Made by a program: the position numbers and the translations under genes | IMG/VR virus record: IMGVR_UViG_3300024346_000008 | Location: 99,935-163,934 of that record | DNA: 64,000 nucleotides | Reading direction: 5' to 3' (one strand) | From: a virus | Notes under the pieces: generated by a model | What the model saw: the letters and a program-made list of their open reading frames with translations, nothing else | The model's database searches: none | Told to the model about the DNA's origin: nothing | In this document: in pieces, positions 1-64,000 of the stretch | How the letters are laid out: the number at the start of each line of letters is the position of its first letter | Position numbering within the stretch: position 1 is the stretch's first letter

Positions 1-1477
1 CCATATTGGTCATGGTTTCTGGCACCATTGCTTTGTTTACCAATGATGTAGCACCTGCGTAGTCTCCCCCTATTGCGGCTGTCTTGGCTGCTTCTTTAAG
101 TTTTTTCTGTTCCTCAAACGAATCGGCGGTAAACTTTGCGACGATGGCTGCAATTGCTAAAATTGCCGCTCCAATTAGTCCTGCAGGAGTTAAGAATGCA
201 AGCGCACTTGCTATTGTACCACCAACACTAAGAACAGTAGCTATTGTAGATAAAGAACCGGCTATTAATCCTAGTGGAACTGCCAATACCATAACTGCTG
301 TTAAAATATGATTCAATAAACTATTAGTTTCTACTTCAGGTGGAACTGCATTTTCGTCTGGTGTTTTTCCCGCCAATCGTTGCATATCGGCCATCGATAT
401 ACCAAATGCACCAGATAACGCCAATTGCTCCGACCGACGCAGTTTAGTGATATCTTTTCCAGTGGCAGCAAGTTGGGAACGAAGTTCGTTGAATAATGCA
501 CCCGTATCACCACTTTCTGCAAGTTGTGCCAAGGAATTGGTATCTAAATTGAATCCCATTGCCCCCAGTTCCGATGTCTTTTCTAGAAATCCTTCAAAGT
601 CCCCGATGATACTATCGCCAATTTGATCTACTTTACCAAGGTCTACGCCAATTTTCTTTGCATCGGCTGCAGCACGGGCAAACGAATCGGCAAATCGTAA
701 TCCATTCCGTGCCATTAAGTCCGAATATTTTCCGATAGCTTCCATTGCCACAGATGCCGACAATCCCTTTTCTTGGAATCGTGCCATGAACTGCGATTGT
801 ACGTCAGATACTTTACTTAAATCACCCATCGTTTGTGTAACCAATGCACGACGGGCAGTAACTAATTGCTGTACTGAAATTCCATTAGTTTTTGCAAATT
901 CTGCTAATGTTTTTCCCGTATCTGCATTTATAGTCCCAAATTCTTTTTGAAGTGTAGAAGTTGCTGCTCGGATTTCGGTGGGAGTGGCCGGTTGTTTTAT
1001 GTCGGATACTCCTGCTCTGGATGCTTTTAGTTGATCAGTAGCTTGTAACAATTCCTTCTTTGCATTGTCAAAATTACCAGTAATTAATTCACCAAGTGCT
1101 GAACCGACTGTATTAGAAACGTCACCTAACCCCGTAGTAAGGTCTAACGAGTTAAATGATTCTACTATACTTTGTACACTGCCGATAAATGCGTCCGCTT
1201 GAATTTGTGCTGCAGTAGCAAGATTTACTCCGAACTGTTTTTGCGTTTCCGTCAACGTAGAAGTAAGTTTTTCTAGGTTTTTATTGAATCCTGTAAATTT
1301 TGCAGTAAGATTATCGAGACTTTTAGCTAAACTAGGTGTGCCACTTCCACCACTTCCACCACTTCCACCACTTCCACCGTTCGTTCCCAGTGCCGCAGTA
1401 TTGGTGGCAAGGTTTGTGGACAACGTGGTTAATGCACTTGTTAAACTTGCAAAATCAGCAGATGTTGGAGGTGCCAT
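1..1477 (-). CDS. Tape measure protein, N-terminal part (runs off the window)
   Basis: The frame is open from an ATG at 1477 to the left edge with no stop, so at least 492 residues are present and the C-terminus lies outside the window. The start follows the stop of the preceding repeat gene by 4 nt. Residues about 33-48 form a flexible Gly-Gly-Ser linker. The middle is helical and rich in Ala, Thr, Gln and Lys. Near residues 390-455 there is a long hydrophobic Ala/Gly/Leu/Ile stretch of the kind tape measure proteins carry. Its place, straight after a gp26-like baseplate protein and two small ORFs, is the usual place of the tail-length ruler, which is packed inside the tube and may reach the host membrane. 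The function rests on composition and context, not on a specific motif. Confidence 0.72.
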   Translation of the reverse strand, partial: MAPPTSADFASLTSALTTLSTNLATNTAALGTNGGSGGSGGSGGSGTPSLAKSLDNLTAKFTGFNKNLEKLTSTLTETQKQFGVNLATAAQIQADAFIGSVQSIVESFNSLDLTTGLGDVSNTVGSALGELITGNFDNAKKELLQATDQLKASRAGVSDIKQPATPTEIRAATSTLQKEFGTINADTGKTLAEFAKTNGISVQQLVTARRALVTQTMGDLSKVSDVQSQFMARFQEKGLSASVAMEAIGKYSDLMARNGLRFADSFARAAADAKKIGVDLGKVDQIGDSIIGDFEGFLEKTSELGAMGFNLDTNSLAQLAESGDTGALFNELRSQLAATGKDITKLRRSEQLALSGAFGISMADMQRLAGKTPDENAVPPEVETNSLLNHILTAVMVLAVPLGLIAGSLSTIATVLSVGGTIASALAFLTPAGLIGAAILAIAAIVAKFTADSFEEQKKLKEAAKTAAIGGDYAGATSLVNKAMVPETMTNM

Positions 1478-1481
1478 TTAG

Positions 1482-1853
1482 TTACTCAACTAAAGCGTGA
1501 TAGGTTGCAATAAACAATGTCGTAACGTTACCACTGGGAACGGTTACTAACGGAGAACCAGACAGTGCAATTCCCTTATATGCTCTACGACTTTCTAATC
1601 GTGCCATCGGTGCACCCGAGACTGCATTGCCTTTGAACATTAAATCCCCGACCAAGGTTGCCAATGGCATGCCGGATACCGAGGTTCCTTTATATAATTT
1701 ATTACCGACGACGGTATATAACGGAGCACCAGAAATAGCCGACCCTTTAAATGCCCGTCGATCACCCACTAAGGTAATCAACGGACTGCCGGATACGGCC
1801 ATTCCTTTGTATGCTCTATCATTTTCTTGTAAAAGATGTCGAAGTAGTATCAT
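1482..1853 (-). CDS. Small protein made of five about 20-residue tandem repeats
   Basis: A 123-residue protein whose core is five imperfect repeats of about 20 residues, each with an aromatic-Lys-Gly start, a (V/I/L)SG(S/A/M)P(L/M) centre and a Val/Gly-Asp or Arg end. Its ATG overlaps the stop of the preceding ORF as ATGA, so translation is probably coupled. I do not recognise the family. The repeats look like short beta-hairpin units, and the position between the baseplate protein and the tape measure suggests a small baseplate or tail-tip component, or a tail assembly factor. No signal peptide or membrane segment is visible. Confidence 0.7.
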   Translation of the reverse strand: MILLRHLLQENDRAYKGMAVSGSPLITLVGDRRAFKGSAISGAPLYTVVGNKLYKGTSVSGMPLATLVGDLMFKGNAVSGAPMARLESRRAYKGIALSGSPLVTVPSGNVTTLFIATYHALVE

Positions 1854-2056
1854 CGTTTATTTGCTTTTTCAAATTGTTTAGTTTCTTCTTCTTTCAATTT
1901 TCCAAACTCTTTAATGTAAAAATTTCGAAGATAAACCGGCATTTGGTATAAATCCATTACACTAAATGCACCTTTTGAATAATGCGCAACAATCATGATG
2001 TTTCGTAACAAATCAATTTTATACTCGGGCGTCAGGCCAAAAGAAGTTAACGCCAA
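1850..2056 (-). CDS. Small ORF overlapping the gp26-like gene; possible frameshift extension
   Basis: A 68-residue reading frame that overlaps the end of the gp26-like gene by 38 nt. If it starts on its own it uses TTG at 2056, with a GTGAGG sequence 7 nt upstream. There is no ATG before residue 21. The protein is helical, with a conserved-looking MPVYLRNFYIKEF segment and a charged Lys/Glu tail. Small ORFs at this place before the tape measure often act as tail assembly chaperones. The overlap contains a UUUU run (sense TTCTTTTGG) where a +1 slip would fuse this frame to the gp26-like protein. Whether it is made separately or as a fusion cannot be decided here. Confidence 0.6.
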   Translation of the reverse strand: MALTSFGLTPEYKIDLLRNIMIVAHYSKGAFSVMDLYQMPVYLRNFYIKEFGKLKEEETKQFEKANKR

Positions 2057-2792
2057 TCGGCAACCTCACCGTTTGCTCAGTTCCACATGTACATTCCACT
2101 GATACATTGAAATTGATATCGGGTACTTTGGTTCGATATTGTTCACGAAGATATCGGGCATCTTTAACTAATAAATTATCCACAAATGCCCAAATCTTTG
2201 CTTTCGACATATCTCCGTTTACCGACTTAATCATTGCCTTTAACCGAGAGGTACTTTCTGATTCTACGTCAGAACTAATTTTCTTCAATGCCTTCAGTTC
2301 TTTATCGATTGTCAATTCATCGCCGCGGGTTAACAACTTTAACGCCACTTCTGCTTTTGATAGCGGAAGTATTAATGTAAATTCACTACTTTCCGTTGTT
2401 TCCGGTGAATTTTCTGTTTCTAATTCTGATAAGTTTATTACCTGTTCTACCGTACTATTACATGACGGACATTCTAATGATACTTCATAATCCTTTCCAT
2501 ATCCAAGAATACGTGCGGCAATCATTACTGCATTTAAATCACCTAAGTACAAGTCTGCCGCTTTCACCCCCTTTGTGGCAATTAAAGCGTCAATCAATCG
2601 ATCCAATACGACACCCTTTTGAATTAAGTTCTGTGAAGTCAAAATATCTTCATGTTTTGCCGTCATGTATCGTAATTCAATTTGCCCACTTCTCAGTGGA
2701 CTATCTTCGGGATAAAATAATCCCTTTGATGGCAAATCAATTGTTTCTGTTGGAAATACATCTACTGTTTCTGTAACTGGTTGGTCTGTCAT
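2019..2792 (-). CDS. gp26: Baseplate hub subunit, T4 gp26-like
   Basis: A 257-residue protein matching the T4 baseplate family (PF12322). It has the N-terminal LPSKGLFYPEDSPL segment, then RYMTAKHEDILTSQNLIQKG, then the LGDLNAVMIAARILGYGKDY stretch followed by a CPSC pair. A second CxC-type pair (ECTCG) near the C-terminus could complete a metal site. The protein would act in building the baseplate hub. The ATG start has a good ribosome site (sense CGAGAGG). The next small ORF overlaps its 3' end, as in tail chaperone gene pairs. Confidence 0.8.
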   Translation of the reverse strand: MTDQPVTETVDVFPTETIDLPSKGLFYPEDSPLRSGQIELRYMTAKHEDILTSQNLIQKGVVLDRLIDALIATKGVKAADLYLGDLNAVMIAARILGYGKDYEVSLECPSCNSTVEQVINLSELETENSPETTESSEFTLILPLSKAEVALKLLTRGDELTIDKELKALKKISSDVESESTSRLKAMIKSVNGDMSKAKIWAFVDNLLVKDARYLREQYRTKVPDINFNVSVECTCGTEQTVRLPIGVNFFWPDARV

Positions 2793-2828
2793 AAAACCTC
2801 TCGGATAAAAGTATACTCACTATACATA

Positions 2829-4712
2829 TCAATCTTCTATATTTTCTATCTCAAACTGTTGACGATAATCCATATTAATTCGTTTTACAAACTCTTTAAA
2901 CATGGATTTACTACGTTCGGGGGTAACTAATGCTCCATCAACAATCATATCTGCGGTTGCTTGCTTTTCTTTTAAGGTATCCCGCATGTTTTCATCCACT
3001 GTACCTTCACACATCATATAATACACTTGGACTTGACCCTTTTGTCCAATACGATGGGTACGGTCTTCTGCTTGTTCATGTTCCGCAGGCAACCAGCCCA
3101 TGTCGATAAAGACCACCGTATCAATTGCTTTTTGTAATCCGTCAATGCCCATACCTGCGGCACGTAAACTAAACAATCCTACCTTTGCTTCCCCAGAGAT
3201 TAGTTTATCAATTGATGTTTGCCGTACAGTTCTGTTCATTTCACCAGTTAATAATGCTGCTTTATCTCCATAGTGTTCTGTTAACAATTTTAACGGTTTT
3301 ATATAGCAACTGAAGACCAATATGGACCTATCATTATCAATGAACTCGTCAATCATTTCAATTAATCGTGGTAATTTCTTTTCGATTAAGAATCCCTGCA
3401 ATTTCGGCATATGTTGAATCGACGGGCGTCCATCCATCTTCCATTTCCCAAACATTTCTTTCAACAGTTTGTTATATTCACCTTTTTCGTCCTTGGTGAG
3501 TTCCACATATAAATCGTTACGTTGCTTATTTGGTAATTCTTTCAATACTTGGTCTTTTTTTCGTCGAATTACTAAATCTTTTGTACGATCATGTAAATCT
3601 TGTAGATTCATGGGTGCCGCACCTTTCCATCCACCATATCGTTGGGTAAAATGAAAGAAGTTATTGAATCGTTCTTTATCTAAGAAGTTCAATAAGGCAA
3701 ACGCTTCAATAGGACGGGACATTACAGGAGTGCCCGTCAAGAAAATTGTATATTTTGTTTTTATTCCGGGGTACTTTCGTCGTTCTTTCCACGATCCCAA
3801 AATACTCTTCGCCCGAATGGTTTGTCGGTTCTTTAAATAGGTTGCTTCGTCACACACTAACAAATCAAAGTTTTGGTCACGTAACCAATGATTGTTTTTG
3901 GCAACGGCATCATAATGCGTGATATGAAATTGGTGGTCAAGGTGTCCATCATAGGTTTTACTATCCCAGATCGTTGCATCCTTTCCAGTGAATTTTTTGA
4001 CCTCGCGTTGCCAGTTGACGACCACGCTAAGGGGACATACAATAAGGGTCTTCAAGTTATGTAGTTGGGCATAAGCAATGGCCTGTACGGTCTTGCCAAG
4101 ACCAGGAGCGTCGGCAATTAGACACCTTCCACCTGCTCTATCGACAAACTGCACACCCACTTTTTGATAACCATACAGGTTTAATTTTAATCCTGGTACC
4201 GTGAATGTGGTATCTTCTTGTTCACGGATTTCGTCCAAATCTTCCCGTCGTTCTTGTAATTTCCCTAACAGTTTTTCTGCAGAACTTGACAAGATTGCAT
4301 TGGGAAATGTTTTCATCATTTTGGGCAACTGTACCGAAGGAAATTCCCATCGTTTATCGTCCCCGTTCCATTTTCGTCCATCAATTTCGTACTTAAATTG
4401 TGCCAGTAATGTTTTATCATACGGCATGACAACGTAGGCCGTTTTTGCATCCTTTAAATGAATGTTAATTGGGCCGGTTTGTACTTCTTGGGTTGTCTGT
4501 GGGATATGTGACAGTTTAGTGCGAGGCAATGATAAGTCACTTATGTCCGCATCAAGTAATGCCCGCTTAGATGCTTCTACCCAAACTGCGGGCAATCCTG
4601 GTGTGGAGGTGATCCATTGTAAATACTGCGGGGCAGACCGTCTTACATTTCCTAACGTCTGCCCCGTGTATTTACCCCACGTAAAAATTACTTCGTCTAA
4701 CGACGGATGCAT
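2829..4712 (-). CDS. SNF2-family DNA helicase/ATPase with HARP-like region
   Basis: A 627-residue SWI2/SNF2 ATPase. Residues 7-35 (FTWGKYTGQTLGNV, then YLQWI) resemble the small C-terminal domain of exodeoxyribonuclease X. Residues 90-137 resemble the HARP region of SMARCAL1-type annealing helicases. The motor has Walker A APGLGKT at 202-208, a DEAT box at 288-291, GTP at 327-329 and motif VI (AEDRTHRIGQ) near 548-557. Such enzymes remodel branched DNA or anneal strands, so a role in replication, recombination or fork repair is likely. It is the only clear DNA-metabolism motor here and lies between glycan and baseplate genes. Its start overlaps the preceding stop by one base (TAATG). Confidence 0.92.
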   Translation of the reverse strand: MHPSLDEVIFTWGKYTGQTLGNVRRSAPQYLQWITSTPGLPAVWVEASKRALLDADISDLSLPRTKLSHIPQTTQEVQTGPINIHLKDAKTAYVVMPYDKTLLAQFKYEIDGRKWNGDDKRWEFPSVQLPKMMKTFPNAILSSSAEKLLGKLQERREDLDEIREQEDTTFTVPGLKLNLYGYQKVGVQFVDRAGGRCLIADAPGLGKTVQAIAYAQLHNLKTLIVCPLSVVVNWQREVKKFTGKDATIWDSKTYDGHLDHQFHITHYDAVAKNNHWLRDQNFDLLVCDEATYLKNRQTIRAKSILGSWKERRKYPGIKTKYTIFLTGTPVMSRPIEAFALLNFLDKERFNNFFHFTQRYGGWKGAAPMNLQDLHDRTKDLVIRRKKDQVLKELPNKQRNDLYVELTKDEKGEYNKLLKEMFGKWKMDGRPSIQHMPKLQGFLIEKKLPRLIEMIDEFIDNDRSILVFSCYIKPLKLLTEHYGDKAALLTGEMNRTVRQTSIDKLISGEAKVGLFSLRAAGMGIDGLQKAIDTVVFIDMGWLPAEHEQAEDRTHRIGQKGQVQVYYMMCEGTVDENMRDTLKEKQATADMIVDGALVTPERSKSMFKEFVKRINMDYRQQFEIENIED

Positions 4713-4951
4713 TACGCGTCAGTGGGTTCCGTAAGTTCTTCTTCGGTTTTTGGACGAACATATACCATACGTTCCATATCCAACTTCCAACCCGCCTCGG
4801 GGGTTAATCGAAGAATCTGCATCATTTGTGAATTTGATTCTTGAATCTGCTGCAGTAGTTCTTGTTGAAACTTTCGTAACAACTGATTGTTTGTTTGAAT
4901 CAGTTGCTGTAGTGCCAAGGGTACTTCTAATGTTATTTCTGTGTTACTCAT
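4712..4951 (-). CDS. Small helical protein of unknown function
   Basis: A 79-residue, Gln/Leu-rich protein. Residues about 12-50 look like a coiled coil, and the tail is acidic. The ATG has a strong ribosome site (sense ACGAGGA) and overlaps the stop of the epimerase gene by 8 nt. Its own stop overlaps the helicase ATG. It is unrecognised. Tight coupling to the helicase may point to a partner role, but that is inference. Confidence 0.7.
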   Translation of the reverse strand: MSNTEITLEVPLALQQLIQTNNQLLRKFQQELLQQIQESNSQMMQILRLTPEAGWKLDMERMVYVRPKTEEELTEPTDA

Positions 4952-5918
4952 ATAATCCTCGTATGTTTACTTTATTGTCAATCCACTCAAATGTTTTTTT
5001 AATCCCTTCGATCAATGGATAATTCGGTTCCCATTTAAGTAGTTGCCGAATTAATTTATTATCGGACGATCTTCCCCGAACTCCCAACGGACCATTGATA
5101 TGTTTAACACTTAACTGCTTTCCAGAAATTTTCATAATTAAATACGCAAGATCATTGATAGAAATCATTTCTTCTGATCCAATATTAATCGGTTGCTTTA
5201 TATCAGATTGCATCAATTTGATTATACCAGTTATGCATTCATCAATGTATAAAAATGATCTAGTTTGATTGCCGTCTCCCCAAATTTCAATAGTACCTTT
5301 ATCTGTTGCCATTGAAATTTTTCTACATAATGCTGCAGGAGCTTTTTCTTTTCCACCATCCCACGTTCCTTCTGGACCATAAATATTATGAAATCGTGCG
5401 ATCCGACATTCTATACCATAATTTTTATTGTATGCCATGTACAATCGTTCACTAAATATTTTTTCCCAACCATATTCACTGTCCGGATGTGCAGGGTATG
5501 CAGAACTTTCCTCGCAGTTGGGATTTGCTGAATCTAGTTGGTTTTCCTCTGGATATATACAGGCCGACGATGCAAAAAATACTCGTTTAACATTTGCTAA
5601 TACCATTGCTTGTAGTATATTAATATTTATTAACGAAGAGTTTGACATTATATCTGCATCATGTACTCCAGTAAATATATAGTTTGCACCACCCATATCC
5701 GCCGCTAGTTGATATATTTCATCAATATCGGATGTTATTAATCTAACAACATCCGTTTGATTGCGTAAGTCCACAATCGTAAATTTATTTGCATTTGTAG
5801 TAGAAAATTCTGGATATTTGATATCTGCTCCGATGACATAGTGCCCTGCCTCTCGCAAACGTGTAACCAGATGCGATCCTATAAAACCACCTGCCCCACA
5901 TACTAATATTTTTTTCAT
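4944..5918 (-). CDS. NAD-dependent sugar epimerase, GDP-mannose 3,5-epimerase-like
   Basis: An extended short-chain dehydrogenase of 324 residues from the ATG at 5918 (an upstream TTG at 5930 is less likely). It has GAGGFIG at 8-14 for NAD binding and the active-site YGWEK (Tyr149, Lys153). It also has features typical of GDP-mannose 3,5-epimerase: ADMGGANYI, SSACIYP containing the acid/base Cys120, RIARFHNIYGPEGTW, and GGKEKAPAA with the catalytic Lys. The family converts GDP-D-mannose to GDP-L-galactose and GDP-L-gulose. It is the last glycan gene of the cassette and could make the donor for the GT11-like transferase encoded upstream. Another NDP-sugar epimerase activity remains possible. 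Confidence 0.85.
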   Translation of the reverse strand: MKKILVCGAGGFIGSHLVTRLREAGHYVIGADIKYPEFSTTNANKFTIVDLRNQTDVVRLITSDIDEIYQLAADMGGANYIFTGVHDADIMSNSSLININILQAMVLANVKRVFFASSACIYPEENQLDSANPNCEESSAYPAHPDSEYGWEKIFSERLYMAYNKNYGIECRIARFHNIYGPEGTWDGGKEKAPAALCRKISMATDKGTIEIWGDGNQTRSFLYIDECITGIIKLMQSDIKQPINIGSEEMISINDLAYLIMKISGKQLSVKHINGPLGVRGRSSDNKLIRQLLKWEPNYPLIEGIKKTFEWIDNKVNIRGLYE

Positions 5919-5923
5919 GGCAA

Positions 5924-6667
5924 TTACCAATATAAAATTATATTGTCTCCGGTAACAGGTACCTCATTCATTTCATGACAAGATATTTGTTGTTTAAACT
6001 CTACTCTAGATAAACAATCTACGTCATAATAATGGCAGATATTATTATATGTTATATATCCATTCTTAGAATTTTTTAAAATTTTATCGATGTATGTTTG
6101 CTGTATATTACTGGAACATTCCGAAAATGCGTAGTTGCTTATAACAAGATCATATTGATCTACTTCTAGTTCATCTATGACAGAATATACTACCGTATCA
6201 TTTTCACCGATATAACGTTTAGACAAATTCAAAGGTTCTTGTAAATCAACTAACTTATATGAGAGTGGTTTCCATATTTCATTAATCAATTTACATTGTC
6301 CCCCATACCCACCGCCAATTTCTATAATTTTTAATCCATCAAGCGATCCAAATAATTGTTCTAATTCCAATGCAACTTTTAAATATCGCATAGTACTTGG
6401 ACATATCTGTGAAAACTCTTCGTCATAATCTACCAATGATGGAAATCCCACCAAATCATTTCGTTTAGATAGTTCTAAACGCTCCGTGGTAAAATTAGAA
6501 GCAGCTTTAATCCAATCTATATAAGATTTTCCAATATCTACACTAACGTGTTCTAAAATAGCCGTATACACCGAACTTTGTCTAAACCTACGGAATGTTT
6601 CGTCATCCGTTGCTGCCTGTTGGCAAAAATTCTTGTAATCATCATAATCACTTATACTTGTTTTCAT
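5924..6667 (-). CDS. Putative sugar O-methyltransferase (NanM-like)
   Basis: A SAM-dependent methyltransferase of about 247 residues. The SAM-binding loop is IIEIGGGYGGQC near residue 115-127. It is followed by YKLVDLQEPL, then LVISNYAFSECSSNIQQTYI and GYITYN, the pattern of the putative sugar O-methyltransferase family (TIGR04371). The ATG at 6667 overlaps the stop of the fucosyltransferase gene as ATGA. A longer TTG start at 6679 is possible but less likely. The probable role is capping a sugar of the glycan made by the cassette with a methyl group. Confidence 0.8.
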   Translation of the reverse strand: MKTSISDYDDYKNFCQQAATDDETFRRFRQSSVYTAILEHVSVDIGKSYIDWIKAASNFTTERLELSKRNDLVGFPSLVDYDEEFSQICPSTMRYLKVALELEQLFGSLDGLKIIEIGGGYGGQCKLINEIWKPLSYKLVDLQEPLNLSKRYIGENDTVVYSVIDELEVDQYDLVISNYAFSECSSNIQQTYIDKILKNSKNGYITYNNICHYYDVDCLSRVEFKQQISCHEMNEVPVTGDNIILYW

Positions 6668-7461
6668 AGTTGAATCCAATTGTTACAGTAAATGTCAGTT
6701 GTGTCAAAGTGCGAGTATGCGGGGCCAAACCATATTTTTGGGGCAATTACTATTTTATCTGGGTTATTGTTTAACCATGCACCCCACCAACTAAACGTAC
6801 TGTTGGCTATGATATTGTGATCAGACATACTCAGTAAACACATATCAACGCCCTGTTCATTTGACGTATAATACGCAGTGGGGATATTTAAATTTGTCTT
6901 ACACCACTCAATATCATCAGAAATAACAATAAACTGAGGGTTCATATTTTCAAAATATTCTACGGCAGATGCATAATATGTAGGTGAACATAGTGGATGG
7001 TGATTTGGTAAATCTACATAATCCCCTCGGCGCACATGTATTGATACTATCGGCCGATCTTTATTAAGGGATGATATAATGGTAGTTGCTTTTTCAATTA
7101 TATCATTTTTAAATGTAAATTCTTTTCTAATAAGATCTGAGCAGTGGGTAAAATATTTTTCTGTTTGGAAATATCCATCGAAATCCATGTTATCCGCAAC
7201 TTTTTTAAAAAAGAATCTGTCAAAGTGAAATTGCTCTTCAACATATTTTTTATTAGTATGTATTCCCGCTTCATGGTAAAAATGAGATAATTTGATGTCA
7301 AATATATTTCGTATGGAGAAATTATTATGTGACTTACTATCAATATCCTCATCTATTATAACTCTGTATCCATGCTTATCGCCAACTCCTATTAACATAG
7401 CATATTGAAACATTTGGTTTCCCAATCTTCCTTTGCGTCCAAGAACGTTCATGGTTATCAT
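6664..7461 (-). CDS. Alpha-1,2-fucosyltransferase family protein (GT11)
   Basis: A 265-residue GT11 enzyme. Signatures are GRLGNQMFQYA at 11-21, HVRRGDY at 142-148 (the GDP-binding motif of alpha-1,2/1,6-fucosyltransferases), ISDD at 180-183 and NSTFSWWGAWLN at 220-231. The length fits bacterial GT11 proteins. The family transfers L-fucose from GDP-fucose to galactose. No GDP-fucose synthesis genes are in the window, but a GDP-mannose 3,5-epimerase is, and GDP-L-galactose (6-hydroxyfucose) is a plausible alternative donor. The ATG overlaps the preceding stop (ATGA). Confidence 0.93.
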   Translation of the reverse strand: MITMNVLGRKGRLGNQMFQYAMLIGVGDKHGYRVIIDEDIDSKSHNNFSIRNIFDIKLSHFYHEAGIHTNKKYVEEQFHFDRFFFKKVADNMDFDGYFQTEKYFTHCSDLIRKEFTFKNDIIEKATTIISSLNKDRPIVSIHVRRGDYVDLPNHHPLCSPTYYASAVEYFENMNPQFIVISDDIEWCKTNLNIPTAYYTSNEQGVDMCLLSMSDHNIIANSTFSWWGAWLNNNPDKIVIAPKIWFGPAYSHFDTTDIYCNNWIQL

Positions 7462-8219
7462 AATAACTCCAATTGTATATTAGTTGTCGGAACAAACAAA
7501 AAATCACAGTCACTTACTTGTGTAATTGCATATCCCAATTCAAGTAACATAGAAAATTTAGCTGACGTAGAATCTATACTAACTTTTCCAAAATGATCAT
7601 CCCAATTTTCCAACATGATCACCGGTTTACATTTTCTAATTGTATTATATGCACCGAGTATAACATTTTGTTCATATCCTTCAACGTCTAACTTAATAAA
7701 ATCCAATTTATCAAAATTAAACATTTCATCGATAGAAACAAGTTCTATCGGAACTCTTTCATCTTCAGATAAATCAGTTCCTCCAAAATGTAGAGGTATT
7801 CCTAGCGGATTATTTATCAGTCCGGCCCCACCAATATTATGCGAAGGAATAAATCCAAAAGAATCAAATGATTTTTTATCACTTAGACCACAAGTGTATA
7901 CTGTTACATTATCACAGTTATTAATCTGTAAATTTTCTTGTAATAATTGCGCAGACGGTTTTAATGGTTCAAAACAATGTACATGCTTTGCTAATTTTGA
8001 AAAAAATATTGTATGTGTTCCTATGTGAGCACCCCCTTCTAATACAATAGAATCTTTATTAATATATTTTGCAAACGTTTGATGGTTGTGAAGTTCCCAA
8101 GAAACTCCTCTTTGTACAACGTCACTGATAATATCACCCTTGAAAGTTTTAAAAAACGCAGAACTTCCATTACAGTAATTTTTAACTTCGGCTATTTGTT
8201 CAGATATTTCATATTTCAT
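7458..8219 (-). CDS. FkbM-family methyltransferase
   Basis: A methyltransferase of about 253 residues of the FkbM family (PF05050). It has a SAM loop (EGGAHIGTHTIFF), then HCFEPL, then a conserved FIKLDVEGYEQNVILGA segment and VIMLENW. FkbM-type enzymes O-methylate sugars or secondary metabolites and are common in polysaccharide loci. I chose the ATG at 8219 because it overlaps the preceding stop as ATGA, like its neighbours. An ATG at 8234 would add five residues. It probably modifies the same glycan as the adjacent transferases. Confidence 0.88.
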   Translation of the reverse strand: MKYEISEQIAEVKNYCNGSSAFFKTFKGDIISDVVQRGVSWELHNHQTFAKYINKDSIVLEGGAHIGTHTIFFSKLAKHVHCFEPLKPSAQLLQENLQINNCDNVTVYTCGLSDKKSFDSFGFIPSHNIGGAGLINNPLGIPLHFGGTDLSEDERVPIELVSIDEMFNFDKLDFIKLDVEGYEQNVILGAYNTIRKCKPVIMLENWDDHFGKVSIDSTSAKFSMLLELGYAITQVSDCDFLFVPTTNIQLELL

Positions 8220-9706
8220 ATTTCGTTTATCCATTTTGTATATGAGTTAATTAACACATCTTGATAATTTTCATATTGCTGTGTTATACTTGAGTGGGAA
8301 GGTCGTTGATTAGCTACCAATGGTAATACGGTGTATATATTATGTGAAAGTTGCCTCTGAAGAGCTAGATAGTGTTGATCAATTGCAAAATATTTTTTCC
8401 AATCAAAATTTAAAATTGTATCATAAAAACGGTTCGAGACAATGTATGCGTGTGCACAAAATGCACCAGTTAATATTCCTAAATGTGGACTACATTGTAT
8501 AATAGGTGATATTGCATTTGCCCCCAAGAATAACATATCCCATTTTGGAAGATATGATAACTCCGCTGCAGCCCTATCCAATATTGGTAACAATCTATTA
8601 TCAATAAACTTGCAATCATCTTCCAACACCAACACACTATCCCAATTATTATCTTTTGCTCTTTTAATGGCTTCTAAATGAGACATAGAACATCCGAACC
8701 TAGACTTGGCAACTTTAATGTCTATTTCAGTAAAAATGTTATTACTTTCGTTAATCAGTTGTTCTACAACAGAATCTTCGGGAACGTGTGCATTTATTCT
8801 TGAAACAGAAATTGGAAGATTTTTAATCTCATGTTTAATCTCCACGTTTCTATCTTCTCTATGTTCTAAATTTAAATAAAATCCGTTTGACACTATATCA
8901 GTGAATGTTTGAACTTCAAATTTTGTGTTAAACTTATAGTTGTATTGGTATATTAAACTATTTGGGGAAAAATTTTTTAAATCATCTATATCAATAGTTT
9001 CCCCGCACAAATATCTGGTAGCTAATGCATATGGATTATATTCAATCAATTGCTCTACATCGTAATAATCTACTCGTGCGACAGTATTTATTGCATTTAT
9101 AAAACACGGTGACACTGGATAAAAATAGTGCGGTCTATCTACTATATCTACCGTTGATGCGTTTGGAACAAATATTTTACCATAATATTTAAAGTATCCG
9201 CTGTTTGGTACTGATTCAAAACAATGTTCCCCGTTTGGTATTTTAAATAAATGTGCGTAGGAGTCTCTAGTCCACATATGGACTTGACTGAAAAATCTTT
9301 CTTCTAGGCCAATTTGTTCTATATTACAACTTTTTTTCTGACGATTTAATCCTTTAAATAAATCTAATACACCATCGTCATCAACTTCATATAAATATTT
9401 TAAATCAAAGTCTGTTGTAAAAATGGCGTTATCTGGTAAGACTAAATTATATTGGTCATTAACAAAATAGTCTTCGATATTAATGTCTATATCCGAAACT
9501 TTGATGAAATTGATATATGAAAAATCGTTTCTAAATTTAAATGTTACATCACGGTGAACCCAATTTTCATGTTCTTCATCATCATATAGTATTGTTATTT
9601 TAACGGGAATGTGTGATTGACTAAAGTAAAAAAACGTTTCAAGTAGTGCTCTTGCTTGAAGATCCCTGTTTTTGGTCAATATTATTAAATTAATTATTTT
9701 TTTCAT
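8216..9706 (-). CDS. Two-part glycosyltransferase: N-terminal unknown domain plus GT25 domain
   Basis: A 496-residue protein. Residues 1-250 begin with KKIINLIILTKNRDLQARALLE, which resembles the start of a nucleotide-sugar transferase fold but has no clear DxD that I can place. Residues about 275-470 are a GT25 domain (LPS biosynthesis type): GFYLNLEHREDR at 275-286, the FGCSMSHLEAIKRA segment near 337-350, and LVLEDDCKF with the EDD at 362-364. GT25 members add galactose or glucose to LPS or to hydroxylysine in collagen. The fusion could make a bifunctional enzyme. The ATG overlaps the preceding stop (ATGA). Confidence 0.85.
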   Translation of the reverse strand: MKKIINLIILTKNRDLQARALLETFFYFSQSHIPVKITILYDDEEHENWVHRDVTFKFRNDFSYINFIKVSDIDINIEDYFVNDQYNLVLPDNAIFTTDFDLKYLYEVDDDGVLDLFKGLNRQKKSCNIEQIGLEERFFSQVHMWTRDSYAHLFKIPNGEHCFESVPNSGYFKYYGKIFVPNASTVDIVDRPHYFYPVSPCFINAINTVARVDYYDVEQLIEYNPYALATRYLCGETIDIDDLKNFSPNSLIYQYNYKFNTKFEVQTFTDIVSNGFYLNLEHREDRNVEIKHEIKNLPISVSRINAHVPEDSVVEQLINESNNIFTEIDIKVAKSRFGCSMSHLEAIKRAKDNNWDSVLVLEDDCKFIDNRLLPILDRAAAELSYLPKWDMLFLGANAISPIIQCSPHLGILTGAFCAHAYIVSNRFYDTILNFDWKKYFAIDQHYLALQRQLSHNIYTVLPLVANQRPSHSSITQQYENYQDVLINSYTKWINEI

Positions 9707-10356
9707 AACGTATTATATTGAGTTTTAATTTGATGAAACTGCTCTGTTGACAAGTATTGCAGAGGTTTGTGATATCCCAAGGTTCCTAGTTGGAAAATTG
9801 TTTCCACACTAAACTGTGAGGCGACATCACGAGGCGCCAATTTTCCAATATTGAAGTCGTGCATTTTCTCACAGAAAAAAACATCTTCGCCTTTATTATA
9901 TTCCCATTTGAATCGGTTAAGTACTTCTAACATTATTTCTGGAGTTCTTAGTGATAACCCACCGTTACAACAAAATGGATAATATACTGGATGGTTTGTA
10001 GGTAACGGTGCCCCAACAAAATCATATTCATAAAATTCTTCAATCCCATTTCGTAAGAGGCCACTGTCTCTTTGAAATATTAAAATTTTATCGTAGTTGG
10101 TAAAATGTTTCCAAAAAAATTGTCCATCTTCGTGCGTTAATAACATATTATATCCATGCACAGTATTATCCATCAAAGTTACAGGTAATACATTTACATT
10201 CGGTAATAAAGAAGAATACTGGTTGATATATTTATCATCAGTGAATATAAAATATTCAGTATTTTCTGGTAGATGTGGTACGTGGTTCTGAAACGTACTT
10301 ACCATATCTTCGAAAAAACGTGTTTCTACGATTGCTGCACATAATTTAACTGTCAT
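9703..10356 (-). CDS. DUF5672-type putative glycosyltransferase
   Basis: A 217-residue protein resembling DUF5672 (PF18922). It has AAIVETR at the start, FIFTDD near 36-41, ILIFQRDSGLLR, YDFVGAPL, CCNGGLSLRTPEIM and GEDVFFCE. These are glycosyltransferase-like features, with Q-R-D-S in the place of a DxD and EDVFF near the end as in GT31/GT92-like folds. The family is found in polysaccharide loci and phages. The substrate is unknown. The ATG overlaps the preceding stop (ATGA), placing it inside the coupled cassette. Confidence 0.8.
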   Translation of the reverse strand: MTVKLCAAIVETRFFEDMVSTFQNHVPHLPENTEYFIFTDDKYINQYSSLLPNVNVLPVTLMDNTVHGYNMLLTHEDGQFFWKHFTNYDKILIFQRDSGLLRNGIEEFYEYDFVGAPLPTNHPVYYPFCCNGGLSLRTPEIMLEVLNRFKWEYNKGEDVFFCEKMHDFNIGKLAPRDVASQFSVETIFQLGTLGYHKPLQYLSTEQFHQIKTQYNTL

Positions 10357-11285
10357 AAATATGAAATATCTGGTCTTCCGGTTCTTGCTCGGTCAGATAC
10401 CTCTTTGGTTTTAAAATTTATCCCCGCATATTTTTCATATTGTTCAATAGTTCGTTCACTTCCAATTCCATAAATTCCCATTGGAATTTCATTTGTTTGC
10501 ATCAAAAGACTTTCTACTCTTTTAATACTTATATTTTGTAAATGACCCATTTCTCGATAATTGTCATCTGAATAAACTTTTCTGTATGCTCGGTCATGTT
10601 TATGATATGCCATATTTTGTCTTGTAGCATAATGATTATATCCATGTGTAAAAGATCGAACCGCCAAGGTAATTTCTTCACCTAGAAAAAACATATCTGG
10701 GTCATACGGAACATCTCGTATCCATTTACTAGGCCCAAATAAATTACATGCGGTTAAAAAACTATTTAATTCAGGTTGTTCTATATTATCTCTGACATCA
10801 AACATCTGCAACAATAAACTTCCATAAAACTCCGTTGCTCTAGGAACTGCTCGCTTGGAAGAATCTCCCGCCCATTCATTGTTACCGTCTGGTGGGTTCC
10901 ACTGAGATGCTGCACACGATAACAGTGCCTTACTATCGTTCGTTTGATAAAATTGATCAATTAAAATTTCATCCCAATTCTTAATCACAGACATGTGTGA
11001 ATCAATTAACCAAAAAAATTTTTCATCTGTGCGTAGTTCAAACGCTAAACTTCTTGCCCAACACGCTCCCTTTGATTCTTTTGCTGGAACTTTTATTACT
11101 TTCATATTTACACCAAATGAAGGAAGTTTATCAACTTCTTCATCGCCACGTTGCCAACAAATACCTAACGTAATATTTTCCGGGTACTTGGCATTTTTGA
11201 CAATCGACTCAATTGTATATGAAAGTAATGGATCACGGTAACTTGCTATATTTACAAATATTTTATTAGTTGATTGATCTATCAT
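10353..11285 (-). CDS. GlcNAc-transferase-like glycosyltransferase (PF11397), second copy
   Basis: About 310 residues from the ATG at 11285, which overlaps the preceding stop as ATGA. An ATG at 11318 would add 11 residues. It matches the GlcNAc glycosyltransferase family PF11397: FVNIASYRDP, LGICWQR, SKGACWARS, a DSH motif (IDSHMS) in place of DxD, FFLGEEITLAVRSFTHGYN and YHKHDR. Characterised GT60-type relatives transfer GlcNAc from UDP-GlcNAc to threonine (trypanosome mucins) or hydroxyproline (Dictyostelium Skp1). It is a diverged paralogue of the preceding gene and lacks that gene's C-terminal extension. Confidence 0.88.
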   Translation of the reverse strand: MIDQSTNKIFVNIASYRDPLLSYTIESIVKNAKYPENITLGICWQRGDEEVDKLPSFGVNMKVIKVPAKESKGACWARSLAFELRTDEKFFWLIDSHMSVIKNWDEILIDQFYQTNDSKALLSCAASQWNPPDGNNEWAGDSSKRAVPRATEFYGSLLLQMFDVRDNIEQPELNSFLTACNLFGPSKWIRDVPYDPDMFFLGEEITLAVRSFTHGYNHYATRQNMAYHKHDRAYRKVYSDDNYREMGHLQNISIKRVESLLMQTNEIPMGIYGIGSERTIEQYEKYAGINFKTKEVSDRARTGRPDISYL

Positions 11286-12538
11286 ATTGGTAATATCCTT
11301 TCCATACGGTTTATCCATCCTTTTGATTTTGAATGGGGCCAGAATATATATTTGTAAGGTTTTTTAATTGTATTAAATTCTCTCCAAATTTTAATATATT
11401 CTTGACTATTTGTTTTTAATTGCTGTATTTCATCTTCCGATACATCTTTCCGATATAATTCCATTCCATCAATATCTTCAAACGCTGTTACCCATACATC
11501 GTAATCATTTTCTGGCACTTCGTTAAATCCAATATCAATACAATGTTTAAAAATCGTAAGCCACGACTTTTCGTATTCCTCTTCTACAGAATACTGCGGA
11601 TTTGGGGGTAATTTATTATCAAGTGTATATTGTTGAACTGCTCGTTTTTTAAATGAGATTCCGGCATATTTTTCATATTCATTCAATGTTCTGATAGTAC
11701 CGAATCCATATTTCCCAAAGTCTATATTCTGAACTTCGCCATCCATACCAAACAATGTTCTATTTCGTAAATGTGATGTTTTGTTTAGTTCACCCCACGT
11801 TGGATCATCGTCCCATTGCTTAGTTCTTCCTTTTCGTGTATATTCATGCCACGCTATAATTTTGTGTGGATGGAATAAGTCATATCCATGAGTATATGCT
11901 CGTGCAGCAATTGATATTTCTTCTCCATGAAAATAATATTTAGGATCGTGCTGAACTTCGTTTGCAAATTGACCAAGTGTAAATGCAAAATGCGCAGAAT
12001 AAAATCTTGCGGGAATTGGGCAGTCCAATTCAGCGTAGTTGTCAATACTGGATGGTAGAAAAAATACCGCACCTTCTGGAATGAATCTATCAAAATTCAT
12101 TTTCCATGGCGTTGCTTCTCTACCAGCGGGGTCATTTTCTGGATTAAATGATGATATATAACTGGTTAGTAAAGGCTTGGCATATCCTTTTTGCTGAAGT
12201 TGCTTTACCATAGTAATACATTCTACGTCCCAGTTTTTTATAAATCTATGGTGGGAGTCTAGTTGTAATGTATATTTTTCATTATTATATAACTGCTGTA
12301 TCTTATTTCGTGCCCAACAGGCCCCTTTAGATTCTGTAAATGGGATATCTAATATTTTGAATCTAGGGTCATCCGCAAATTCTTTTAGTGAATCCCACGT
12401 ATCGTCAACAGAATGTTGCCACGCAATTCCAAATATTAAATTTTTTGGATATTTTGCGTTACTTAAACAATCCTTTATCGTTGGAATTAATTGTGGATCA
12501 CGATATGATGCAATTTGAATAAAAATTGTATTTTTCAT
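11282..12538 (-). CDS. GlcNAc-transferase-like glycosyltransferase (PF11397), first copy with extra C-terminus
   Basis: A 418-residue PF11397 protein with FIQIASYRDP at 6-15, FGIAWQH, GACWARNK at 72-79, LDSHHRF at 93-99, FHGEEISIAARAYTHGYDLF at 203-222 and a following WHEY. The family includes polypeptide alpha-GlcNAc-transferases (GT60). Residues beyond about 310 form an extra domain absent from the next gene, with WVTAFEDIDGMELYRKDVS and a KYIFWPHSKSKGW end. It is the first gene of the glycan cassette and follows, 45 nt downstream, a Thr/Pro-rich mucin-like protein that is a natural candidate substrate. The acceptor is inferred. Confidence 0.88.
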   Translation of the reverse strand: MKNTIFIQIASYRDPQLIPTIKDCLSNAKYPKNLIFGIAWQHSVDDTWDSLKEFADDPRFKILDIPFTESKGACWARNKIQQLYNNEKYTLQLDSHHRFIKNWDVECITMVKQLQQKGYAKPLLTSYISSFNPENDPAGREATPWKMNFDRFIPEGAVFFLPSSIDNYAELDCPIPARFYSAHFAFTLGQFANEVQHDPKYYFHGEEISIAARAYTHGYDLFHPHKIIAWHEYTRKGRTKQWDDDPTWGELNKTSHLRNRTLFGMDGEVQNIDFGKYGFGTIRTLNEYEKYAGISFKKRAVQQYTLDNKLPPNPQYSVEEEYEKSWLTIFKHCIDIGFNEVPENDYDVWVTAFEDIDGMELYRKDVSEDEIQQLKTNSQEYIKIWREFNTIKKPYKYIFWPHSKSKGWINRMERILPI

Positions 12539-12583
12539 TTATATAACCTTTTATACTAGTGGAAGTGATTAATATTTAATCTA

Positions 12584-13546
12584 TTAACAACCGTGTGGAC
12601 ATTGTGAATATCCAAATTGAGGACTATCGCATGCTTCACCTTGATACGCTGATACCTCAAAGCACGGTGCCAACTCACCCAATTCCGGTTGCACTGTACA
12701 ACATAATGTAATAAGTGGAATTGTATTAGTTGGTGTGTTAGTTGGTGTATTTGTTGGTGTTGGTGTGTTAGTTGGCGTATTTAGTGGCGTATTTGTTGGC
12801 GTATTTGTTGGCGTATTTTGTGGTGTATTTGTTGGCGTATTTGTCGGTGTATTTGATAGAGTTGGCGTATTAGTTGGTGTATTAGTTGGCGTTGCCGCTA
12901 ACGGTGTATTAGTTGGCGTTGCCGCTAACGGTGTATTAGTTGGTGTCCGTGTTGGCGTATTGGTTGGTGTTGCTGCTAATGGCGTATTTGTTGGTGTTGC
13001 TGCTAATGGCGTATTTGTTGGTGTTCGTGTTGGGGTATTGGTTGGCGTATTAGTTGGCGTATTGGTTGGTGTTGCTCCTGGCGGAGTATTTGTTGGTGTA
13101 TTTGTCGGCGTTGGTGTATTGGTTGGCGTATTAGTTGGCGTTGCCGCTAACGGTGTATTAGTTGGTGTTGGCGTATTTGTTGGTGTTCGTGTTGGCGTTG
13201 CCGTTGGTGTTGCTGTTGGTGTTGATGTTGGTGTTGGCGTAGCTGTTGGTGTTGCTGTTGGTGTTGCCGTTGGTGTTGCTGTTGGTGTTGATGTGGGTGT
13301 TGATGTTGGTGCGGGTACATAACACAAAAAATAATTGCGTGTTTTTGCTGCAATTAATGTATAATTTACTTCGGTATATCCACTTGGGCACGACGAGGAT
13401 GCAATTCCCGCTACACCTGGTTGCCCATATGATGCGGTTAGTGCATAGGCAGGTATCAAGCTTGAACTGTCGATGGCATTTACCCGACTTGCTGTTGCTG
13501 CATAGGAACTAGTAGATGGAATACCAAATGGAAAAAATATACTCAT
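12584..13546 (-). CDS. Mucin-like Thr/Pro/Asn-rich repeat virion protein
   Basis: A 320-residue protein in three parts. Residues 1-75 carry the head [17 protein letters not shown], shared with the two preceding small genes. Residues about 75-270 are low-complexity repeats built from [11 protein letters not shown] and TPLAATP units. Residues about 270-320 form a Cys-rich end (CC, then C, C, C, C), probably disulfide- or metal-stabilised. Such Thr-Pro tracts are extended and ideal for O-glycosylation. The ATG overlaps the stop of the preceding gene (ATGA). It is probably a virion surface or fibre component. The next downstream genes are glycosyltransferases. Confidence 0.85.
12735..13322 (-). 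repeat. Degenerate Thr-Pro coding microsatellite
   Basis: About 590 bp of short, imperfect G/T-rich repeats on the plus strand (units such as GTTGGTGTATT and GTTGCCGCTAACGGT) that encode [12 protein letters not shown] units on the minus strand. The repeat is expected to vary in length by slippage or recombination. It is coding, not a CRISPR array. Confidence 0.85.
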
Positions 13547-13731
13547 ACGAACCCAATCCCCGAAGCAGAAACTGTTCTTGCTGCGGGACCAGTTGGTCCC
13601 ACATACGTAATTGAAAATTGTGCAAGTGATGCAGATGCAGGTGTTGGACCCAATAAAGTAGTTGCATAACTTGCACTCACTGCATATGAACTACTAAATG
13701 GTATACCCAACGGGAAAAAACGAATCGTCAT
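13543..13731 (-). CDS. Small protein with the shared FPxGxP/SYAxxAS head
   Basis: A 62-residue protein starting [21 protein letters not shown], nearly the same as the N-terminus of the next, mucin-like protein and related to the preceding 80-residue protein. A Ser/Ala-rich part and a short hydrophobic end follow. It looks like a stand-alone copy of a virion-attachment or trimerisation head. The stop overlaps the next ATG (ATGA). I do not recognise a named family. Confidence 0.7.
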
Positions 13732-13740
13732 ATAAATACT

Positions 13741-13983
13741 CTAATCAAAATTACAAATTTCAACATACCCATCCCCTATTCCTGCTTTTAATATTTCATA
13801 TTGCGCTGCCGTTATTATACACACACTTTTTCCCCGTGACCCTGATTGTGGGAATAATACGATTCCTGCTGTAGATGCGGATACGACCGATTTAATAAAA
13901 CTTGCCGAAATTGCGCAAGATGCGGTCACTGCATAGGATGCGGTATATAACGACCCCGAACCAAATGGATACACTGATAACAT
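13741..13983 (-). CDS. Small protein with the shared YPFGSG/SYAVTAS head
   Basis: An 80-residue protein: head VYPFGSGSLYTASYAVTAS, a Ser/Ala middle, then a C-terminal part (AAQYEILKAGIGDGYVEIC). The head matches the next two genes, so the three form a small paralogous group with different C-termini. The ATG lies one base after the stop of the previous gene. Probably a minor virion or fibre-associated protein. Function unknown. Confidence 0.7.
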   Translation of the reverse strand: MLSVYPFGSGSLYTASYAVTASCAISASFIKSVVSASTAGIVLFPQSGSRGKSVCIITAAQYEILKAGIGDGYVEICNFD

Positions 13984-13984
13984 G

Positions 13985-14833
13985 TTAATTTTCTACTGAT
14001 AGTACGTGAATTGATGCCGTCATATTTTGTGCTCCACCGGCAGTTGCCATACTTTGAAATATATAGTATAGTTCATTTGTTCCTTTCGGGACTGTTAATG
14101 AACTTAATATTGTGCCCATGTCCGATAAATTTGCTCCAATAATTTTTGGAATAAAATATGTTGTTTCACTTCCTGTAATAATTGCATCAACAATCAACGA
14201 TTTCATTTGCGATTCCGTTACAAATGACCTATTTTTTTCGGTTGCATCATTGATAGAAGTAGGCGTACTATACAATCGTACACGTGCCGCAGTTGCCGTT
14301 GCATTTAATGACGCACTTACTAATAAGTAGGTCTTTGGAATTGTAGTATTAACAATTGACCCACTAAGTATTTGTCCCACACTTAAATTTCCTGTAATAT
14401 TTGGTAATGATATTCTATTACTCGTACTTATTACTGAATCTTCCAACAAATATGTGTTGAATGTTAGATTTGGATATTGCCCCGACCCCGTATTATCTAC
14501 CCGATAATAGGTCAGTTTTGTATTAGCAGGAGTTACTACCCCGTACATCACAGGATCAATCGTATAGGTACCGACGCTCATTGTAAAATCACCAATCAAT
14601 GCCACTGAGCTTGAAATATTTGTATTACCAAAATTTCTACTTTGTTCACCCGAATTATTGAGACTATCTAACGTATCATATAATCGAACTCTGCATGGGA
14701 AATTTGTTTGAATATTAAGCAATGCATAAGCAGACCCCAACTCCACAGACCCCGAACCAATAATATCAGTTTGTGTGGTTGTTGATTGTCTGACTAATTT
14801 AGCGCCTAATTTAATGTATTCTTTTAATCCCAT
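13985..14833 (-). CDS. Virion/fibre protein with internal duplication
   Basis: A 282-residue Ser/Thr-rich, beta-predicted protein. After a short Lys-rich start (GLKEYIKLGAKLVRQ) come two related halves. The first contains RVRLYDTLDSLNNSGEQSRN (about residues 54-73). The second contains RVRLYSTPTSINDATEKNRS. Each is followed by a similar strand pattern. The halves probably arose by tandem duplication of a beta-sandwich module. It lies among fibre genes and is likely a virion surface protein. No named family recognised. Confidence 0.7.
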   Translation of the reverse strand: MGLKEYIKLGAKLVRQSTTTQTDIIGSGSVELGSAYALLNIQTNFPCRVRLYDTLDSLNNSGEQSRNFGNTNISSSVALIGDFTMSVGTYTIDPVMYGVVTPANTKLTYYRVDNTGSGQYPNLTFNTYLLEDSVISTSNRISLPNITGNLSVGQILSGSIVNTTIPKTYLLVSASLNATATAARVRLYSTPTSINDATEKNRSFVTESQMKSLIVDAIITGSETTYFIPKIIGANLSDMGTILSSLTVPKGTNELYYIFQSMATAGGAQNMTASIHVLSVEN

Positions 14834-14880
14834 ATATAATCAGTATAAGTTCTTTAGTATAACTAGTTCACAGTTATGTT

Positions 14881-15090
14881 TTAATACGTGGTTGTTACCC
14901 ATGCCGATCCATTCCAAAATTTTACAGGTTTTGTAACCCATGCTGCGCCTGTCCATACTTTCATAGGCTTTGCCACAAATGCTGCTCCTGTCCAGACTTT
15001 AATTTGTCCGGTGGTTCCGCCAGCATCCGCAAGTGAAATGTCAAAGGTACCCGTACCATTATCGCGGAGTTGAATGTCAAAGACTGCCAT
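14881..15090 (-). CDS. Small WTGAAWV-repeat protein
   Basis: A 69-residue protein with an N-terminal strand region (FDIQLRDNGTGTFDISL) followed by three copies of a 12-13-residue unit of the type VWTGAAWVTKPVK. Units of this kind occur in many phage tail-fibre or capsid-decorating proteins and look like short aromatic beta-strands. It starts 3 nt after the stop of the preceding large gene. The role is probably a fibre or minor surface component. No finer call is possible. Confidence 0.7.
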   Translation of the reverse strand: MAVFDIQLRDNGTGTFDISLADAGGTTGQIKVWTGAAFVAKPMKVWTGAAWVTKPVKFWNGSAWVTTTY

Positions 15091-15093
15091 AAA

Positions 15094-17064
15094 TTATGCC
15101 GCACTACCAGTGGCCGACCGACCAATTAATACACTACTTTCCTGTGCTTCTGTATATACCATACCAACCTTATCATACCACGGAATATTATATGTTCCGT
15201 TTCCTGCTCGCGAGGCAGTCCCAATCACTAAATTGTTTGCATCATCGTGCGCAGTAATTACTACCGTTCCACCGCCACTATTGGTAATAGTGCCCGCAAT
15301 TGAAGACGTAATAGCATGATAAGTTGCCATCATATACGATTGAAAAATTGCACCGTTGGTGGTACTTACTTGTAAATTCGTATCATACCGATAATTTCGG
15401 GCAGTTTCAATATCTAACCGATTCGTATCTGGGTCTGTTGGCCACCGTTTCATATCATCTCGGGCCCGTGCAAACATAACAGAGGGTGATATTTCTGCCA
15501 CACTTTGGTAGATGAAATTGTAGAATGGACGAAATCCCGCTCCTTCACCTTCTCCTGCTTGCACTTCTCCGAGAAATGCTGCACCAATTGTTCCTGCTGC
15601 TGTGCCAAATGGCATTAAAATTAATTGATATCCTGCACCGGTTAACCAATAATTAGTTTCGGGAATAATGGGTGTAGTGGTACTTGCTAATTGAACACGC
15701 ATACCTACCGTAGTCGTAGTCCATCCCGTAACATATGGCGTAATTCCCCAAATTGTCGTATGGTTGTGGACCCCATCACCATCCGGATGTATATCACTAC
15801 TATAATTTAAATATAATAACGCGGACATATTGGATGGAATTGTTCCCAGTGTTGTTCCCGTTGCAAACCAATCTACAACCAGTTCACTCTCCTTTCCTCT
15901 TGCTAATGTCATTCCTGCAACACCGCCAACACCACCCGCATCAATTCTACGCATATGTGTTACTGCTCCTGCGCGAGGGCTTGCGGCAGCATGCGCATAT
16001 ACACGACTTGCTTGACTTCCTACACGGAAATCAACGCTCATTGCTCCCGACCCTGCGTATGCCGCTAAAATACCCGATTGTTCTAAGGTAATTGTGCCCG
16101 GTTCTTGAATATTGAATTTACGAGAAAATCGTGATTTGTCATTAGTCGTTGAACCTCCACTTAATCCAGATTCGTCCGTAACAACAACTTGTATACTATT
16201 CATAACTCGGGTACTAGTACTATGGTTATATTCATAGGTTACGACCAATACCCCAGAAAAACATGGCGTTGGTCGTGCGGTTGCCAATGTACATCTTGCT
16301 TGTATACTCTGTGCCGCCGCCGTGGAAAACGAGCCCGAAATTGAATCAATTCTCCGATAGGAAATGTCGGTGTTTAGTGTTGATGCATATGTTAAATCTG
16401 CAAACGTGGTAGTTCCACCGTCATATGATACATCCAAGGTAGAGGTAGTAACCACGGAGGCACCAGTATGTACCAACATTTCAAAAAATATACTTCGGTA
16501 CACTTTGCTTGCTTCGGGCAGAAATGTATTTAACGCAGGAATTTGACTTGCTAATCCACCGACGTTCGCATATGCATTTGTTAACGCACCGTTGTTTCCG
16601 TCTATAGGTATTTTAACCGTTTTAATACGAGTGGTTGCGGCACTATCATCGTATTCATAGGTAATAATAATTTTAGCAGAAGCATTTTGTGTTACGTTTC
16701 CTGTGTTTGTTATACCTACGGTGACCGTTTGACTTGTGCCTGTGAAGTTTGTTTGGAAATATGCGGTGGCGTCACGCAAAAAATGAAAACTTTGATTTTC
16801 ACCACTATTCGTAATAGTTTGTGTGACCGTGTTTGCACTAACCGCAACTGCACCAATTTGCACGTTGGTTAATATTGCGGTTGTACTTGCTGCGGCAGCG
16901 CCACCATCTTGCGAAGAAAAATCAACAATAACACTGCGAAATGTTCTGCTGGTTGTTTCGGGAATATTCACGGTTATTGCGGTAAATGTTCGCAATGTTG
17001 CAGATGCCACTGATGCTGTACTTAATGGAAACGCATATTCAATTGTTTTAGTTCGTAATGCCAT
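15094..17064 (-). CDS. Large unidentified virion protein with C-terminal carboxypeptidase-regulatory-like domain
   Basis: A 656-residue, Thr/Ser/Ala-rich, beta-predicted protein without a recognised core family. Motif-like parts include two similar LVVTYEYNHSTSTRVMNSI / IIITYEYDDSAATTRIKTV segments (residues about 150 and 280), suggesting duplicated jelly-roll or Ig-like domains. The last about 70 residues (SIAGTITNSGGGTVVITAHD, then GNGTYNIPWYD) look like a carboxypeptidase-regulatory-like beta-sandwich. It is likely a structural protein of the fibre region. The ATG follows the stop of a 58-residue ORF by 15 nt. Confidence 0.75.
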   Translation of the reverse strand: MALRTKTIEYAFPLSTASVASATLRTFTAITVNIPETTSRTFRSVIVDFSSQDGGAAAASTTAILTNVQIGAVAVSANTVTQTITNSGENQSFHFLRDATAYFQTNFTGTSQTVTVGITNTGNVTQNASAKIIITYEYDDSAATTRIKTVKIPIDGNNGALTNAYANVGGLASQIPALNTFLPEASKVYRSIFFEMLVHTGASVVTTSTLDVSYDGGTTTFADLTYASTLNTDISYRRIDSISGSFSTAAAQSIQARCTLATARPTPCFSGVLVVTYEYNHSTSTRVMNSIQVVVTDESGLSGGSTTNDKSRFSRKFNIQEPGTITLEQSGILAAYAGSGAMSVDFRVGSQASRVYAHAAASPRAGAVTHMRRIDAGGVGGVAGMTLARGKESELVVDWFATGTTLGTIPSNMSALLYLNYSSDIHPDGDGVHNHTTIWGITPYVTGWTTTTVGMRVQLASTTTPIIPETNYWLTGAGYQLILMPFGTAAGTIGAAFLGEVQAGEGEGAGFRPFYNFIYQSVAEISPSVMFARARDDMKRWPTDPDTNRLDIETARNYRYDTNLQVSTTNGAIFQSYMMATYHAITSSIAGTITNSGGGTVVITAHDDANNLVIGTASRAGNGTYNIPWYDKVGMVYTEAQESSVLIGRSATGSAA

Positions 17065-17079
17065 AGATAAATCCCGATA

Positions 17080-17256
17080 TTATAAGGTATCTCTTCGTAC
17101 TACTTTAATAATGAATTGTGGAACTTCGGTATCCTCGTAGGTGATAATAATTTTCCATAATTCATCTTCTATATAATCTCTAAACAGTATTGGTGTTGCT
17201 GGTGTCAACATTGCTTCATCTACCAACTCCCCAATTTTTTGTGCAAGTAAGCTCAT
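17080..17256 (-). CDS. Short ORF (58 residues), unknown function
   Basis: A complete small frame from an ATG at 17256 to TAA, filling the gap between a fibre gene and the 656-residue protein. It has an AGGACA ribosome-site sequence about 7 nt before the start. The protein has an N-terminal helix (SLLAQKIGELVDEAM) and an acidic/aromatic middle (FRDYIEDELWKIIITYEDTE). It fits the packing and strand of its neighbours, so it is probably real, but I do not recognise it. Confidence 0.6.
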   Translation of the reverse strand: MSLLAQKIGELVDEAMLTPATPILFRDYIEDELWKIIITYEDTEVPQFIIKVVRRDTL

Positions 17257-17268
17257 ATATGTGTCCTA

Positions 17269-19536
17269 TTAATTAGTATCCACCCACAAGTCATTGACTG
17301 ATGGACTTGCAGGAGCAGTTGTTCCAACGGTAAGTTTTAATGTTGACGGGCTGAAATGTGTTAACGCTCCAGTAAACGACCCCGTAACCGAACCCGTTAC
17401 CGATGATGCACTCACACTACCGTTCACGGTTAATGTATTTTGTAAATTTGTCGTAACTCCAATTCCCACATTTCCACTAGCACTAATAAACATTCGTGTG
17501 GTACTATCACTACTTGGTCCACCAGCAAACAATCGCACGTTAGATGACGCAATCGGTGATGCGTTTCCAAGATGTAATTCACCAACACTTGATGTAAGAT
17601 ACAAGTATCCATCACTTGGTCCACCCACCAATCCACCATTGTACGTGGTACTATTGATACCCATGTTAATATAGTTACCAAAATCTGTGGTAATATCATT
17701 ACCCGCTACGAAGTCGGCACTTGCATTATTTCCAGCATTTACATTATTGATTTTTACTTCAAAGAAATTATTAATTGAACCCGTGATTGCTAATGGAGTT
17801 AATATTGAACTAGAGATTAATAAAGATCCTGTAATAATTGCACTTCCACTAAATGGAAATCCATTACCAGACGCACCACCCACAGATGCGGTCGTGAATA
17901 TTTTATTGGTGGCCGTATTTAATACTAATACTTTATTAGCAGATGTTGTGTCGGTTACATTTACTAATTGAACATGTGAACCGGTAATGATAGAGGCAGA
18001 AACTATCGGGGCGATTACACTAACACCGGCAATGACGTTGCCATCGGCCGTTATTCCACTGGCTTGAATGTCGCCACCCGAAATCGCTTCATTTACTTGA
18101 AGAATGGTTATACTGTCAACCGCAACAGATACACTACTTGTTCCAAATAACGACCCCGTAAATATTCCAGTAAATGAACCTGTAAACGAACCAGTATTAA
18201 TTTGAGATGAACTACTCACTACTCCCTCTGTATTTAATTCTTTCTTCACGCCATCCAAGAAATGAGCCGAACCAGTGTCCAACGTAATTGTTCCAGTGGA
18301 TGTTATCGTACCACCAGTTAAACCATCTCCCGCAACTAATGATGTTATACCACTGCCGGGGGCACTTGGTGCATAAGATGCACTTAAAGCATAACTTGCA
18401 GTGGTAGCAAATGAAGCACTAGTGGCAGTCGTTGCACTTCCGCTAAGCGATCCCGTAATTCCCGCAGTCACCGTCAACGACCCCGTGATTACTGTATTCC
18501 CATTGACTTGTAATTTTGGACTTCCCGCAGTAATTGTTGGAATTTTACCAATTCCAATATAACTTGACGTATAGAATAAATCACCAGACCCGGTACCAAA
18601 TATTATCGTACCATCAGACAATGCCTCAAATACAGGATTACCGTCTGATTTAACTGCTGCTAGTAATGTTCCTGTTAAATTATCATCGACACTAAACAAC
18701 TCTCCCGATTTTCCAATTACTCTAAACACCACTGAACCTGTCGAAGACCCGGTGATAAGTAACGATCCTGTAATAATAGCACTTCCACTATACGGGAATG
18801 CGGCAGCCGTTGGTGCAAAGGACGCAGAGATAGCAACTGACGCTGATTGTGCCCAACTTGCCGTACCAAACGTGGAACCACTATGCGTTCCAATAAACGA
18901 CCCCGTAAAGGAGCCGGTGAACGGCGCCGTTAAGGACGTAAATTGCGTCGAACTAGAAATAACACCTACTTGCATTGGCGCAAAGGACGCAGAGATAGCA
19001 ACTGACGCTGATTGTGCCCAACTTCCTGTTCCGGTAAGAGTGCCAATAAACGACCCCGTGAATGACCCCGTGTTGATTTGTGCGGAACTACTAACTATAC
19101 CCGTGGGCAATCCTGTAGGTAATATATACGACGATGTGGTAGCAACACTACTTGTACCAAATAATGACCCCGTAATACCCCCAGAATTCATTTGCAATGA
19201 TCCTGTGATAAATACACTACCACTAATATCTAAATCCGTAGTAGGATTTGCTTTATCTATACCAATACGACTACCAGTGACGACGAGGGTATTTTTATTA
19301 AATGACCCCATCACGACTCTATCATCACTAAAGACTTCTAGTATGGGTAATCCTGAAATATCATTGACGCTCATCAATGACCCAGATAAGCTATCCGTAA
19401 TACCAAACAGTGATCCCGAATTACCATAGAACGCAATACTACCCGACGTTTCTACCTGTAGTCGGATAGTATTTGCTGCGGAGCCACTGAATTGGATGGA
19501 TGCACTACCTGGGGTAATTAATATATTATTTGGCAC
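17269..19536 (-). CDS. Tail fibre protein with SGSF/FGTSSWA repeats
   Basis: A 755-residue fibre-like protein. GTG start at 19536 with the ribosome site ACGAGGA (sense) 7 nt upstream. It contains four to five copies of the Ser/Gly/Thr repeat TGSFTGSFxGTxxGT(A/S)SWA, several TGSLLITGS strands, and near residues 595-690 the module FVAGNDITTDFGNYINMGIN with GGPSDGYLYLTSS and LHLGNASP, shared with the 1361-residue fibre. The end (TVGTTAPASPSVNDLWVDT) is typical of phage fibre tips. It would form an extended trimeric fibre or adhesin. Confidence 0.85.
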   Translation of the reverse strand: MPNNILITPGSASIQFSGSAANTIRLQVETSGSIAFYGNSGSLFGITDSLSGSLMSVNDISGLPILEVFSDDRVVMGSFNKNTLVVTGSRIGIDKANPTTDLDISGSVFITGSLQMNSGGITGSLFGTSSVATTSSYILPTGLPTGIVSSSAQINTGSFTGSFIGTLTGTGSWAQSASVAISASFAPMQVGVISSSTQFTSLTAPFTGSFTGSFIGTHSGSTFGTASWAQSASVAISASFAPTAAAFPYSGSAIITGSLLITGSSTGSVVFRVIGKSGELFSVDDNLTGTLLAAVKSDGNPVFEALSDGTIIFGTGSGDLFYTSSYIGIGKIPTITAGSPKLQVNGNTVITGSLTVTAGITGSLSGSATTATSASFATTASYALSASYAPSAPGSGITSLVAGDGLTGGTITSTGTITLDTGSAHFLDGVKKELNTEGVVSSSSQINTGSFTGSFTGIFTGSLFGTSSVSVAVDSITILQVNEAISGGDIQASGITADGNVIAGVSVIAPIVSASIITGSHVQLVNVTDTTSANKVLVLNTATNKIFTTASVGGASGNGFPFSGSAIITGSLLISSSILTPLAITGSINNFFEVKINNVNAGNNASADFVAGNDITTDFGNYINMGINSTTYNGGLVGGPSDGYLYLTSSVGELHLGNASPIASSNVRLFAGGPSSDSTTRMFISASGNVGIGVTTNLQNTLTVNGSVSASSVTGSVTGSFTGALTHFSPSTLKLTVGTTAPASPSVNDLWVDTN
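18150..19175 (-). repeat. Fibre repeat array A (SGSFTGSF type)
   Basis: Coding repeats within the 755-residue fibre. At the DNA level, segments such as CAATAAACGACCCCGTAAA recur, and a stretch near 18810-18850 is repeated almost exactly near 18975-19020. They belong to the same family as the arrays in the other three large fibre genes. Confidence 0.75.
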
Positions 19537-19603
19537 TCATATTCCTCGTAAAAGTCACGTATATATACATATCAGATATACCCACAAATGTCCTTAAAAT
19601 ACA

Positions 19604-19918
19604 CTACGGTTCTGGCGTTGGCTCAGGTGTTGGTTCTGGTGTCGGCGTTGGCGTTGGTTCCGGAGTCGGTTCTGGCGTTGGAGTTGGTTCCGGTGTTGGT
19701 TCTGGTAGATATTCTAATCCCAACGCGTCACATAATTCATCTTCATCCCATGTTGCCTTACCCTTTACAACGGCAGCAGCAATTAACGCAGTATCCGATA
19801 AATTTGCTTGTGCTTGTAATTGTCCTACATCCGGTACATCGGTATAATAAATAACTTGCACCGCATCGGAATTGACATTTTTACTATAATACATTAGGTA
19901 CTTTAAAAATGTTGGCAT
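19604..19918 (-). CDS. Small virion-type protein with Pro-Glu-Pro-Thr tail
   Basis: A 104-residue protein. The first about 70 residues are folded-looking (PTFLKYLMYYSKNVNSDAVQ, VIYYTDVPDVGQL, WDEDELCDALGLEYL). The last about 34 residues are a PEPTPTPEPTPE repeat. The Pro-rich tail is probably rigid and extended and could be a stalk or linker. It has its own promoter-like motif 38 nt upstream. Function unknown. Confidence 0.72.
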   Translation of the reverse strand: MPTFLKYLMYYSKNVNSDAVQVIYYTDVPDVGQLQAQANLSDTALIAAAVVKGKATWDEDELCDALGLEYLPEPTPEPTPTPEPTPEPTPTPTPEPTPEPTPEP

Positions 19919-19955
19919 GATATGTCTCTACAAATAAAAGGTTGATACTGACTTA

Positions 19956-19966
19956 TATAAATATTC
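19956..19966 (-). promoter_or_regulatory. Promoter-like motif before the 104-residue gene
   Basis: Sense GAATATTTATA, 38 nt upstream of the start at 19918. It is a member of the recurring intergenic motif of this window. Confidence 0.5.
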
Positions 19967-19967
19967 T

Positions 19968-20726
19968 TTAAATTCCGAACCGTGACCGTTGTGCGTTAAA
20001 ATTTTGAAGGATTTCTTGTGGGGACAGACCTCTGTTGTATATAGATACATTCGACAATCTTCCCGTAAAATAATTTCCAGCAGTATTACGACCAATATTT
20101 AAATTATCGGATTGAGTGCCGTATGGTGCACTTTTTGTTATAGTGCCTTGGTCAAGTACACCATTTATATAAATTTGTATATCATTTAAATTTGTGGTAG
20201 TTGTATTTGTGGTATATACGACGGTGACATGTTTCCAGATATCTGCCAGAGTCATTACCGTTGAATTACTTGAATATCTAGTACAACATACGCCTGATGC
20301 ACCATTTTTAATTTCTGCCTTAAGTGCACTCGCGCTATCAAACAGACTAGGAAACCCCCATCCCCATCCACCGGATGTACATCCTTTACTTAAAATATAT
20401 TGAACATTAAGATTAACGAAGCCGGTCTGAGGCCCTACCCATGCACTTGTTGTAAATGTTGTATTAGTAAAATCAAATGTCGTGGGATTTTGTATATTTA
20501 TATACTGAGTTCCTACTGGAGAATTTTCGGCTACTCCTGCAAATTGCAAACTTATCCCAGGTGCACTATTATAAACGGTAATATTATTAAGTAAACTTCC
20601 ACTAGTATTATTTCCACTCAAATCTGTCCATGTGGTACTACCACTAACATATGATTTAGTATTTGCCGCATCAAGATATACTACTAATCCATCGGTGACT
20701 ATTTTTGGAGAATGAATAAACGCCAT
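19968..20726 (-). CDS. LamG/concanavalin-like lectin-domain protein, copy 3
   Basis: A 252-residue protein with LamG-like features: DGLVVYLDAANTKSYVSGST and WTDLSGN at the start, AWVGPQ, HVTVVYTTN, IQIYINGVLD, a FTGRLSNVSIYNRGLSPQEI segment and an NFNAQRSRFGI end. It is paralogous to the genes at 20730 and 22110. Such lectin-fold domains bind glycans, so this is probably a surface adhesin that helps host binding. Confidence 0.85.
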   Translation of the reverse strand: MAFIHSPKIVTDGLVVYLDAANTKSYVSGSTTWTDLSGNNTSGSLLNNITVYNSAPGISLQFAGVAENSPVGTQYINIQNPTTFDFTNTTFTTSAWVGPQTGFVNLNVQYILSKGCTSGGWGWGFPSLFDSASALKAEIKNGASGVCCTRYSSNSTVMTLADIWKHVTVVYTTNTTTTNLNDIQIYINGVLDQGTITKSAPYGTQSDNLNIGRNTAGNYFTGRLSNVSIYNRGLSPQEILQNFNAQRSRFGI

Positions 20727-20729
20727 ATA

Positions 20730-21440
20730 TTATACTCCAAATCTGCCGCGAGTGGCGTTAAAGTTTTGAAGAACTTCGTCGGGAGAAAGTGCTTTATTAT
20801 AAATTTTTACATTATAAATACTACCACTTAGATACGCGGTTGCGTTGCCTCGTTGACCTATAAAAAATGTGTTTGCGTTCACGGTTGCCGCAATAAGGAA
20901 CGAAGACGCACCTTTATTTGGTGCAGCTATTCCATTAAGATACATTTGATATGTTGATATACCATCAAACGTTGCGGTCACATGATATATACTTCCAGTG
21001 GGTATATTTGCTACTGAATAGTTTACGGGGACGCTCCCTACACTATTCAGTACATAAAATATTCTTTCTGAATCGGTTGCTATAGCCAATCCCAATTGTA
21101 CATTTCGTGAACCCGAAGTATATGCTATAATTCTACGGTATGTCGTTGTTAATGCAGACGCAGGAGTGTCTGTTTTCACCATACACTCCAGTGTAAACGA
21201 AGGTGCATTATTAAGTGCAGTTGGATATGAAACATTTACAAAGTCATTCGTTCCATCAAATACAATACTACCACCATTTTCCCCACTAAAGGTTGGTCCG
21301 TTTGTTAAACTTCCACTATTATTATTTCCACTTAAATCTGTCCATGTGGTACTACCACTAACATACGACTTCCGATTGGCGGCATCTAATGCAAGCACTA
21401 ATCCATCGGTGACTATTTTGGGACTATATGATGTAGACAT
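20730..21440 (-). CDS. LamG/concanavalin-like lectin-domain protein, copy 2
   Basis: A 236-residue paralogue of the next gene: DGLVLALDAANRKSYVSGST, WTDLSGNNNSGSL, FDGTNDFVNVSYP, then TLECMVKTD, YHVTATFDG, YQMYLNGI, and GSIYNVKIYNKALSPDEVL with NFNATRGRFGV at the end. The concanavalin-like fold suggests carbohydrate binding on the virion surface. The closest copies share about the first 40 residues nearly identically, a sign of recent duplication or conversion. Confidence 0.85.
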   Translation of the reverse strand: MSTSYSPKIVTDGLVLALDAANRKSYVSGSTTWTDLSGNNNSGSLTNGPTFSGENGGSIVFDGTNDFVNVSYPTALNNAPSFTLECMVKTDTPASALTTTYRRIIAYTSGSRNVQLGLAIATDSERIFYVLNSVGSVPVNYSVANIPTGSIYHVTATFDGISTYQMYLNGIAAPNKGASSFLIAATVNANTFFIGQRGNATAYLSGSIYNVKIYNKALSPDEVLQNFNATRGRFGV

Positions 21441-21441
21441 A

Positions 21442-22083
21442 TTATTGACTTCCTTCTATAAGTTTTCCAACAGGATTTTGTGAAATAATACATAATGATG
21501 TTGCATTCGTGGTAGGTATATCTGCTGCAATAAAGTTATCCCCACGGGTTGCACGAACGTTGTCAGCAATATACATTACCCCAGGTTGCCCAGAAGTATG
21601 TGTATTATCCACTATTGATGTGATAAATTGTTTATTTTTATATACAGAAATTACATTTCCAGTTGCACGTATTGTTAGTACATCACCCACTGCACTTACC
21701 ACCCATGTACCGGAGGCCACTTTAACAAACGTACCATTTCCATCACACCGAAGTATTCCTGAATAACTTGTATTGAATCCATCAATAGATAATATATATC
21801 CCGTAAATCCTACGCCCATTCTAACGCCTGCACCAATGTAATCAAACGCTCCGCGTGTAGTTAAGGTAAGTGTTGCTTCTTGGTTTGGAGGAAATGTAAT
21901 TATTTGTGGGTCTACAAAGTTATAACCAGCATTGGTACTAAGTCCCGCCGTATTAGATATAACTTGTAGAGAAACCCATCCGGCTGCACTAGACGTGAGA
22001 TAGTTTGACCCTAAATTACCATTTGCTCTATTAAAATTATCAATAAATACATTGGCAGATGCCATACTTGCGGATACTGGCAT
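21442..22083 (-). CDS. Concanavalin-like virion protein (DNFNRANG type)
   Basis: A 213-residue protein beginning with VFIDNFNRANGNLGSN, which is typical of concanavalin-like or family-16-like lectin domains found in phage tail proteins. The rest is beta-strand-rich (LTLTTRGAFDYIGAGVRM, TGYILSIDGF, GDVLTIRATGNVISVYKNKQ). It differs from the three LamG paralogues flanking it and lacks their shared C-terminal tail. Probably an adhesin or minor fibre protein. Confidence 0.78.
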   Translation of the reverse strand: MPVSASMASANVFIDNFNRANGNLGSNYLTSSAAGWVSLQVISNTAGLSTNAGYNFVDPQIITFPPNQEATLTLTTRGAFDYIGAGVRMGVGFTGYILSIDGFNTSYSGILRCDGNGTFVKVASGTWVVSAVGDVLTIRATGNVISVYKNKQFITSIVDNTHTSGQPGVMYIADNVRATRGDNFIAADIPTTNATSLCIISQNPVGKLIEGSQ

Positions 22084-22109
22084 CTTATTTTACCTTTATA
22101 AAAAACATG

Positions 22110-22826
22110 TTATAATCCAAACCGTGCACGGGTGGCGTTATAATTAGCAAGAACTTCTGTTGCACTCAATGTTCTATTGTATATATGCGCCATATACATA
22201 CGAAAGGGCGGTGCATTCGGTTGTGCAACATTTCCCCCGATTAAATAATCATTGGGAATATTTGCCGCGGCATATGTACCACCAGTAGCGTTTGTTCCCA
22301 CAGATGACCCATTTCTATAAAAAGTTAAAGTGGTTCCATTATATGTCATCATATAATACTGATAAGTGCTTACTATCCAACTATTTGACGCGCCGGCTTC
22401 AGGTGAACCACCACCGGTTTTCATCGTTGCCGCAGCTTGAGTTGTTGATGTTGACCCTTGATATATTAATCCTGCCACATTAGTTCCACCAACATTTATG
22501 CTAGATGATAATATAAATACGGGGCCTGTTCCACTGGTACCCGTTGGGTATAACCAAATACCCATACTAAATGCGCTACCAACGGTAACGCTTCCGGCTA
22601 CTCCTGTGCATGCATCGGGTTTTGTGGTAAACGCCAAGCCACCACGCGCGTCCGTTGTATAATTACTACTGGACATTAATCCATTTGCTCCTCTACCCGT
22701 CAAGTCTTTTGCTGTTAGTGTCGATACACCAGACCGATATGAAAAACTGTTTGCCATATCAATTGACATGATTAATCCATCATTAATTAAATTACCCGTT
22801 GGACGACTTCCTGCATATATTGTCAT
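22110..22826 (-). CDS. LamG/concanavalin-like lectin-domain protein, copy 1
   Basis: A 238-residue protein with DGLIMSIDMANSFSYRSG, a central MGIWLYPTGTSG segment, a YYMMTYNGTTLTFYRNGSSV strand pair, and the shared ending MYMAHIYNRTLSATEVL with NYNATRARFGL. It is the most diverged of the three LamG-like paralogues. It starts 2 nt after the stop of the 2363-residue fibre and may attach to it. Confidence 0.83.
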   Translation of the reverse strand: MTIYAGSRPTGNLINDGLIMSIDMANSFSYRSGVSTLTAKDLTGRGANGLMSSSNYTTDARGGLAFTTKPDACTGVAGSVTVGSAFSMGIWLYPTGTSGTGPVFILSSSINVGGTNVAGLIYQGSTSTTQAAATMKTGGGSPEAGASNSWIVSTYQYYMMTYNGTTLTFYRNGSSVGTNATGGTYAAANIPNDYLIGGNVAQPNAPPFRMYMAHIYNRTLSATEVLANYNATRARFGL

Positions 22827-22827
22827 A

Positions 22828-25800
22828 TTATTCTACCGTTTGTAATGTGTCTACGTCTTTACGTGTTGCTTGTACAAAGTAAAAGCAATCAATTGGGGTA
22901 TTTGAATTAATAACTACGGTATTATTTTCAATGTTTTGTACATATAATATTTGTTGTGTACCAATTGGCGTTAATTGTACCGTAATACTATCTGCATCTA
23001 CTAACCATTCCCATTCTTCTGGTAATTGGATAATATTATTTTTTGTTAACCGTCCCCGCACATATACGCCATGTTCTGGACCTTCCAATACACCGTAGAT
23101 AAGTTTCTTGCCTAACAATATTTGATGGTCAATTTTGAAACTCTTGGTCGTAGCTTGAAATGCTCCGAGTATTGTTGCCGACCCTGTGATATTTAATGCG
23201 TTACTGCCCGTAATGGTTAATGACCCCGTGATGATGGCGTTTCCAGTATATGGGAACGTTGACCCAATACTGGACGTAGTAAAGATTTTTCCGGTAGCAG
23301 TTTCTAATACCAATACACTATTTGCATTAGTGGTATTGGATATACTTACTAAATTGACATTGGATGCGGTGATACTACCATTTGTAGCGTTAAGACTGCC
23401 CGATACCGTGAGGTTATTACTAAAGTTACCAGACCCCGATACATCAAAATTATAGTTTGGCGTAACAATGTTAATACCAACTTTTGCTACCGATGGTGAT
23501 TGTGAACCAGTAAATTGAACTGCTACATTGTTATACGAGCCGGTGGCAAATATAATTCCGCCAATATTAATAGAATCGGTTATGTTACGAGGTAAACCAA
23601 TACTGTTACCCACAACGATATTGTTTGACCCCATACTATCTACTGAATTAACTACATATCCCGACGAGTCTCCTATTAATATTGAATATGAGGCACTAAC
23701 TGCATTATTTCCGGCACGTTTTCCTAAAAATGTTGAATAACGTGCGTTACTTGCACCAAATCCTGCCCGCAGTCCAATAAAGGTTGAACCGGTTGCGTCC
23801 GTGGCAAGTTCACCGGCACGTTCACCAATAAATGTTGAATTACTTGCTCTACTTGCACTAAATCCTGTCCGCAGTCCAATAAAGGTTGAGTTGTATGGAT
23901 CAGTGGCGTTCTGACCGGCACTTGCCCCCACAAATGTTGATAATGATGCGGATATTGCCTTATATCCTGCAAAAGACCCTAAAAATGTTGAAGTATCTGC
24001 TTTACTTGCACTAAACCCAGCACTGTCACCAACAAAGGTTGAATTGAATGCAGATCGTGCTGCGAAGCCTGCTTGGTCACCAATAAATACGACATTGTAT
24101 GCCCCCGACGCAGAGTATCCCGCTTGATATCCTAGTAAATTTGAATTATTAAAGTTACCCGGGTCACCTGCTCCTGCTTCAGACCCGATAAAATTAGAAT
24201 TAGATGCATTGCGGCCGCCCTGCGTTCCTGCAAGATATCCAATCATGACAGAATCGTTTGATGCAACTGCGTCATATGCTACTTGATATCCAATGTATAC
24301 ACTATTATATGAACCGTTACGAGCGGCGGTGGTTCCTATAAATGTTGAATAATCACAATCAAACGATGCCGTTCCTGCGCCGAATCCTAAATATGATGCG
24401 GAAATTCCAGGTCTACCTATCCCAGAATTTGCTGTTATTAATGAACTTGACGCCCCGGCGGCAAAGGGATAACTGGATGATATTGCATTACTTGCCCAAC
24501 TACTCGTACCGAACAATGAACTAGTAATTCCGCCACCGATAACCGTGATACCACTACCCGTCACCGTCAATGACCCACTAATGACTGCTGCACCAACAAA
24601 CGGGAATGTAGTTGCCGTCACCCCCGTTAATCCGGTACCATCCCCCTTGAATGACCCCGTAAAGGAGCCAGTGAATGGGTCACTTAGTGTAGTAAATTGT
24701 TGTGAACTAGAGACAACTCCAGCAGGTAATGTTGCAATTGCACTTAATGCGTAGGATGCAGTTGTGGCAAACGAACTGGATATTGCATTACTTGCCCAAC
24801 TACTCGTACCGAACAATGATGCGGTAATATTATTGGTGGAGAAGACTTTATTGGTTGCCGTTTCTAATACTAAAAGCGTATTTGGACCAGGAGTACCAGA
24901 AAGTACTAAGTTCACATTTGATGCGGTAACACTGCCCGAAATATTCAACGACCCACTAATGACTACTGGACCCACCGTTGTTTGACTGCCCGTAGTGTAT
25001 AATGACCCCGATACATCTAATCCATTTGGAAAATTAATATATCCCGTAAAAGATGACGCGGTTGCTGCCGTGGTGGCAAAGGATGCAGTTGGTGGCGTAA
25101 AGGTAATAGACGTTGCTGCGGATGCCGTGGTAGCAAATGAAGATGATACTACATTACTTGCCCAACTACTCGTACCAAATACTGACCCACTAAATATACC
25201 AATAAACGACCCTGTGAACGATCCTGTATTAATTTGCGAAGAACTGGAAACCACTCCCGCAGGTAATGTTACATTTGCACTTAATGCATAACTTGATGTA
25301 GTGGCAAATGAGGAGGAGATTGCGTTACTGGCCCAACTGGCTGTTCCAAACGCAGACCCACTATGAATGCCAATGAACGACCCTGTAAACGAGCCGGTAT
25401 TAATTTGTGCAGAACTAGAAACCGTACCCGTTGGTAAGAACGCAATAACTTGTGCAGAACTACTGACAATGTTTGCAGGAACATTACTTAGTCCTGTGTA
25501 GGATACTTGTCCAGAACTGGATACCGTTCCAGCGGGCAATCCCGATGGAAGTACATAAGATGCTGATGTTGCCCAACTACTTGTTCCCGTCAAGGTACCT
25601 ACAAACGAACCACTAAACGAACCTGTATTGATTTGGGTAGAACTACTAACCAATCCTTCAGGTATTCCAGTGAGCGATGTCCATGCAGTTGACCCCGTAG
25701 CCATCGTGGGTGCCCATGAGGCAGATATTGCAAATGATGCAGTGGTTGCCCAACTAGACGTACCTATTAATGTTCCCGTAAACGAACCGCTAAACGACCC

Positions 25801-28800
25801 CGTATTGATTTGTACAGAACTACTAACTAACCCCTCCGGTATACCGGTAAGACTTGTCCATGTAGTTGACCCTGTGGCTTGTGTTGGTGCCCATGACGCA
25901 GATAACGCCGAGACTGCAAAGGATGAGGTGGTGGCAAATGAACTGGATATTGCGTTACTTGCCCAACTTGCGGTCCCTATTAAGGTTCCAATGATTTGGT
26001 TGGTGACATTCAACGAACCTGTTATACCGTAAGACCCTGTGAGTTGTTTGCTGTTAATCCATATACTACCACTTTTTACTAATAAATCCCCGTATGAAGA
26101 ACCAGCTACATTTACATCGTGTAATTCATCCAGTTCATATCCGTTATCTATCTTGACATAGATTGCCCCCGCCGATGCGTGTACACGTTCAACATATCCA
26201 ATTTGTACACCGTGATAGGGTGCCTCGGGTCTGGTCTGGGTGTACTCTCCTGCAGATGCACTTAACCACAACAAGGCGCCGGGTGTCAGACCAATTGTGT
26301 TCAGGCCGTGAACTACACCAACTACAGTGACGAACCCTTCTTGGCCAGAGAGAATGGGTTCGGTAACCACTCCAATGGTATTAGATGAACCAAGTTCCGC
26401 AGTGGCCGATGCACGACGAACTGCAATTCGGTTTCCCTGTGAACCAGAGATGTAGACTGCCGTACCGTCAGTAAGTGTGGTTGCTTCAGCATTAAATACA
26501 CGTGCGACTAATTCTTGTCCAATCTGAAGGGTTGTATTTCCACCCTTCAATCCAAGGTCAAGGGTGCCGTCACCATCATTCCATACCAATCTACCTGCTG
26601 CACCACCAACTACTGCGGTAGTATCAATGTCAATGTAAGATGCCTTTACACTTCCTGTGACGATAACAGAGCCGGTAATAATCTGAGTTCCTACAAAAAT
26701 GTTGGACCCTGTTGAAGCATATGTAGTAGAATCTCTATTGTCCAGTAAATCCGAATTTAATGCGGAGACTGCGTTATTTGCCCAACTTGCCGTACCAAAC
26801 ATGGTACCAACATTCGTAATATTATTACCGTCCAAGGATAAGGTGCCAGCCATTGCACGGGTTCCATTTACTAACAAATATTGTGTATGGTCGTCTGCAT
26901 TTAATCCTAATAGATTTCCGTGAACAGACGAGGCGTTTACTCCTGCTGCTCTAAATCCAATGATTGGACGAATGTCCTGTATTTGTGTAATATTTGCAGA
27001 ACCAGATTGCACATAGACTGCCGCCAATGCAACAACCCCATCATTAAAATATGTTGGAATACTTGGTAGGTTTGCATTTTCTGCGGCAACTAGCGTTGAA
27101 TATTGATTGGAATTAATAACAAGGAAATATTTTTCGTCTATTCCTTCACCCACACCATATAATGTATGTTTTGTGTATGCAGATGCGGATAATGGAGCCA
27201 ATACACTTGCGGAAGCATACAGATTGTTTGGAACAATAGACGAGGTATATCGTGCCCATGTTGATGCACTTGGGTAATATTGAGTAAGATTTATAGATGA
27301 TGTGCCAGAAGGAGTAAACTTATTTTCTGAGAAGAAATATGTTCCTGCTGTTACATCTAATTTAAATGGCGTGGAATCTTCGGTAACGGTAGACCCTGCT
27401 GCATATACTGGTCCCAATGCTTCTCTATTAAATGTAGAGAGTTTGTTGGCCATGTGTTCGCCATTATATGGCGTTTGGTCAATAAGTTCAATTCCAGTAT
27501 TATTTGTTACCACTCTACCCAAGATAATATTGGTTTCATTATTCGGAATAGAACCTGCGGCAGTTAATACTTCCGTGGAGGTTAAGTAAATGTAATTATT
27601 GGAATTTGCGGTTAAGGTTAGATTACCGTTTACCCAATCTATTCTTTTGTATACCGCCGCATCAGTTGCATCTCGTGCATATCCAAATCCAGACGCAACG
27701 GTAATATTAAATCCACTGCCCGTGGTAATATTGCCGTCCTCCATAACACCCATTGGAGAACCCTTAAAAATAAGAGTAGTTGCATCCGTATGAGTTCCAT
27801 CGGCGAATGTTACTGCTAAATTACGGGTAATATCATTTTCACCGTCAGTATCATCTAAGAAGTTCCAAAAGAAATTGTCACTTAAATTATTAATTTTACC
27901 ATGAGACGCAACACCTTGATACCGACCTTTTGTAGAGGTATTCAATACATCAAAGTCGTATATATTTGAATTATGAATCATACTACCAACAATTCTAAAT
28001 TCAGGGGCAGGAGATGCAGCAGGAACTCGTACACCATAATCCCAATTTTGCATCTCTAAGGCTGCGGCTTCGAATGATGCGCCTTGTTCTATTTTAATTG
28101 CAGTAGACCCTGCGGTATTATCTCCTTTAAATAATCCTGTATACAAACTTAAACTAGAACTTGGACCCACTACATAGTTACCTATACCAGAACTACTGGA
28201 TGGGAATAAGTAATAATTTTCTACGTTAGCCAATACACTAAAGTTGTTACTAGACGAAACATATACTCCATAACTAAACGGCCCATTAATGTCTACATAT
28301 TCTCCATAGAACGTTGAATTGGCGGTGTTTGCCGATACTTTAACGCCATAATCATAGTTGTATATGGAAATTTTATGTACTTGGGCAAAGTCACTACTAA
28401 CAATTTGTCCTATGTCTGGTGCGGATAAAGCAGAATATCCCGCAACATTATTACCTTTTAATGTTAAAAATGAAACTTCGTTGGTAGGTCCAAGAATAAG
28501 TTGGTCAAATGCTCCGCTTCCGGATGGAATAATAACTGTTGTTTGAGTATCCGATCCAAGAATAGCAATATATGGTTTTCCACGCATATCTATTTGCTTT
28601 TCTGTGAATTCTCCTGGTCCTACTTCAATAACATATCTGTTATTTTCTGCGGAATCTGTGATATATGCAACCGATGCACTAATAGATGTAAAATCTCCAC
28701 CCTTTTTTGCAACGGTAATTCTTCGTGGGTCTTGGTTTACTTCATAAAGTGGAGCATCTTTTGCAATAAGAGTTTTTAAGAATGTATCGGTCCCAGATAC

Positions 28801-29919
28801 TTTTCCTAATGACCCCGTATGTTGAATATCTACGTCAGTTGTACAATTCTCAAAGTTTAATGCAATTGCATCAATAGATGGAGCAGACCCAGTTTGTGGT
28901 GCCCAAATACCTCGTGTCCATCGTTGAAAATTAACTGCGGTTAAGCGAAGTTGTCCACCGTTATATACTTTAAATCCAGTACCCGTTGCTGTTCCGGTTG
29001 CACGAGTTAATAAACATCCATTAACAATGAACGTACAGCCCGGTGCATCGGCAAGAGCAAATATTTGGTCTTGTGAAGAACCCGCAACACCACCATTCGT
29101 AGATGTTACGTTACGAAGTTGCATACGTCCAATACCACCGTCCGAACCAGAAGTAACTTGGAATCCAACATCAAAGGATTTACTACCTTCAGTAAATCCG
29201 CCGTATTTTATATTTGAGCATTGTAGAATACAATTGCCGCTACTTCCACTTCCGATAACTTTTGCATTTGTATAATTTGTTCCAAATCGTACATTTTCTA
29301 CATAGGCAATTGCATTAGTTTGCGGCGTTGTTGGCGACGAATATACAACGGCAGAAACGTTTGGTGCAGTAGACCCTTGTATTTGCATGTCAATAACCAT
29401 TGTTTGGTCAGCCATAACAAATATACTAGCACTTGGATTGGATGCGGAAACTATAGTGGAGATGGACGAATCGCCCTTAATCGCAATATATGGTTTAAGA
29501 GTAATTGTATTTTCTATATACACACCCGGATATACTCTTACCGTATACGTGTTCGTTGCCGTTGCATCCGTGATACTATCTACTGCTGTTTTAATTGAAT
29601 TATAATTTGTATCACTTCCCGCCAATCCTACCGTTACTAAATTATCTATAAACGTAGGAGGTGCATAACTTGCAGATGTTGCGTTTGATGCTGTGCCAAA
29701 TAAATATGAGGCGGTAATATTACCTAATAAATTAATACTGCCCGTATTTGGTACATCTAATGTTACAACACTTCGTACAAATTCACCACTGCTACCAGAT
29801 TGTTTAACGAATATTTTAGCATCAGCAACATTGATAGCCAATTCCCCAACACTTAACGACGATGTTGTGGGGGCAATGTTTGATGTTAAATTTCGTTTAT
29901 GTAGTATTTTATCTGGCAT
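22828..29919 (-). CDS. Giant tail fibre/adhesin: two beta-helix parts, repeat shaft, YadA-like head and C-terminal knob
   Basis: A 2363-residue protein and the largest gene here. Domains in order: an N-terminal SLSVGELAINVADAKIFVK attachment segment; two pectin-lyase-like beta-helix regions (around TYTVRVYPGVYIENTITLKP and RYVIEVGPGEFTEKQIDMRG); a linker with YLLVNGTRAMAGTLSL; a repeat shaft of SGSF/GTSSWAS units; about 15 units of a 16-residue YadA-head-like repeat (STFIG, then AGFSAS); and a C-terminal domain (KSFKIDHQILLGKKLIYGVL, EGPEHGVYVRGRL) common in marine myovirus fibres. It would form a long trimeric fibre that binds, and perhaps cleaves, host polysaccharide. Enzymatic activity is not shown by any catalytic residue I can identify. 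Confidence 0.88.
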   Translation of the reverse strand: MPDKILHKRNLTSNIAPTTSSLSVGELAINVADAKIFVKQSGSSGEFVRSVVTLDVPNTGSINLLGNITASYLFGTASNATSASYAPPTFIDNLVTVGLAGSDTNYNSIKTAVDSITDATATNTYTVRVYPGVYIENTITLKPYIAIKGDSSISTIVSASNPSASIFVMADQTMVIDMQIQGSTAPNVSAVVYSSPTTPQTNAIAYVENVRFGTNYTNAKVIGSGSSGNCILQCSNIKYGGFTEGSKSFDVGFQVTSGSDGGIGRMQLRNVTSTNGGVAGSSQDQIFALADAPGCTFIVNGCLLTRATGTATGTGFKVYNGGQLRLTAVNFQRWTRGIWAPQTGSAPSIDAIALNFENCTTDVDIQHTGSLGKVSGTDTFLKTLIAKDAPLYEVNQDPRRITVAKKGGDFTSISASVAYITDSAENNRYVIEVGPGEFTEKQIDMRGKPYIAILGSDTQTTVIIPSGSGAFDQLILGPTNEVSFLTLKGNNVAGYSALSAPDIGQIVSSDFAQVHKISIYNYDYGVKVSANTANSTFYGEYVDINGPFSYGVYVSSSNNFSVLANVENYYLFPSSSSGIGNYVVGPSSSLSLYTGLFKGDNTAGSTAIKIEQGASFEAAALEMQNWDYGVRVPAASPAPEFRIVGSMIHNSNIYDFDVLNTSTKGRYQGVASHGKINNLSDNFFWNFLDDTDGENDITRNLAVTFADGTHTDATTLIFKGSPMGVMEDGNITTGSGFNITVASGFGYARDATDAAVYKRIDWVNGNLTLTANSNNYIYLTSTEVLTAAGSIPNNETNIILGRVVTNNTGIELIDQTPYNGEHMANKLSTFNREALGPVYAAGSTVTEDSTPFKLDVTAGTYFFSENKFTPSGTSSINLTQYYPSASTWARYTSSIVPNNLYASASVLAPLSASAYTKHTLYGVGEGIDEKYFLVINSNQYSTLVAAENANLPSIPTYFNDGVVALAAVYVQSGSANITQIQDIRPIIGFRAAGVNASSVHGNLLGLNADDHTQYLLVNGTRAMAGTLSLDGNNITNVGTMFGTASWANNAVSALNSDLLDNRDSTTYASTGSNIFVGTQIITGSVIVTGSVKASYIDIDTTAVVGGAAGRLVWNDGDGTLDLGLKGGNTTLQIGQELVARVFNAEATTLTDGTAVYISGSQGNRIAVRRASATAELGSSNTIGVVTEPILSGQEGFVTVVGVVHGLNTIGLTPGALLWLSASAGEYTQTRPEAPYHGVQIGYVERVHASAGAIYVKIDNGYELDELHDVNVAGSSYGDLLVKSGSIWINSKQLTGSYGITGSLNVTNQIIGTLIGTASWASNAISSSFATTSSFAVSALSASWAPTQATGSTTWTSLTGIPEGLVSSSVQINTGSFSGSFTGTLIGTSSWATTASFAISASWAPTMATGSTAWTSLTGIPEGLVSSSTQINTGSFSGSFVGTLTGTSSWATSASYVLPSGLPAGTVSSSGQVSYTGLSNVPANIVSSSAQVIAFLPTGTVSSSAQINTGSFTGSFIGIHSGSAFGTASWASNAISSSFATTSSYALSANVTLPAGVVSSSSQINTGSFTGSFIGIFSGSVFGTSSWASNVVSSSFATTASAATSITFTPPTASFATTAATASSFTGYINFPNGLDVSGSLYTTGSQTTVGPVVISGSLNISGSVTASNVNLVLSGTPGPNTLLVLETATNKVFSTNNITASLFGTSSWASNAISSSFATTASYALSAIATLPAGVVSSSQQFTTLSDPFTGSFTGSFKGDGTGLTGVTATTFPFVGAAVISGSLTVTGSGITVIGGGITSSLFGTSSWASNAISSSYPFAAGASSSLITANSGIGRPGISASYLGFGAGTASFDCDYSTFIGTTAARNGSYNSVYIGYQVAYDAVASNDSVMIGYLAGTQGGRNASNSNFIGSEAGAGDPGNFNNSNLLGYQAGYSASGAYNVVFIGDQAGFAARSAFNSTFVGDSAGFSASKADTSTFLGSFAGYKAISASLSTFVGASAGQNATDPYNSTFIGLRTGFSASRASNSTFIGERAGELATDATGSTFIGLRAGFGASNARYSTFLGKRAGNNAVSASYSILIGDSSGYVVNSVDSMGSNNIVVGNSIGLPRNITDSINIGGIIFATGSYNNVAVQFTGSQSPSVAKVGINIVTPNYNFDVSGSGNFSNNLTVSGSLNATNGSITASNVNLVSISNTTNANSVLVLETATGKIFTTSSIGSTFPYTGNAIITGSLTITGSNALNITGSATILGAFQATTKSFKIDHQILLGKKLIYGVLEGPEHGVYVRGRLTKNNIIQLPEEWEWLVDADSITVQLTPIGTQQILYVQNIENNTVVINSNTPIDCFYFVQATRKDVDTLQTVE
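23560..24400 (-). repeat. YadA-head-like 16-residue repeats in the giant fibre
   Basis: About 15 tandem units with the pattern S-T-F-I-G-x-x-A-G-x-x-A-S-x-A-x, each about 48 nt. Some units are near-identical in DNA (around 23770-23790 and 23870-23890). They should fold as a left-handed trimeric beta-roll. Confidence 0.8.
24480..26000 (-). repeat. Fibre repeat array B (SGSF/GTSSWAS type)
   Basis: Coding repeats in the shaft of the giant fibre, with several copies of VSSSxQINTGSFSGSFxG followed by GT(S/A)SWASNA and SSSFATTAS. Segments are nearly identical to each other and to the arrays in the neighbouring fibre genes. Confidence 0.78.
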
Positions 29920-29949
29920 AATACCATCTCATAGAAAGTGTCATATTGT

Positions 29950-29960
29950 AATAAATATCA
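29950..29960 (-). promoter_or_regulatory. Promoter-like motif before the giant fibre gene
   Basis: Sense TGATATTTATT, 31 nt upstream of the start at 29919. It is part of the recurring motif set. Confidence 0.55.
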
Positions 29961-30017
29961 GTCATTAAGTTACTTACCATTGTTTACCCGTCGTTATAGG
30001 AAATTTATATAGATTAT

Positions 30018-31925
30018 TTAATATAATCCACCATCTATATAACTTGAAGTAAGTGCGTAGGAAGAAGTACTTGGTGTAAAGGTAATACTGGTAGCAGATG
30101 ATGCGGTAATTGCAAACGAGGAAGAAATTGCGTTACTTGCCCAACTGCTCGTTCCAAACAATGACCCAGTGTGGATGCCGATAAACGACCCTGTAAATGA
30201 ACCACTGTTAATTTGTTGAGAACTAGATACTGTTCCCACTGGAACTGGTGCATACGATGCCGTTGTGGCAAACGAGGAAGAAACTGCGTTACTTGCCCAA
30301 CTAGAAGTGCCTATAAATACACCCGTAAATGAACCGCTAAACGACCCCGTATTAATTTGCGTAGAACTAGAGACAGTACCCGTTGGAACTGGTGCGTATG
30401 ATGCGGATATTGCATTGGTAGCCCAACTTGACGTACCTATCAATGTTCCCGTCAATGACCCACTGAAAGAACCAGTATTAATTTGAATAGAACTTGACAC
30501 GGTTCCGGCGGGTAATCCAGAGGGAAGTACGTAAGATGCAGACGTTGCCCAACTTGCGGTACCAAACGTTGAACCACTATGAATACCAATAAACGACCCC
30601 GTGAAGGAGCCTGTGTTGATTTGCTGAGAACTGGACACGGTTCCCGCCGGAACTGGTGCATATGACGCAGTTGTTGCAAACGAGGAGGAGATAGCGTTAC
30701 TTGCCCAACTACTGGTGCCAATTAATGTGCCAGTGAATGACCCACTAAACGAACCAGTATTAATTTGTGCAGAACTACTAACAATTCCCGCAGGTAGTAT
30801 GGTTGGAGCAAATGATGCGGAAGTTGCAAACGAAGCAGTTGACGGAGTAAATGTTATTGAAGTTGCTGCGGAAGCAGTTGTGGCAAAGGATGCAGTTGCT
30901 GGAACAAAGGTTATGGAAGTTGCCGCACTTGCTGTTGATGCAAAGGAAGATGATACTGTATTATTTGCCCAACTTGATGTGCCGATTAAAACTCCAGTAA
31001 ACGACCCACTGAATGAACCAGTGTTAATTTGTGTTGAGGACGATACGGTTCCCACAGGAAGTACTGTTGGAGCAAATGATGCCGAGGTTGCAAATGATGC
31101 CGTTGCTGGAGTAAATGTTATTGAAGTTGCCGCACTTGCTGTTGATGCAAAGGACGATGATACTGCATTACTTGCCCAACTGGAGGTTCCTATCAATGTA
31201 CCGACAAATGACCCACTGAATGAACCTGTGTTAATTTGAGTGGAACTAGAGACTGTTCCTATTGGCAACCCACTCGGTATTATATATGAAGCAGTTGTTG
31301 CAAATGAAGCAGTACTCACCCCAGTGGCAGTTGTTATAGAATTTAATGTTCTTCCAATATATTGATATGCGGACATATATACATATTGCCCCGCAGTTGG
31401 TGTAACCGCAGATGAACTAAATTGCAATACACCTGTCTTATAATCAAACGCATAATTGTTAATAGAAATAACATCCCCGTTAGCAGGGGTCGTTGCATTT
31501 GTAGAAACAAATACCTTTGCTAAATAACCAGGTGGTGTATCTTCCGAGTTAGCATTTGCTAATGCTGAAACCGCATATTTGGGGGAAATAAAATTTGTTT
31601 GTTGACTACCAGTTATTAACTGCGCCCCAATTCCAGATGCCGACCCCGATGGGACGACGAAAAACCACACTTCGTTATTTAAGTCCGACTTTGTTAATGC
31701 TTGACGATAATAATATTTTAAGCTTCCCGAGAACGTTGATAAATGCTGCCCACTACCACTAAACGGTAAACTACTCGTAGGAATTAAATTTTGGTCAATA
31801 TAAATTTCTGTAGCATTAATATCCAACGTAGACGTAAATGCTTCTTGGGCATCGGTAAATGTTTCATGCGTATACCGTCTACTTTGAAGTAATCTTCCAG
31901 ATTTCTTTGTATTATCTATTGCCAT
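30018..31925 (-). CDS. Tail fibre protein with seven SGSF/GTSSWA repeats
   Basis: A 635-residue protein. The first about 200 residues are a distinct head (RRYTHETFTDAQEAFTSTLD, GDVISINNYAFDYKTGVLQF, YMSAYQYIGR). The rest is almost entirely seven copies of SSSxQINTGSFSGSFxGxxIGTSSWASNA with Ser/Ala/Thr linkers such as AATSITFTPATASFATSA. It lacks an obvious C-terminal knob and stops in the repeat (YALTSSYIDGGLY), so it may be a shaft joined to another protein's tip. Confidence 0.83.
   Translation of the reverse strand: MAIDNTKKSGRLLQSRRYTHETFTDAQEAFTSTLDINATEIYIDQNLIPTSSLPFSGSGQHLSTFSGSLKYYYRQALTKSDLNNEVWFFVVPSGSASGIGAQLITGSQQTNFISPKYAVSALANANSEDTPPGYLAKVFVSTNATTPANGDVISINNYAFDYKTGVLQFSSSAVTPTAGQYVYMSAYQYIGRTLNSITTATGVSTASFATTASYIIPSGLPIGTVSSSTQINTGSFSGSFVGTLIGTSSWASNAVSSSFASTASAATSITFTPATASFATSASFAPTVLPVGTVSSSTQINTGSFSGSFTGVLIGTSSWANNTVSSSFASTASAATSITFVPATASFATTASAATSITFTPSTASFATSASFAPTILPAGIVSSSAQINTGSFSGSFTGTLIGTSSWASNAISSSFATTASYAPVPAGTVSSSQQINTGSFTGSFIGIHSGSTFGTASWATSASYVLPSGLPAGTVSSSIQINTGSFSGSLTGTLIGTSSWATNAISASYAPVPTGTVSSSTQINTGSFSGSFTGVFIGTSSWASNAVSSSFATTASYAPVPVGTVSSSQQINSGSFTGSFIGIHTGSLFGTSSWASNAISSSFAITASSATSITFTPSTSSYALTSSYIDGGLY
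30120..31255 (-). repeat. Fibre repeat array C (seven copies)
   Basis: Seven coding copies of the SGSF/GTSSWASNA unit with DNA-level similarity, for example repeated CTGTATTAATTTG and GCGTTACTTGCCCAACT segments. Confidence 0.8.
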
Positions 31926-31940
31926 TATATTCTCTTGGTC

Positions 31941-34900
31941 TTAACTGAATGTCACGGTCATGGTTGAAACTGGCACTGGGTTCCCATTATATCTAACTAA
32001 TACATATATCTCATCATAGGTTGCGTTTAAAAACATACCGTCCGCATTTCGAATAGGCACTGTATATGTTGTGGTTGCAACCGAACCACCGCTGTTTCCA
32101 TACAAAGCAATTTGTGACCCAAATGGGTTTTGTCCATCGGTATTTGCCGTAATGTTTGTTACAAAGTTTGATGTTGTTTTCGTTGGGTCATATAATCTAG
32201 CAGGTGTATATATTGAACTGTTTGATGATTCAAATAGAATTAATACACTGACAGTATCCGTTGTGGCTGTTTGCCAATCCACTAAAGTCCGTCCTAGATT
32301 TAGTGTCATAGACGTTTTTGTTGCTGCCGGAGACACTTGAAAACGACGGACATAATATTTGTATACACTTGCAGAACTTGGATTGGTTATCCAATATCCA
32401 TATGACCCACCAGGCGTTACTAAATATCCCGGCTTAACTTGTAAGTCTGTTGCGCCTAAATTATAAAATACCGATCCTGTATTCCATGCAGTTCCTGTAA
32501 AGGAAAGTATGTTATCCGTTAATTGAATGCGATGATTTTCCCCTAAGAATGATTCCGCAACCGATGTACTAGAACCACTTGGAGAAGTATCCGTTCCTTG
32601 GTTTCTTCCCCAATATGCCAACGATCCACTTGCAGCGGGTTGTCCAAACGTTCCCGCGGTATGATAAAACACGGCCTGTGCGTCTGATGTTGCTGCTCCA
32701 GCTTTATTCAATCCAGTTGTTGTTAACGTAAACGTTGTTGGTGTTACCGTGGATTGTCCAATATTGGTATTTGTACTTGCTGCAAATGTTGTTAATGCAT
32801 TAACCTTAATAGTATCAGTTTCAAATGGAACGGTGGACGTTGCACGGGCCGTAACGCCGGTAGAATCATATACTGCGTTTGCTGTTTGAATCGTCCCACC
32901 TGCAGTGGAAACCGTGGTTACCCCGGATGTTAATGTAACGCCAGTTCCGGTTGGGGTTATGGATGCAATTCCTGTATTTGCATAGTACAATGGATTAAAT
33001 GACCCCGTTACTGAGCCAGAGATAGAGTACGTTGACCCACTTAAGTATGGTGCTCCACTCAATGAACGTGATGTTGCCGTTAACGCAGTAATAACCTTAT
33101 TCACGGTTATTGTATTAGTTCCCACATTGGTGGATATCGTTGCTAACGGCGCCCAGAATATTTCATTATTGCTTGCAACTGGTGTGTTATATAATCCCGA
33201 CCCACTTGCAATAGAAATAGATGCCGAAAAATGTACGTACCCACTACTACTAACGGTCGTTGCACTTCCAGTATACAACGACGGTGCAAATGTTGCAGCA
33301 AATTTTCCATCTTGATATGCACCTGGAATAACTGCTGGATTTACCGTATTAATTTTTGCTAAGGTTACACCGGATGTCGTACCAGCACCAGTTTGTGTTA
33401 TAAGTTGCTGTGATGCAGATGTTGCTGTATCCGTCTTTGTACTATTATCTTTAAATTTAAATATAAACGACCCAGATACATTAAATGTCGTAGGTACCCC
33501 ACCGGCCAATTGTCCCAAACCAAACAATTGAGCGTCCGCCGACGACGACACCGTAGTACTACCTGCCGCAACTGAGGTGTACGTATACCCATAATTCGTT
33601 GCCGTGTAAATGGTACCAATTCCAGCAAATATTGTACTGCCGGTTTGTGCAAATCCTTTTGACGTTAGATAATTAATTGTCGTATTGGATGATGCCGATG
33701 GAATATTTCCTACGGTTACCGTACCTGTCGTGGTATTAACTTGGTTTGCCGTAACTGTACTAAACGTTTTCGTATTCGGTGCCGCATCGGGTGCAGAAGC
33801 AGATAGTAATCCCGCAACAAATCGTAATATTTCTGACACGTTGGTATTTGAGGTAAAATTATTGAAATATGAACCATTTAAACTGGTTTGCCATGCGTTT
33901 GAGGTTGGTATACCGTTAGTAATGTTAGAAGCAGAAATGGTTGTTGATGTTCCATTACTCGCGGTAATTGACCCGCCAACCGATAAGTTATTTGTTATAC
34001 TGACTGTGGTACCATTATCAGTAATTTGCGAGTCACCAATATGGTCATCGCCAGTTGCTACGGGAATTTTATTTGTGGTTAATCCAGTTTCGTTTCCCAA
34101 CGTTCCTGTATTTTTTGGACCCGCAATTATTATTGCACTATTGTATGTTGCACCACTTTCTCGTTGATATACCCACCGATTATTTAAACTATCCCAATAC
34201 AATGAACCCGTTGCTTGACCCGAACCGGAGTCTACTACCGAAATACCGCCAAATTGTACAGCAGGTGTTGAAGTATTTAATACAATTTTATTATTACCGA
34301 TGTTTAACTGCGACGAGGTAACATATTGAACGGATGACGTTCCTAGTACCGTAAGATTGCCTTGTACCAATAACTGACTTGCGGTAATCAATCCAATAAA
34401 TGATCCCGTAAATGACCCAGTATTGATTTGAGAAGAACTCGACACGATACCACTCGGAACATTACTAAGTCCCGTATACGAGACTTGTGAGGAACTGGAG
34501 ACTACTCCTGACGGGAGTCCACTTGGTAGTACATAGGATGCAGTCGTTGCCCAACTGGCGGTACCGAACAATGGCCCGGTGTGTTCTCCTATAAATGACC
34601 CCGTAAACGACCCCGTATTAATTTGGTCAGAACTACTGACCGTACCTGCTGCAACTGGGGCGTAGGATGCGGAAATAGCGTTACTTGCCCAACTACTGGT
34701 TCCTATCAATGTTCCCGTAAACGAACCGGTGTATGAACCCGTACTATATTGATTTGAACTGGAAATGGTTCCCGCAGGAACCGGAGCATATGACGCAGAA
34801 ATAACATTACTTGCCCAACTACTCGTTCCTATTAAAACACCAGTAAATGATCCCGTAAATGATCCTGTATTAACTTGACCAGAACTACTGACTATACCCG

Positions 34901-36026
34901 ATGGAATTGGAGAGTACGATGCCGATATTGCGTTATTTGCCCAACTTGCGGTTCCAAATAATGAACCCGTGATACCTTGTGTAATTGACAAGGAACCCGT
35001 TAAGGTATGATTATTATTTGATTCCAAGGTCAATTTACGAGTTACTTCTACATCACTACCACCAACAAAGAACATAATATGATTATTGGGCGTTGCATTT
35101 CCAATATGTAACATACTACCCGTAGAATACAAATATGCATCATTGGGACCGCCAATTAATCCAGTAAATTGACTACTGTTAATACCCATGTTAATATAAT
35201 TGACTTCTTCCGTTCCATTGTCGGCAGTTGCCACGATATCAGAGGATGCATCCGCGCCATTAGAATCATTTTTTAAATTAATTTGTGCATATGAGTTCGT
35301 ACTGGCCCGTGCATTGATTATATTAAATGACCCTGGAATTGCTTGTACGGCAAGTGCTTCTGGCGCGCCTGACACGGGGGAAGAAGTATTAATACCCACA
35401 AATCCTTGGGTGTCAATAAATACGCGCGCATTAGCAATTGCACTACCCGGTCCACTAAATAATATAACTCTACGATCCGGTGAGGTATTTCCAATTAGTA
35501 AATCGCCATCTCCTGCCATATACAAGTAGGCATCGTCGGCGCCACCAATAGAATCGCCGCCACTTGCGTACCCACTACCATTAATACCCATGTTAATATA
35601 ACCAAATAATTCCGTACCAGAATCCGTGGTTGCAACGATGTCAGCAGATGCGTTTGACCCCGTACTGAAATTTTTAATATTTATTTGGAAATAGTTATCT
35701 GCGGTGCCATGTACCGAGACAGCATTATAAGAAGTTGTGTCCCCAGCATAGACACCCAACACATCAGGAGCACTTGCAGTATGATTGGTAGTGGACCCAA
35801 TCAGTATACTTGATCCTGTTTGGTAGATTAAACTGGACGTTAGTGTAGTAGTACTACTCCATAATGGAATATAGTATTGTGTACCACCGGTGATGGATGA
35901 GGACGCCACCGTCTCATAATCAAATGTTTCCCATGCACCAGACTGTGAATTAAAAATTGGTACTTTTTTATGCCCAATGGCATTTAAATTTAATTCTACA
36001 GGTTGTCTACCGATTAATCTTGCCAT
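31941..36026 (-). CDS. Large tail fibre protein (1361 residues)
   Basis: The N-terminus ARLIGRQPVELNLNAIGHKK and a QSGAWETFDYE segment form a probable attachment part. Two copies of a module with DIVATTDSGTELFGYINMGIN, GGADDAYLYM and LLIGNTSP follow, and the same module occurs in the 755-residue fibre. Then come a short SGSF/GTSSWA repeat array (near residues 350-540), a GNLTVLGTSSVQYVTSSQLN shaft part, a long Thr/Ser-rich beta region, and a C-terminal part (GYWITNPSSASVYKYYVRRF, then IYVLVRYNGNPVP). It is probably a major receptor-binding or side fibre. Confidence 0.85.
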   Translation of the reverse strand: MARLIGRQPVELNLNAIGHKKVPIFNSQSGAWETFDYETVASSSITGGTQYYIPLWSSTTTLTSSLIYQTGSSILIGSTTNHTASAPDVLGVYAGDTTSYNAVSVHGTADNYFQINIKNFSTGSNASADIVATTDSGTELFGYINMGINGSGYASGGDSIGGADDAYLYMAGDGDLLIGNTSPDRRVILFSGPGSAIANARVFIDTQGFVGINTSSPVSGAPEALAVQAIPGSFNIINARASTNSYAQINLKNDSNGADASSDIVATADNGTEEVNYINMGINSSQFTGLIGGPNDAYLYSTGSMLHIGNATPNNHIMFFVGGSDVEVTRKLTLESNNNHTLTGSLSITQGITGSLFGTASWANNAISASYSPIPSGIVSSSGQVNTGSFTGSFTGVLIGTSSWASNVISASYAPVPAGTISSSNQYSTGSYTGSFTGTLIGTSSWASNAISASYAPVAAGTVSSSDQINTGSFTGSFIGEHTGPLFGTASWATTASYVLPSGLPSGVVSSSSQVSYTGLSNVPSGIVSSSSQINTGSFTGSFIGLITASQLLVQGNLTVLGTSSVQYVTSSQLNIGNNKIVLNTSTPAVQFGGISVVDSGSGQATGSLYWDSLNNRWVYQRESGATYNSAIIIAGPKNTGTLGNETGLTTNKIPVATGDDHIGDSQITDNGTTVSITNNLSVGGSITASNGTSTTISASNITNGIPTSNAWQTSLNGSYFNNFTSNTNVSEILRFVAGLLSASAPDAAPNTKTFSTVTANQVNTTTGTVTVGNIPSASSNTTINYLTSKGFAQTGSTIFAGIGTIYTATNYGYTYTSVAAGSTTVSSSADAQLFGLGQLAGGVPTTFNVSGSFIFKFKDNSTKTDTATSASQQLITQTGAGTTSGVTLAKINTVNPAVIPGAYQDGKFAATFAPSLYTGSATTVSSSGYVHFSASISIASGSGLYNTPVASNNEIFWAPLATISTNVGTNTITVNKVITALTATSRSLSGAPYLSGSTYSISGSVTGSFNPLYYANTGIASITPTGTGVTLTSGVTTVSTAGGTIQTANAVYDSTGVTARATSTVPFETDTIKVNALTTFAASTNTNIGQSTVTPTTFTLTTTGLNKAGAATSDAQAVFYHTAGTFGQPAASGSLAYWGRNQGTDTSPSGSSTSVAESFLGENHRIQLTDNILSFTGTAWNTGSVFYNLGATDLQVKPGYLVTPGGSYGYWITNPSSASVYKYYVRRFQVSPAATKTSMTLNLGRTLVDWQTATTDTVSVLILFESSNSSIYTPARLYDPTKTTSNFVTNITANTDGQNPFGSQIALYGNSGGSVATTTYTVPIRNADGMFLNATYDEIYVLVRYNGNPVPVSTMTVTFS
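34385..34970 (-). repeat. Fibre repeat array D (SGSF/GTSSWAS type)
   Basis: Five or so coding copies of the same repeat family inside the 1361-residue fibre. Confidence 0.75.
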
Positions 36027-36035
36027 TATAATACC

Positions 36036-36383
36036 TTAGTCGTTAGCGTTTTCAAGGACCGACAATACGGCTTCTAATGAATTATTGAGATTGGTTTGAA
36101 AAATCAACGCATCATATTTTTGAAGTACCAACTTACCCGATAATGGGTTCAATGCTTCATTCGGTGGAATGTTGAAATTATTAAATAAAGTTACCATAGT
36201 GGCACTTCCAGATTTTTGTACTTTGACACTAACTTGTCTATCAAACGCAGTAATATTTGCAATTTGTGTAGACAAAATAATTGCCGATACATCTTTAGTT
36301 TGATTCTGATAAATAATATTACTTCCACTAACCAGTGGTAGTGCAAGGAGTACAAACTCATTTAGTGGTATTGCTTCAGCCAT
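36036..36383 (-). CDS. Small conserved virion protein upstream of the fibres
   Basis: A 115-residue, beta-predicted protein with IIYQNQTKDVSAIILSTQIA, VSVKVQKSG, LFNNFNIPPNEALNPLSGKL and VLQKYDALIFQTN. It resembles a small unnamed virion protein common beside fibre genes in marine myoviruses. It lies between the beta-helix protein and the 1361-residue fibre and may be a connector or a capsid/tail decoration protein. No enzymatic signature. Confidence 0.72.
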   Translation of the reverse strand: MAEAIPLNEFVLLALPLVSGSNIIYQNQTKDVSAIILSTQIANITAFDRQVSVKVQKSGSATMVTLFNNFNIPPNEALNPLSGKLVLQKYDALIFQTNLNNSLEAVLSVLENAND

Positions 36384-36398
36384 AATATAATTCTCTTG

Positions 36399-38240
36399 TT
36401 AACTTTCAAGTGCCAAATTTAATGGAGTAAATCGTGCTGCAATTGCCTTATTAAAAGTACGTCCTTCGATAATACCGGTTGCTTGTCGAATAATAAATCC
36501 GTTTCCTGCGTAAAAATCTCCCGTTTCATCGCCTGAAGTATGGAACACTCGACCGCCGTCTTCTTCAACAATTCGTAAATTAACATTGGTTTCTCCAAGG
36601 CCTCCTTGATTTACTGGTAATGCAAGGAAATTTACCCCAGCCCCTGCATATGAAAAATCGTGAGAGGTAGATGTTGCCAATGACCCAAATAATTGCAATA
36701 AGTCTGGTAGATTTTGAATTACCGCACTGGTTATTGTATTTTTAGGAATATTAATTAATTGTTGAATTTTCGTTAATCCCGATGGGTTTAACGCACCAAA
36801 TAATGAATCGGGGTCGTTGACAATAAATTCCTTGATATACTCATACGATGCAGTAAAATCCATTGCTATTTTCTTACCATCGTTCACACGAAACGCCGCA
36901 ATTGCTCCTGATACAAACGACCCCGTTGGAGCTAATGTAAACATCTTATCAACAGAGGTATCTTGTGCTTTGAATAATCCCTGTGTGAACTGTACAATTC
37001 TTCCTGGCTGTGCTGATGCTAAGTCTGTTACCACCGCATCTATCAATAATCCCCCATCTTTTAACGATGCAGTATAAAGATGTGAACTTGTATCTAAATA
37101 GGATGCAGAATAACTTCCACTCAGTTGAAGTTTTCCAATCATATAATTTAATATACTTGTTTTTCGACTTGTTAGTATACTTGCATCAGCTGAACTTGTA
37201 TAGGTGGATACTCCCGTCTTATCTGGTACCACCAATATACGACTTCCTTTTGCTCGTATTCCATAATCACCAAACGTGGTATTAGAATTCAATAATGACG
37301 CATGACCGCCATCGATGCAGTATACGCCTGCCCGAGAAAAGTTGGTAAAGAACGATACCATTTGTCCATATCCGGCCCCACGTAAACAAATACCAATACC
37401 ATTAAACGCAACTTGGGTATATGCATCCACAATCATAGATTTCAATGGACTATACCCATCGAGTACAGAGTCATCAACAATCATACCGCCGGGACCATTG
37501 CCCACTGCTGGGTTTCCACTGGCAGATGCTAACGGCGCATAAAATTTATCGACGGGCGTTCGTGCCGCAGTACAATTTTGAATATAGGGTGATGTAGTAA
37601 TTGATGCACTTGGTGCAAAGGCAAAGAAGAATCCTTTGCGGGGGTCTTCTAAATTATCAATAACACATCCTTCCAATCGGAGTCCATATGCATAGGTACC
37701 ATTATTCATTAAGAATAAATTTTCACCGCTTGTACCGTCAGTGGGACGAACCACCACACTACGCAAATCGTCACCCAAAATAGATGTATATGCGGGAACG
37801 GTAATTGGCGCGGTTTCTACATAATATCCACTCTTAACCCGTATACTAACTTTACGTGGGCCATATGCTCCTGACCCAGATGCAATATATGCTGCAGCTG
37901 CTTGTGTTGCTTTTTTAATTGTTTTAAATGCGTAAAATATAGTACTACCATCGTGTCCAAAATCTGTATCCGACCCTTCTTGTGTTACGAAAAATACCGT
38001 TTCCAGTGGTCCCGCAGATGATGCTTGACTTGCGTTTTCTGCGTATGATGCGGTCAGTGCAAAATTAGTTAATGCGGCAACCAATGCATAACTGGAGGAG
38101 CTTGCGTAATCGGCAACAGTAAGATACCCACTGGCCGTCGTGGCAGTGATGGTTGCAGGAGTATCTACAACAACTTTGTAGGTATCTCCTGTATTAACAA
38201 CGACTGTAAGGTCTGGAATATCAAGTTTTATTTGACTCAT
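36399..38240 (-). CDS. Pectin-lyase-like beta-helix tail/fibre protein
   Basis: A 613-residue protein. A short N-terminal beta domain with Ser/Ala repeats (ASSSSYALVAALTNFALTAS) is followed by a right-handed beta-helix: RKVSIRVKSGYYVETAPITV, then SILGDDLRSVVVRPT, and the strongly conserved stretch GYGQMVSFFTNFSRAGVYC then GGHASLLNSNTTFGDYGIRA, known from marine T4-type phages. The C-terminus (LPVNQGGLGETNVNLRIVEE) is a separate small domain. It is probably a baseplate-linked fibre or adhesin. Depolymerase activity is possible but no catalytic residues are evident. Confidence 0.83.
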   Translation of the reverse strand: MSQIKLDIPDLTVVVNTGDTYKVVVDTPATITATTASGYLTVADYASSSSYALVAALTNFALTASYAENASQASSAGPLETVFFVTQEGSDTDFGHDGSTIFYAFKTIKKATQAAAAYIASGSGAYGPRKVSIRVKSGYYVETAPITVPAYTSILGDDLRSVVVRPTDGTSGENLFLMNNGTYAYGLRLEGCVIDNLEDPRKGFFFAFAPSASITTSPYIQNCTAARTPVDKFYAPLASASGNPAVGNGPGGMIVDDSVLDGYSPLKSMIVDAYTQVAFNGIGICLRGAGYGQMVSFFTNFSRAGVYCIDGGHASLLNSNTTFGDYGIRAKGSRILVVPDKTGVSTYTSSADASILTSRKTSILNYMIGKLQLSGSYSASYLDTSSHLYTASLKDGGLLIDAVVTDLASAQPGRIVQFTQGLFKAQDTSVDKMFTLAPTGSFVSGAIAAFRVNDGKKIAMDFTASYEYIKEFIVNDPDSLFGALNPSGLTKIQQLINIPKNTITSAVIQNLPDLLQLFGSLATSTSHDFSYAGAGVNFLALPVNQGGLGETNVNLRIVEEDGGRVFHTSGDETGDFYAGNGFIIRQATGIIEGRTFNKAIAARFTPLNLALES

Positions 38241-38241
38241 A

Positions 38242-38592
38242 TTATCTGGTCACCGTTGGACGCACTGTTAATCCTCCTTCCAGTATTCGTCGAATAACTG
38301 GGCCCGTTGAGCCACTGGTAATATTTACATCATACACATATTTACGTTGTGTTAATTGCAATGTTTGTTCGGCGTCTAATTTGATAAACAAACTACCCGA
38401 TGTATATGGAATTGCCTTTTCAAACGAAAACGTGGCAGCAACTTCATCCGTGGTGTAATTTTCCCGTAATTGGCCGGTGAATGTGTAATTCGTAATGTCT
38501 AACGGAATATTATTATCACTACGATTTTTTAATTGTAAAAGTATTTTAAATGTTTCCCCTTGACCAATTTGAAAATCGGTAATGTCTGCCAT
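38242..38592 (-). CDS. Small beta-sandwich tail protein
   Basis: A 116-residue protein: FQIGQGETFKILLQLKN, PLDITNYTFTGQLRENYT, SLFIKLDAEQTLQL, YVYDVNITSGSTGPVIRRIL and GGLTVRPTVTR. This Ig-like layout resembles small baseplate or fibre-connector proteins of myoviruses, but no specific family is certain. It opens the transcription unit that follows the tube-gene terminator. Confidence 0.72.
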   Translation of the reverse strand: MADITDFQIGQGETFKILLQLKNRSDNNIPLDITNYTFTGQLRENYTTDEVAATFSFEKAIPYTSGSLFIKLDAEQTLQLTQRKYVYDVNITSGSTGPVIRRILEGGLTVRPTVTR

Positions 38593-38620
38593 AGAATTCT
38601 CATTATAAAGACGACTCTAG

Positions 38621-38631
38621 TATAAATATCA
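38621..38631 (-). promoter_or_regulatory. Promoter-like motif opening the fibre region
   Basis: Sense TGATATTTATA, 29 nt upstream of the start at 38592 and just after the tube-gene terminator. Confidence 0.6.
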
Positions 38632-38674
38632 AAACCCACACTAATAGAGTGTTTTTATACAAATTTATATACAA

Positions 38675-38710
38675 AATCTCCACAACGTATTAAGTAACGT
38701 TGTGGAGATT
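38675..38710 (-). terminator. Strong hairpin terminator after the tail tube gene
   Basis: Perfect 14-bp stem (AATCTCCACAACGT and its complement at 38675-38688 and 38697-38710) with an 8-nt loop. On the sense strand it continues into TTTTGT. A small second hairpin (ACACT/AGTGT) lies at 38638-38652, just before the next promoter motif. Confidence 0.82.
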
Positions 38711-38732
38711 CTATACTTACCAACCCATCAAA

Positions 38733-39221
38733 TTAATAATTGAGTACGCAGTAATCGGGTTGAATTTCAAGTGTAATTTCTACTTGCGTATCTTCACTCC
38801 ACGCCATATCACCAAATGTTGCACTTGTAATTTGTGCGCCTTTGATAATCCACTCTTCAACTTTGTCACCCACTGGACCAAGAATATTGAGTGTTAAATC
38901 TTTCTTGTAAAATTCAAGATATCCATCACGACCAGTTACCGATTCGTGATGAAGACGAACCCATTCCATGACTGCTTGAGCGCCAGAAGGAACGATGGGA
39001 TCATATAACGTTAATTGCATCGTACCCCATTTACTTTTACCCTTCACATATCGTTGTAAATTGATATGATCAAGAGGTTTTGCTTCTTGGGTTAATTTGG
39101 GACGAGATACTTTATTTACAAGATATGAAGGAATTCCATCCATATAGAGGATGAAACGATTCTTCATTTTTGGTTCAAATGCTGTGAAGAACAGTTCTTG
39201 TTCTGATACTAGGTTTGCCAT
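38733..39221 (-). CDS. gp19: Tail tube protein, T4 gp19-like
   Basis: A 162-residue protein, nearly the length of T4 gp19 (163). It has FLFYMDG-type start (KNRFILYMDGIPSYLVNKVS), then PKLTQEAKPLDHINLQRYVK, WGTMQLTLYDPIVPSGAQAV, and the end SATFGDMAWSEDTQVEITLE. It polymerises as hexameric rings inside the sheath to form the DNA channel. It sits alone between a promoter-like motif and a strong terminator, consistent with high, separate expression. Confidence 0.93.
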   Translation of the reverse strand: MANLVSEQELFFTAFEPKMKNRFILYMDGIPSYLVNKVSRPKLTQEAKPLDHINLQRYVKGKSKWGTMQLTLYDPIVPSGAQAVMEWVRLHHESVTGRDGYLEFYKKDLTLNILGPVGDKVEEWIIKGAQITSATFGDMAWSEDTQVEITLEIQPDYCVLNY

Positions 39222-39247
39222 GTATAATCTCCGAAAGGATATCTAAC

Positions 39248-39258
39248 TATAAATATAA
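39248..39258 (-). promoter_or_regulatory. Promoter-like motif before the tail tube gene
   Basis: Sense TTATATTTATA, 27 nt before the start at 39221. It is followed by a ribosome site (CGGAG). Confidence 0.58.
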
Positions 39259-39276
39259 GAAGGTTGAAAATTGTGA

Positions 39277-39295
39277 GGGGAGATTTTACCTCCCC
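39277..39295 (-). terminator. Hairpin terminator after the sheath gene
   Basis: Stem GGGGAG/CTCCCC (39277-39282 and 39290-39295) with a 7-nt loop, 15 nt after the sheath stop codon. The following T-tract is weak, so termination efficiency is uncertain. Confidence 0.6.
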
Positions 39296-39309
39296 CCACG
39301 TTTCTCAAT

Positions 39310-41952
39310 TTACGCAGTTGGGAACGTTGCGCCAGTTGGGAGAACATTGAAATCAAGGACGATGAATTCTGCTGTTCTTGTGGGTTGTAGATAGAGTTGT
39401 CCATAAAGGATATTTCTATCAATCACATCAGGCGTGTTATTTGTTTCATCCATTACCACACGGAATGCGTACAATCCAGAACGTTCTTGTACACTTGCGA
39501 GGTACGGGTTCACAATGTTGAGGAAACGATTACGTGTTGCTTCAACATTCTGTTCGAACACTAAATAACGTGCCGAACTTGCAATATACTTCTTCACCGC
39601 GATTAACAAACGACGAACGTTCACACGATCAAGCGCTGATGAACGGCGTTGTAATGTCTTCTGACCCCATACACAGATACCTTGTCCTGGGAACTGTGCA
39701 ATTGGGTTAACCTTTCCTTCATATAGTGTATCACGACTTGCTTGCGGTAAGCGAACCTTGACACCGACTGCACTTGCAATGCCACCACGATTTAATCCAG
39801 CGGGTGCAAACCATTCTGCTGCAACATTGTCGTTGTAGGCATAAATTTCTGGAAGAATTACTGATGGTGGAACCCAAATTAACTTATTGGTGTTCGTATC
39901 AATAACTCGTAACCACGGATAGTATGTTGCTGCGTAATTACTATCAATTTCACCTGCCTTTGCCGTTGCTGTGGCAAGAGTTGCGGTTAATCCAGTAGTA
40001 TCCATGATGTAGAATGCATCTCCACGGTCTTCACATAATGTTAGTGCAGAATCTGCGATATATGAATGATATTCATAAATAACGCCTGGAAGTACTAATA
40101 AGTTAAAATCAAACTGGTCAGGATTACTGATTGCGTTCAATGCTTTCTTATATGATACTGAGCCTGCTGATACCGAGGTTGATAAGTTGAACCCTTGACT
40201 ATTGGTAGCAACGATGTCACCACCCATATTAATATCACGTGCGGGATTTAACCCATCAAATCCACCTTGGAATGCCACTGAGAACTTACGATAGATGAAA
40301 CTATCTTCGTCTGACAATGAGATTGCCTTTGGTACTGTACCATTCGGTACATCCACAACATTTTCAAGATTAAATGCTGTTCCAACATTTACTGATCCCG
40401 ATGGGATTGGACCAAGATAAGAATTATTGGTGTCATTTCCAGCATCAAAATTCCAACCATAATAATATTTCTTGTCAATTGATTGTGTAGTATATCCTTC
40501 GACGCCATTATCAAACCAACGACTTGTGACATAATCCGGTGCCGTTAATTGTACGGCTGGCGCAGATAATGTTGATTCATATGTGGCAAATCCAAATGGA
40601 AGCGCAGTTTCTGGAATCTGTGCGTCGGTCATTTCTACCCAAATATATTGTGAGTTATTTGGGAAGTCACCTTGATAATACATTTCACCAGTTACCGTAT
40701 CTTCGGTTGGTGCACTGTTACCAATTACCCGTGCAATATACTGTGGACTATCCGGGTCAAGATTTACATTGTCAAATTGTTCTAATACTTCCGACCGTGC
40801 ATCTGTATCATTGTATCTACGAACAAAAATTGTAAATGTACCGAAGTTATATTCAACATCTCCACTAGCCTTCATGTTTGCAAACGATACTTTAATTTCC
40901 TTATTTGCAGAATTACCATCACCTAATGTGTGAATCTTGAAAAGATCTAACTTAGTTCCACCCAACGTCTGTGATTGAATCCACGGAGTAAATGCATGCT
41001 TGTAAACCCCGTGTGTTGCACCATTGAAATTTAATGCAGTACTCGATGTTTCTGCCGACATTACAGAACTAGCTAGTCTTGCTGCATCGGTTAGCGGATA
41101 TGAAGTTACGGTGGTAAGAACACCAGTTGCACTTGAACTCACAATAAATACTGTGTTTGTTGACGAGATTGCAGTATATTGCGATAGTAACGTTGTTCCA
41201 AAGTTGATTCCTGAGCCACTGACGGTAATTTCTGTTAGTTTGGTTACATCTAACCCAGCAAGAGTTGCAGTTGGTACTACATATTTTGTAAGACTTCCTG
41301 TTGAAACTGTACTTGGTACGTCACCAGTAACCAAAGATTGAGACGCCACTGCTAATCCACCCGTAACTGCGGTAGTTAACATTGAATTTAACGCGGCTTC
41401 AGGAAAAATTGTATAAATATATGAGTTTTGTGTTGTACTCGGAGTTGACGCAAAATAGTCTTGAAATGAATTTGATTGCCCTTCTACTGAAGTTAATCCA
41501 CTTTGACTAATATTTGTTCCGCCAGATGCAGTCACTGATAAACTAAATCCAGTTGATACTCCAACCGCCGTAATATTCGTAAGGGTATTTCCAGTACTAC
41601 TAGGATGTAATACTGCATATACTTTCTTACCTGCTGAACCTGATGCGTAAAGTACTGCAGATTTTGTGGTAGCTGGGTCATATCCTGTTGTTCCCAACAC
41701 ACGAACGATTGTGGCAACGCCAGATTCACGGAGATAATTTTTTGCTGATAATCCCGTGTAATGATTGGTATCTGCTTCGCCAAATCTGGTAACATATTCC
41801 TGTTGACCACGTACTATGGTCGGTATAAACGCCGGACCTTTTGGTGTGGGTCCAATAAATGCCGCCCCGATTTCACTGATACCTTGAGTTAGGAAGCTTA
41901 AATCCTTTTCTCTGGTAAATACGCCAGGGGAAACAATTCTTTCATTTGCCAT
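39310..41952 (-). CDS. gp18: Contractile tail sheath protein, T4 gp18-like
   Basis: An 880-residue protein, longer than T4 gp18 (659). The N-terminus ANERIVSPGVFTREKDLSFL and IGAAFIGPTPKGPAFIPTIV is diagnostic of myovirus sheath proteins. The C-terminal part has VLPGVIYEYHSYIADSALTL, RGDAFYIMDTTG and YYPWLRVIDTNTNKLIWVPP, then VCVWGQKTLQ-type (GICVWGQKTLQRRSSALDRV) and YIASSARYLVFEQN, the conserved sheath core. The extra length lies in a central, Thr/Ser-rich insertion. It contracts around the tube to drive injection. Confidence 0.95.
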   Translation of the reverse strand: MANERIVSPGVFTREKDLSFLTQGISEIGAAFIGPTPKGPAFIPTIVRGQQEYVTRFGEADTNHYTGLSAKNYLRESGVATIVRVLGTTGYDPATTKSAVLYASGSAGKKVYAVLHPSSTGNTLTNITAVGVSTGFSLSVTASGGTNISQSGLTSVEGQSNSFQDYFASTPSTTQNSYIYTIFPEAALNSMLTTAVTGGLAVASQSLVTGDVPSTVSTGSLTKYVVPTATLAGLDVTKLTEITVSGSGINFGTTLLSQYTAISSTNTVFIVSSSATGVLTTVTSYPLTDAARLASSVMSAETSSTALNFNGATHGVYKHAFTPWIQSQTLGGTKLDLFKIHTLGDGNSANKEIKVSFANMKASGDVEYNFGTFTIFVRRYNDTDARSEVLEQFDNVNLDPDSPQYIARVIGNSAPTEDTVTGEMYYQGDFPNNSQYIWVEMTDAQIPETALPFGFATYESTLSAPAVQLTAPDYVTSRWFDNGVEGYTTQSIDKKYYYGWNFDAGNDTNNSYLGPIPSGSVNVGTAFNLENVVDVPNGTVPKAISLSDEDSFIYRKFSVAFQGGFDGLNPARDINMGGDIVATNSQGFNLSTSVSAGSVSYKKALNAISNPDQFDFNLLVLPGVIYEYHSYIADSALTLCEDRGDAFYIMDTTGLTATLATATAKAGEIDSNYAATYYPWLRVIDTNTNKLIWVPPSVILPEIYAYNDNVAAEWFAPAGLNRGGIASAVGVKVRLPQASRDTLYEGKVNPIAQFPGQGICVWGQKTLQRRSSALDRVNVRRLLIAVKKYIASSARYLVFEQNVEATRNRFLNIVNPYLASVQERSGLYAFRVVMDETNNTPDVIDRNILYGQLYLQPTRTAEFIVLDFNVLPTGATFPTA

Positions 41953-41975
41953 ACGAGTCCTCCAAATGGGTTATA

Positions 41976-42236
41976 TTATTCTGATACTTCCCCGGTTTCC
42001 ATATTGATGTTACCAGTTCCATATGTTTGTTGCAACTTCTCAAATAAAACCCTTTCTTTTGTTTGAAACTCTACAAATTTATCTTGTTGAGTTTTAATGT
42101 CAGAAGATACCGTATTTAATTGATTCTCTAACATAAATTTATTTAGTGTTAATTCGCCAATTGTCGTAATCACTTCAAGAAGCATTTCACGCAATTTTTG
42201 AATTTCTAATAATTCTGCGTCTGTAACTTTTTTCAT
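41976..42236 (-). CDS. Small coiled-coil protein before the sheath
   Basis: An 86-residue protein predicted as a helical coiled coil (LLEIQKLREMLLEVITTIGE, then NQLNTVSSDIKTQQDKFVEF) with a short TYGTGNINMETGEVSE tail. Strong ribosome site (ACGAGGA). It is the first gene of the sheath unit. Small coiled-coil proteins of this kind are found at this place in marine myoviruses. Role unknown, possibly tail assembly. Confidence 0.7.
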   Translation of the reverse strand: MKKVTDAELLEIQKLREMLLEVITTIGELTLNKFMLENQLNTVSSDIKTQQDKFVEFQTKERVLFEKLQQTYGTGNINMETGEVSE

Positions 42237-42312
42237 ACATTCCTCGTAAACTTATAGATTGATTATATATCATACATATATAATTTCGTGTCAAAACTTA
42301 TGTAATCTTATT

Positions 42313-42323
42313 AATAAATATCA
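42313..42323 (-). promoter_or_regulatory. Promoter-like motif before the sheath unit
   Basis: Sense TGATATTTATT, 77 nt upstream of the start at 42236. The leader is longer than usual and A+T-rich. Confidence 0.5.
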
Positions 42324-42345
42324 TTCATTATTTTCAAACTTAATA

Positions 42346-43134
42346 TTATACAAGATTTGTAACAATTTCTGTATCGAATACCACTTTCTTTGGAGAATAT
42401 TGCAATCGTGTGGTTGCCGCACGATTCCCATTTCTATCTAAGGCACTCTGTGGGAGGATATATGCTTTTACGTCAATTGAAAATTTATTACGAACCAATC
42501 TATCATTTGTCGCAGGAAGGTCCGTTAATTGTTCAAATTGGGTAATTTTTGTGATAAACTTATAGTTATTTGCTTCACCCCAATATTCATCACTTTCAAA
42601 CGAAATATTTTCCACCACCCCATTCATCTGTTCCATATATTCCGTCCATATCATTGCTTCGTAGGTAAAGTCATAATAATCTGGAATCATCGTAGTATGA
42701 TATATTTGACTTGGTGTGATTCTATTTTGTGCCGTAAATCTATCATAAATATTACGAGAATTCCATCCCGTTTTAAACGTATATTGTTGATATTTGTTCG
42801 TCGGTGATGTCATTGAATTTTTCTTCATCATAGAACGTTTTACCATAATAATTGGTAACATAATTTTTCCGTTCTTATCACGAAGGTTGCCATCTTGCTG
42901 TGCACTTTTCCATCGTTCTGGGTTTCCGTAAATAACGGGAATTTGTATCTGCTTCCCGTCTTGTGAAATTACTGGTTTAATTTTTGTTTGTAAGTATTTT
43001 AGAATAGCATTATCAATGGTATATAATCCCACTGCTACCGGCGAACTTACGCCCGGTACATGTTTATTATCATTTCCCCGATTATATCGGTTGGGTAATG
43101 TGAGATTATTTCTATCAAACGTCGGTGTACTCAT
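42346..43134 (-). CDS. gp15: Tail completion / sheath stabilisation protein, T4 gp15-like
   Basis: A 262-residue protein with QIPVIYGNPERWKSAQQDGN, KNGKIMLPIIMVKRSM, DYYDFTYEAMIWTEYMEQMN and VVENISFESDEYWG. This layout (VPxxYGxxER, LPxI, YDxxxExxIWTxYxxxMNxxxE) matches the gp15 family in distant T4-type phages. gp15 caps the tail and joins it to the neck. The length is close to T4 gp15 (272). The start overlaps the previous stop (ATGA). Confidence 0.8.
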   Translation of the reverse strand: MSTPTFDRNNLTLPNRYNRGNDNKHVPGVSSPVAVGLYTIDNAILKYLQTKIKPVISQDGKQIQIPVIYGNPERWKSAQQDGNLRDKNGKIMLPIIMVKRSMMKKNSMTSPTNKYQQYTFKTGWNSRNIYDRFTAQNRITPSQIYHTTMIPDYYDFTYEAMIWTEYMEQMNGVVENISFESDEYWGEANNYKFITKITQFEQLTDLPATNDRLVRNKFSIDVKAYILPQSALDRNGNRAATTRLQYSPKKVVFDTEIVTNLV

Positions 43135-43589
43135 GTGTGGGTTTCCTCAATATTAAGGCCACTCTTACGAGTTAAGTGTGTTTCACAAATAATATTGTGA
43201 TTATATTCAGGTCTTCCCGCAACTAGTTGAATTTCGTTCGTATTATCAATTTCATAATAGTTTTCATTATATTTGATGATATCGCCAACGTCTGGATACA
43301 CATCCACATCTTCTAATATTTTTCGTACAAATCGAAATTCTACACCAGGTTGGTTCGTATCATACCCAAATCCTTCTGCCGCAGGTTGCGTTTTCGGATA
43401 TTTTATCAATGCGTTCAAACTAATACCACGGTATCGTGGTTTCGTCAGTGATTCCCCGTAAATATTTACATTAACTACCTCATGTATTATTTTATATAAT
43501 ACAACTTCTACGTCCACCACATCCACTACGATTTCTCGATTGATGTGTTGGAAGAATAGAAAATCCCGTTCGGATACGAATCTTGGCAT
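43131..43589 (-). CDS. Neck / head-tail connector protein (gp14-like position)
   Basis: A 152-residue, beta-predicted protein: FLFFQHINREIVVDVVDVEV, LYKIIHEVVNVNIYGESLTK, PRYRGISLNALI, VEFRFVRKILEDVDVYPDVG and IIKYNENYYEIDNTNEIQLV. It is compatible with the neck proteins placed between gp13-like and gp15-like genes in marine T4-type phages, though shorter than T4 gp14 (256). The gp14 assignment is positional, and a head-completion role is the safest statement. Confidence 0.68.
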   Translation of the reverse strand: MPRFVSERDFLFFQHINREIVVDVVDVEVVLYKIIHEVVNVNIYGESLTKPRYRGISLNALIKYPKTQPAAEGFGYDTNQPGVEFRFVRKILEDVDVYPDVGDIIKYNENYYEIDNTNEIQLVAGRPEYNHNIICETHLTRKSGLNIEETHT

Positions 43590-43592
43590 ATA

Positions 43593-44759
43593 TTATAAAA
43601 TGTAGAAAGGCACTGGAATATACTTAAACATTGCTTGCATTGCTTCTGCATTTTCCATATGTTTTTTCATTTGTGCTTGGTGACCAGTTTGTTCCAAGGT
43701 TTCCCGAATTTCTTTAAGTAAATTATCTTTTTCTTGTGACGCTTCTCTACGAAGTGCATCACCATCCATGCGTATTTGTGCATCAGGTATCGGAATATTT
43801 TCATATTTAGAACGAATATTACCCAACACTTCCTTTGCTAACGCAAGTGTATAACGATATACCCAATTTCTTCCAATACTATTGATATTTTTGTACTGAA
43901 TATTGTCATATGGAATATTGGAGAAGTCGGATACCGTACTATTTTCTGACCCTGACTGTAATAATGCGTTTCCGCTTTGTTTATCATTAACCACAACATA
44001 ATCAAACCAGATAGTGGTGTCTTTGGTGAAAATTGGCGTGAATCGTATGATATTATTGGAGACAGAAAAGCTATATTGACTTTTACGAATCATATCATTG
44101 ACTTCAATTGCTTGAATACGAAGTAAATCTTCGAATGCAGGCATCATCACGAATGTTACCGGTGGAGAATATCCATCAAACCCAAACTCACTCATGAGAT
44201 TTGTTAACCCAAGACCCGTGGTTGCAAATGGGTCATAGTATCGTGCAATTGCGGGTGGCATTTGATGATATATTTTACGAATTTCAATTGCTGACCCACT
44301 TTCTTGTGGGTCTGCCCACAATTTTTTGAGGTCATACGATTGCGTATATGCAGAGGTAGCAATAAATCCTTTTTTTACAGTCACACTTCCGCCACTTTCT
44401 GCTTCCGTACCATATTGAGCAGATAATTTTACCAGTTGCGGCAGTGGTGTCGATAAAATATTTCGTTGGGTAATATTTGTCGATGTACTCATGCCCTGCA
44501 TGGACAACATATGTTCACGGGCATTAAATTGATTGACTTGGTTACTATAGGTGGTAATGGCCTCTTCCAGACACGTATACAGTTGACGATGTGTGAGTTC
44601 AACATCCACAACAGGATAACCCAACCGTCTTGCTACAAATGACGCAACTTGGGGAGCTTCCGTTTGAAACTCCGCATCATTATCATAAAATCCAAATGGT
44701 GTTAAATTATATGGATTAATTGGCGCTTCTTCAAAAATAATTGGTTCACGATTCTGCAT
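43593..44759 (-). CDS. gp13: Neck protein, gp13-like
   Basis: A 388-residue protein with LTPFGFYDNDAEFQTEAPQV, FVARRLGYPVVDVELTHRQL, YTCLEEAITTYSNQVNQFNA, FDYVVVNDKQ and WVYRYTLALAKEVLGNIRSK, then MDGDALRREASQEKDNLLKE. The N-terminal layout matches gp13-type neck proteins of T4-like marine phages, which seal the filled head. It is longer than T4 gp13 (309) and has an extra hydrophobic C-terminus. Confidence 0.75.
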   Translation of the reverse strand: MQNREPIIFEEAPINPYNLTPFGFYDNDAEFQTEAPQVASFVARRLGYPVVDVELTHRQLYTCLEEAITTYSNQVNQFNAREHMLSMQGMSTSTNITQRNILSTPLPQLVKLSAQYGTEAESGGSVTVKKGFIATSAYTQSYDLKKLWADPQESGSAIEIRKIYHQMPPAIARYYDPFATTGLGLTNLMSEFGFDGYSPPVTFVMMPAFEDLLRIQAIEVNDMIRKSQYSFSVSNNIIRFTPIFTKDTTIWFDYVVVNDKQSGNALLQSGSENSTVSDFSNIPYDNIQYKNINSIGRNWVYRYTLALAKEVLGNIRSKYENIPIPDAQIRMDGDALRREASQEKDNLLKEIRETLEQTGHQAQMKKHMENAEAMQAMFKYIPVPFYIL

Positions 44760-44785
44760 ACAAGCCCTCTATTAGAGTCATATAC

Positions 44786-44796
44786 TATAAATATCA
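44786..44796 (-). promoter_or_regulatory. Promoter-like motif before the neck genes
   Basis: Sense TGATATTTATA, 27 nt before the start at 44759 and about 35 nt after the capsid terminator. Confidence 0.6.
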
Positions 44797-44829
44797 AAAT
44801 AGTTTATATAACCATAACTTTATAACAAT

Positions 44830-44857
44830 AAAAAGGGGTGACCTTTCGGCCACCCCC
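44830..44857 (-). terminator. Rho-independent terminator after the major capsid gene
   Basis: GC-rich hairpin (sense GGGGTGGCC, GAAA tetraloop, GGTCACCCC) followed by TTTTTAT, 30 nt after the capsid stop codon. It is a textbook terminator. Confidence 0.92.
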
Positions 44858-44886
44858 AATTATCACTATTGTTACCAAGTTACATC

Positions 44887-46515
44887 TTAGACGAGGTTGA
44901 GCTTGTCGATGTAGATCTTGCCGAAGAATTCGGGGCGAACAACCTTCTTCGCGTAACGTGTCATCACGCCACGACGAGGTGTGAAGTTCTGTGGATCGTA
45001 CACAAGTGGTGTCATGATCAATGGAATGTATGGTGCGTACACTGCGCCCGTTTCCAAGAATTGGTTACCACGGAAGCCCATCAACATCACGTTTTCTGTC
45101 ATGTATGGGTTCTTGTATACGGTGAAACGGTTCTGGAAGGAACCAATCTTCGTTACACCGGCTGCAAATTCCATCTTGTCGCCGTCGGTTCCGGCTGCAA
45201 AGCCAGGGATGGTTTCAAGAATTGTTGCAACAGTTGGTGATACGACTGCAAAGTTAGCACCGCCACGCATCGTTAATTGATGAATCTTGTTGCTCACCTT
45301 CTGCATCTTCTGACCAAGCGTTTGGAACCAAGTCATGTTGGTCCATGCCGTGCCGTAGAATGAACTTGCGGCAAATGCTCCACCACTTCCAGGTTGCTGA
45401 CCATTCCAGACTGAACCAATTTCTGCTGACCAGTATTCCGTTGTGGTTGCTGGTGCTGCATTAATTAACATGTCAAGAATTTCAAGGTCAATTTCCATTG
45501 CCACATAGTCTGACAACATACTAGTCAATTCTGCTTCTGCATCTACTGAATGGTATGCGTTCAAGTCTTGTGCAAGTTCTGGTGACCATACTGCCTTCAA
45601 CTTACGTGTCTTGGCAACAATGGTTTCCGAACGAAGTTCCAAATCAATTTCTGGAATCTGGAGGTCCGTTCCTGCATTAATACCGGCTGCTGCCGTAGTA
45701 CCACGAAGCGGATTCGTATCTTCGAAATCACCACGTGCTGTATCAACAGGTTGCTTGGTGTATGTAACACTGTTTAATACTGCGTTTGCAGTAGTAGTAA
45801 CGATAAACGTGACATTGGTTCCGTCGTACTTGGTGAATTCTGGAAGCACTGCCGAACCGAAGTTTGCGCCACTGCCACTTGGTACGAATGAACGAACTGC
45901 TAAGAAGTCAGCATTAGGTAAAACTACATTCGACACCGTGAACGAACGAAGACTACCAGTTGCAACATAATCTTGGTTGAAATTTACATCGGAAAATGCA
46001 ACCGACCCAGTAGTAACAGCTAATGACGATGTAATTTGATCATTTAATGAATAACCAAAGCGACCTGCGCCATATAGACCACCTGCTGCTTGGTTACCAA
46101 ACCCACCCCATGTACTATTTGATGCACTACCATAAAGGGATTGACCTAATGTTTGACCGTTTGATGTTGAACCATACTTGAAGTCCATGTAGAACACAAG
46201 TCCAGCAGGTAAGTTCATTGGTTGCACAGACACAAAGTTCTTTGCAGCAATTGAACCGAAGACCTTACGAACTAACGGAAGAGCAACACCGGCCCAGTTT
46301 TCACCACTGGTACCAGCTGCGTTCGTCTTACTGTTTTCTGAGAGAAGCTGTGTTGCTTGGTTTTCAAGCATTACTGCCATACCCTGCTTTTCATAGCCCT
46401 TCAATCCTTCTAGGAGGCCTGAACCTTCCCACTTACCTGCTAATTTACGGGTCTGGTCGATAACGTGCTTGTGTGCACTACCCGCTTCGTTGATAAATTC
46501 TGATACATCTGACAT
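44887..46515 (-). CDS. gp23: Major capsid protein, T4 gp23-like
   Basis: A 542-residue protein, close to T4 gp23 (521). It has ALPLVRKVFGSIAAKNFVSV and QPMNLPAGLVFYMDFKYGS, then LDLELRSETIVAKTRKLKAV (as IDLELRSETIVAKTRKLKAV), WSPELAQDLNAYHSVDAEAE and PLIMTPLVYDPQNFTPRRGV. The N-terminal about 60 residues are a likely prodomain; the LLSE at 57-60 fits the L-x-E cleavage preference of T4-type prohead proteases. The ribosome site is strong (AAGGAG). A GC-rich terminator follows, as expected for the most abundant virion protein. Confidence 0.97.
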   Translation of the reverse strand: MSDVSEFINEAGSAHKHVIDQTRKLAGKWEGSGLLEGLKGYEKQGMAVMLENQATQLLSENSKTNAAGTSGENWAGVALPLVRKVFGSIAAKNFVSVQPMNLPAGLVFYMDFKYGSTSNGQTLGQSLYGSASNSTWGGFGNQAAGGLYGAGRFGYSLNDQITSSLAVTTGSVAFSDVNFNQDYVATGSLRSFTVSNVVLPNADFLAVRSFVPSGSGANFGSAVLPEFTKYDGTNVTFIVTTTANAVLNSVTYTKQPVDTARGDFEDTNPLRGTTAAAGINAGTDLQIPEIDLELRSETIVAKTRKLKAVWSPELAQDLNAYHSVDAEAELTSMLSDYVAMEIDLEILDMLINAAPATTTEYWSAEIGSVWNGQQPGSGGAFAASSFYGTAWTNMTWFQTLGQKMQKVSNKIHQLTMRGGANFAVVSPTVATILETIPGFAAGTDGDKMEFAAGVTKIGSFQNRFTVYKNPYMTENVMLMGFRGNQFLETGAVYAPYIPLIMTPLVYDPQNFTPRRGVMTRYAKKVVRPEFFGKIYIDKLNLV

Positions 46516-46535
46516 ATGTTATATCTCCTTAAAAA

Positions 46536-47720
46536 TTAAATGATTCCTGCGAGTTCTTGTAATCTTTTTGCTACCGTGTTTTCCACGATAACTTGCGACT
46601 TTGGAGCCGTACTGGGAACTGCCTTAGAGGCTAATCCTTCAGTAACAACTTTCTTACGTGATGCGTTGAACGTCTTCACTGCTGCGGAAAGATTTTCAAC
46701 TAATGTTGTATAAACAATCTTAACTTCACGAACGGTTGTTGCACGGTCAAATGATTCAACAATGCGAACTTTCTGTTCGTTGGTTAAACTATTTTTATGG
46801 AACATTTTGTTGGTGAAGAGTAACTTTGCATTAAGTAAGTTAACTTCTTGTAAACGGCCACGGAGAATGTTCACTGCTTCTCTGTACTGTGCCATTTCGC
46901 CCTTGAGTCTCGCAAGTTTATCAGCCATTGCCGTTTTTGCATCGGGAGCAACTTTTTCATCGCCCATTTCCGCATCGTCGGCTTCAAGTTCTGCAAGAAT
47001 TTCTTCAAGATCAATTTCTTCATCATCACCTTCTTCTGCGCCCATCGGTGCTTCCATTGGTGCTTCACCTTCTGTCTTTGGATTGCCAATTTTAGACGAA
47101 TCAGCAGGTACTTCTGGTCCTTCTTCGCCGGCCGGTTCGCTTTCTGGATATTCATCCTTTTCGGCGCCATGTTCCTTACCCGAAAGTGCAGCAATATCTT
47201 CTTCCAATTCACGAATTACTTCGTCAAGGTCAAAATCACTTTCTGACCAATCATCGTACCAATCCGTTGAACTATCTGTGTTTGCTTCTGGTCCATGACC
47301 AATGTCTGAAGTGGCTTCTGCGTCGGCAGTTGGCATCTTGTTATCTGATCCACCGATTGCTGACGTATTAGCAGGGAACTCTTTTCCACCACTAACGTTT
47401 TCGGCATCTTGCCACGGCTTTTCTGATGTTGCTTCTTTCTTCACATCGCCGCCAGTCTTTGCTGCAACTGCCTGCTTCATCGGTTCTTCAGTATCACCGT
47501 CCTTATCCGCATCAAGAAAGTCTGGCTTTGCACTTTCTTCGACTTCATCTTCGTCGTTAGCCATATCAGCTTCAACACGAAGACGGCGTGAAATCATATC
47601 ACGAATCTGTGGGGTTATTGCTTCTTCTAAAACCAATTTTGCATTTGCTACGGCAGTTTCACGAACTGCTTCTGCATCCGCAATAGCTTGTTTTAAAAGC
47701 TTGTTGGTAATCTGTGTCAT
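46536..47720 (-). CDS. gp22: Prohead core scaffold protein, gp22-like
   Basis: A 394-residue, highly acidic protein. Residues 1-55 are a helix (LLKQAIADAEAVRETAVANA). A very acidic, Glu/Asp/Pro-rich middle contains a PDFLDADKDGDTEEPMKQA motif at 66-84. A helical C-terminal core (GRLQEVNLLNAKLLFTNKMF, then TNEQKVRIVESFDRATTVRE) is conserved in T4-type scaffolds. It lies just before the capsid gene and would form the internal core that the prohead protease later digests. It is longer than T4 gp22 (269). Confidence 0.85.
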   Translation of the reverse strand: MTQITNKLLKQAIADAEAVRETAVANAKLVLEEAITPQIRDMISRRLRVEADMANDEDEVEESAKPDFLDADKDGDTEEPMKQAVAAKTGGDVKKEATSEKPWQDAENVSGGKEFPANTSAIGGSDNKMPTADAEATSDIGHGPEANTDSSTDWYDDWSESDFDLDEVIRELEEDIAALSGKEHGAEKDEYPESEPAGEEGPEVPADSSKIGNPKTEGEAPMEAPMGAEEGDDEEIDLEEILAELEADDAEMGDEKVAPDAKTAMADKLARLKGEMAQYREAVNILRGRLQEVNLLNAKLLFTNKMFHKNSLTNEQKVRIVESFDRATTVREVKIVYTTLVENLSAAVKTFNASRKKVVTEGLASKAVPSTAPKSQVIVENTVAKRLQELAGII

Positions 47721-47745
47721 AAAATTAAACTCCTGAAAGGAATAG

Positions 47746-47764
47746 AACAGATATTTTATCTGTT
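47746..47764 (-). promoter_or_regulatory. Leader hairpin 1 before the scaffold gene
   Basis: Stem AACAGAT/ATCTGTT with a 5-nt loop, about 26 nt upstream of the scaffold ATG and close to its ribosome site (sense CAGGAG). It could modulate translation or RNA stability. Confidence 0.45.
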
Positions 47765-47782
47765 ATTAAATATTAAATTTAC

Positions 47783-47803
47783 CACTAATATTAAAGATTA
47801 GTG
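47783..47803 (-). promoter_or_regulatory. Leader hairpin 2 before the scaffold gene
   Basis: Stem CACTAAT/ATTAGTG with a 7-nt A+T-rich loop, between the promoter-like motif and the scaffold start. It may also act as a weak terminator or RNA-stabilising element for the bS21 transcript. Confidence 0.45.
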
Positions 47804-47813
47804 TTTACTATTA

Positions 47814-47824
47814 TATAAATATAA
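47814..47824 (-). promoter_or_regulatory. Promoter-like motif before the scaffold/capsid unit
   Basis: Sense TTATATTTATA, 94 nt upstream of the scaffold start. The long leader contains two hairpins. Confidence 0.52.
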
Positions 47825-47841
47825 TGTTAATTTCTAAAACG

Positions 47842-48057
47842 TTAATTATCGTATTGTTTTTGTCGTGCAACTCTTTTTTCTTCACGTTTTTTACGACGAA
47901 ATGCTTCTTGACGTTTAAATGCTTTCTTTTTTGATGGTTTTAGATAATGTTCTCTGTTACGAAGTTCCTGCAACAGTTCCGATTTCTTGACCATCTTGGT
48001 GAATACTTTTAATGCTTTGTTGAGTTCATCTTTTCCATCCTTTACAATAACTTCCAT
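47842..48057 (-). CDS. rpsU: Ribosomal protein bS21 homologue
   Basis: A 71-residue protein aligning along its whole length with bacterial bS21: VIVKDGKDELNKALKVFTKM (matching the ALxxFxR-type start), then SELLQELRNREHYLKPSKKK and a basic Arg/Lys tail. bS21 sits near the mRNA exit and anti-Shine-Dalgarno end of 16S rRNA on the 30S subunit and helps initiation. Phage-encoded bS21 is known in large aquatic phages and probably exchanges onto host ribosomes. Strong ribosome site (sense GGAGG). It lies between the HAD phosphatase and the scaffold gene in the late region. Confidence 0.93.
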   Translation of the reverse strand: MEVIVKDGKDELNKALKVFTKMVKKSELLQELRNREHYLKPSKKKAFKRQEAFRRKKREEKRVARQKQYDN

Positions 48058-48067
48058 ACTGCCTCCA

Positions 48068-48754
48068 TTAACTTTTTTGTTTTGGAACTAATCGTCCATT
48101 TTGTGATGTGTGTGTTACTTTCTTATTCTTACCATATCGACCAAATCCTAAATAGTCGAGTCCCAACTGCTGTGCTTGTTTTGCAATTTCACTGTCTTCT
48201 GCTGCTGGTTTTGATGTAGCTGGAGTAGATGGGGTGGTTGATGGAGTATCTGGTGCCGGATGTTCTTTTGCTTGATGTACTAGTATCTTTGCATCGGGAA
48301 ATTCTGTTCTCAGTGCTTTTACTGCTTGTACATTTTTTGGAGAATCATCAATAAAGGCAACCTTATCATATCCATCTTTTATATGTTTTCTAATATATGC
48401 CGCTTTCTTTTCTGGATTTGCATCTCCCAGTGCAGCAATAGATACACCGGAAGTAATTCCATGCATCTTTAAAAATTGTGCAACAGGACGAGTGTGACCT
48501 CGTGCGGTTAACACAGTAATTTTATCGGCTCGACCAATTGCTTGTTTTAACAGTTTGACAAATCGTTGAATTGGTTTTGGATTAATTAATTTATCAAATT
48601 CTGAGAAGTCAAACTTATCCCCTGGTTGCTCATCGTATACGGCAAATGCAGCGGGGTCCATTTCAATTCGTTTTCCGCCACGGGTAAGAAAGATTTTGGA
48701 ATCGGTCTGTGCCAATGTGTCATCAAAATCACTGACAAATAATGTTTTACCCAT
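48068..48754 (-). CDS. HAD-superfamily phosphatase
   Basis: A 228-residue protein. HAD motif I is DFDDTL with Asp9 and Asp11; motif II is TVLTARG; motif IV is AFIDDSPKNVQAV. The fold resembles the 3'-phosphatase domain of polynucleotide kinase and related nucleic-acid-end processing enzymes, but the kinase domain is absent. After a Pro/Thr-rich linker, the C-terminal LDYLGFGRYGKNKKVTHTSQ segment is a short motif common at the ends of phage virion proteins, so it may be packaged. The substrate is unknown. Confidence 0.83.
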   Translation of the reverse strand: MGKTLFVSDFDDTLAQTDSKIFLTRGGKRIEMDPAAFAVYDEQPGDKFDFSEFDKLINPKPIQRFVKLLKQAIGRADKITVLTARGHTRPVAQFLKMHGITSGVSIAALGDANPEKKAAYIRKHIKDGYDKVAFIDDSPKNVQAVKALRTEFPDAKILVHQAKEHPAPDTPSTTPSTPATSKPAAEDSEIAKQAQQLGLDYLGFGRYGKNKKVTHTSQNGRLVPKQKS

Positions 48755-48757
48755 AGA

Positions 48758-49153
48758 TTAGTAAGTTAAAACTTTATAGGATACGGCAACCATTTCATTT
48801 AATGAACTTTGTAATAATGTTTTTTTATTTTGTTCATTTAACTTATTCATTACGGTTACCAACATTTGGGCGGTAAAGACATCGACCAATTGCCCTTTTA
48901 CTTGCGCAGGAATCTTCGTGATTGCAATTTCTCGTAACGTTTCTTCCGTATATACGGGAGAATGCAAAATGGTATGCAATATTTCTTTGAGAGTATCGTG
49001 TGAGGTAGACGCGTATTTTTTTGCATCCGTAGACGATATACTCTTTGCAATCTTTTTAATTTGCGCACTTACTTTGCCAGCAGGAATTTTACCTGTTTGG
49101 TATGCGTGGACAATGCCAAATAATCGTTGTTGAGATTTGCTTTTTGATGGCAT
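48758..49153 (-). CDS. DUF3008-like small protein with C-terminal extension
   Basis: A 131-residue protein. The N-terminus PSKSKSQQRLFGIVHAYQTG followed by VSAQIKKIAKSISSTDAKKY matches the DUF3008 type found widely in T4-like phages. The C-terminal half (about residues 60-131) is helical and not part of the short family. The function is unknown. Its place beside the prohead protease suggests a prohead core or packaged protein. Confidence 0.68.
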   Translation of the reverse strand: MPSKSKSQQRLFGIVHAYQTGKIPAGKVSAQIKKIAKSISSTDAKKYASTSHDTLKEILHTILHSPVYTEETLREIAITKIPAQVKGQLVDVFTAQMLVTVMNKLNEQNKKTLLQSSLNEMVAVSYKVLTY

Positions 49154-49154
49154 G

Positions 49155-49739
49155 TTACTTTACTTCACTCAAAAAGTCGTGAATTAACTTATTGATATTA
49201 TCATATGGTGCAGCAACTTGTTGCATCACATTTTCGGTAATAAACGCACCCATTGTGGATGGATTACTGACGATATCAAAACAAATTAAGGCAAAGTCTT
49301 CTTGGACTTCTACCGTGTTTTCACTCATTTGTTTGACCGATCCCATACCACGGGAACTCACTCCGAGTTTTATATTATTTCGAATTAATTCCCGAACAAT
49401 GTTTCCTGTTGGAGTCGTGAGAATTTCAATGTTACCCCGTACATCATCACCTTCGGTCCAGAGTTCAACGATGTTACAACACACGTTCTTTAAATTCACT
49501 ACTGGACTTTCTGGGTGGTCTAGTTCACCCAGCGCTCGTCGTTGTGTCACAAAGTTTTGTTTATAGACACTTGCTTCACGCATTAAAATTTCTTTGGGAT
49601 AGACACGCCCATTTTGATTTTTTGCGTTAGCACGTTGTAATACGACATTACGAAGGATTAGTGGTTTATTACCATCTAACGCTTCCGTTAAAAGTTCTTT
49701 ATTATATTGAAGTTCTGTGTATTCACATAGTAATGCCAT
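49155..49739 (-). CDS. gp21: Prohead core serine protease, T4 gp21-like
   Basis: A 194-residue protease, close to T4 gp21 (212). It has NQNGRVYPKEIL near 41-52, the catalytic His75 in GELDHPE, the catalytic Ser in IKLGVSSRGMGS (128/129) and Asp155 in CFDIVSNPST. It digests the scaffold and trims capsid precursors, probably at L-x-E sites, during head maturation. It lies between portal-side and scaffold genes as expected. Confidence 0.95.
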   Translation of the reverse strand: MALLCEYTELQYNKELLTEALDGNKPLILRNVVLQRANAKNQNGRVYPKEILMREASVYKQNFVTQRRALGELDHPESPVVNLKNVCCNIVELWTEGDDVRGNIEILTTPTGNIVRELIRNNIKLGVSSRGMGSVKQMSENTVEVQEDFALICFDIVSNPSTMGAFITENVMQQVAAPYDNINKLIHDFLSEVK

Positions 49740-49740
49740 A

Positions 49741-50247
49741 TTAATTTCTCATGTCGCGCAAACGTGCCGCTAGTTCAGTAAGTTTACCTTCCAACTTGAC
49801 CATTTGTGTAGTCGTGCGTTTCCATAAATTATCATTAGATAATCCAGATTCTTTCTTTAAACGACTGTTCATTTTTAAGGCACGTTCAACCAACTTCAAT
49901 TGTCTATTTAATTCAGACATTGCTTGACCAATTTTTTGATGTGGTTGACGAGTTTGATCGTTACGGTAGGAATAATAATTCTCTTGTAATGTTTTTACGC
50001 CTTCTTGAATTGCTTCAAATTTTTCTTGAAGTTTATCGCCCGGCGTAACATCTTTTGCACCACGATTGGTCAAGGAATATCCAATAGATTTTGCCATTTT
50101 TTTAATATGATTTGCATTACTATGTTTGTCCCCGACAAATGCATTAGGTGTTAAATATCCCGCAACGTTTCCGGTTGTTGATATTTCATTTAAATTTTCA
50201 CGGATATGTTTACGAATAATTTCACGTAATCTCTCTTCAATATTCAT
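49741..50247 (-). CDS. Helical protein, probable prohead core component
   Basis: A 168-residue protein, mostly helical (ERLREIIRKHIRENLNEIST, then QKIGQAMSELNRQLKLVERA). The ATG follows the previous stop by 3 nt and the protease start follows its own stop by 1 nt. I recognise no family. Because it is squeezed between portal-adjacent and protease genes, a prohead core or assembly role is plausible. Confidence 0.65.
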   Translation of the reverse strand: MNIEERLREIIRKHIRENLNEISTTGNVAGYLTPNAFVGDKHSNANHIKKMAKSIGYSLTNRGAKDVTPGDKLQEKFEAIQEGVKTLQENYYSYRNDQTRQPHQKIGQAMSELNRQLKLVERALKMNSRLKKESGLSNDNLWKRTTTQMVKLEGKLTELAARLRDMRN

Positions 50248-50250
50248 GGT

Positions 50251-51129
50251 TTATCTCAGTGAATTAAGTTCGTGTGAAATCTGATATGCAATCAATAACG
50301 CCGTGATATAGTTATCTTTCACTTGATTCTTTTGCTGAATCTGTTGTAGTTGATGTACTACTTCATTGACTTTAATCTTCGTGACTTCATCAGTAATTTT
50401 ATTAGAATTCTTTTTAATATCACGAATTAAACTGATGGCTTCTGTGGACACATATGTACCAAACTTTTCTACGTTCGTTCCATTATTAATATATTCACGA
50501 AGTAAATTCTTTTGTTTATCACTGAAATTACTGTACTTTTCATTGAAACTTTCTAACAAGAATTTATAGGAAAGATACCGAATTTCTTCTGGTTGATCTT
50601 TTAACATTGCCGAATAATTTGATTCTTTGACAATTTGTTCTTCTTTCAGTTCACCCTTTAAATGTTCAACAATCACAAATCGTGCGGCAACCATTTCGTC
50701 AATTTGCATATATACCGATTCGTCAATATTTGACGCACTGGTTGTTTCAAATAATTTGTAAATGGATGCGTGAACTTTATAGGAAGGAACTCGACCAGAC
50801 ATAAATTGTTTCAAATCACAATTCTGCTTAATTTCTCGTATCAATAGAAATTTTTGTGCATTTAGTAATTTTTCATTTAATGATGCCCGTCGTTGTAATA
50901 CGACATCTAACATATTAAATGCTTTACCTTCTGAGAGTTTCGGTGCATTAAAGAAAGAACGATACAATTGTAATTCTTTTCCTAATTCCGATTTTGAGTG
51001 GAAATGTTCACGCATCATTTTGACTGCAAAACTATCTGGTTTGCCGTCGAGAACATCTGCGGCAACTTTTCTGACTAATAGTTCAAACAGAATGCCTGTG
51101 TTCTTAATTTTGTTGTGCCGTATATTCAT
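50251..51129 (-). CDS. Unknown conserved protein between portal and protease
   Basis: A 292-residue, helical, basic protein: MNIRHNKIKNTGILFELLVR, then KVAADVLDGKPDSFAVKMMR, LQRRASLNEKLLNAQKFLLI and EIRYLSYKFLLESFNEKYSN. It resembles unnamed proteins at this position in marine myoviruses. No catalytic motif seen. Probably a prohead or injected internal protein. Confidence 0.65.
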   Translation of the reverse strand: MNIRHNKIKNTGILFELLVRKVAADVLDGKPDSFAVKMMREHFHSKSELGKELQLYRSFFNAPKLSEGKAFNMLDVVLQRRASLNEKLLNAQKFLLIREIKQNCDLKQFMSGRVPSYKVHASIYKLFETTSASNIDESVYMQIDEMVAARFVIVEHLKGELKEEQIVKESNYSAMLKDQPEEIRYLSYKFLLESFNEKYSNFSDKQKNLLREYINNGTNVEKFGTYVSTEAISLIRDIKKNSNKITDEVTKIKVNEVVHQLQQIQQKNQVKDNYITALLIAYQISHELNSLR

Positions 51130-51172
51130 ATGTTATCCGTATTGAGACGAGTAAACAACCACCATATATAAG

Positions 51173-51184
51173 TAAATATAATCA
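51173..51184 (-). promoter_or_regulatory. Weak promoter-like motif before the 292-residue gene
   Basis: Sense TGATTATATTTA, 44 nt upstream of the start at 51129. It is a degenerate member of the motif family. Confidence 0.3.
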
Positions 51185-51191
51185 AAATATA

Positions 51192-53075
51192 TTAATCCTC
51201 TACTTTATCGTCAGATGACAACTGTTCTGCAATAATTTGTTTGTATTTACTAGTATTTTTCATTTGTAATTTATCTAAGAAATCTTTTGCTTCTAACGAT
51301 AAGGTAGACCGCTTGTACCGTTTGGTATTTTCTTTATGTCCTAATGGGTCACGGCCAAGCGGATGTGCATCAGTACCAAATTTTAATCCTTCTCTTGGAC
51401 GACCACCTCTATTTTTCATAAGTGCTTCTTCTAGTTCCTCATCAACTTCTTCGTCAACAGAACTGTCTTCTAGACTCTGTAAAATTTGATCTACATCGTC
51501 AATTTGAGCTTCTTGATCGTCTGCACTAACATCTCCTTCCGGCGGAACTTCCCCTTCTGGTGGTACTCCTCCTTCTGGTGGCATTCCACCCATTTGTGGG
51601 TCTTGAGGTTGTGCCATTGCTTGTTGTTCTTGCTGCCGTTTTACATCTTCGATAATCTTCTTTCGTTCTTCAACAATTTCATCATCTGATAATTCAAGAA
51701 TGTGATTGTAGACCCAATCTTGAGAAAGAAGAATAGTTTGTCCACCGGTCATTTGTTGCGCCAATCCAAACTTTTCTTTCCAGATATTAATTTTTTCTTG
51801 TTCGTATAATGTGGAAGGATTCGTTAACGAGAGTTCAAAGTTGACGAGTTTTTCATCCGTAAATCCTTGGACATATAAATGAATGATGGCAATCTTGGTA
51901 AGTTCCGATACCATGATGCGTTGAATACGTTCAATAGTTCGTGCAAATCGCACATCTTGTGCTGCCAATGTTGCCTTTCCATTAATATCTTCTTCATATC
52001 CAATAAAGGACTTAGGTACTTTAAATGCCGCAAGAAGTTTTTTACGGAGATATTCAATGTCTTCGATTGCATTGAATTGTAATCCTTGCATGGTTTCAAT
52101 TTCGGTTCCACTATCCTTACCACGCACTGGAAGATAGAAATCTTCGGTAATATTCATCATATTATATCGAAGATTATAATCGCCCGTTTTCGGGTCTACC
52201 AACGGCGTTTTCTTGGAACGGTCAATGATACGATTCATATATGTATCAACTTCGGCGGGAGGAATGTTGCCAATATCAATTTTGAACTTCCGTTTGTCGG
52301 GTGCTCTCATGATACGATGAATTAACATTGCGTCTTCCATGAGTTGCAATTGTTTCCAGACACGACGACCACCTTCAATCATGGCTTTTCCATACGGAAG
52401 AAAGTTTGTATCTGATAATAAACGAAAATGTGCAATTTCGTAGTTATCAAAATCTTTCTTACCTAATTGTAAGAAATCGGTATCAATGGAGAATCTTACG
52501 GAGAATGGATTGCCCGGTTGTTCACCTTCGACACGAATAGTTTCATAGACAGATAATGGAACGGCATTTACGATACCATATTCAGGATCAATGTCCAGAT
52601 ATAAAAATAAATCTCCGTATTTTGCCATGTTGCGCACCCACGGCCAGAGATTAAATTCTACATTGAGAATATCGTAAAATAAATTATGGAGAATTTCTTG
52701 AACTTGTGTATCATCGGTTTTAATCGTGAGAATGCGGTCAAACTCATCCTTGACTGTACTTTCATCCGCATAAATATCTAATACTGACGCAATGATGGGG
52801 TCATTGTCCATCATGTCATAATCACGGAACAACTGTAATCGTGCTCCTTGGAATGAAGCTGCCGCTTCATACCGACCATGTGCTGACCCATATCCACCTG
52901 TGGCAGAATTATATACACGATGGTACCGATCAACACCTCGTCTGTTAACAAACGATTGAATTTGATCCGTATCTGCAATACGAAGTTTTTTTCCACCCAC
53001 ATTTCGTACAATTGTGTTCGTGGAAAAAAGTTTCTTTAGTCTACCAAAAATTCCATTGTTACTAGTATCTGCCAT
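51192..53075 (-). CDS. gp20: Portal protein, T4 gp20-like
   Basis: A 627-residue portal (T4 gp20 is 524). Conserved parts include DPIIASVLDIYADESTVKDE near residue 90-110, WPWVRNMAKYGDLFLYLDID, APDKRKFKIDIGNIPPAEVD, DFYLPVRGKDSGTEIETMQG and FKVPKSFIGYEEDINGKATL. The last about 140 residues are a low-complexity tail rich in Pro, Glu, Gly and Asp (MPPEGGVPPEGEVPPEGD), then a basic GRPREGLKFGTDAHP segment. It forms the dodecameric ring for DNA entry and exit and binds terminase. Strong ribosome site (GAGGAG). Confidence 0.95.
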   Translation of the reverse strand: MADTSNNGIFGRLKKLFSTNTIVRNVGGKKLRIADTDQIQSFVNRRGVDRYHRVYNSATGGYGSAHGRYEAAASFQGARLQLFRDYDMMDNDPIIASVLDIYADESTVKDEFDRILTIKTDDTQVQEILHNLFYDILNVEFNLWPWVRNMAKYGDLFLYLDIDPEYGIVNAVPLSVYETIRVEGEQPGNPFSVRFSIDTDFLQLGKKDFDNYEIAHFRLLSDTNFLPYGKAMIEGGRRVWKQLQLMEDAMLIHRIMRAPDKRKFKIDIGNIPPAEVDTYMNRIIDRSKKTPLVDPKTGDYNLRYNMMNITEDFYLPVRGKDSGTEIETMQGLQFNAIEDIEYLRKKLLAAFKVPKSFIGYEEDINGKATLAAQDVRFARTIERIQRIMVSELTKIAIIHLYVQGFTDEKLVNFELSLTNPSTLYEQEKINIWKEKFGLAQQMTGGQTILLSQDWVYNHILELSDDEIVEERKKIIEDVKRQQEQQAMAQPQDPQMGGMPPEGGVPPEGEVPPEGDVSADDQEAQIDDVDQILQSLEDSSVDEEVDEELEEALMKNRGGRPREGLKFGTDAHPLGRDPLGHKENTKRYKRSTLSLEAKDFLDKLQMKNTSKYKQIIAEQLSSDDKVED

Positions 53076-53085
53076 ATCTCCTCAC

Positions 53086-53421
53086 TTAATAGTTACAGGC
53101 TTCGTCTAATGCTTTTAATAATGGTCCGAAATCTACATCCTTTTTACTTTTTGCAATTTCTACCACTTCATTTCGTAATTCATTCAATTTTACATATGTG
53201 GCGGCAATTAATAACTGCCATTCATTTATATTAAACTTTGTATATGGTAATGAGTTTAAATTAGTTGCCATCATACTTACTTCAGCAAAGCATTCAACCA
53301 ATGATTTTGATTGTGTTGCTGATAATTGTCCTACTACTTTTTCTATGAGAGCAGTAAGTCGCATTAAATTGATACGATTTTCTACATTTTCACGAAGTAT
53401 TGATTTTAATGAAAGTGCCAT
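53086..53421 (-). CDS. Small helical protein, unknown
   Basis: A 111-residue protein, helical: LKSILRENVENRINLMRLTA, LIEKVVGQLSATQSKSLVEC, YTKFNINEWQLLIAATYVKL. Good ribosome site (AAGGAG). It lies directly upstream of the portal gene. No family recognised. Confidence 0.65.
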   Translation of the reverse strand: MALSLKSILRENVENRINLMRLTALIEKVVGQLSATQSKSLVECFAEVSMMATNLNSLPYTKFNINEWQLLIAATYVKLNELRNEVVEIAKSKKDVDFGPLLKALDEACNY

Positions 53422-53422
53422 C

Positions 53423-53842
53423 TTACTTCTCCTTGTTAAGTTGCTTCCGAGTTTTTTTCACATCGTTTGGTTTTGGTGCGCCATTAATATATCCACCAGG
53501 AAGAGATAATCCAATTCCTCCCGTTGGTGCACCACCTGCGGGAGCACCATCTTCTTTTACTGTTGATTGTTCCACATATTTCTTTAGTAAACTATAATAC
53601 TTTGGATTTTCTCGTAGATGTGCCGCGGCAATCATTGCAGTTTTTACTAAACTTCCATCTGTTACATCTTGGTGTTCTAATTCCACATTCATGCCGGTAT
53701 AAAATTCAGCAGGATCAAAATTATATCCCATGTTTTTATATACTCGCATTGCGTCTTCCTTACCTATATAAGTATCACCACTCATGTAGGGAGTTTCTTT
53801 TTTTGGGGTTTCTTCCTTCAGTAAATCACGGAGTCGTATCAT
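53423..53842 (-). CDS. Small unknown protein (MIRL start)
   Basis: About 139 residues from the ATG at 53842, just after the previous stop. A longer frame opening at 53902 would overlap the previous gene and is less likely. It begins MIRLRDLLKEE, like the 235-residue protein upstream (MIRLMGLVELR). It has a helical centre (KEDAMRVYKNMGYNFDPAEF, then LLKKYVEQS), a Gly/Ala/Pro-rich stretch and a basic tail. Function unknown. Confidence 0.65.
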   Translation of the reverse strand: MIRLRDLLKEETPKKETPYMSGDTYIGKEDAMRVYKNMGYNFDPAEFYTGMNVELEHQDVTDGSLVKTAMIAAAHLRENPKYYSLLKKYVEQSTVKEDGAPAGGAPTGGIGLSLPGGYINGAPKPNDVKKTRKQLNKEK

Positions 53843-53846
53843 AATT

Positions 53847-54413
53847 TTACCATTTACGGCAGCTCCAGTAGCGTGCACTGGTTCTATCTTTTGCGGTAGC
53901 ACATTTATGTCGTGCCCGAAAACTTTTACGACGAGCAGGATTACTCTTTTTAATTCTCATGTTCGGATCACCAAAATTAACTTTCTTGACATTTCCAGTA
54001 CTTGGGTCTTTCACAAACACTTTGAATTTTTTCACATCGCCCCGCATAGGTTTGCCAATTGATACTTTACGACCATGATATTCTGCTTCCTCAAGAACAT
54101 TTTCGTGTGCTAACATGTATTCTGCAAGACACGCAGAACAATATTCGTCTATTGTATCCATTTCTTCGGCTTCTTTGATAGGAACACAATTAGGAACTTG
54201 TTTCCCATTCTTATCTTTCATACCATATTGTGTGTATCCATCCCAACACGGTGCTTTTTCATTTAGTCCAACAGAATCGTCGGTAAATCTTCCCGTCAAT
54301 GTTTTATGTGGATCTGCTTTTGGATTAGATACGGCATCATATTTATCAAAGTCAGGTTGTGGTGCACTGAAATTATCATTGCCGTATTCATTGAAAAAAT
54401 CTGTATATTTCAT
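53847..54413 (-). CDS. Conserved phage protein with Cys pairs and basic C-terminus
   Basis: A 188-residue protein: an N-terminal KAPCWDGYTQYGMKDKNGKQ with VPNCVP, then EYCSACLAEYM, then YHGRKVSIGKPMRGDVKKFK, VNFGDPNMRIKKSNPARRKS and FRARHKCATAKDRTSARYWS ending CRKW. This C-terminal region recurs in many T4-type phage proteins and looks nucleic-acid-binding. The Cys residues could bind zinc. Unknown role, possibly virion-associated. Confidence 0.72.
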   Translation of the reverse strand: MKYTDFFNEYGNDNFSAPQPDFDKYDAVSNPKADPHKTLTGRFTDDSVGLNEKAPCWDGYTQYGMKDKNGKQVPNCVPIKEAEEMDTIDEYCSACLAEYMLAHENVLEEAEYHGRKVSIGKPMRGDVKKFKVFVKDPSTGNVKKVNFGDPNMRIKKSNPARRKSFRARHKCATAKDRTSARYWSCRKW

Positions 54414-54417
54414 ATGC

Positions 54418-54780
54418 TTATTTCAAAAATTTGAGTTTGTAAATCGTTGAACTAATTAATCCAGAAATTTCATCGACGGTATTATTGAGTTCACCATCTT
54501 GTGGAAGTGTTTGCCGAATTGTATCCACAAATTTTTGCAATCCCATAAAATATTTTACGACTGAATCGTCTTCAAATATCTGCGTTGGCGTGGTATATCC
54601 TTTAATAATACCATATCGTCCTTGTGCCATTTCTGCATAGGAGTCAATTAATTCTATAATATCATCATAATATTCATTTAATGCTTTGTGTGCCGCAAAC
54701 GATGGAGTTTGTAGATGAAAAATATGTGCTTGTGTTCTACTACCCATCAAGGTTGATAAAAACTTAGCAATTTCTTCCAT
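54418..54780 (-). CDS. DUF5856-like helical protein
   Basis: A 120-residue protein with TQAHIFHLQTPSFAAHKALN, EYYDDIIELIDSYAEMAQGR and YGIIKGY. The pattern resembles the short phage family annotated DUF5856, with a ferritin-like helical arrangement (HxxHxxT, HxALNxYY). I see no complete iron site, so storage is not claimed. Function unknown. Confidence 0.68.
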   Translation of the reverse strand: MEEIAKFLSTLMGSRTQAHIFHLQTPSFAAHKALNEYYDDIIELIDSYAEMAQGRYGIIKGYTTPTQIFEDDSVVKYFMGLQKFVDTIRQTLPQDGELNNTVDEISGLISSTIYKLKFLK

Positions 54781-55488
54781 TTATTTTCTCATAACAATAC
54801 TTTTATATTTACTGACCCGTTTAACACCTTCACTTAAGGTGTCGTCGGTTGGCATGGAAGGATCTGCGGGGGCACCTTCACCGTTTCCTATGGTATTTGC
54901 ACTATTCTTTTGATATTGTAAATGACTGTGTACAGAATTCATATAATCTGATGCTTTGGATATTTTATCTTGTACCCACGCTTCCAAATCTTCTCCGTCA
55001 CCAATCATATTATATACTTCTGACGATTGCGTACTTAATTTCATTAATTGTGCCTTCGACATTCCACTTTCATCTCCACTGTCTGGACTATCTGCTGGAG
55101 GAGTGTCACTATCAACAACATTGTCCGGAGCTTCATCAATTCGACCAACAATATTACGCAATGAAGTGTTTGTTTCTGCCACCGAAGCTTTCTTAGTGTT
55201 TAAACTTGCCTTTTGTTTATCTAAATAGATTTGCTTTCGTGTCAATGCATCTGCTTTTGCTGCTGCTCTAGTTTCCGGTGGAGTATCGGTGCCAGATAAA
55301 CTCTTTAATTTTTTATTTGCCGCCGACCAATCATCCTTGGCTGCCAATTTTGCTGCATCTTCCGGCGTTGGAGAGTTATCAACTTCTTCTAAATTTACTT
55401 CGTCTAATTCCATTTCTTCTTGTTCAACTGTCTCTCTTTTTAAAGAGCCGACTGGTCGCAATTCTACTAATCCCATTAAACGTATCAT
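54781..55488 (-). CDS. Unknown acidic protein (MIRL start)
   Basis: About 235 residues from the ATG at 55488, with ribosome site GGAG 8 nt upstream. The frame is open upstream to 55548, but that would overlap the previous gene by 58 nt. The N-terminus is MIRLMGLVELRPVGSLKRE. The middle is very acidic and low-complexity, and the C-terminus helical (AWVQDKISKASDYMNSVHSH). It resembles a flexible, perhaps scaffold-like or packaged protein. No family recognised. Confidence 0.65.
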   Translation of the reverse strand: MIRLMGLVELRPVGSLKRETVEQEEMELDEVNLEEVDNSPTPEDAAKLAAKDDWSAANKKLKSLSGTDTPPETRAAAKADALTRKQIYLDKQKASLNTKKASVAETNTSLRNIVGRIDEAPDNVVDSDTPPADSPDSGDESGMSKAQLMKLSTQSSEVYNMIGDGEDLEAWVQDKISKASDYMNSVHSHLQYQKNSANTIGNGEGAPADPSMPTDDTLSEGVKRVSKYKSIVMRK

Positions 55489-55490
55489 AG

Positions 55491-55772
55491 TTATTCTCCG
55501 CCCTTTAAGGCTATACTGGAAGCTGATGCCCATAGGTATGATTCCCAATCTGCACCGTGTTTTTTCTTAAATTTTGCCACAACTTTTTTATTTTTTTTCA
55601 TTTTGTTGCCGATAGATTTTCGATCTTCTATTTGTGAATCGGTCATTTGTCGGCGAGGAGGAGATTTTCTATTATATGGTTCTGGTACGGACTTTTCATC
55701 CAACGATGCCATTTCTGCAAAGTATTTATGCAACTCTTCTTCAATTATTTCTTCCAATTGACTACGTTTCAT
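55491..55772 (-). CDS. Small conserved phage protein, basic
   Basis: A 93-residue protein: an acidic helical start (QLEEIIEEELHKYFAEMASL) and a basic C-terminal half (KMKKNKKVVAKFKKKHGADW then ESYLWASASSIALKGG). The C-terminal KKHGxDWESYLxAxAxxxA pattern is common in T4-type phage proteins of unknown role. It opens the unit after the terminase stop. Confidence 0.68.
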   Translation of the reverse strand: MKRSQLEEIIEEELHKYFAEMASLDEKSVPEPYNRKSPPRRQMTDSQIEDRKSIGNKMKKNKKVVAKFKKKHGADWESYLWASASSIALKGGE

Positions 55773-55804
55773 AGAAAATCTCCGTAAAATACATACTATC
55801 TCAA

Positions 55805-55815
55805 TATAAATATAA
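55805..55815 (-). promoter_or_regulatory. Promoter-like motif before the portal unit
   Basis: Sense TTATATTTATA, 33 nt upstream of the start at 55772. Confidence 0.55.
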
Positions 55816-55838
55816 ACAAACTTTACATTACATGAATA

Positions 55839-57422
55839 TTATCCAATCAACCATCGAATATCTTCAGTTTCCGAGTTCCCAATTTGTATTTGATAAGGGT
55901 CAACTGGCATATCATTGGGTAGATTACCTCGTTTCATAAATGGAGTGCTGGAATAATCAGTGTGCGTGAGTGCCAATTTGGTTAATTCAATGCCCTGTTG
56001 ACGTAACCGCAGTGCGGTATCACGAACCCACAATCCAATACCCAACGCCATTACTAAGTCGTCATTATATCCACTTAATGCTTCTGCACGGCCGTTTTTC
56101 CAAATAAACGTTTCTAATTCTGCTAATGTTCTGGAAGATCGAATCGTAATTGACGTTTCCCGCATATATTCTTCTAGTTTGGCAATGATTAGTGGTCTGG
56201 TTCGTTGTGAAATGACGAATCCTGCCACCAAATTGCGTTCACTCTTATAGGATTGCTGATGTTCTACGTCAATATACTGCATATCCTTAGACATATAAAA
56301 TAAATTTCTATATCCACGGTCAATTACTTGCTGCACCGAACTCCATCCAATCGAACTGTTGTCTGGAATCAATAATGCGTCATTATATTCTGTTGCCAGC
56401 GATACCATAAGGTTACCAAACTCCTTGGTGGGAATTTTACCCTTATATTCGGCTACTTGAATAGAACGTTCTGCGTCAATGATATGAATGGTGGAATAGT
56501 CCTCACCATCACCTCTTGCAACGTCTGCAGCAGCAATATAGGTTCTACCCGCATCAGGATATTCCCATATCCACAGATTTCCGTCAAACCCTTGCTTAGA
56601 AATGGGTTCTGTCACATAGGTTTTCTTATAAAATTCTAATATTTGTGGGTTGACAACCGTATTACCCGAGAAAATAAAGGATGCATCGTGTTCTTGGGAC
56701 GATTGCATCTCACCCATCATTTCAGTTTGACGGTCACGCCACGCTTGGTCACGTTCTGGATGGACTTTCCAATCTAACAGAATGGGATTGAAACTATTTG
56801 ACTTAGTTTCTGCTTGTTGCCACATTTTATGGAAGAAATTACCCACGCCGTTCGGCGTTGATAGCAATATGGCTTTACCACCCGTAGATAGAGTAGACGA
56901 TGCGGCGGTCCAGATGATATCTGCATCATCGATGAACGCGGCTTCGTCCAGAATCAATAAAGACAGTGCTTCAGAACGACCCGCATCCTTACTACTTGCT
57001 ACAGCCTTAATTTGTGACCCGTTGGCAAATTGTAATGATAATTTGTTATCGGTTGTGCAGGTACCCCGTAACCACACGGGCAAATTTGCGTGCATAAATC
57101 GCACTTTGGTGACAAGATTTTTTGCCGTTTCTTGCTTGGTGGCAATAACAAGGATGTTTTTGTCACGATGGAACAATAATAACCACAGTGCATATCCGGC
57201 CACCAATGTAGAAATACCAATCTGTCTACCTTTTAAGACAATATTATTATCGTGCTCGTCGAAATCACGAATGGCATCTTTCTGATACTTGTATAACTCA
57301 AATAATACCTTTCCCCGAATGGGATGTTGGATATATGAGTATTTACTGAGAAAGTATTCTGGACTTACCGCACATTTTTTGTATTCTTGTTTGATAAGGT
57401 CTTTTAAATTTGGTTGCGTCAT
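55839..57422 (-). CDS. gp17: Terminase large subunit, T4 gp17-like
   Basis: A 527-residue packaging motor (T4 gp17 is 610). The ATPase has Walker A-like LKGRQIGIST at 63-72, Walker B LLILDEAAF at 155-163, and the coupling motif STPNG at 188-192. The RNase-H-like nuclease has AAADVARGDGEDYS at 297-310 (Asp300), LLIPDNSSIG near 350-359 (Asp354) and DDL at 454-456. It pumps DNA through the portal and cuts concatemers. No small terminase subunit is evident in the window. Confidence 0.95.
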   Translation of the reverse strand: MTQPNLKDLIKQEYKKCAVSPEYFLSKYSYIQHPIRGKVLFELYKYQKDAIRDFDEHDNNIVLKGRQIGISTLVAGYALWLLLFHRDKNILVIATKQETAKNLVTKVRFMHANLPVWLRGTCTTDNKLSLQFANGSQIKAVASSKDAGRSEALSLLILDEAAFIDDADIIWTAASSTLSTGGKAILLSTPNGVGNFFHKMWQQAETKSNSFNPILLDWKVHPERDQAWRDRQTEMMGEMQSSQEHDASFIFSGNTVVNPQILEFYKKTYVTEPISKQGFDGNLWIWEYPDAGRTYIAAADVARGDGEDYSTIHIIDAERSIQVAEYKGKIPTKEFGNLMVSLATEYNDALLIPDNSSIGWSSVQQVIDRGYRNLFYMSKDMQYIDVEHQQSYKSERNLVAGFVISQRTRPLIIAKLEEYMRETSITIRSSRTLAELETFIWKNGRAEALSGYNDDLVMALGIGLWVRDTALRLRQQGIELTKLALTHTDYSSTPFMKRGNLPNDMPVDPYQIQIGNSETEDIRWLIG

Positions 57423-57428
57423 AACTGG

Positions 57429-58118
57429 TTACCGTTTAAGTTCTGCTCCAGCAACTACGCCCAATACAAACGCAGTGACTCCGACCACCGTTCTACTTGG
57501 CTTTGGGATAAATCCAAACATTTTATTTGGATTTGGTGCGGGATTTGGCAGAGTACGTAATAAATGTTGTAAACTATCCGCTCGAGTGGAAGAAAGCGTC
57601 ACGGCACGTTGTAATAATAGTGATTGCGCATCTTTTTGAGCAATTATCGATGATTGGTCTACAATAGTTGAATCTGCTACTACTACTTGTTTCTTAAGAT
57701 TGCCAATAATACTATCCTTGTATACTACTACCAACGATGTGTCCATAATTAAATTATTGAGGAGACTTGCTTGGTTTTCTAATTCAGTTAGATTGGTCTG
57801 TAACGCATTTTTCTGCGTAGTCCGAAATCCAATACTAATTGTAAGTTTTTTCACAATTTCATTTTTCTGTGCGTTTTCATCTTGGAGTTTTTGCACTTCG
57901 TTCTTTAATGAATCAGCAAATGTTACCGTTTTTTGTGCATTATTTTTAAATTCTGCGTATTCCACATTAAATTTTTCTAATTTACTGTTGCCGTCAGACT
58001 TACCCAACATAAACGAGATAATAAATATAGCGCCACCAACAATGGCAAGTCTACCCACAGAAGTTAACGCAGTAAATTCTTTACCAAAATTAAGTAATGA
58101 CGCCAATATTTTATCCAT
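57429..58118 (-). CDS. Membrane-anchored coiled-coil protein
   Basis: A 229-residue protein with one N-terminal transmembrane segment (LAIVGGAIFIISFMLG, about residues 25-40), a long coiled coil (residues 50-190) and a hydrophobic C-terminal segment (VVGVTAFVLGVVAGAEL). This layout could be an inner-membrane spanin-like lysis protein or a structural membrane protein. I cannot decide. Excellent ribosome site (CAGGAG). Genes around it are packaging genes, not an obvious lysis cassette. Confidence 0.72.
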   Translation of the reverse strand: MDKILASLLNFGKEFTALTSVGRLAIVGGAIFIISFMLGKSDGNSKLEKFNVEYAEFKNNAQKTVTFADSLKNEVQKLQDENAQKNEIVKKLTISIGFRTTQKNALQTNLTELENQASLLNNLIMDTSLVVVYKDSIIGNLKKQVVVADSTIVDQSSIIAQKDAQSLLLQRAVTLSSTRADSLQHLLRTLPNPAPNPNKMFGFIPKPSRTVVGVTAFVLGVVAGAELKR

Positions 58119-58119
58119 A

Positions 58120-58692
58120 TTACTCTCCTGTTTCTACTTCCGTCAGAAATCCATTTAATTCTTCGATATCTTTCATAATATCCGCCTTTACTTTATCAAT
58201 ATCTACATGCCACTTTTCAATCATTAATATACGAGTGTCATCGGCATGGATAACTTCTGGTGCTGTTACGGTGTCATATAAATTTTGTAATTCGGCAATT
58301 CTATCTTTAAGTGACGCAATATAATTTTCTTTCATTTTGCGTTCTTCATATTCCTCCCATGTGCCCAATCGACGCATTTCAGTTTCTTCCTTGATAACAC
58401 AGTCCATGCACTTGCCACGAAGTCCCCAAAATTTAATGTCAAACCGATGCCCCATTGCCTTGTCACATTGTGGACAAAACCACGGCGTTTTTGCTCCATC
58501 CAGTTTCGTAACGGTTTGTTTAATACCATTTTTCATGACCCACTTTTTATCGTTTAAGTCGGTCCACGTATCACCTTCTTGTCGAATGGGTTCCAAGCCC
58601 GGACGCCATCCTACGACAATTTGTTCGCTATTCTTTTTTAATACTTCATTAATTTTTCTACGAGCATTATTAATTGCTTCATGTTCTGCCAT
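58120..58692 (-). CDS. Zinc-binding-like helical protein
   Basis: A 190-residue protein. The start is basic and helical (NNARRKINEVLKKNSEQIVV). A central segment has CPQC and CMDC pairs separated by 20 residues (WFCPQCDKAMGHRFD, then LRGKCMDCV), suggesting a zinc ribbon. The C-terminal half is coiled-coil. It resembles an unnamed T4-type phage protein found beside terminase. Good ribosome site (AAGAGG). Confidence 0.72.
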   Translation of the reverse strand: MAEHEAINNARRKINEVLKKNSEQIVVGWRPGLEPIRQEGDTWTDLNDKKWVMKNGIKQTVTKLDGAKTPWFCPQCDKAMGHRFDIKFWGLRGKCMDCVIKEETEMRRLGTWEEYEERKMKENYIASLKDRIAELQNLYDTVTAPEVIHADDTRILMIEKWHVDIDKVKADIMKDIEELNGFLTEVETGE

Positions 58693-58706
58693 AACCGCCT
58701 CTTGAG

Positions 58707-61700
58707 TTAATCTGTTCTGTTTTTAGGAATACCCGCACGATTGGATATTCCACGCATGTGTTGACGAATAACACCCATTGCTACTTTATGAGCTGGATGT
58801 AATCTGTCATAATCCATTGCGGTATCAATCTTAATTTGATTGCCCGTTTCTGGATTTGTAATTTTCATTTGTAATATTTTTTTAAAGAGATCTTTTTTGC
58901 CACCCTTTGGTTTGTCTTTTGGTGCATCTGCAGATGTTGTTGGTACCGATCCGACCATTGGTGCCCCATACTGTAACACTTTTACGGGCATCGTGTGTCG
59001 TAATGCTGCTAACGCAGACAATCGTGTGTTACCACCCAATAAATAATATCCATTAGAGTGTTTTATCACAATTGGCTCCGGTAATTTTTCCTGTTGTTTT
59101 ATTGCCGTCAATATACCCTTTACATCTTTTTTATATTCTGTACCAATTTTTTTAAGAACTTCCTTTGGATTTTTACTAGATAATACTTCTGGAACTTCAC
59201 TATTTGATAGTTGCTCCAACTCGTCTTTTGTCAAGACTTCACTGGGTGCTGCCAAAATTAATTTCTTTAATTCTTCTGCAGAATCAGCCATGTCAGGAAA
59301 CGATTCAATAGTTCGTTCGTTTTTAAAATATTCACCAACTTCGTTGTCTAATTCATCCTTAGTATAATCTCGTACATATACATAGACCTTTAATTTTTCA
59401 GACTTAGTATTTTCGGTTAGTATGGATTCATTTGCATTCATTGCATCTTGTACCATTTTTTCTGCTGCTTTTCTAACCGGCTCGTTCTCTGGATATTTTA
59501 AGGCCGTTGCCACTAAGATATCACGATTAGTTTTTGGATTACGAACCTTGTTACCCAATACGGATTTTGCGCGACCAATTGCTGTTGCATCGGGTTTTTT
59601 CTTTCCCCGCTTTTTTGTTGCTGGTTCTTCTTGACTTGCGTGCATATCCGTCAACTTGCGTGCTTCTTCTGCGTCGGTTGTTGTTTTAATAATTTTCTTA
59701 AATATTTTTGGATCAAACTTACCATACACTTTCGTAAAGATTTCTTGTTTTGCTCTATCGGTAATATTTGGGTCACCCATAATAGCACGTAGTTGAGTTC
59801 CACTGATATTTTTCCCATCGATATCTAATTTCATCTCTGGTGCTACGATAAAATATCCTTTGTCTTTATATCCTTTGTGCTCCCCATCTGGTACATCATC
59901 AAAATTACGGAAGTACTTTCCACCGCCCAATCGATCAGCATCTTTTTGACTGACTGCCGTCACATACGAAGTTTCAGGAGGAAGTTTATCTAAAATTTCT
60001 ACTGGTGCATATGGATTTCTAACCTGCACCACCATCTCGTCGGGAATGTCAAACATACGAGTCATAATATCTTTCTTTTCCTTAAATCCAAATGGAGATT
60101 TAATAGGATCTGTCACATTACTGGACGCAATGTATACATTTTCTTTACCAAACTTCTTCACCATTGCTTCATAAATACTATAATGACCCGCATGAAATGG
60201 TTGAAAACGACCAGTGAATATTGCCACCGTGCGTTTTGGTACAGACGGTTCAGTTGGTGTTGATGGTTCCATTGAGGTAGGTGAAGTCGTTTCACCCGGC
60301 AAATTATATGTTGCTTCATATTCTTTTTTAGCCACTCGATAATATCCTTCACCATCTTTCACCAAATAGTCACCGGGCTTTAATACCATTTGTTCTCCCC
60401 ACGGTGCGGTGAAGGTTACTTCATCTTTGCCTGTATATCGTGCCACTTGTCTTGGAGATTGTTCTGGGATTACGGTACCGTCATCTTGTTTAGCATATAA
60501 CTTCTCAAATTTTGCTGCTTTTACTACATATTTTTCTCCGCTGGGACCGGACATAATAATATCACCTGGCGCTGCGGTATTTTCTGTTTCTTTGCCGTCT
60601 GCTGTAATGGTTACCACCTTCATCTCAGATGTAGCGGTGGCAAACGTCATCGGTTCCATGTCTTCTAAGGCAGAACTATCTTCAACTTCCCCGTGATTAG
60701 AATATTTTACAGGTTTCTTTGTAACGGGTTTAAATTGTAATTTATCGGTAACAGATTTAATATCCGTTGGTTCTTCTGGTTCCTCTGATTCCGGTGGAGT
60801 CATACCAAACTTAAAGGTACCGGTAATTTGATTGATGGGCGCAAACTGTCCGGTGAACTTATATGGTTTCCCGTTGTAAATAAATACGACACCTTCGGAT
60901 GGGACTATATTATCTATGCCCATTGCTTCCAATCGTTCTAATTCCCGCTGTAGTTTACCAATTTTATCAGGTTGATTACTATCACGAATGGCTTTAATTG
61001 CTTCTAAGACATCTCGTTTTAATTGATTACTTGCTTCTGGGTTATTAACGGATAGAAAGTTGGTAACTCGACGCAAAGAATCTGTTCCTGCCTGTAAAAA
61101 TGTCATTTCGATAGGATTGATCATTTTCTTTTGTGCAGCAGCCAATGATTCTTTTTCATATTGCCTAAACCATTTCTTGGTTTCATCGTTTTCTATATTT
61201 TTTACACCAAACTTCTTGTCACCATCTGCCCACCGACGAACTAACCCATCAAACTCATCTTCGGATAACTCCATACCCGTTCGTTCCATTTCTTTTTGAA
61301 TTTCCTGTTCCCACCATGCACGACGATAGTCTGCCAATGTTGAATTTTCGTCCAATCCAAACTCTTGTGCAGTCCGATCCAATCGTCCATTATATTGTTC
61401 TGCCTTTTGTTGATATCGTTCTGTTTCCGCATCACTAAAGGCAATTGTTTTTGGTCCGCTAATACCAAACGTTTGTTGTTTATCTGCCCCAACTGCAGTC
61501 ACCGCATCGGCAAATTCCTTGCCATCAGTATTAGAACGTCCAATTTCATTACCATCTTCGTCATATTCAATGGTGCCATGCATGACCAACACACTTTTTC
61601 CATACGGGATAACATTTTGGGTGTCGGGGAGGATAACTTCTAAGCTCATGAACTTTGAACCGTCTCCGAACATTTGCTGGCGTTGCTCCGGTGTCAATTT

Positions 61701-63233
61701 TTCTACTGCTGCTTGTAAATCTTCTGCTGCCCCAGTAAATGCCTTTTCAATATTGCCACGACCTGCAAACATATTCCGAATACCTGCGGTGTCCAGTGCG
61801 TTTTTTCCACGATTTTTTACCTGTCCTTTATTACGAGCAAATACAATCTGGCCGTCACGTATTGAGAAGGCAATGTTCTGACCGTCTAGTTTTTCGGTGA
61901 CCGGCGCTTCTTGATCCAATCCACCGAGTAACCCACGGTCAATCATTTCCTTCATATCTTTGAAGGTAAGTTCTTCATCTTCAAATGGATGTGCAAGGTG
62001 TCCTGCTGCACCGCCTTCCATAAGATATCTGCCCGTTTCATTCCAGCACTTATGACATACAAATGGGTGTTTGCCACCGTCGTTTGCATTCCACGCCCAT
62101 CCGCAGACTCGACATTTAATTGTATTTTCTGAAATATAGATGCTATTATCTACCTTACCGTAATCACGAAGGAGAATGCCCGCAATAATGTTGGCGTTAT
62201 TTTCAATACGTGACCCCGTGGCGCCATCAATTTCGGGATTTGTAATATATCCCATCTCATTTTGCTTTTGATGTGCCATTTCGTGCGCAACGGTTCGTAA
62301 AATATCGGCAAGTAATCTATCTTCGACAACCACAAAGATTTGATTAGAAATTACATCATATTTGCCCAAACTTGTTAGGCTATCGTCTGCTGGCATCAAT
62401 GAAACAACGGGAGTTTGTTGTAAATTTAATCGAACTGCGGCATATGTAACAAATTGTTGTACATCCATTGCAATGCCGTCCGGAGAATAGCATTCTTTCA
62501 CTTTATCTCGCCCGTGGTCTTTCTTTGCAAGCTTCCATGACCCGCCATGTGGGCCCTTTGGATGATGTACGTCATGATTTTTCATTTTACTCTTGCCATG
62601 TTTCTTAACTGCCTTACGACGGTCGCGGTTGCGCGCAACTCTATCGTGAACGGTATCCTTTAAATACTTGCTTACCTTTTTAGGATGCCGTTTATAATAT
62701 CGTCTAACACGCTCGGTACTACTATCTGCTTCATCAACGGTATCAGTTGCCTCGTACTCATCGTCGTCACGGTGCATGCCCGATTCATCGTCGGCATACT
62801 TTAATAATAAGGGTTTTTTAAGGATGGGCAAGTTGCTATTATATGCACCCACCAACCCCGATAGCGGATAATCTATACCTTCCCCTACCTCACCCTCCGA
62901 TAACCCCGTAGAGGTCAAACTGGGGTCCGCTAGACCCCTATCCGATGACACTGCGTAGGTCATCAACATAGGATAATGGTGAGCACCGTATTTAAATGCT
63001 ATTTTACATTTATCACGAATTGTTGCCACGCTATCCGTTGGGGATATAGTATACGATTCATCTAATTTCATAGATAAAATTAAATTATTATAATTCTTGT
63101 GCAATTCGGTTAGTGCTTTAGCTGCCACAAATTTAATATCCGTGGATACTTCGTGTTGTAATGTATACCGAAGTGCGGCACAACGTTGTGCATTATCTAT
63201 TGGCAATAAAAGGTTTTTATGTAAAATGTCCAC
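58707..63233 (-). CDS. 1508-residue multidomain protein: HExxH, zinc ribbon, ligase-like, HxGH nucleotidyltransferase, ParB-like
   Basis: GTG start at 63233 (ribosome site GGGAG). Domains: an N-terminal part with a His-rich NHDVHHPKGPHGGSWK (219-234); a metallopeptidase-like region with HEMAH at 317-321; a zinc ribbon (Cys374, 377, 393, 396); a ligase-superfamily-like domain with KLDG at 448-451 (candidate adenylated Lys448), SLEVILP at 530-536 and EGVVF at 780-784 with a following KPYKFTG; a cytidylyl/adenylyltransferase with GRFQPFHAGH at 1008-1017 and ISGTQLR at 1143-1149; and a ParB-like GGNTRLSAL at 1400-1408. Two related 40-residue segments (about 1229 and 1457) end NPxT-containing units. 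The ligase-like part resembles the DUF6267 type of T4-like phages. The combined function is unknown. Confidence 0.85.
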   Translation of the reverse strand: MDILHKNLLLPIDNAQRCAALRYTLQHEVSTDIKFVAAKALTELHKNYNNLILSMKLDESYTISPTDSVATIRDKCKIAFKYGAHHYPMLMTYAVSSDRGLADPSLTSTGLSEGEVGEGIDYPLSGLVGAYNSNLPILKKPLLLKYADDESGMHRDDDEYEATDTVDEADSSTERVRRYYKRHPKKVSKYLKDTVHDRVARNRDRRKAVKKHGKSKMKNHDVHHPKGPHGGSWKLAKKDHGRDKVKECYSPDGIAMDVQQFVTYAAVRLNLQQTPVVSLMPADDSLTSLGKYDVISNQIFVVVEDRLLADILRTVAHEMAHQKQNEMGYITNPEIDGATGSRIENNANIIAGILLRDYGKVDNSIYISENTIKCRVCGWAWNANDGGKHPFVCHKCWNETGRYLMEGGAAGHLAHPFEDEELTFKDMKEMIDRGLLGGLDQEAPVTEKLDGQNIAFSIRDGQIVFARNKGQVKNRGKNALDTAGIRNMFAGRGNIEKAFTGAAEDLQAAVEKLTPEQRQQMFGDGSKFMSLEVILPDTQNVIPYGKSVLVMHGTIEYDEDGNEIGRSNTDGKEFADAVTAVGADKQQTFGISGPKTIAFSDAETERYQQKAEQYNGRLDRTAQEFGLDENSTLADYRRAWWEQEIQKEMERTGMELSEDEFDGLVRRWADGDKKFGVKNIENDETKKWFRQYEKESLAAAQKKMINPIEMTFLQAGTDSLRRVTNFLSVNNPEASNQLKRDVLEAIKAIRDSNQPDKIGKLQRELERLEAMGIDNIVPSEGVVFIYNGKPYKFTGQFAPINQITGTFKFGMTPPESEEPEEPTDIKSVTDKLQFKPVTKKPVKYSNHGEVEDSSALEDMEPMTFATATSEMKVVTITADGKETENTAAPGDIIMSGPSGEKYVVKAAKFEKLYAKQDDGTVIPEQSPRQVARYTGKDEVTFTAPWGEQMVLKPGDYLVKDGEGYYRVAKKEYEATYNLPGETTSPTSMEPSTPTEPSVPKRTVAIFTGRFQPFHAGHYSIYEAMVKKFGKENVYIASSNVTDPIKSPFGFKEKKDIMTRMFDIPDEMVVQVRNPYAPVEILDKLPPETSYVTAVSQKDADRLGGGKYFRNFDDVPDGEHKGYKDKGYFIVAPEMKLDIDGKNISGTQLRAIMGDPNITDRAKQEIFTKVYGKFDPKIFKKIIKTTTDAEEARKLTDMHASQEEPATKKRGKKKPDATAIGRAKSVLGNKVRNPKTNRDILVATALKYPENEPVRKAAEKMVQDAMNANESILTENTKSEKLKVYVYVRDYTKDELDNEVGEYFKNERTIESFPDMADSAEELKKLILAAPSEVLTKDELEQLSNSEVPEVLSSKNPKEVLKKIGTEYKKDVKGILTAIKQQEKLPEPIVIKHSNGYYLLGGNTRLSALAALRHTMPVKVLQYGAPMVGSVPTTSADAPKDKPKGGKKDLFKKILQMKITNPETGNQIKIDTAMDYDRLHPAHKVAMGVIRQHMRGISNRAGIPKNRTD

Positions 63234-63258
63234 AAATTCTCCCAGTTAATCTTATTCT

Positions 63259-63269
63259 TATAAATATCA
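63259..63269 (-). promoter_or_regulatory. Promoter-like motif before the 1508-residue gene
   Basis: Sense TGATATTTATA, 26 nt upstream of the GTG start at 63233. Best match to the recurring motif. Confidence 0.6.
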
Positions 63270-63290
63270 GTGGTTATTAGATAACATCAA

Positions 63291-64000
63291 TCACGGATTA
63301 CCATGCGCAGAATACAAATTGCCACTTGAAACCCAGTATATGTCCCGCGTTGAACAATTTGGTTCGGTGCACAATCCCGGACCTATGAATATTCTTCCCG
63401 CTGTTAATGGATACCCCGATGTATCTGTTCTTAATGTACCTTGAATAAATCGTGTTTGTCCTAACGAATCTGAATACCAGAGTAAGTTATCCAACGTTGT
63501 TACCCAAATTTTACCCGCAGGTTTGCCAGAAAATCCAGACGGCATACTCAATGGAATTGCACCTACTAAACTAAATGTAATAGAACTAACTGTCCACGCC
63601 AACGCATTACCAGATACAGACAATTTAATTGTTGGTAATACAACACCGGTCGGTGTATTTGTTGGTGTTACTGTCGGGGTGTTCGTAGGTGTTGCTGTTG
63701 GCGTATTGGTTGGTGTGGCGCCAGGTAGTGTATTAGTTGGTGTTGCTGTCGGGGTGTTAGTTGGCGTTGGCGTTGCCGTTGGCGTATTAGTTGGTGTTGC
63801 TGTCGGGGTGTTAGTTGGCGTTGGCGTTGCCGTTGGCGTATTAGTTGGTGTTGCTGTTGGGGTATTAGTTGGCGTTGCCGCCAACGGCGTATTGGTTGGT
63901 GTTGCTGTTGGCGTATTGGTTGGTGTTGCTGTTGGAGTATTGGTCGGCGTTGCCGCTAACGGCGTGTTGGTTGGTGTTGCTGTTGGAGTATTGGTCGGCG
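63291..64000 (-). CDS. Thr-Pro repeat fibre-like protein, C-terminal part (runs off the window)
   Basis: The frame is open to the right edge of the window, so the N-terminus is missing. At least 236 residues are visible. The first about 115 are [17 protein letters not shown] repeats of the same kind as the mucin-like protein at 12584. The C-terminal about 120 residues look folded ([40 protein letters not shown]) with two or more Cys near the end ([16 protein letters not shown]). Probably a virion surface protein with a mucin-like stalk and a C-terminal head. Confidence 0.78.
63650..64000 (-). repeat. Degenerate Thr-Pro coding microsatellite, copy 2
   Basis: G/T-rich plus-strand repeats (GTTGGTGTTGCTGT type units) encoding [10 protein letters not shown]. 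They belong to the same family as the array at 12735-13322, with several stretches of identical 20-30 bp units. Confidence 0.82.

Follow-up and report, generated by a model that had tools for sequence, protein, structure and literature searches.

A phage polyprotein with a fixed RNA ligase-like and NMN adenylyltransferase-like core and exchangeable modules

Why would a virus string protease-like, ligase-like, nucleotidyltransferase and ParB-like domains together in a single chain? This question is raised by a 1508-residue open reading frame of a T4-like phage within the window, a stretch of 64,000 nucleotides of viral DNA (IMG/VR record IMGVR_UViG_3300024346_000008), in which the original prediction had seen an unfamiliar combination. 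The frame is real and under purifying selection: full-length relatives (L004, L011 and L014) share 92, 83 and 81% identity with it, and dN/dS is 0.08-0.11 for the whole ORF and low in each measurable module, with a minimum of 0.03 in modules C and D. An assembly artefact joining separate genes is thus rejected. All motifs named beforehand (HEMAH, the zinc ribbon, KLDG, EGVV, HxGH/SGT and GGNTRLSAL) are present and are more than chance; a basic VHHPKG module, a PGDYG domain and a duplicated tail motif were found in addition (Table 1).

Table 1. Features of the polyprotein gene and its surroundings (window coordinates; residues of the 1508-aa protein).
Feature	Residues	Position	Strand	Basis or remark
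Polyprotein gene, 1508 aa		58707..63233	minus	GTG start at 63233, stop 58707-58709
Late-promoter-like TATTTATA		63259..63266	minus	26 nt before start codon
Ribosome-binding site GGGAG		63239..63243	minus	5 nt upstream of start
Variable N-terminal region	1-156	62766..63233	minus	BLAST map of relatives
Module A, basic, STERVRRYY...NRDRRKAVKKHG...DVHHPKG	157-249	62487..62765	minus	Location differs among relatives
Gluzincin-type metallopeptidase domain	250-366	62136..62486	minus	HEMAH 317-321; AlphaFold model 247-830
Candidate head-protease site ISE↓N	367-369	62127..62135	minus	Zincin/zinc-ribbon border; relatives LSE/FLSE/YLSE
Zinc ribbon CxxC...CxxC	374-396	62046..62114	minus	Sequence motif, C374/C377...C393/C396
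Candidate head-protease site LME↓GG	404-406	62016..62024	minus	Before ligase-like module
Module C, Rnl1-type RNA-ligase-like nucleotidyltransferase	407-812	60798..62015	minus	Lys448 (EKLDGQN), Glu532, Glu780 (EGVV 780-783), Lys792 (YKFTG)
Helical insert between ligase motifs III/IV	~585-774	60912..61481	minus	AlphaFold secondary structure
Module D, PGDYG domain (PF14083)	885-976	60306..60581	minus	Optional among relatives
Module E, NadM-type NMN-adenylyltransferase-like	999-1199	59637..60239	minus	GRFQPFHAGH 1008-1017, SGTQLR 1144-1149
NPxTG...TALxY tail motif, first copy	1225-1266	59436..59561	minus	Profile F match 1.1e-5
Candidate head-protease site LTE↓N	1272-1274	59412..59420	minus	Between NMNAT-like and ParB-like modules
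Module F, ParB-like	1290-1508	58710..59366	minus	GGNTRLSAL 1400-1408; ends in second tail motif
Terminase large subunit		55839..57422	minus	phrog_2, 8.5e-48
Portal protein		51192..53075	minus	phrog_213, 9.2e-69
Gp21-type head maturation protease, probable processor		49155..49739	minus	phrog_207, 1.5e-51
HAD-type phosphatase, head cluster		48068..48754	minus	phrog_415, 6.6e-9; VSDFDDT; polynucleotide-kinase family
Major capsid protein, T4-like		44887..46515	minus	phrog_138, 2.7e-69

Comparison with relatives revealed a mosaic built around a fixed core. The ligase-like and the NMNAT-like modules occur in one chain, in either order, in 114 of the 117 complete frames that contain the ligase-like module; two of the three exceptions are broken frames, and in the third (L003) the two modules are naturally split between adjacent genes. 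The remaining modules swap. The PprI/IrrE-like zincin, the zinc ribbon, the PGDYG domain, the ParB-like module and the basic VHH module are exchangeable, and ocean relatives add RNA end-healing functions: a P-loop kinase (L113 and L159), a CCA-adding-type head (6.6e-30) together with an HD domain (L134), or an HD domain (L140). The window's 1508-aa protein itself carries no kinase.

Within the core, ligase-type covalent nucleotidyltransferase motifs are present in module C as predicted. The KxDG lysine, the motif III glutamate, the EG glutamate of motif IV and the motif V lysine follow in order and are invariant in both alignments (A1 and A9), with the catalytic residues of the Lys448 module unchanged across 38 relatives. 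In hhalign comparisons the module C profile matched phage Rnl1 with E values of 1.2e-4 to 1.7e-4, a probability of about 50% and the catalytic residues in register, and its score exceeded those of 30 column shuffles, reversed profiles and unrelated modules. Pfam RNA_ligase matches were weak and below cut-off (29 of the 38 module C members), and a single-sequence hhalign comparison with T4 Rnl2 was likewise weak. The LigA profile aligned at 2e-3 to 6e-3 and over motif I alone, and LigA domain Ia was not recognisable in module C; LigA was rejected as the nearest family because its profile match is weaker than that of Rnl1. The ligase fold proposed for residues 440-800 stands at the level of motifs and profiles, whereas the structure model matches T4 RNA ligases just weakly: a Foldseek search with the AlphaFold model of the zincin and ligase returned no PDB match below 0.001, with T4 Rnl1 and Rnl2 recurring weakly among the top matches, and a PDB profile search with the ligase-like module alone gave chance coiled-coil matches only.

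Module C shares with T4 Rnl1 the KxDG lysine, motif III (ExxxPxxNxIxxY), the EG of motif IV and the motif V lysine, as well as their order, but differs by a helical insert of ~190 residues between motifs III and IV, a conserved N-terminal element (GHxxHPxED) and a threonine in place of the second motif V lysine. The aligned members thus read K-x-T (YKFTG), compared to KIK, KYK, KVK or KLK in Rnl1, whereas in the NAD-dependent LigA enzymes of E. coli and phages motif V is mostly (Y/F)KF(P), with one lysine. Without the second Rnl1 lysine, ATP-dependent ligation by module C cannot be taken for granted, and the cofactor that charges Lys448, ATP or NAD, becomes a testable question. Judged from its sequence, module C is probably an Rnl1-type RNA ligase that would have sealing activity.

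For the second core module, a cytidylyl- or adenylyltransferase had been proposed. The adenylyl part was borne out and the cytidylyl part was not, as the best matches are NMN adenylyltransferases: the sequence matches those in the PDB at 6e-8, and NadM ranks best in Foldseek with the predicted structure (4e-5), in agreement with the expected HxGH fold at residues 1000-1190. Module E shares with NadM this fold and an active site of GRFQPxHxGH and (I)SGTxxR motifs on a HIGH fold, but is fused to the ligase-like module and has no detectable Nudix domain. It may convert NMN and ATP to NAD, a specificity for NMN that cannot be read from the motifs alone. NadV, absent from the window's genome, is lacking in 10 of the 11 records examined, which places this NMNAT outside the usual phage NAD salvage pair (PMC9503650). 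As psbA is absent from the window's genome as well, neither a host nor a salvage partner can be read from these two genes.

The near-obligate pairing in either order, the split neighbour pair, the LigA-like motif V and the lack of NadV could also fit a coupled machine, in which the ligase-like module draws AMP from NAD, and the NMN thereby freed is turned into NAD again by the fused NMNAT. We consider this unlikely, as module C as a whole domain is nearer to Rnl1, a LigA domain Ia is not recognisable, and the likeness in motif V comes down to a few residues.

Among the exchangeable modules, HEMAH sits in a predicted zincin fold, for which Foldseek returned PprI/IrrE and minigluzincins (probability 0.97-1.0, E 0.03-0.25) and phage IrrE-like proteins (1.1e-7). 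An S-PM2 protein of 591 aa also turned up as a Foldseek match. The suggestion that this protease-like part processes the chain was not upheld: the zincin is disfavoured as chief processor, being absent from most relatives, including most of those with the same layout, and candidate head-protease sites lie at module borders. In module F, modelled with a confidence of ~90 across most of its length, GGNTRLSAL is conserved and ParB/Srx-type profile matches are weak; Pfam searches with modules A and F gave nothing convincing. The tail motif occurs twice, at residues ~1225-1266 and ~1455-1500.

The gene has its own promoter-like motif, as originally proposed, which we identified as TATTTATA. Thirteen copies occur on the gene strand of the window versus one on the opposite strand; eight of the 13 are intergenic, where intergenic DNA makes up 3.6% of the window, and five lie 26-33 nt upstream of late-gene starts. 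The polyprotein gene shares this motif with head and tail genes, which suggests late expression. It lies near virion genes, with terminase, portal, protease and capsid following on the same strand, and the HAD-type phosphatase of the head cluster is a possible end-healing partner.

How the chain might be processed is suggested by [L/I]-x-E, the cleavage signal of the T4 prohead protease gp21 (PMC9026906). Genome-wide, the head-core genes rank among those with the highest density of [L/I]xE, and the protease specificity therefore looks T4-like. Across relatives, the motif is more frequent than expected at N-termini and where modules meet, and less frequent within domains: it occurs at the LME↓GG spot in 41 of 55 non-redundant relatives (within 25 aa in 48 of 55, 25.5 expected), within 35 aa before the ParB-like module in eight of nine (3.1 expected) and at the end of an N-terminal leader in 34 of 48 (16.6 expected), figures that are inflated because relatives are not independent samples. 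The LLxEGGA motif may partly reflect domain structure, as about one fifth of the relatives carry LLLMGGA instead. A common leader, MDKLTEFLxKPFLxE, precedes differing first modules in relatives; the window protein has no [L/I]xE leader within its first 40 residues, and its total of 11 sites is not enriched (14 expected). Mass spectrometry detected relatives of the NMNAT-like domain from cyanophages in virions of S-SM1 (PMC3037559) and S-CREM2 (PMC10665884), and one such relative has a T4-like leader, MKSFSQFLTE. The T4-GC190 'cytidyltransferase' of cyanophages (PHROG 395) is a related HxGH nucleotidyltransferase of T4-like phages present in virions, but has no detected ligase module, and its gene lies between, or in the area of, gp41 and gp61, not next to the terminase.

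Taken with the late promoter motif and the place among virion genes, these patterns indicate, indirectly but with good support, that the polyprotein is probably packed into the head and injected, as the original prediction had considered. A cytoplasmic RNA-repair and NAD-salvage enzyme, made late and merely located in the late region, is doubtful: the literature searched does not describe standalone phage Rnl1 or NadM as injected effectors, and both activities should work without packaging, but the shared promoter motif, the [L/I]xE pattern with its shared leader and the virion-borne homologues speak against it. More doubtful still is an injected, self-recharging, NAD-fed RNA ligase, in which RNA and NAD repair would be one virion-delivered cycle; we know of no NAD-dependent RNA ligase, and the literature searched yielded no example of an RNA ligase carried in virions.

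We favour, with a probability of roughly 55%, a late, head-packaged, gp21-trimmed and ejected effector whose Rnl1-type ligase and NMNAT core would restore RNA and NAD early in infection. The polyprotein, expressed late, would be incorporated into the head, cut between modules by the gp21-type protease at a small number of [L/I]-x-E sites, and ejected along with the DNA. Through covalent AMP on Lys448, the ligase would seal RNAs in the new host, most likely tRNAs cut by RNases of its defence systems, and the NMNAT would remake NAD from NMN and ATP and so counter NAD-depleting defences. The swappable modules (zincin, PGDYG and ParB-like, or kinase and CCA-adding in relatives) may add end-healing and other take-over functions. 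All this would amount to a role in counter-defence.

KxDG is common to the ligase and capping-enzyme superfamily. An effector whose nucleotidyl transfer serves to modify RNA or protein of the host (capping, AMPylation or NAD-type capping), not to repair, would have parallels in T4 Alt and ModB, packaged or phage-made NAD-using modifiers (PMC9503650), but is rather improbable, as the kinase, CCA-adding and HD fusions point to RNA repair and the nearest family of module C is Rnl1. A structural role, as scaffold or in tail assembly, with enzyme domains that are no longer active would suit the large size, the location among structural genes and the annotation of phage Rnl1 homologues as tail-fibre attachment catalyst, but is very improbable given that the catalytic residues of both cores are kept in nearly all members and dN/dS reaches its minimum in modules C and D.

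The favoured effector finds its place among known systems as a polyvalent-protein-like one. Like polyvalent proteins (PMC5512222, Iyer et al. 2017), which are large multidomain chains of disparate enzymes encoded near late genes, contain zincin and ParB-like domains and are thought to be virion-borne and injected, it joins several unrelated enzymatic domains that are shuffled among relatives. RNA ligases are discussed there solely as separate phage proteins, whereas here a ligase forms a core with an NMNAT, a combination not found in the published surveys searched, and the chain is likely cut at [L/I]xE by the head protease and not mainly by an own zincin. T4 Alt and IPI-III offer a parallel, being late, head-packaged, cleaved by gp21 at [L/I]-X-E after an N-terminal leader and ejected (PMC9026906); the polyprotein differs as a multi-enzyme chain with internal candidate sites, without a clear short leader and with no ADP-ribosyltransferase domain found. 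It follows the end-healing and sealing logic of the phage Pnkp/Rnl1 repair pair, but here this is combined with an NMNAT by fusion into a single chain that is made late and probably packaged.

More than 540 viral contigs among the matches listed carry the ligase-like module, yet a search of 50,697 phage records turned it up in just a single isolate and two huge phages from metagenomes; it thus appears to be a common aquatic phage feature that has gone almost unseen. T4 and five T4-like marine isolates gave no convincing match; Mel-JY01 alone, a cultured Microcystis phage, did, and it encodes a 639-aa relative made up of NMNAT-like and ligase-like modules. This large, almost uncultured family looks built to repair host-inflicted damage to RNA and NAD. 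That phages produce RNA ligases and enzymes that rebuild NAD once infection has begun, and that they inject some few effectors, was already known; a ligase and an NMNAT packaged as one chain would act before phage gene expression, when tRNA-cutting and NAD-depleting defences strike.

The 1508-residue polyprotein encoded at the end of the virus record (163,934 bases), of which the window is the terminal part, is no artefact. Relatives at 92, 83 and 81% identity have the same length, and dN/dS is 0.08-0.11 over the whole frame and low in each measurable module. The joining of separate genes during assembly, considered in the original prediction, is thereby dismissed, and every motif listed there was found at its position. 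Comparison with the loci of relatives revealed a mosaic, in which module B is missing from most relatives. A short tail motif, NPxTG...TALxY, occurs twice, at about residues 1225-1266 and at the C-terminus, as if module F had been joined on behind an older end. In one relative (L148, 1450-5058), a Zn_protease (PF05618) domain occupies the place where others hold different modules.

Features of the polyprotein, its gene and the putative late promoter
Feature	Position	Strand	Description
Polyprotein gene	63233-58707	minus	GTG start, 1508 residues
Ribosome site GGGAG	five bases upstream of GTG start	minus	from the sequence
Module A	residues 157-249		basic conserved stretch, DVHHPKG at its end
Module B	residues 250-398		HEMAH metallopeptidase domain (PprI/IrrE or minigluzincin type), then zinc ribbon
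Module C	residues 404-812		ligase-like, bears Lys448
Module D			PGDYG domain, optional among relatives
Module E	residues 999-1199		HxGH nucleotidyltransferase
Module F	residues 1290-1508		ParB-like, by motif
TATTTATA	63259-63266	minus	26 nt before polyprotein start
TATTTATA, further copies	55805-55812, 44786-44793, 39248-39255, 38621-38628	minus	among 13 places in the window

Modules C and E share one chain in 114 of 117 complete frames with module C. They are adjoining genes, a natural split, in a 462-kb phage (L003, 5956-7218 and 7253-9211), and the frames of L077 and L128 are broken. Members of the window's group have the order C-E; the reverse, E-C, is seen in ocean phages, in one huge phage and in the cultured Microcystis phage Mel-JY01. 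An HxGH domain behind C is retained even in the distant L171 and L172 (~30% identity); L082 has E without C. The 1079-aa relative L107 (877-4113) carries two NMNAT-like domains that flank the ligase-like module. Of 50,697 phage records, only that of the isolate Mel-JY01 and those of two huge phages from metagenomes contained the ligase module; it is present in over 540 viral contigs.

Invariant among aligned module C members are the lysine of KLDG, the glutamate of motif III, the EG of motif IV and the lysine of motif V. Pfam RNA_ligase matched 29 of 38 members weakly (best 0.0033), while the module C profile matched nine phage Rnl1 proteins at E 1.6e-4 across motifs I-III with the catalytic residues in register; unrelated modules and reversed profiles, used as controls, gave 0.24-0.62. 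Thirty column shuffles under identical settings scored at best 13.6, against 21.2 for the real profile. In the AlphaFold model (mean pLDDT 72.5), a helical insert of ~190 residues separates motif III from motif IV; in Foldseek against the PDB, T4 RNA ligases recurred among its top hits, none of them significant. The rival worth most attention is that C and E form a coupled, NAD-fed ligase: in the aligned members motif V reads K-(F/L/Y)-T instead of the K-x-K of Rnl1, and its single lysine recalls the mostly single-lysine (Y/F)KF(P) of NAD-dependent LigA. Over the full domain, however, module C is closer to Rnl1 (1.2e-4) than to LigA (0.002). Support for an Rnl1-type ligase-like domain is good but not decisive.

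The HxGH nucleotidyltransferase of the original prediction was upheld. Module E matched the NMN adenylyltransferase MJ0541 (6.4e-8) and NadM (4.7e-7) by profile, the top Foldseek matches of its model (pLDDT 83.5) were bifunctional NadM (4.4e-5), and both active-site signatures, GRFQPFHxGH-type and SGTxxR-type, are intact; we infer NMN as its substrate. A published survey describes phage NadM as an enzyme that rebuilds NAD and states that all phages with NadM also have NadV (PMC9503650). NadV was not found in the window's genome, nor in nine of the ten relatives' records that were searched, of which some are fragmentary, so the NMNAT-like enzyme acts in another setting.

Several partners hint at RNA repair. 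In ocean relatives, the chain gains a P-loop kinase (L113 and L159) or, in L140, an HD domain; in another ocean relative, a 1442-aa phage protein (L134, 706-5031) combines a CCA-adding-type nucleotidyltransferase, an RNA-binding region and HD, NMNAT-like and ligase-like domains. Kinase, CCA-adding-type and HD partners are typical of RNA end healing. Among the window's head genes lies a HAD phosphatase (48068-48754) that belongs to the polynucleotide-kinase family. Phage RNA ligases have been described as a counter to tRNA cleavage (PMC7824862).

The polyprotein gene stands before the terminase, portal, protease and capsid genes, and the promoter-like motif predicted for it is borne out by TATTTATA, five copies of which lie 26-33 nt ahead of late genes. 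As its raw count is only slightly above chance (14 versus 8.8 expected), the evidence lies in placement: of the 13 copies on the gene strand, 8 fall between genes, although intergenic DNA makes up only 3.6% of the window. By its appearance, TATTTATA is the late promoter of this phage. The late region also holds an ORF of 2363 aa (22828-29919).

The prohead protease of T4, gp21, cleaves after L/I-X-E (PMC9026906). When the proteins of this genome are ranked by [L/I]xE density, the highest places go mostly to head-cluster proteins (53850-54413, 49744-50247 and 50254-51129 among them), so the gp21-type protease of the window (49155-49739) probably has T4-like specificity; these three, together with the likewise [L/I]xE-rich 53089-53421 and 48761-49153, are likely its head-core or scaffold substrates. 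In counts inflated by kinship of the sequences, [L/I]xE occurs directly before module C in 48 of 55 family members (25.5 expected), within the first 26 residues in 34 of 48 (16.6 expected) and before module F in 8 of 9 relatives (3.1 expected), and is rarer than expected inside C and E (131 versus 227). In the ocean members a common leader, MDKLTEFLxKPFLxE, heads different first modules. Three points weigh against packaging: the window polyprotein has no such [L/I]xE leader at its N-terminus, it shows no [L/I]xE enrichment as a whole, and roughly one relative in five has M instead of E before the GGA at the start of module C.

Purified S-SM1 virions were found to contain cyanophage T4-GC190 proteins (PMC3037559), which are related to module E via PHROG 395; a cytidyltransferase was also detected in S-CREM2 virions (PMC10665884). 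T4-GC190 of P-SSM2 starts MKSFSQFLTE; near its N-terminus stands LGLEGDGHGGWYDR, which the C-terminal tail of the HAD phosphatase (LGLDYLGFGRYG...) resembles. About 5 kb past the match in L036, L042, L046 and others, a conserved protein of ~110 aa bears a leader (DLLVEVSIDLDEKYKTKGSLGKWLRQKWVDISRKD) as well as early [L/I]xE sites and is perhaps another packaged protein.

Most likely, the polyprotein would be incorporated into the prohead, cut between its modules and leave the head together with the phage DNA. Ahead of phage transcription, the ligase would then immediately seal cut RNAs and the NMNAT bring back NAD. The zincin could target host regulators, on which PprI/IrrE-type enzymes act, or trim the polyprotein. 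The polyprotein would work like the polyvalent proteins and shares their testable features (PMC5512222). Within the literature searched, the ligase and NMNAT core, the ligase subfamily and the probable processing by the head protease are new.
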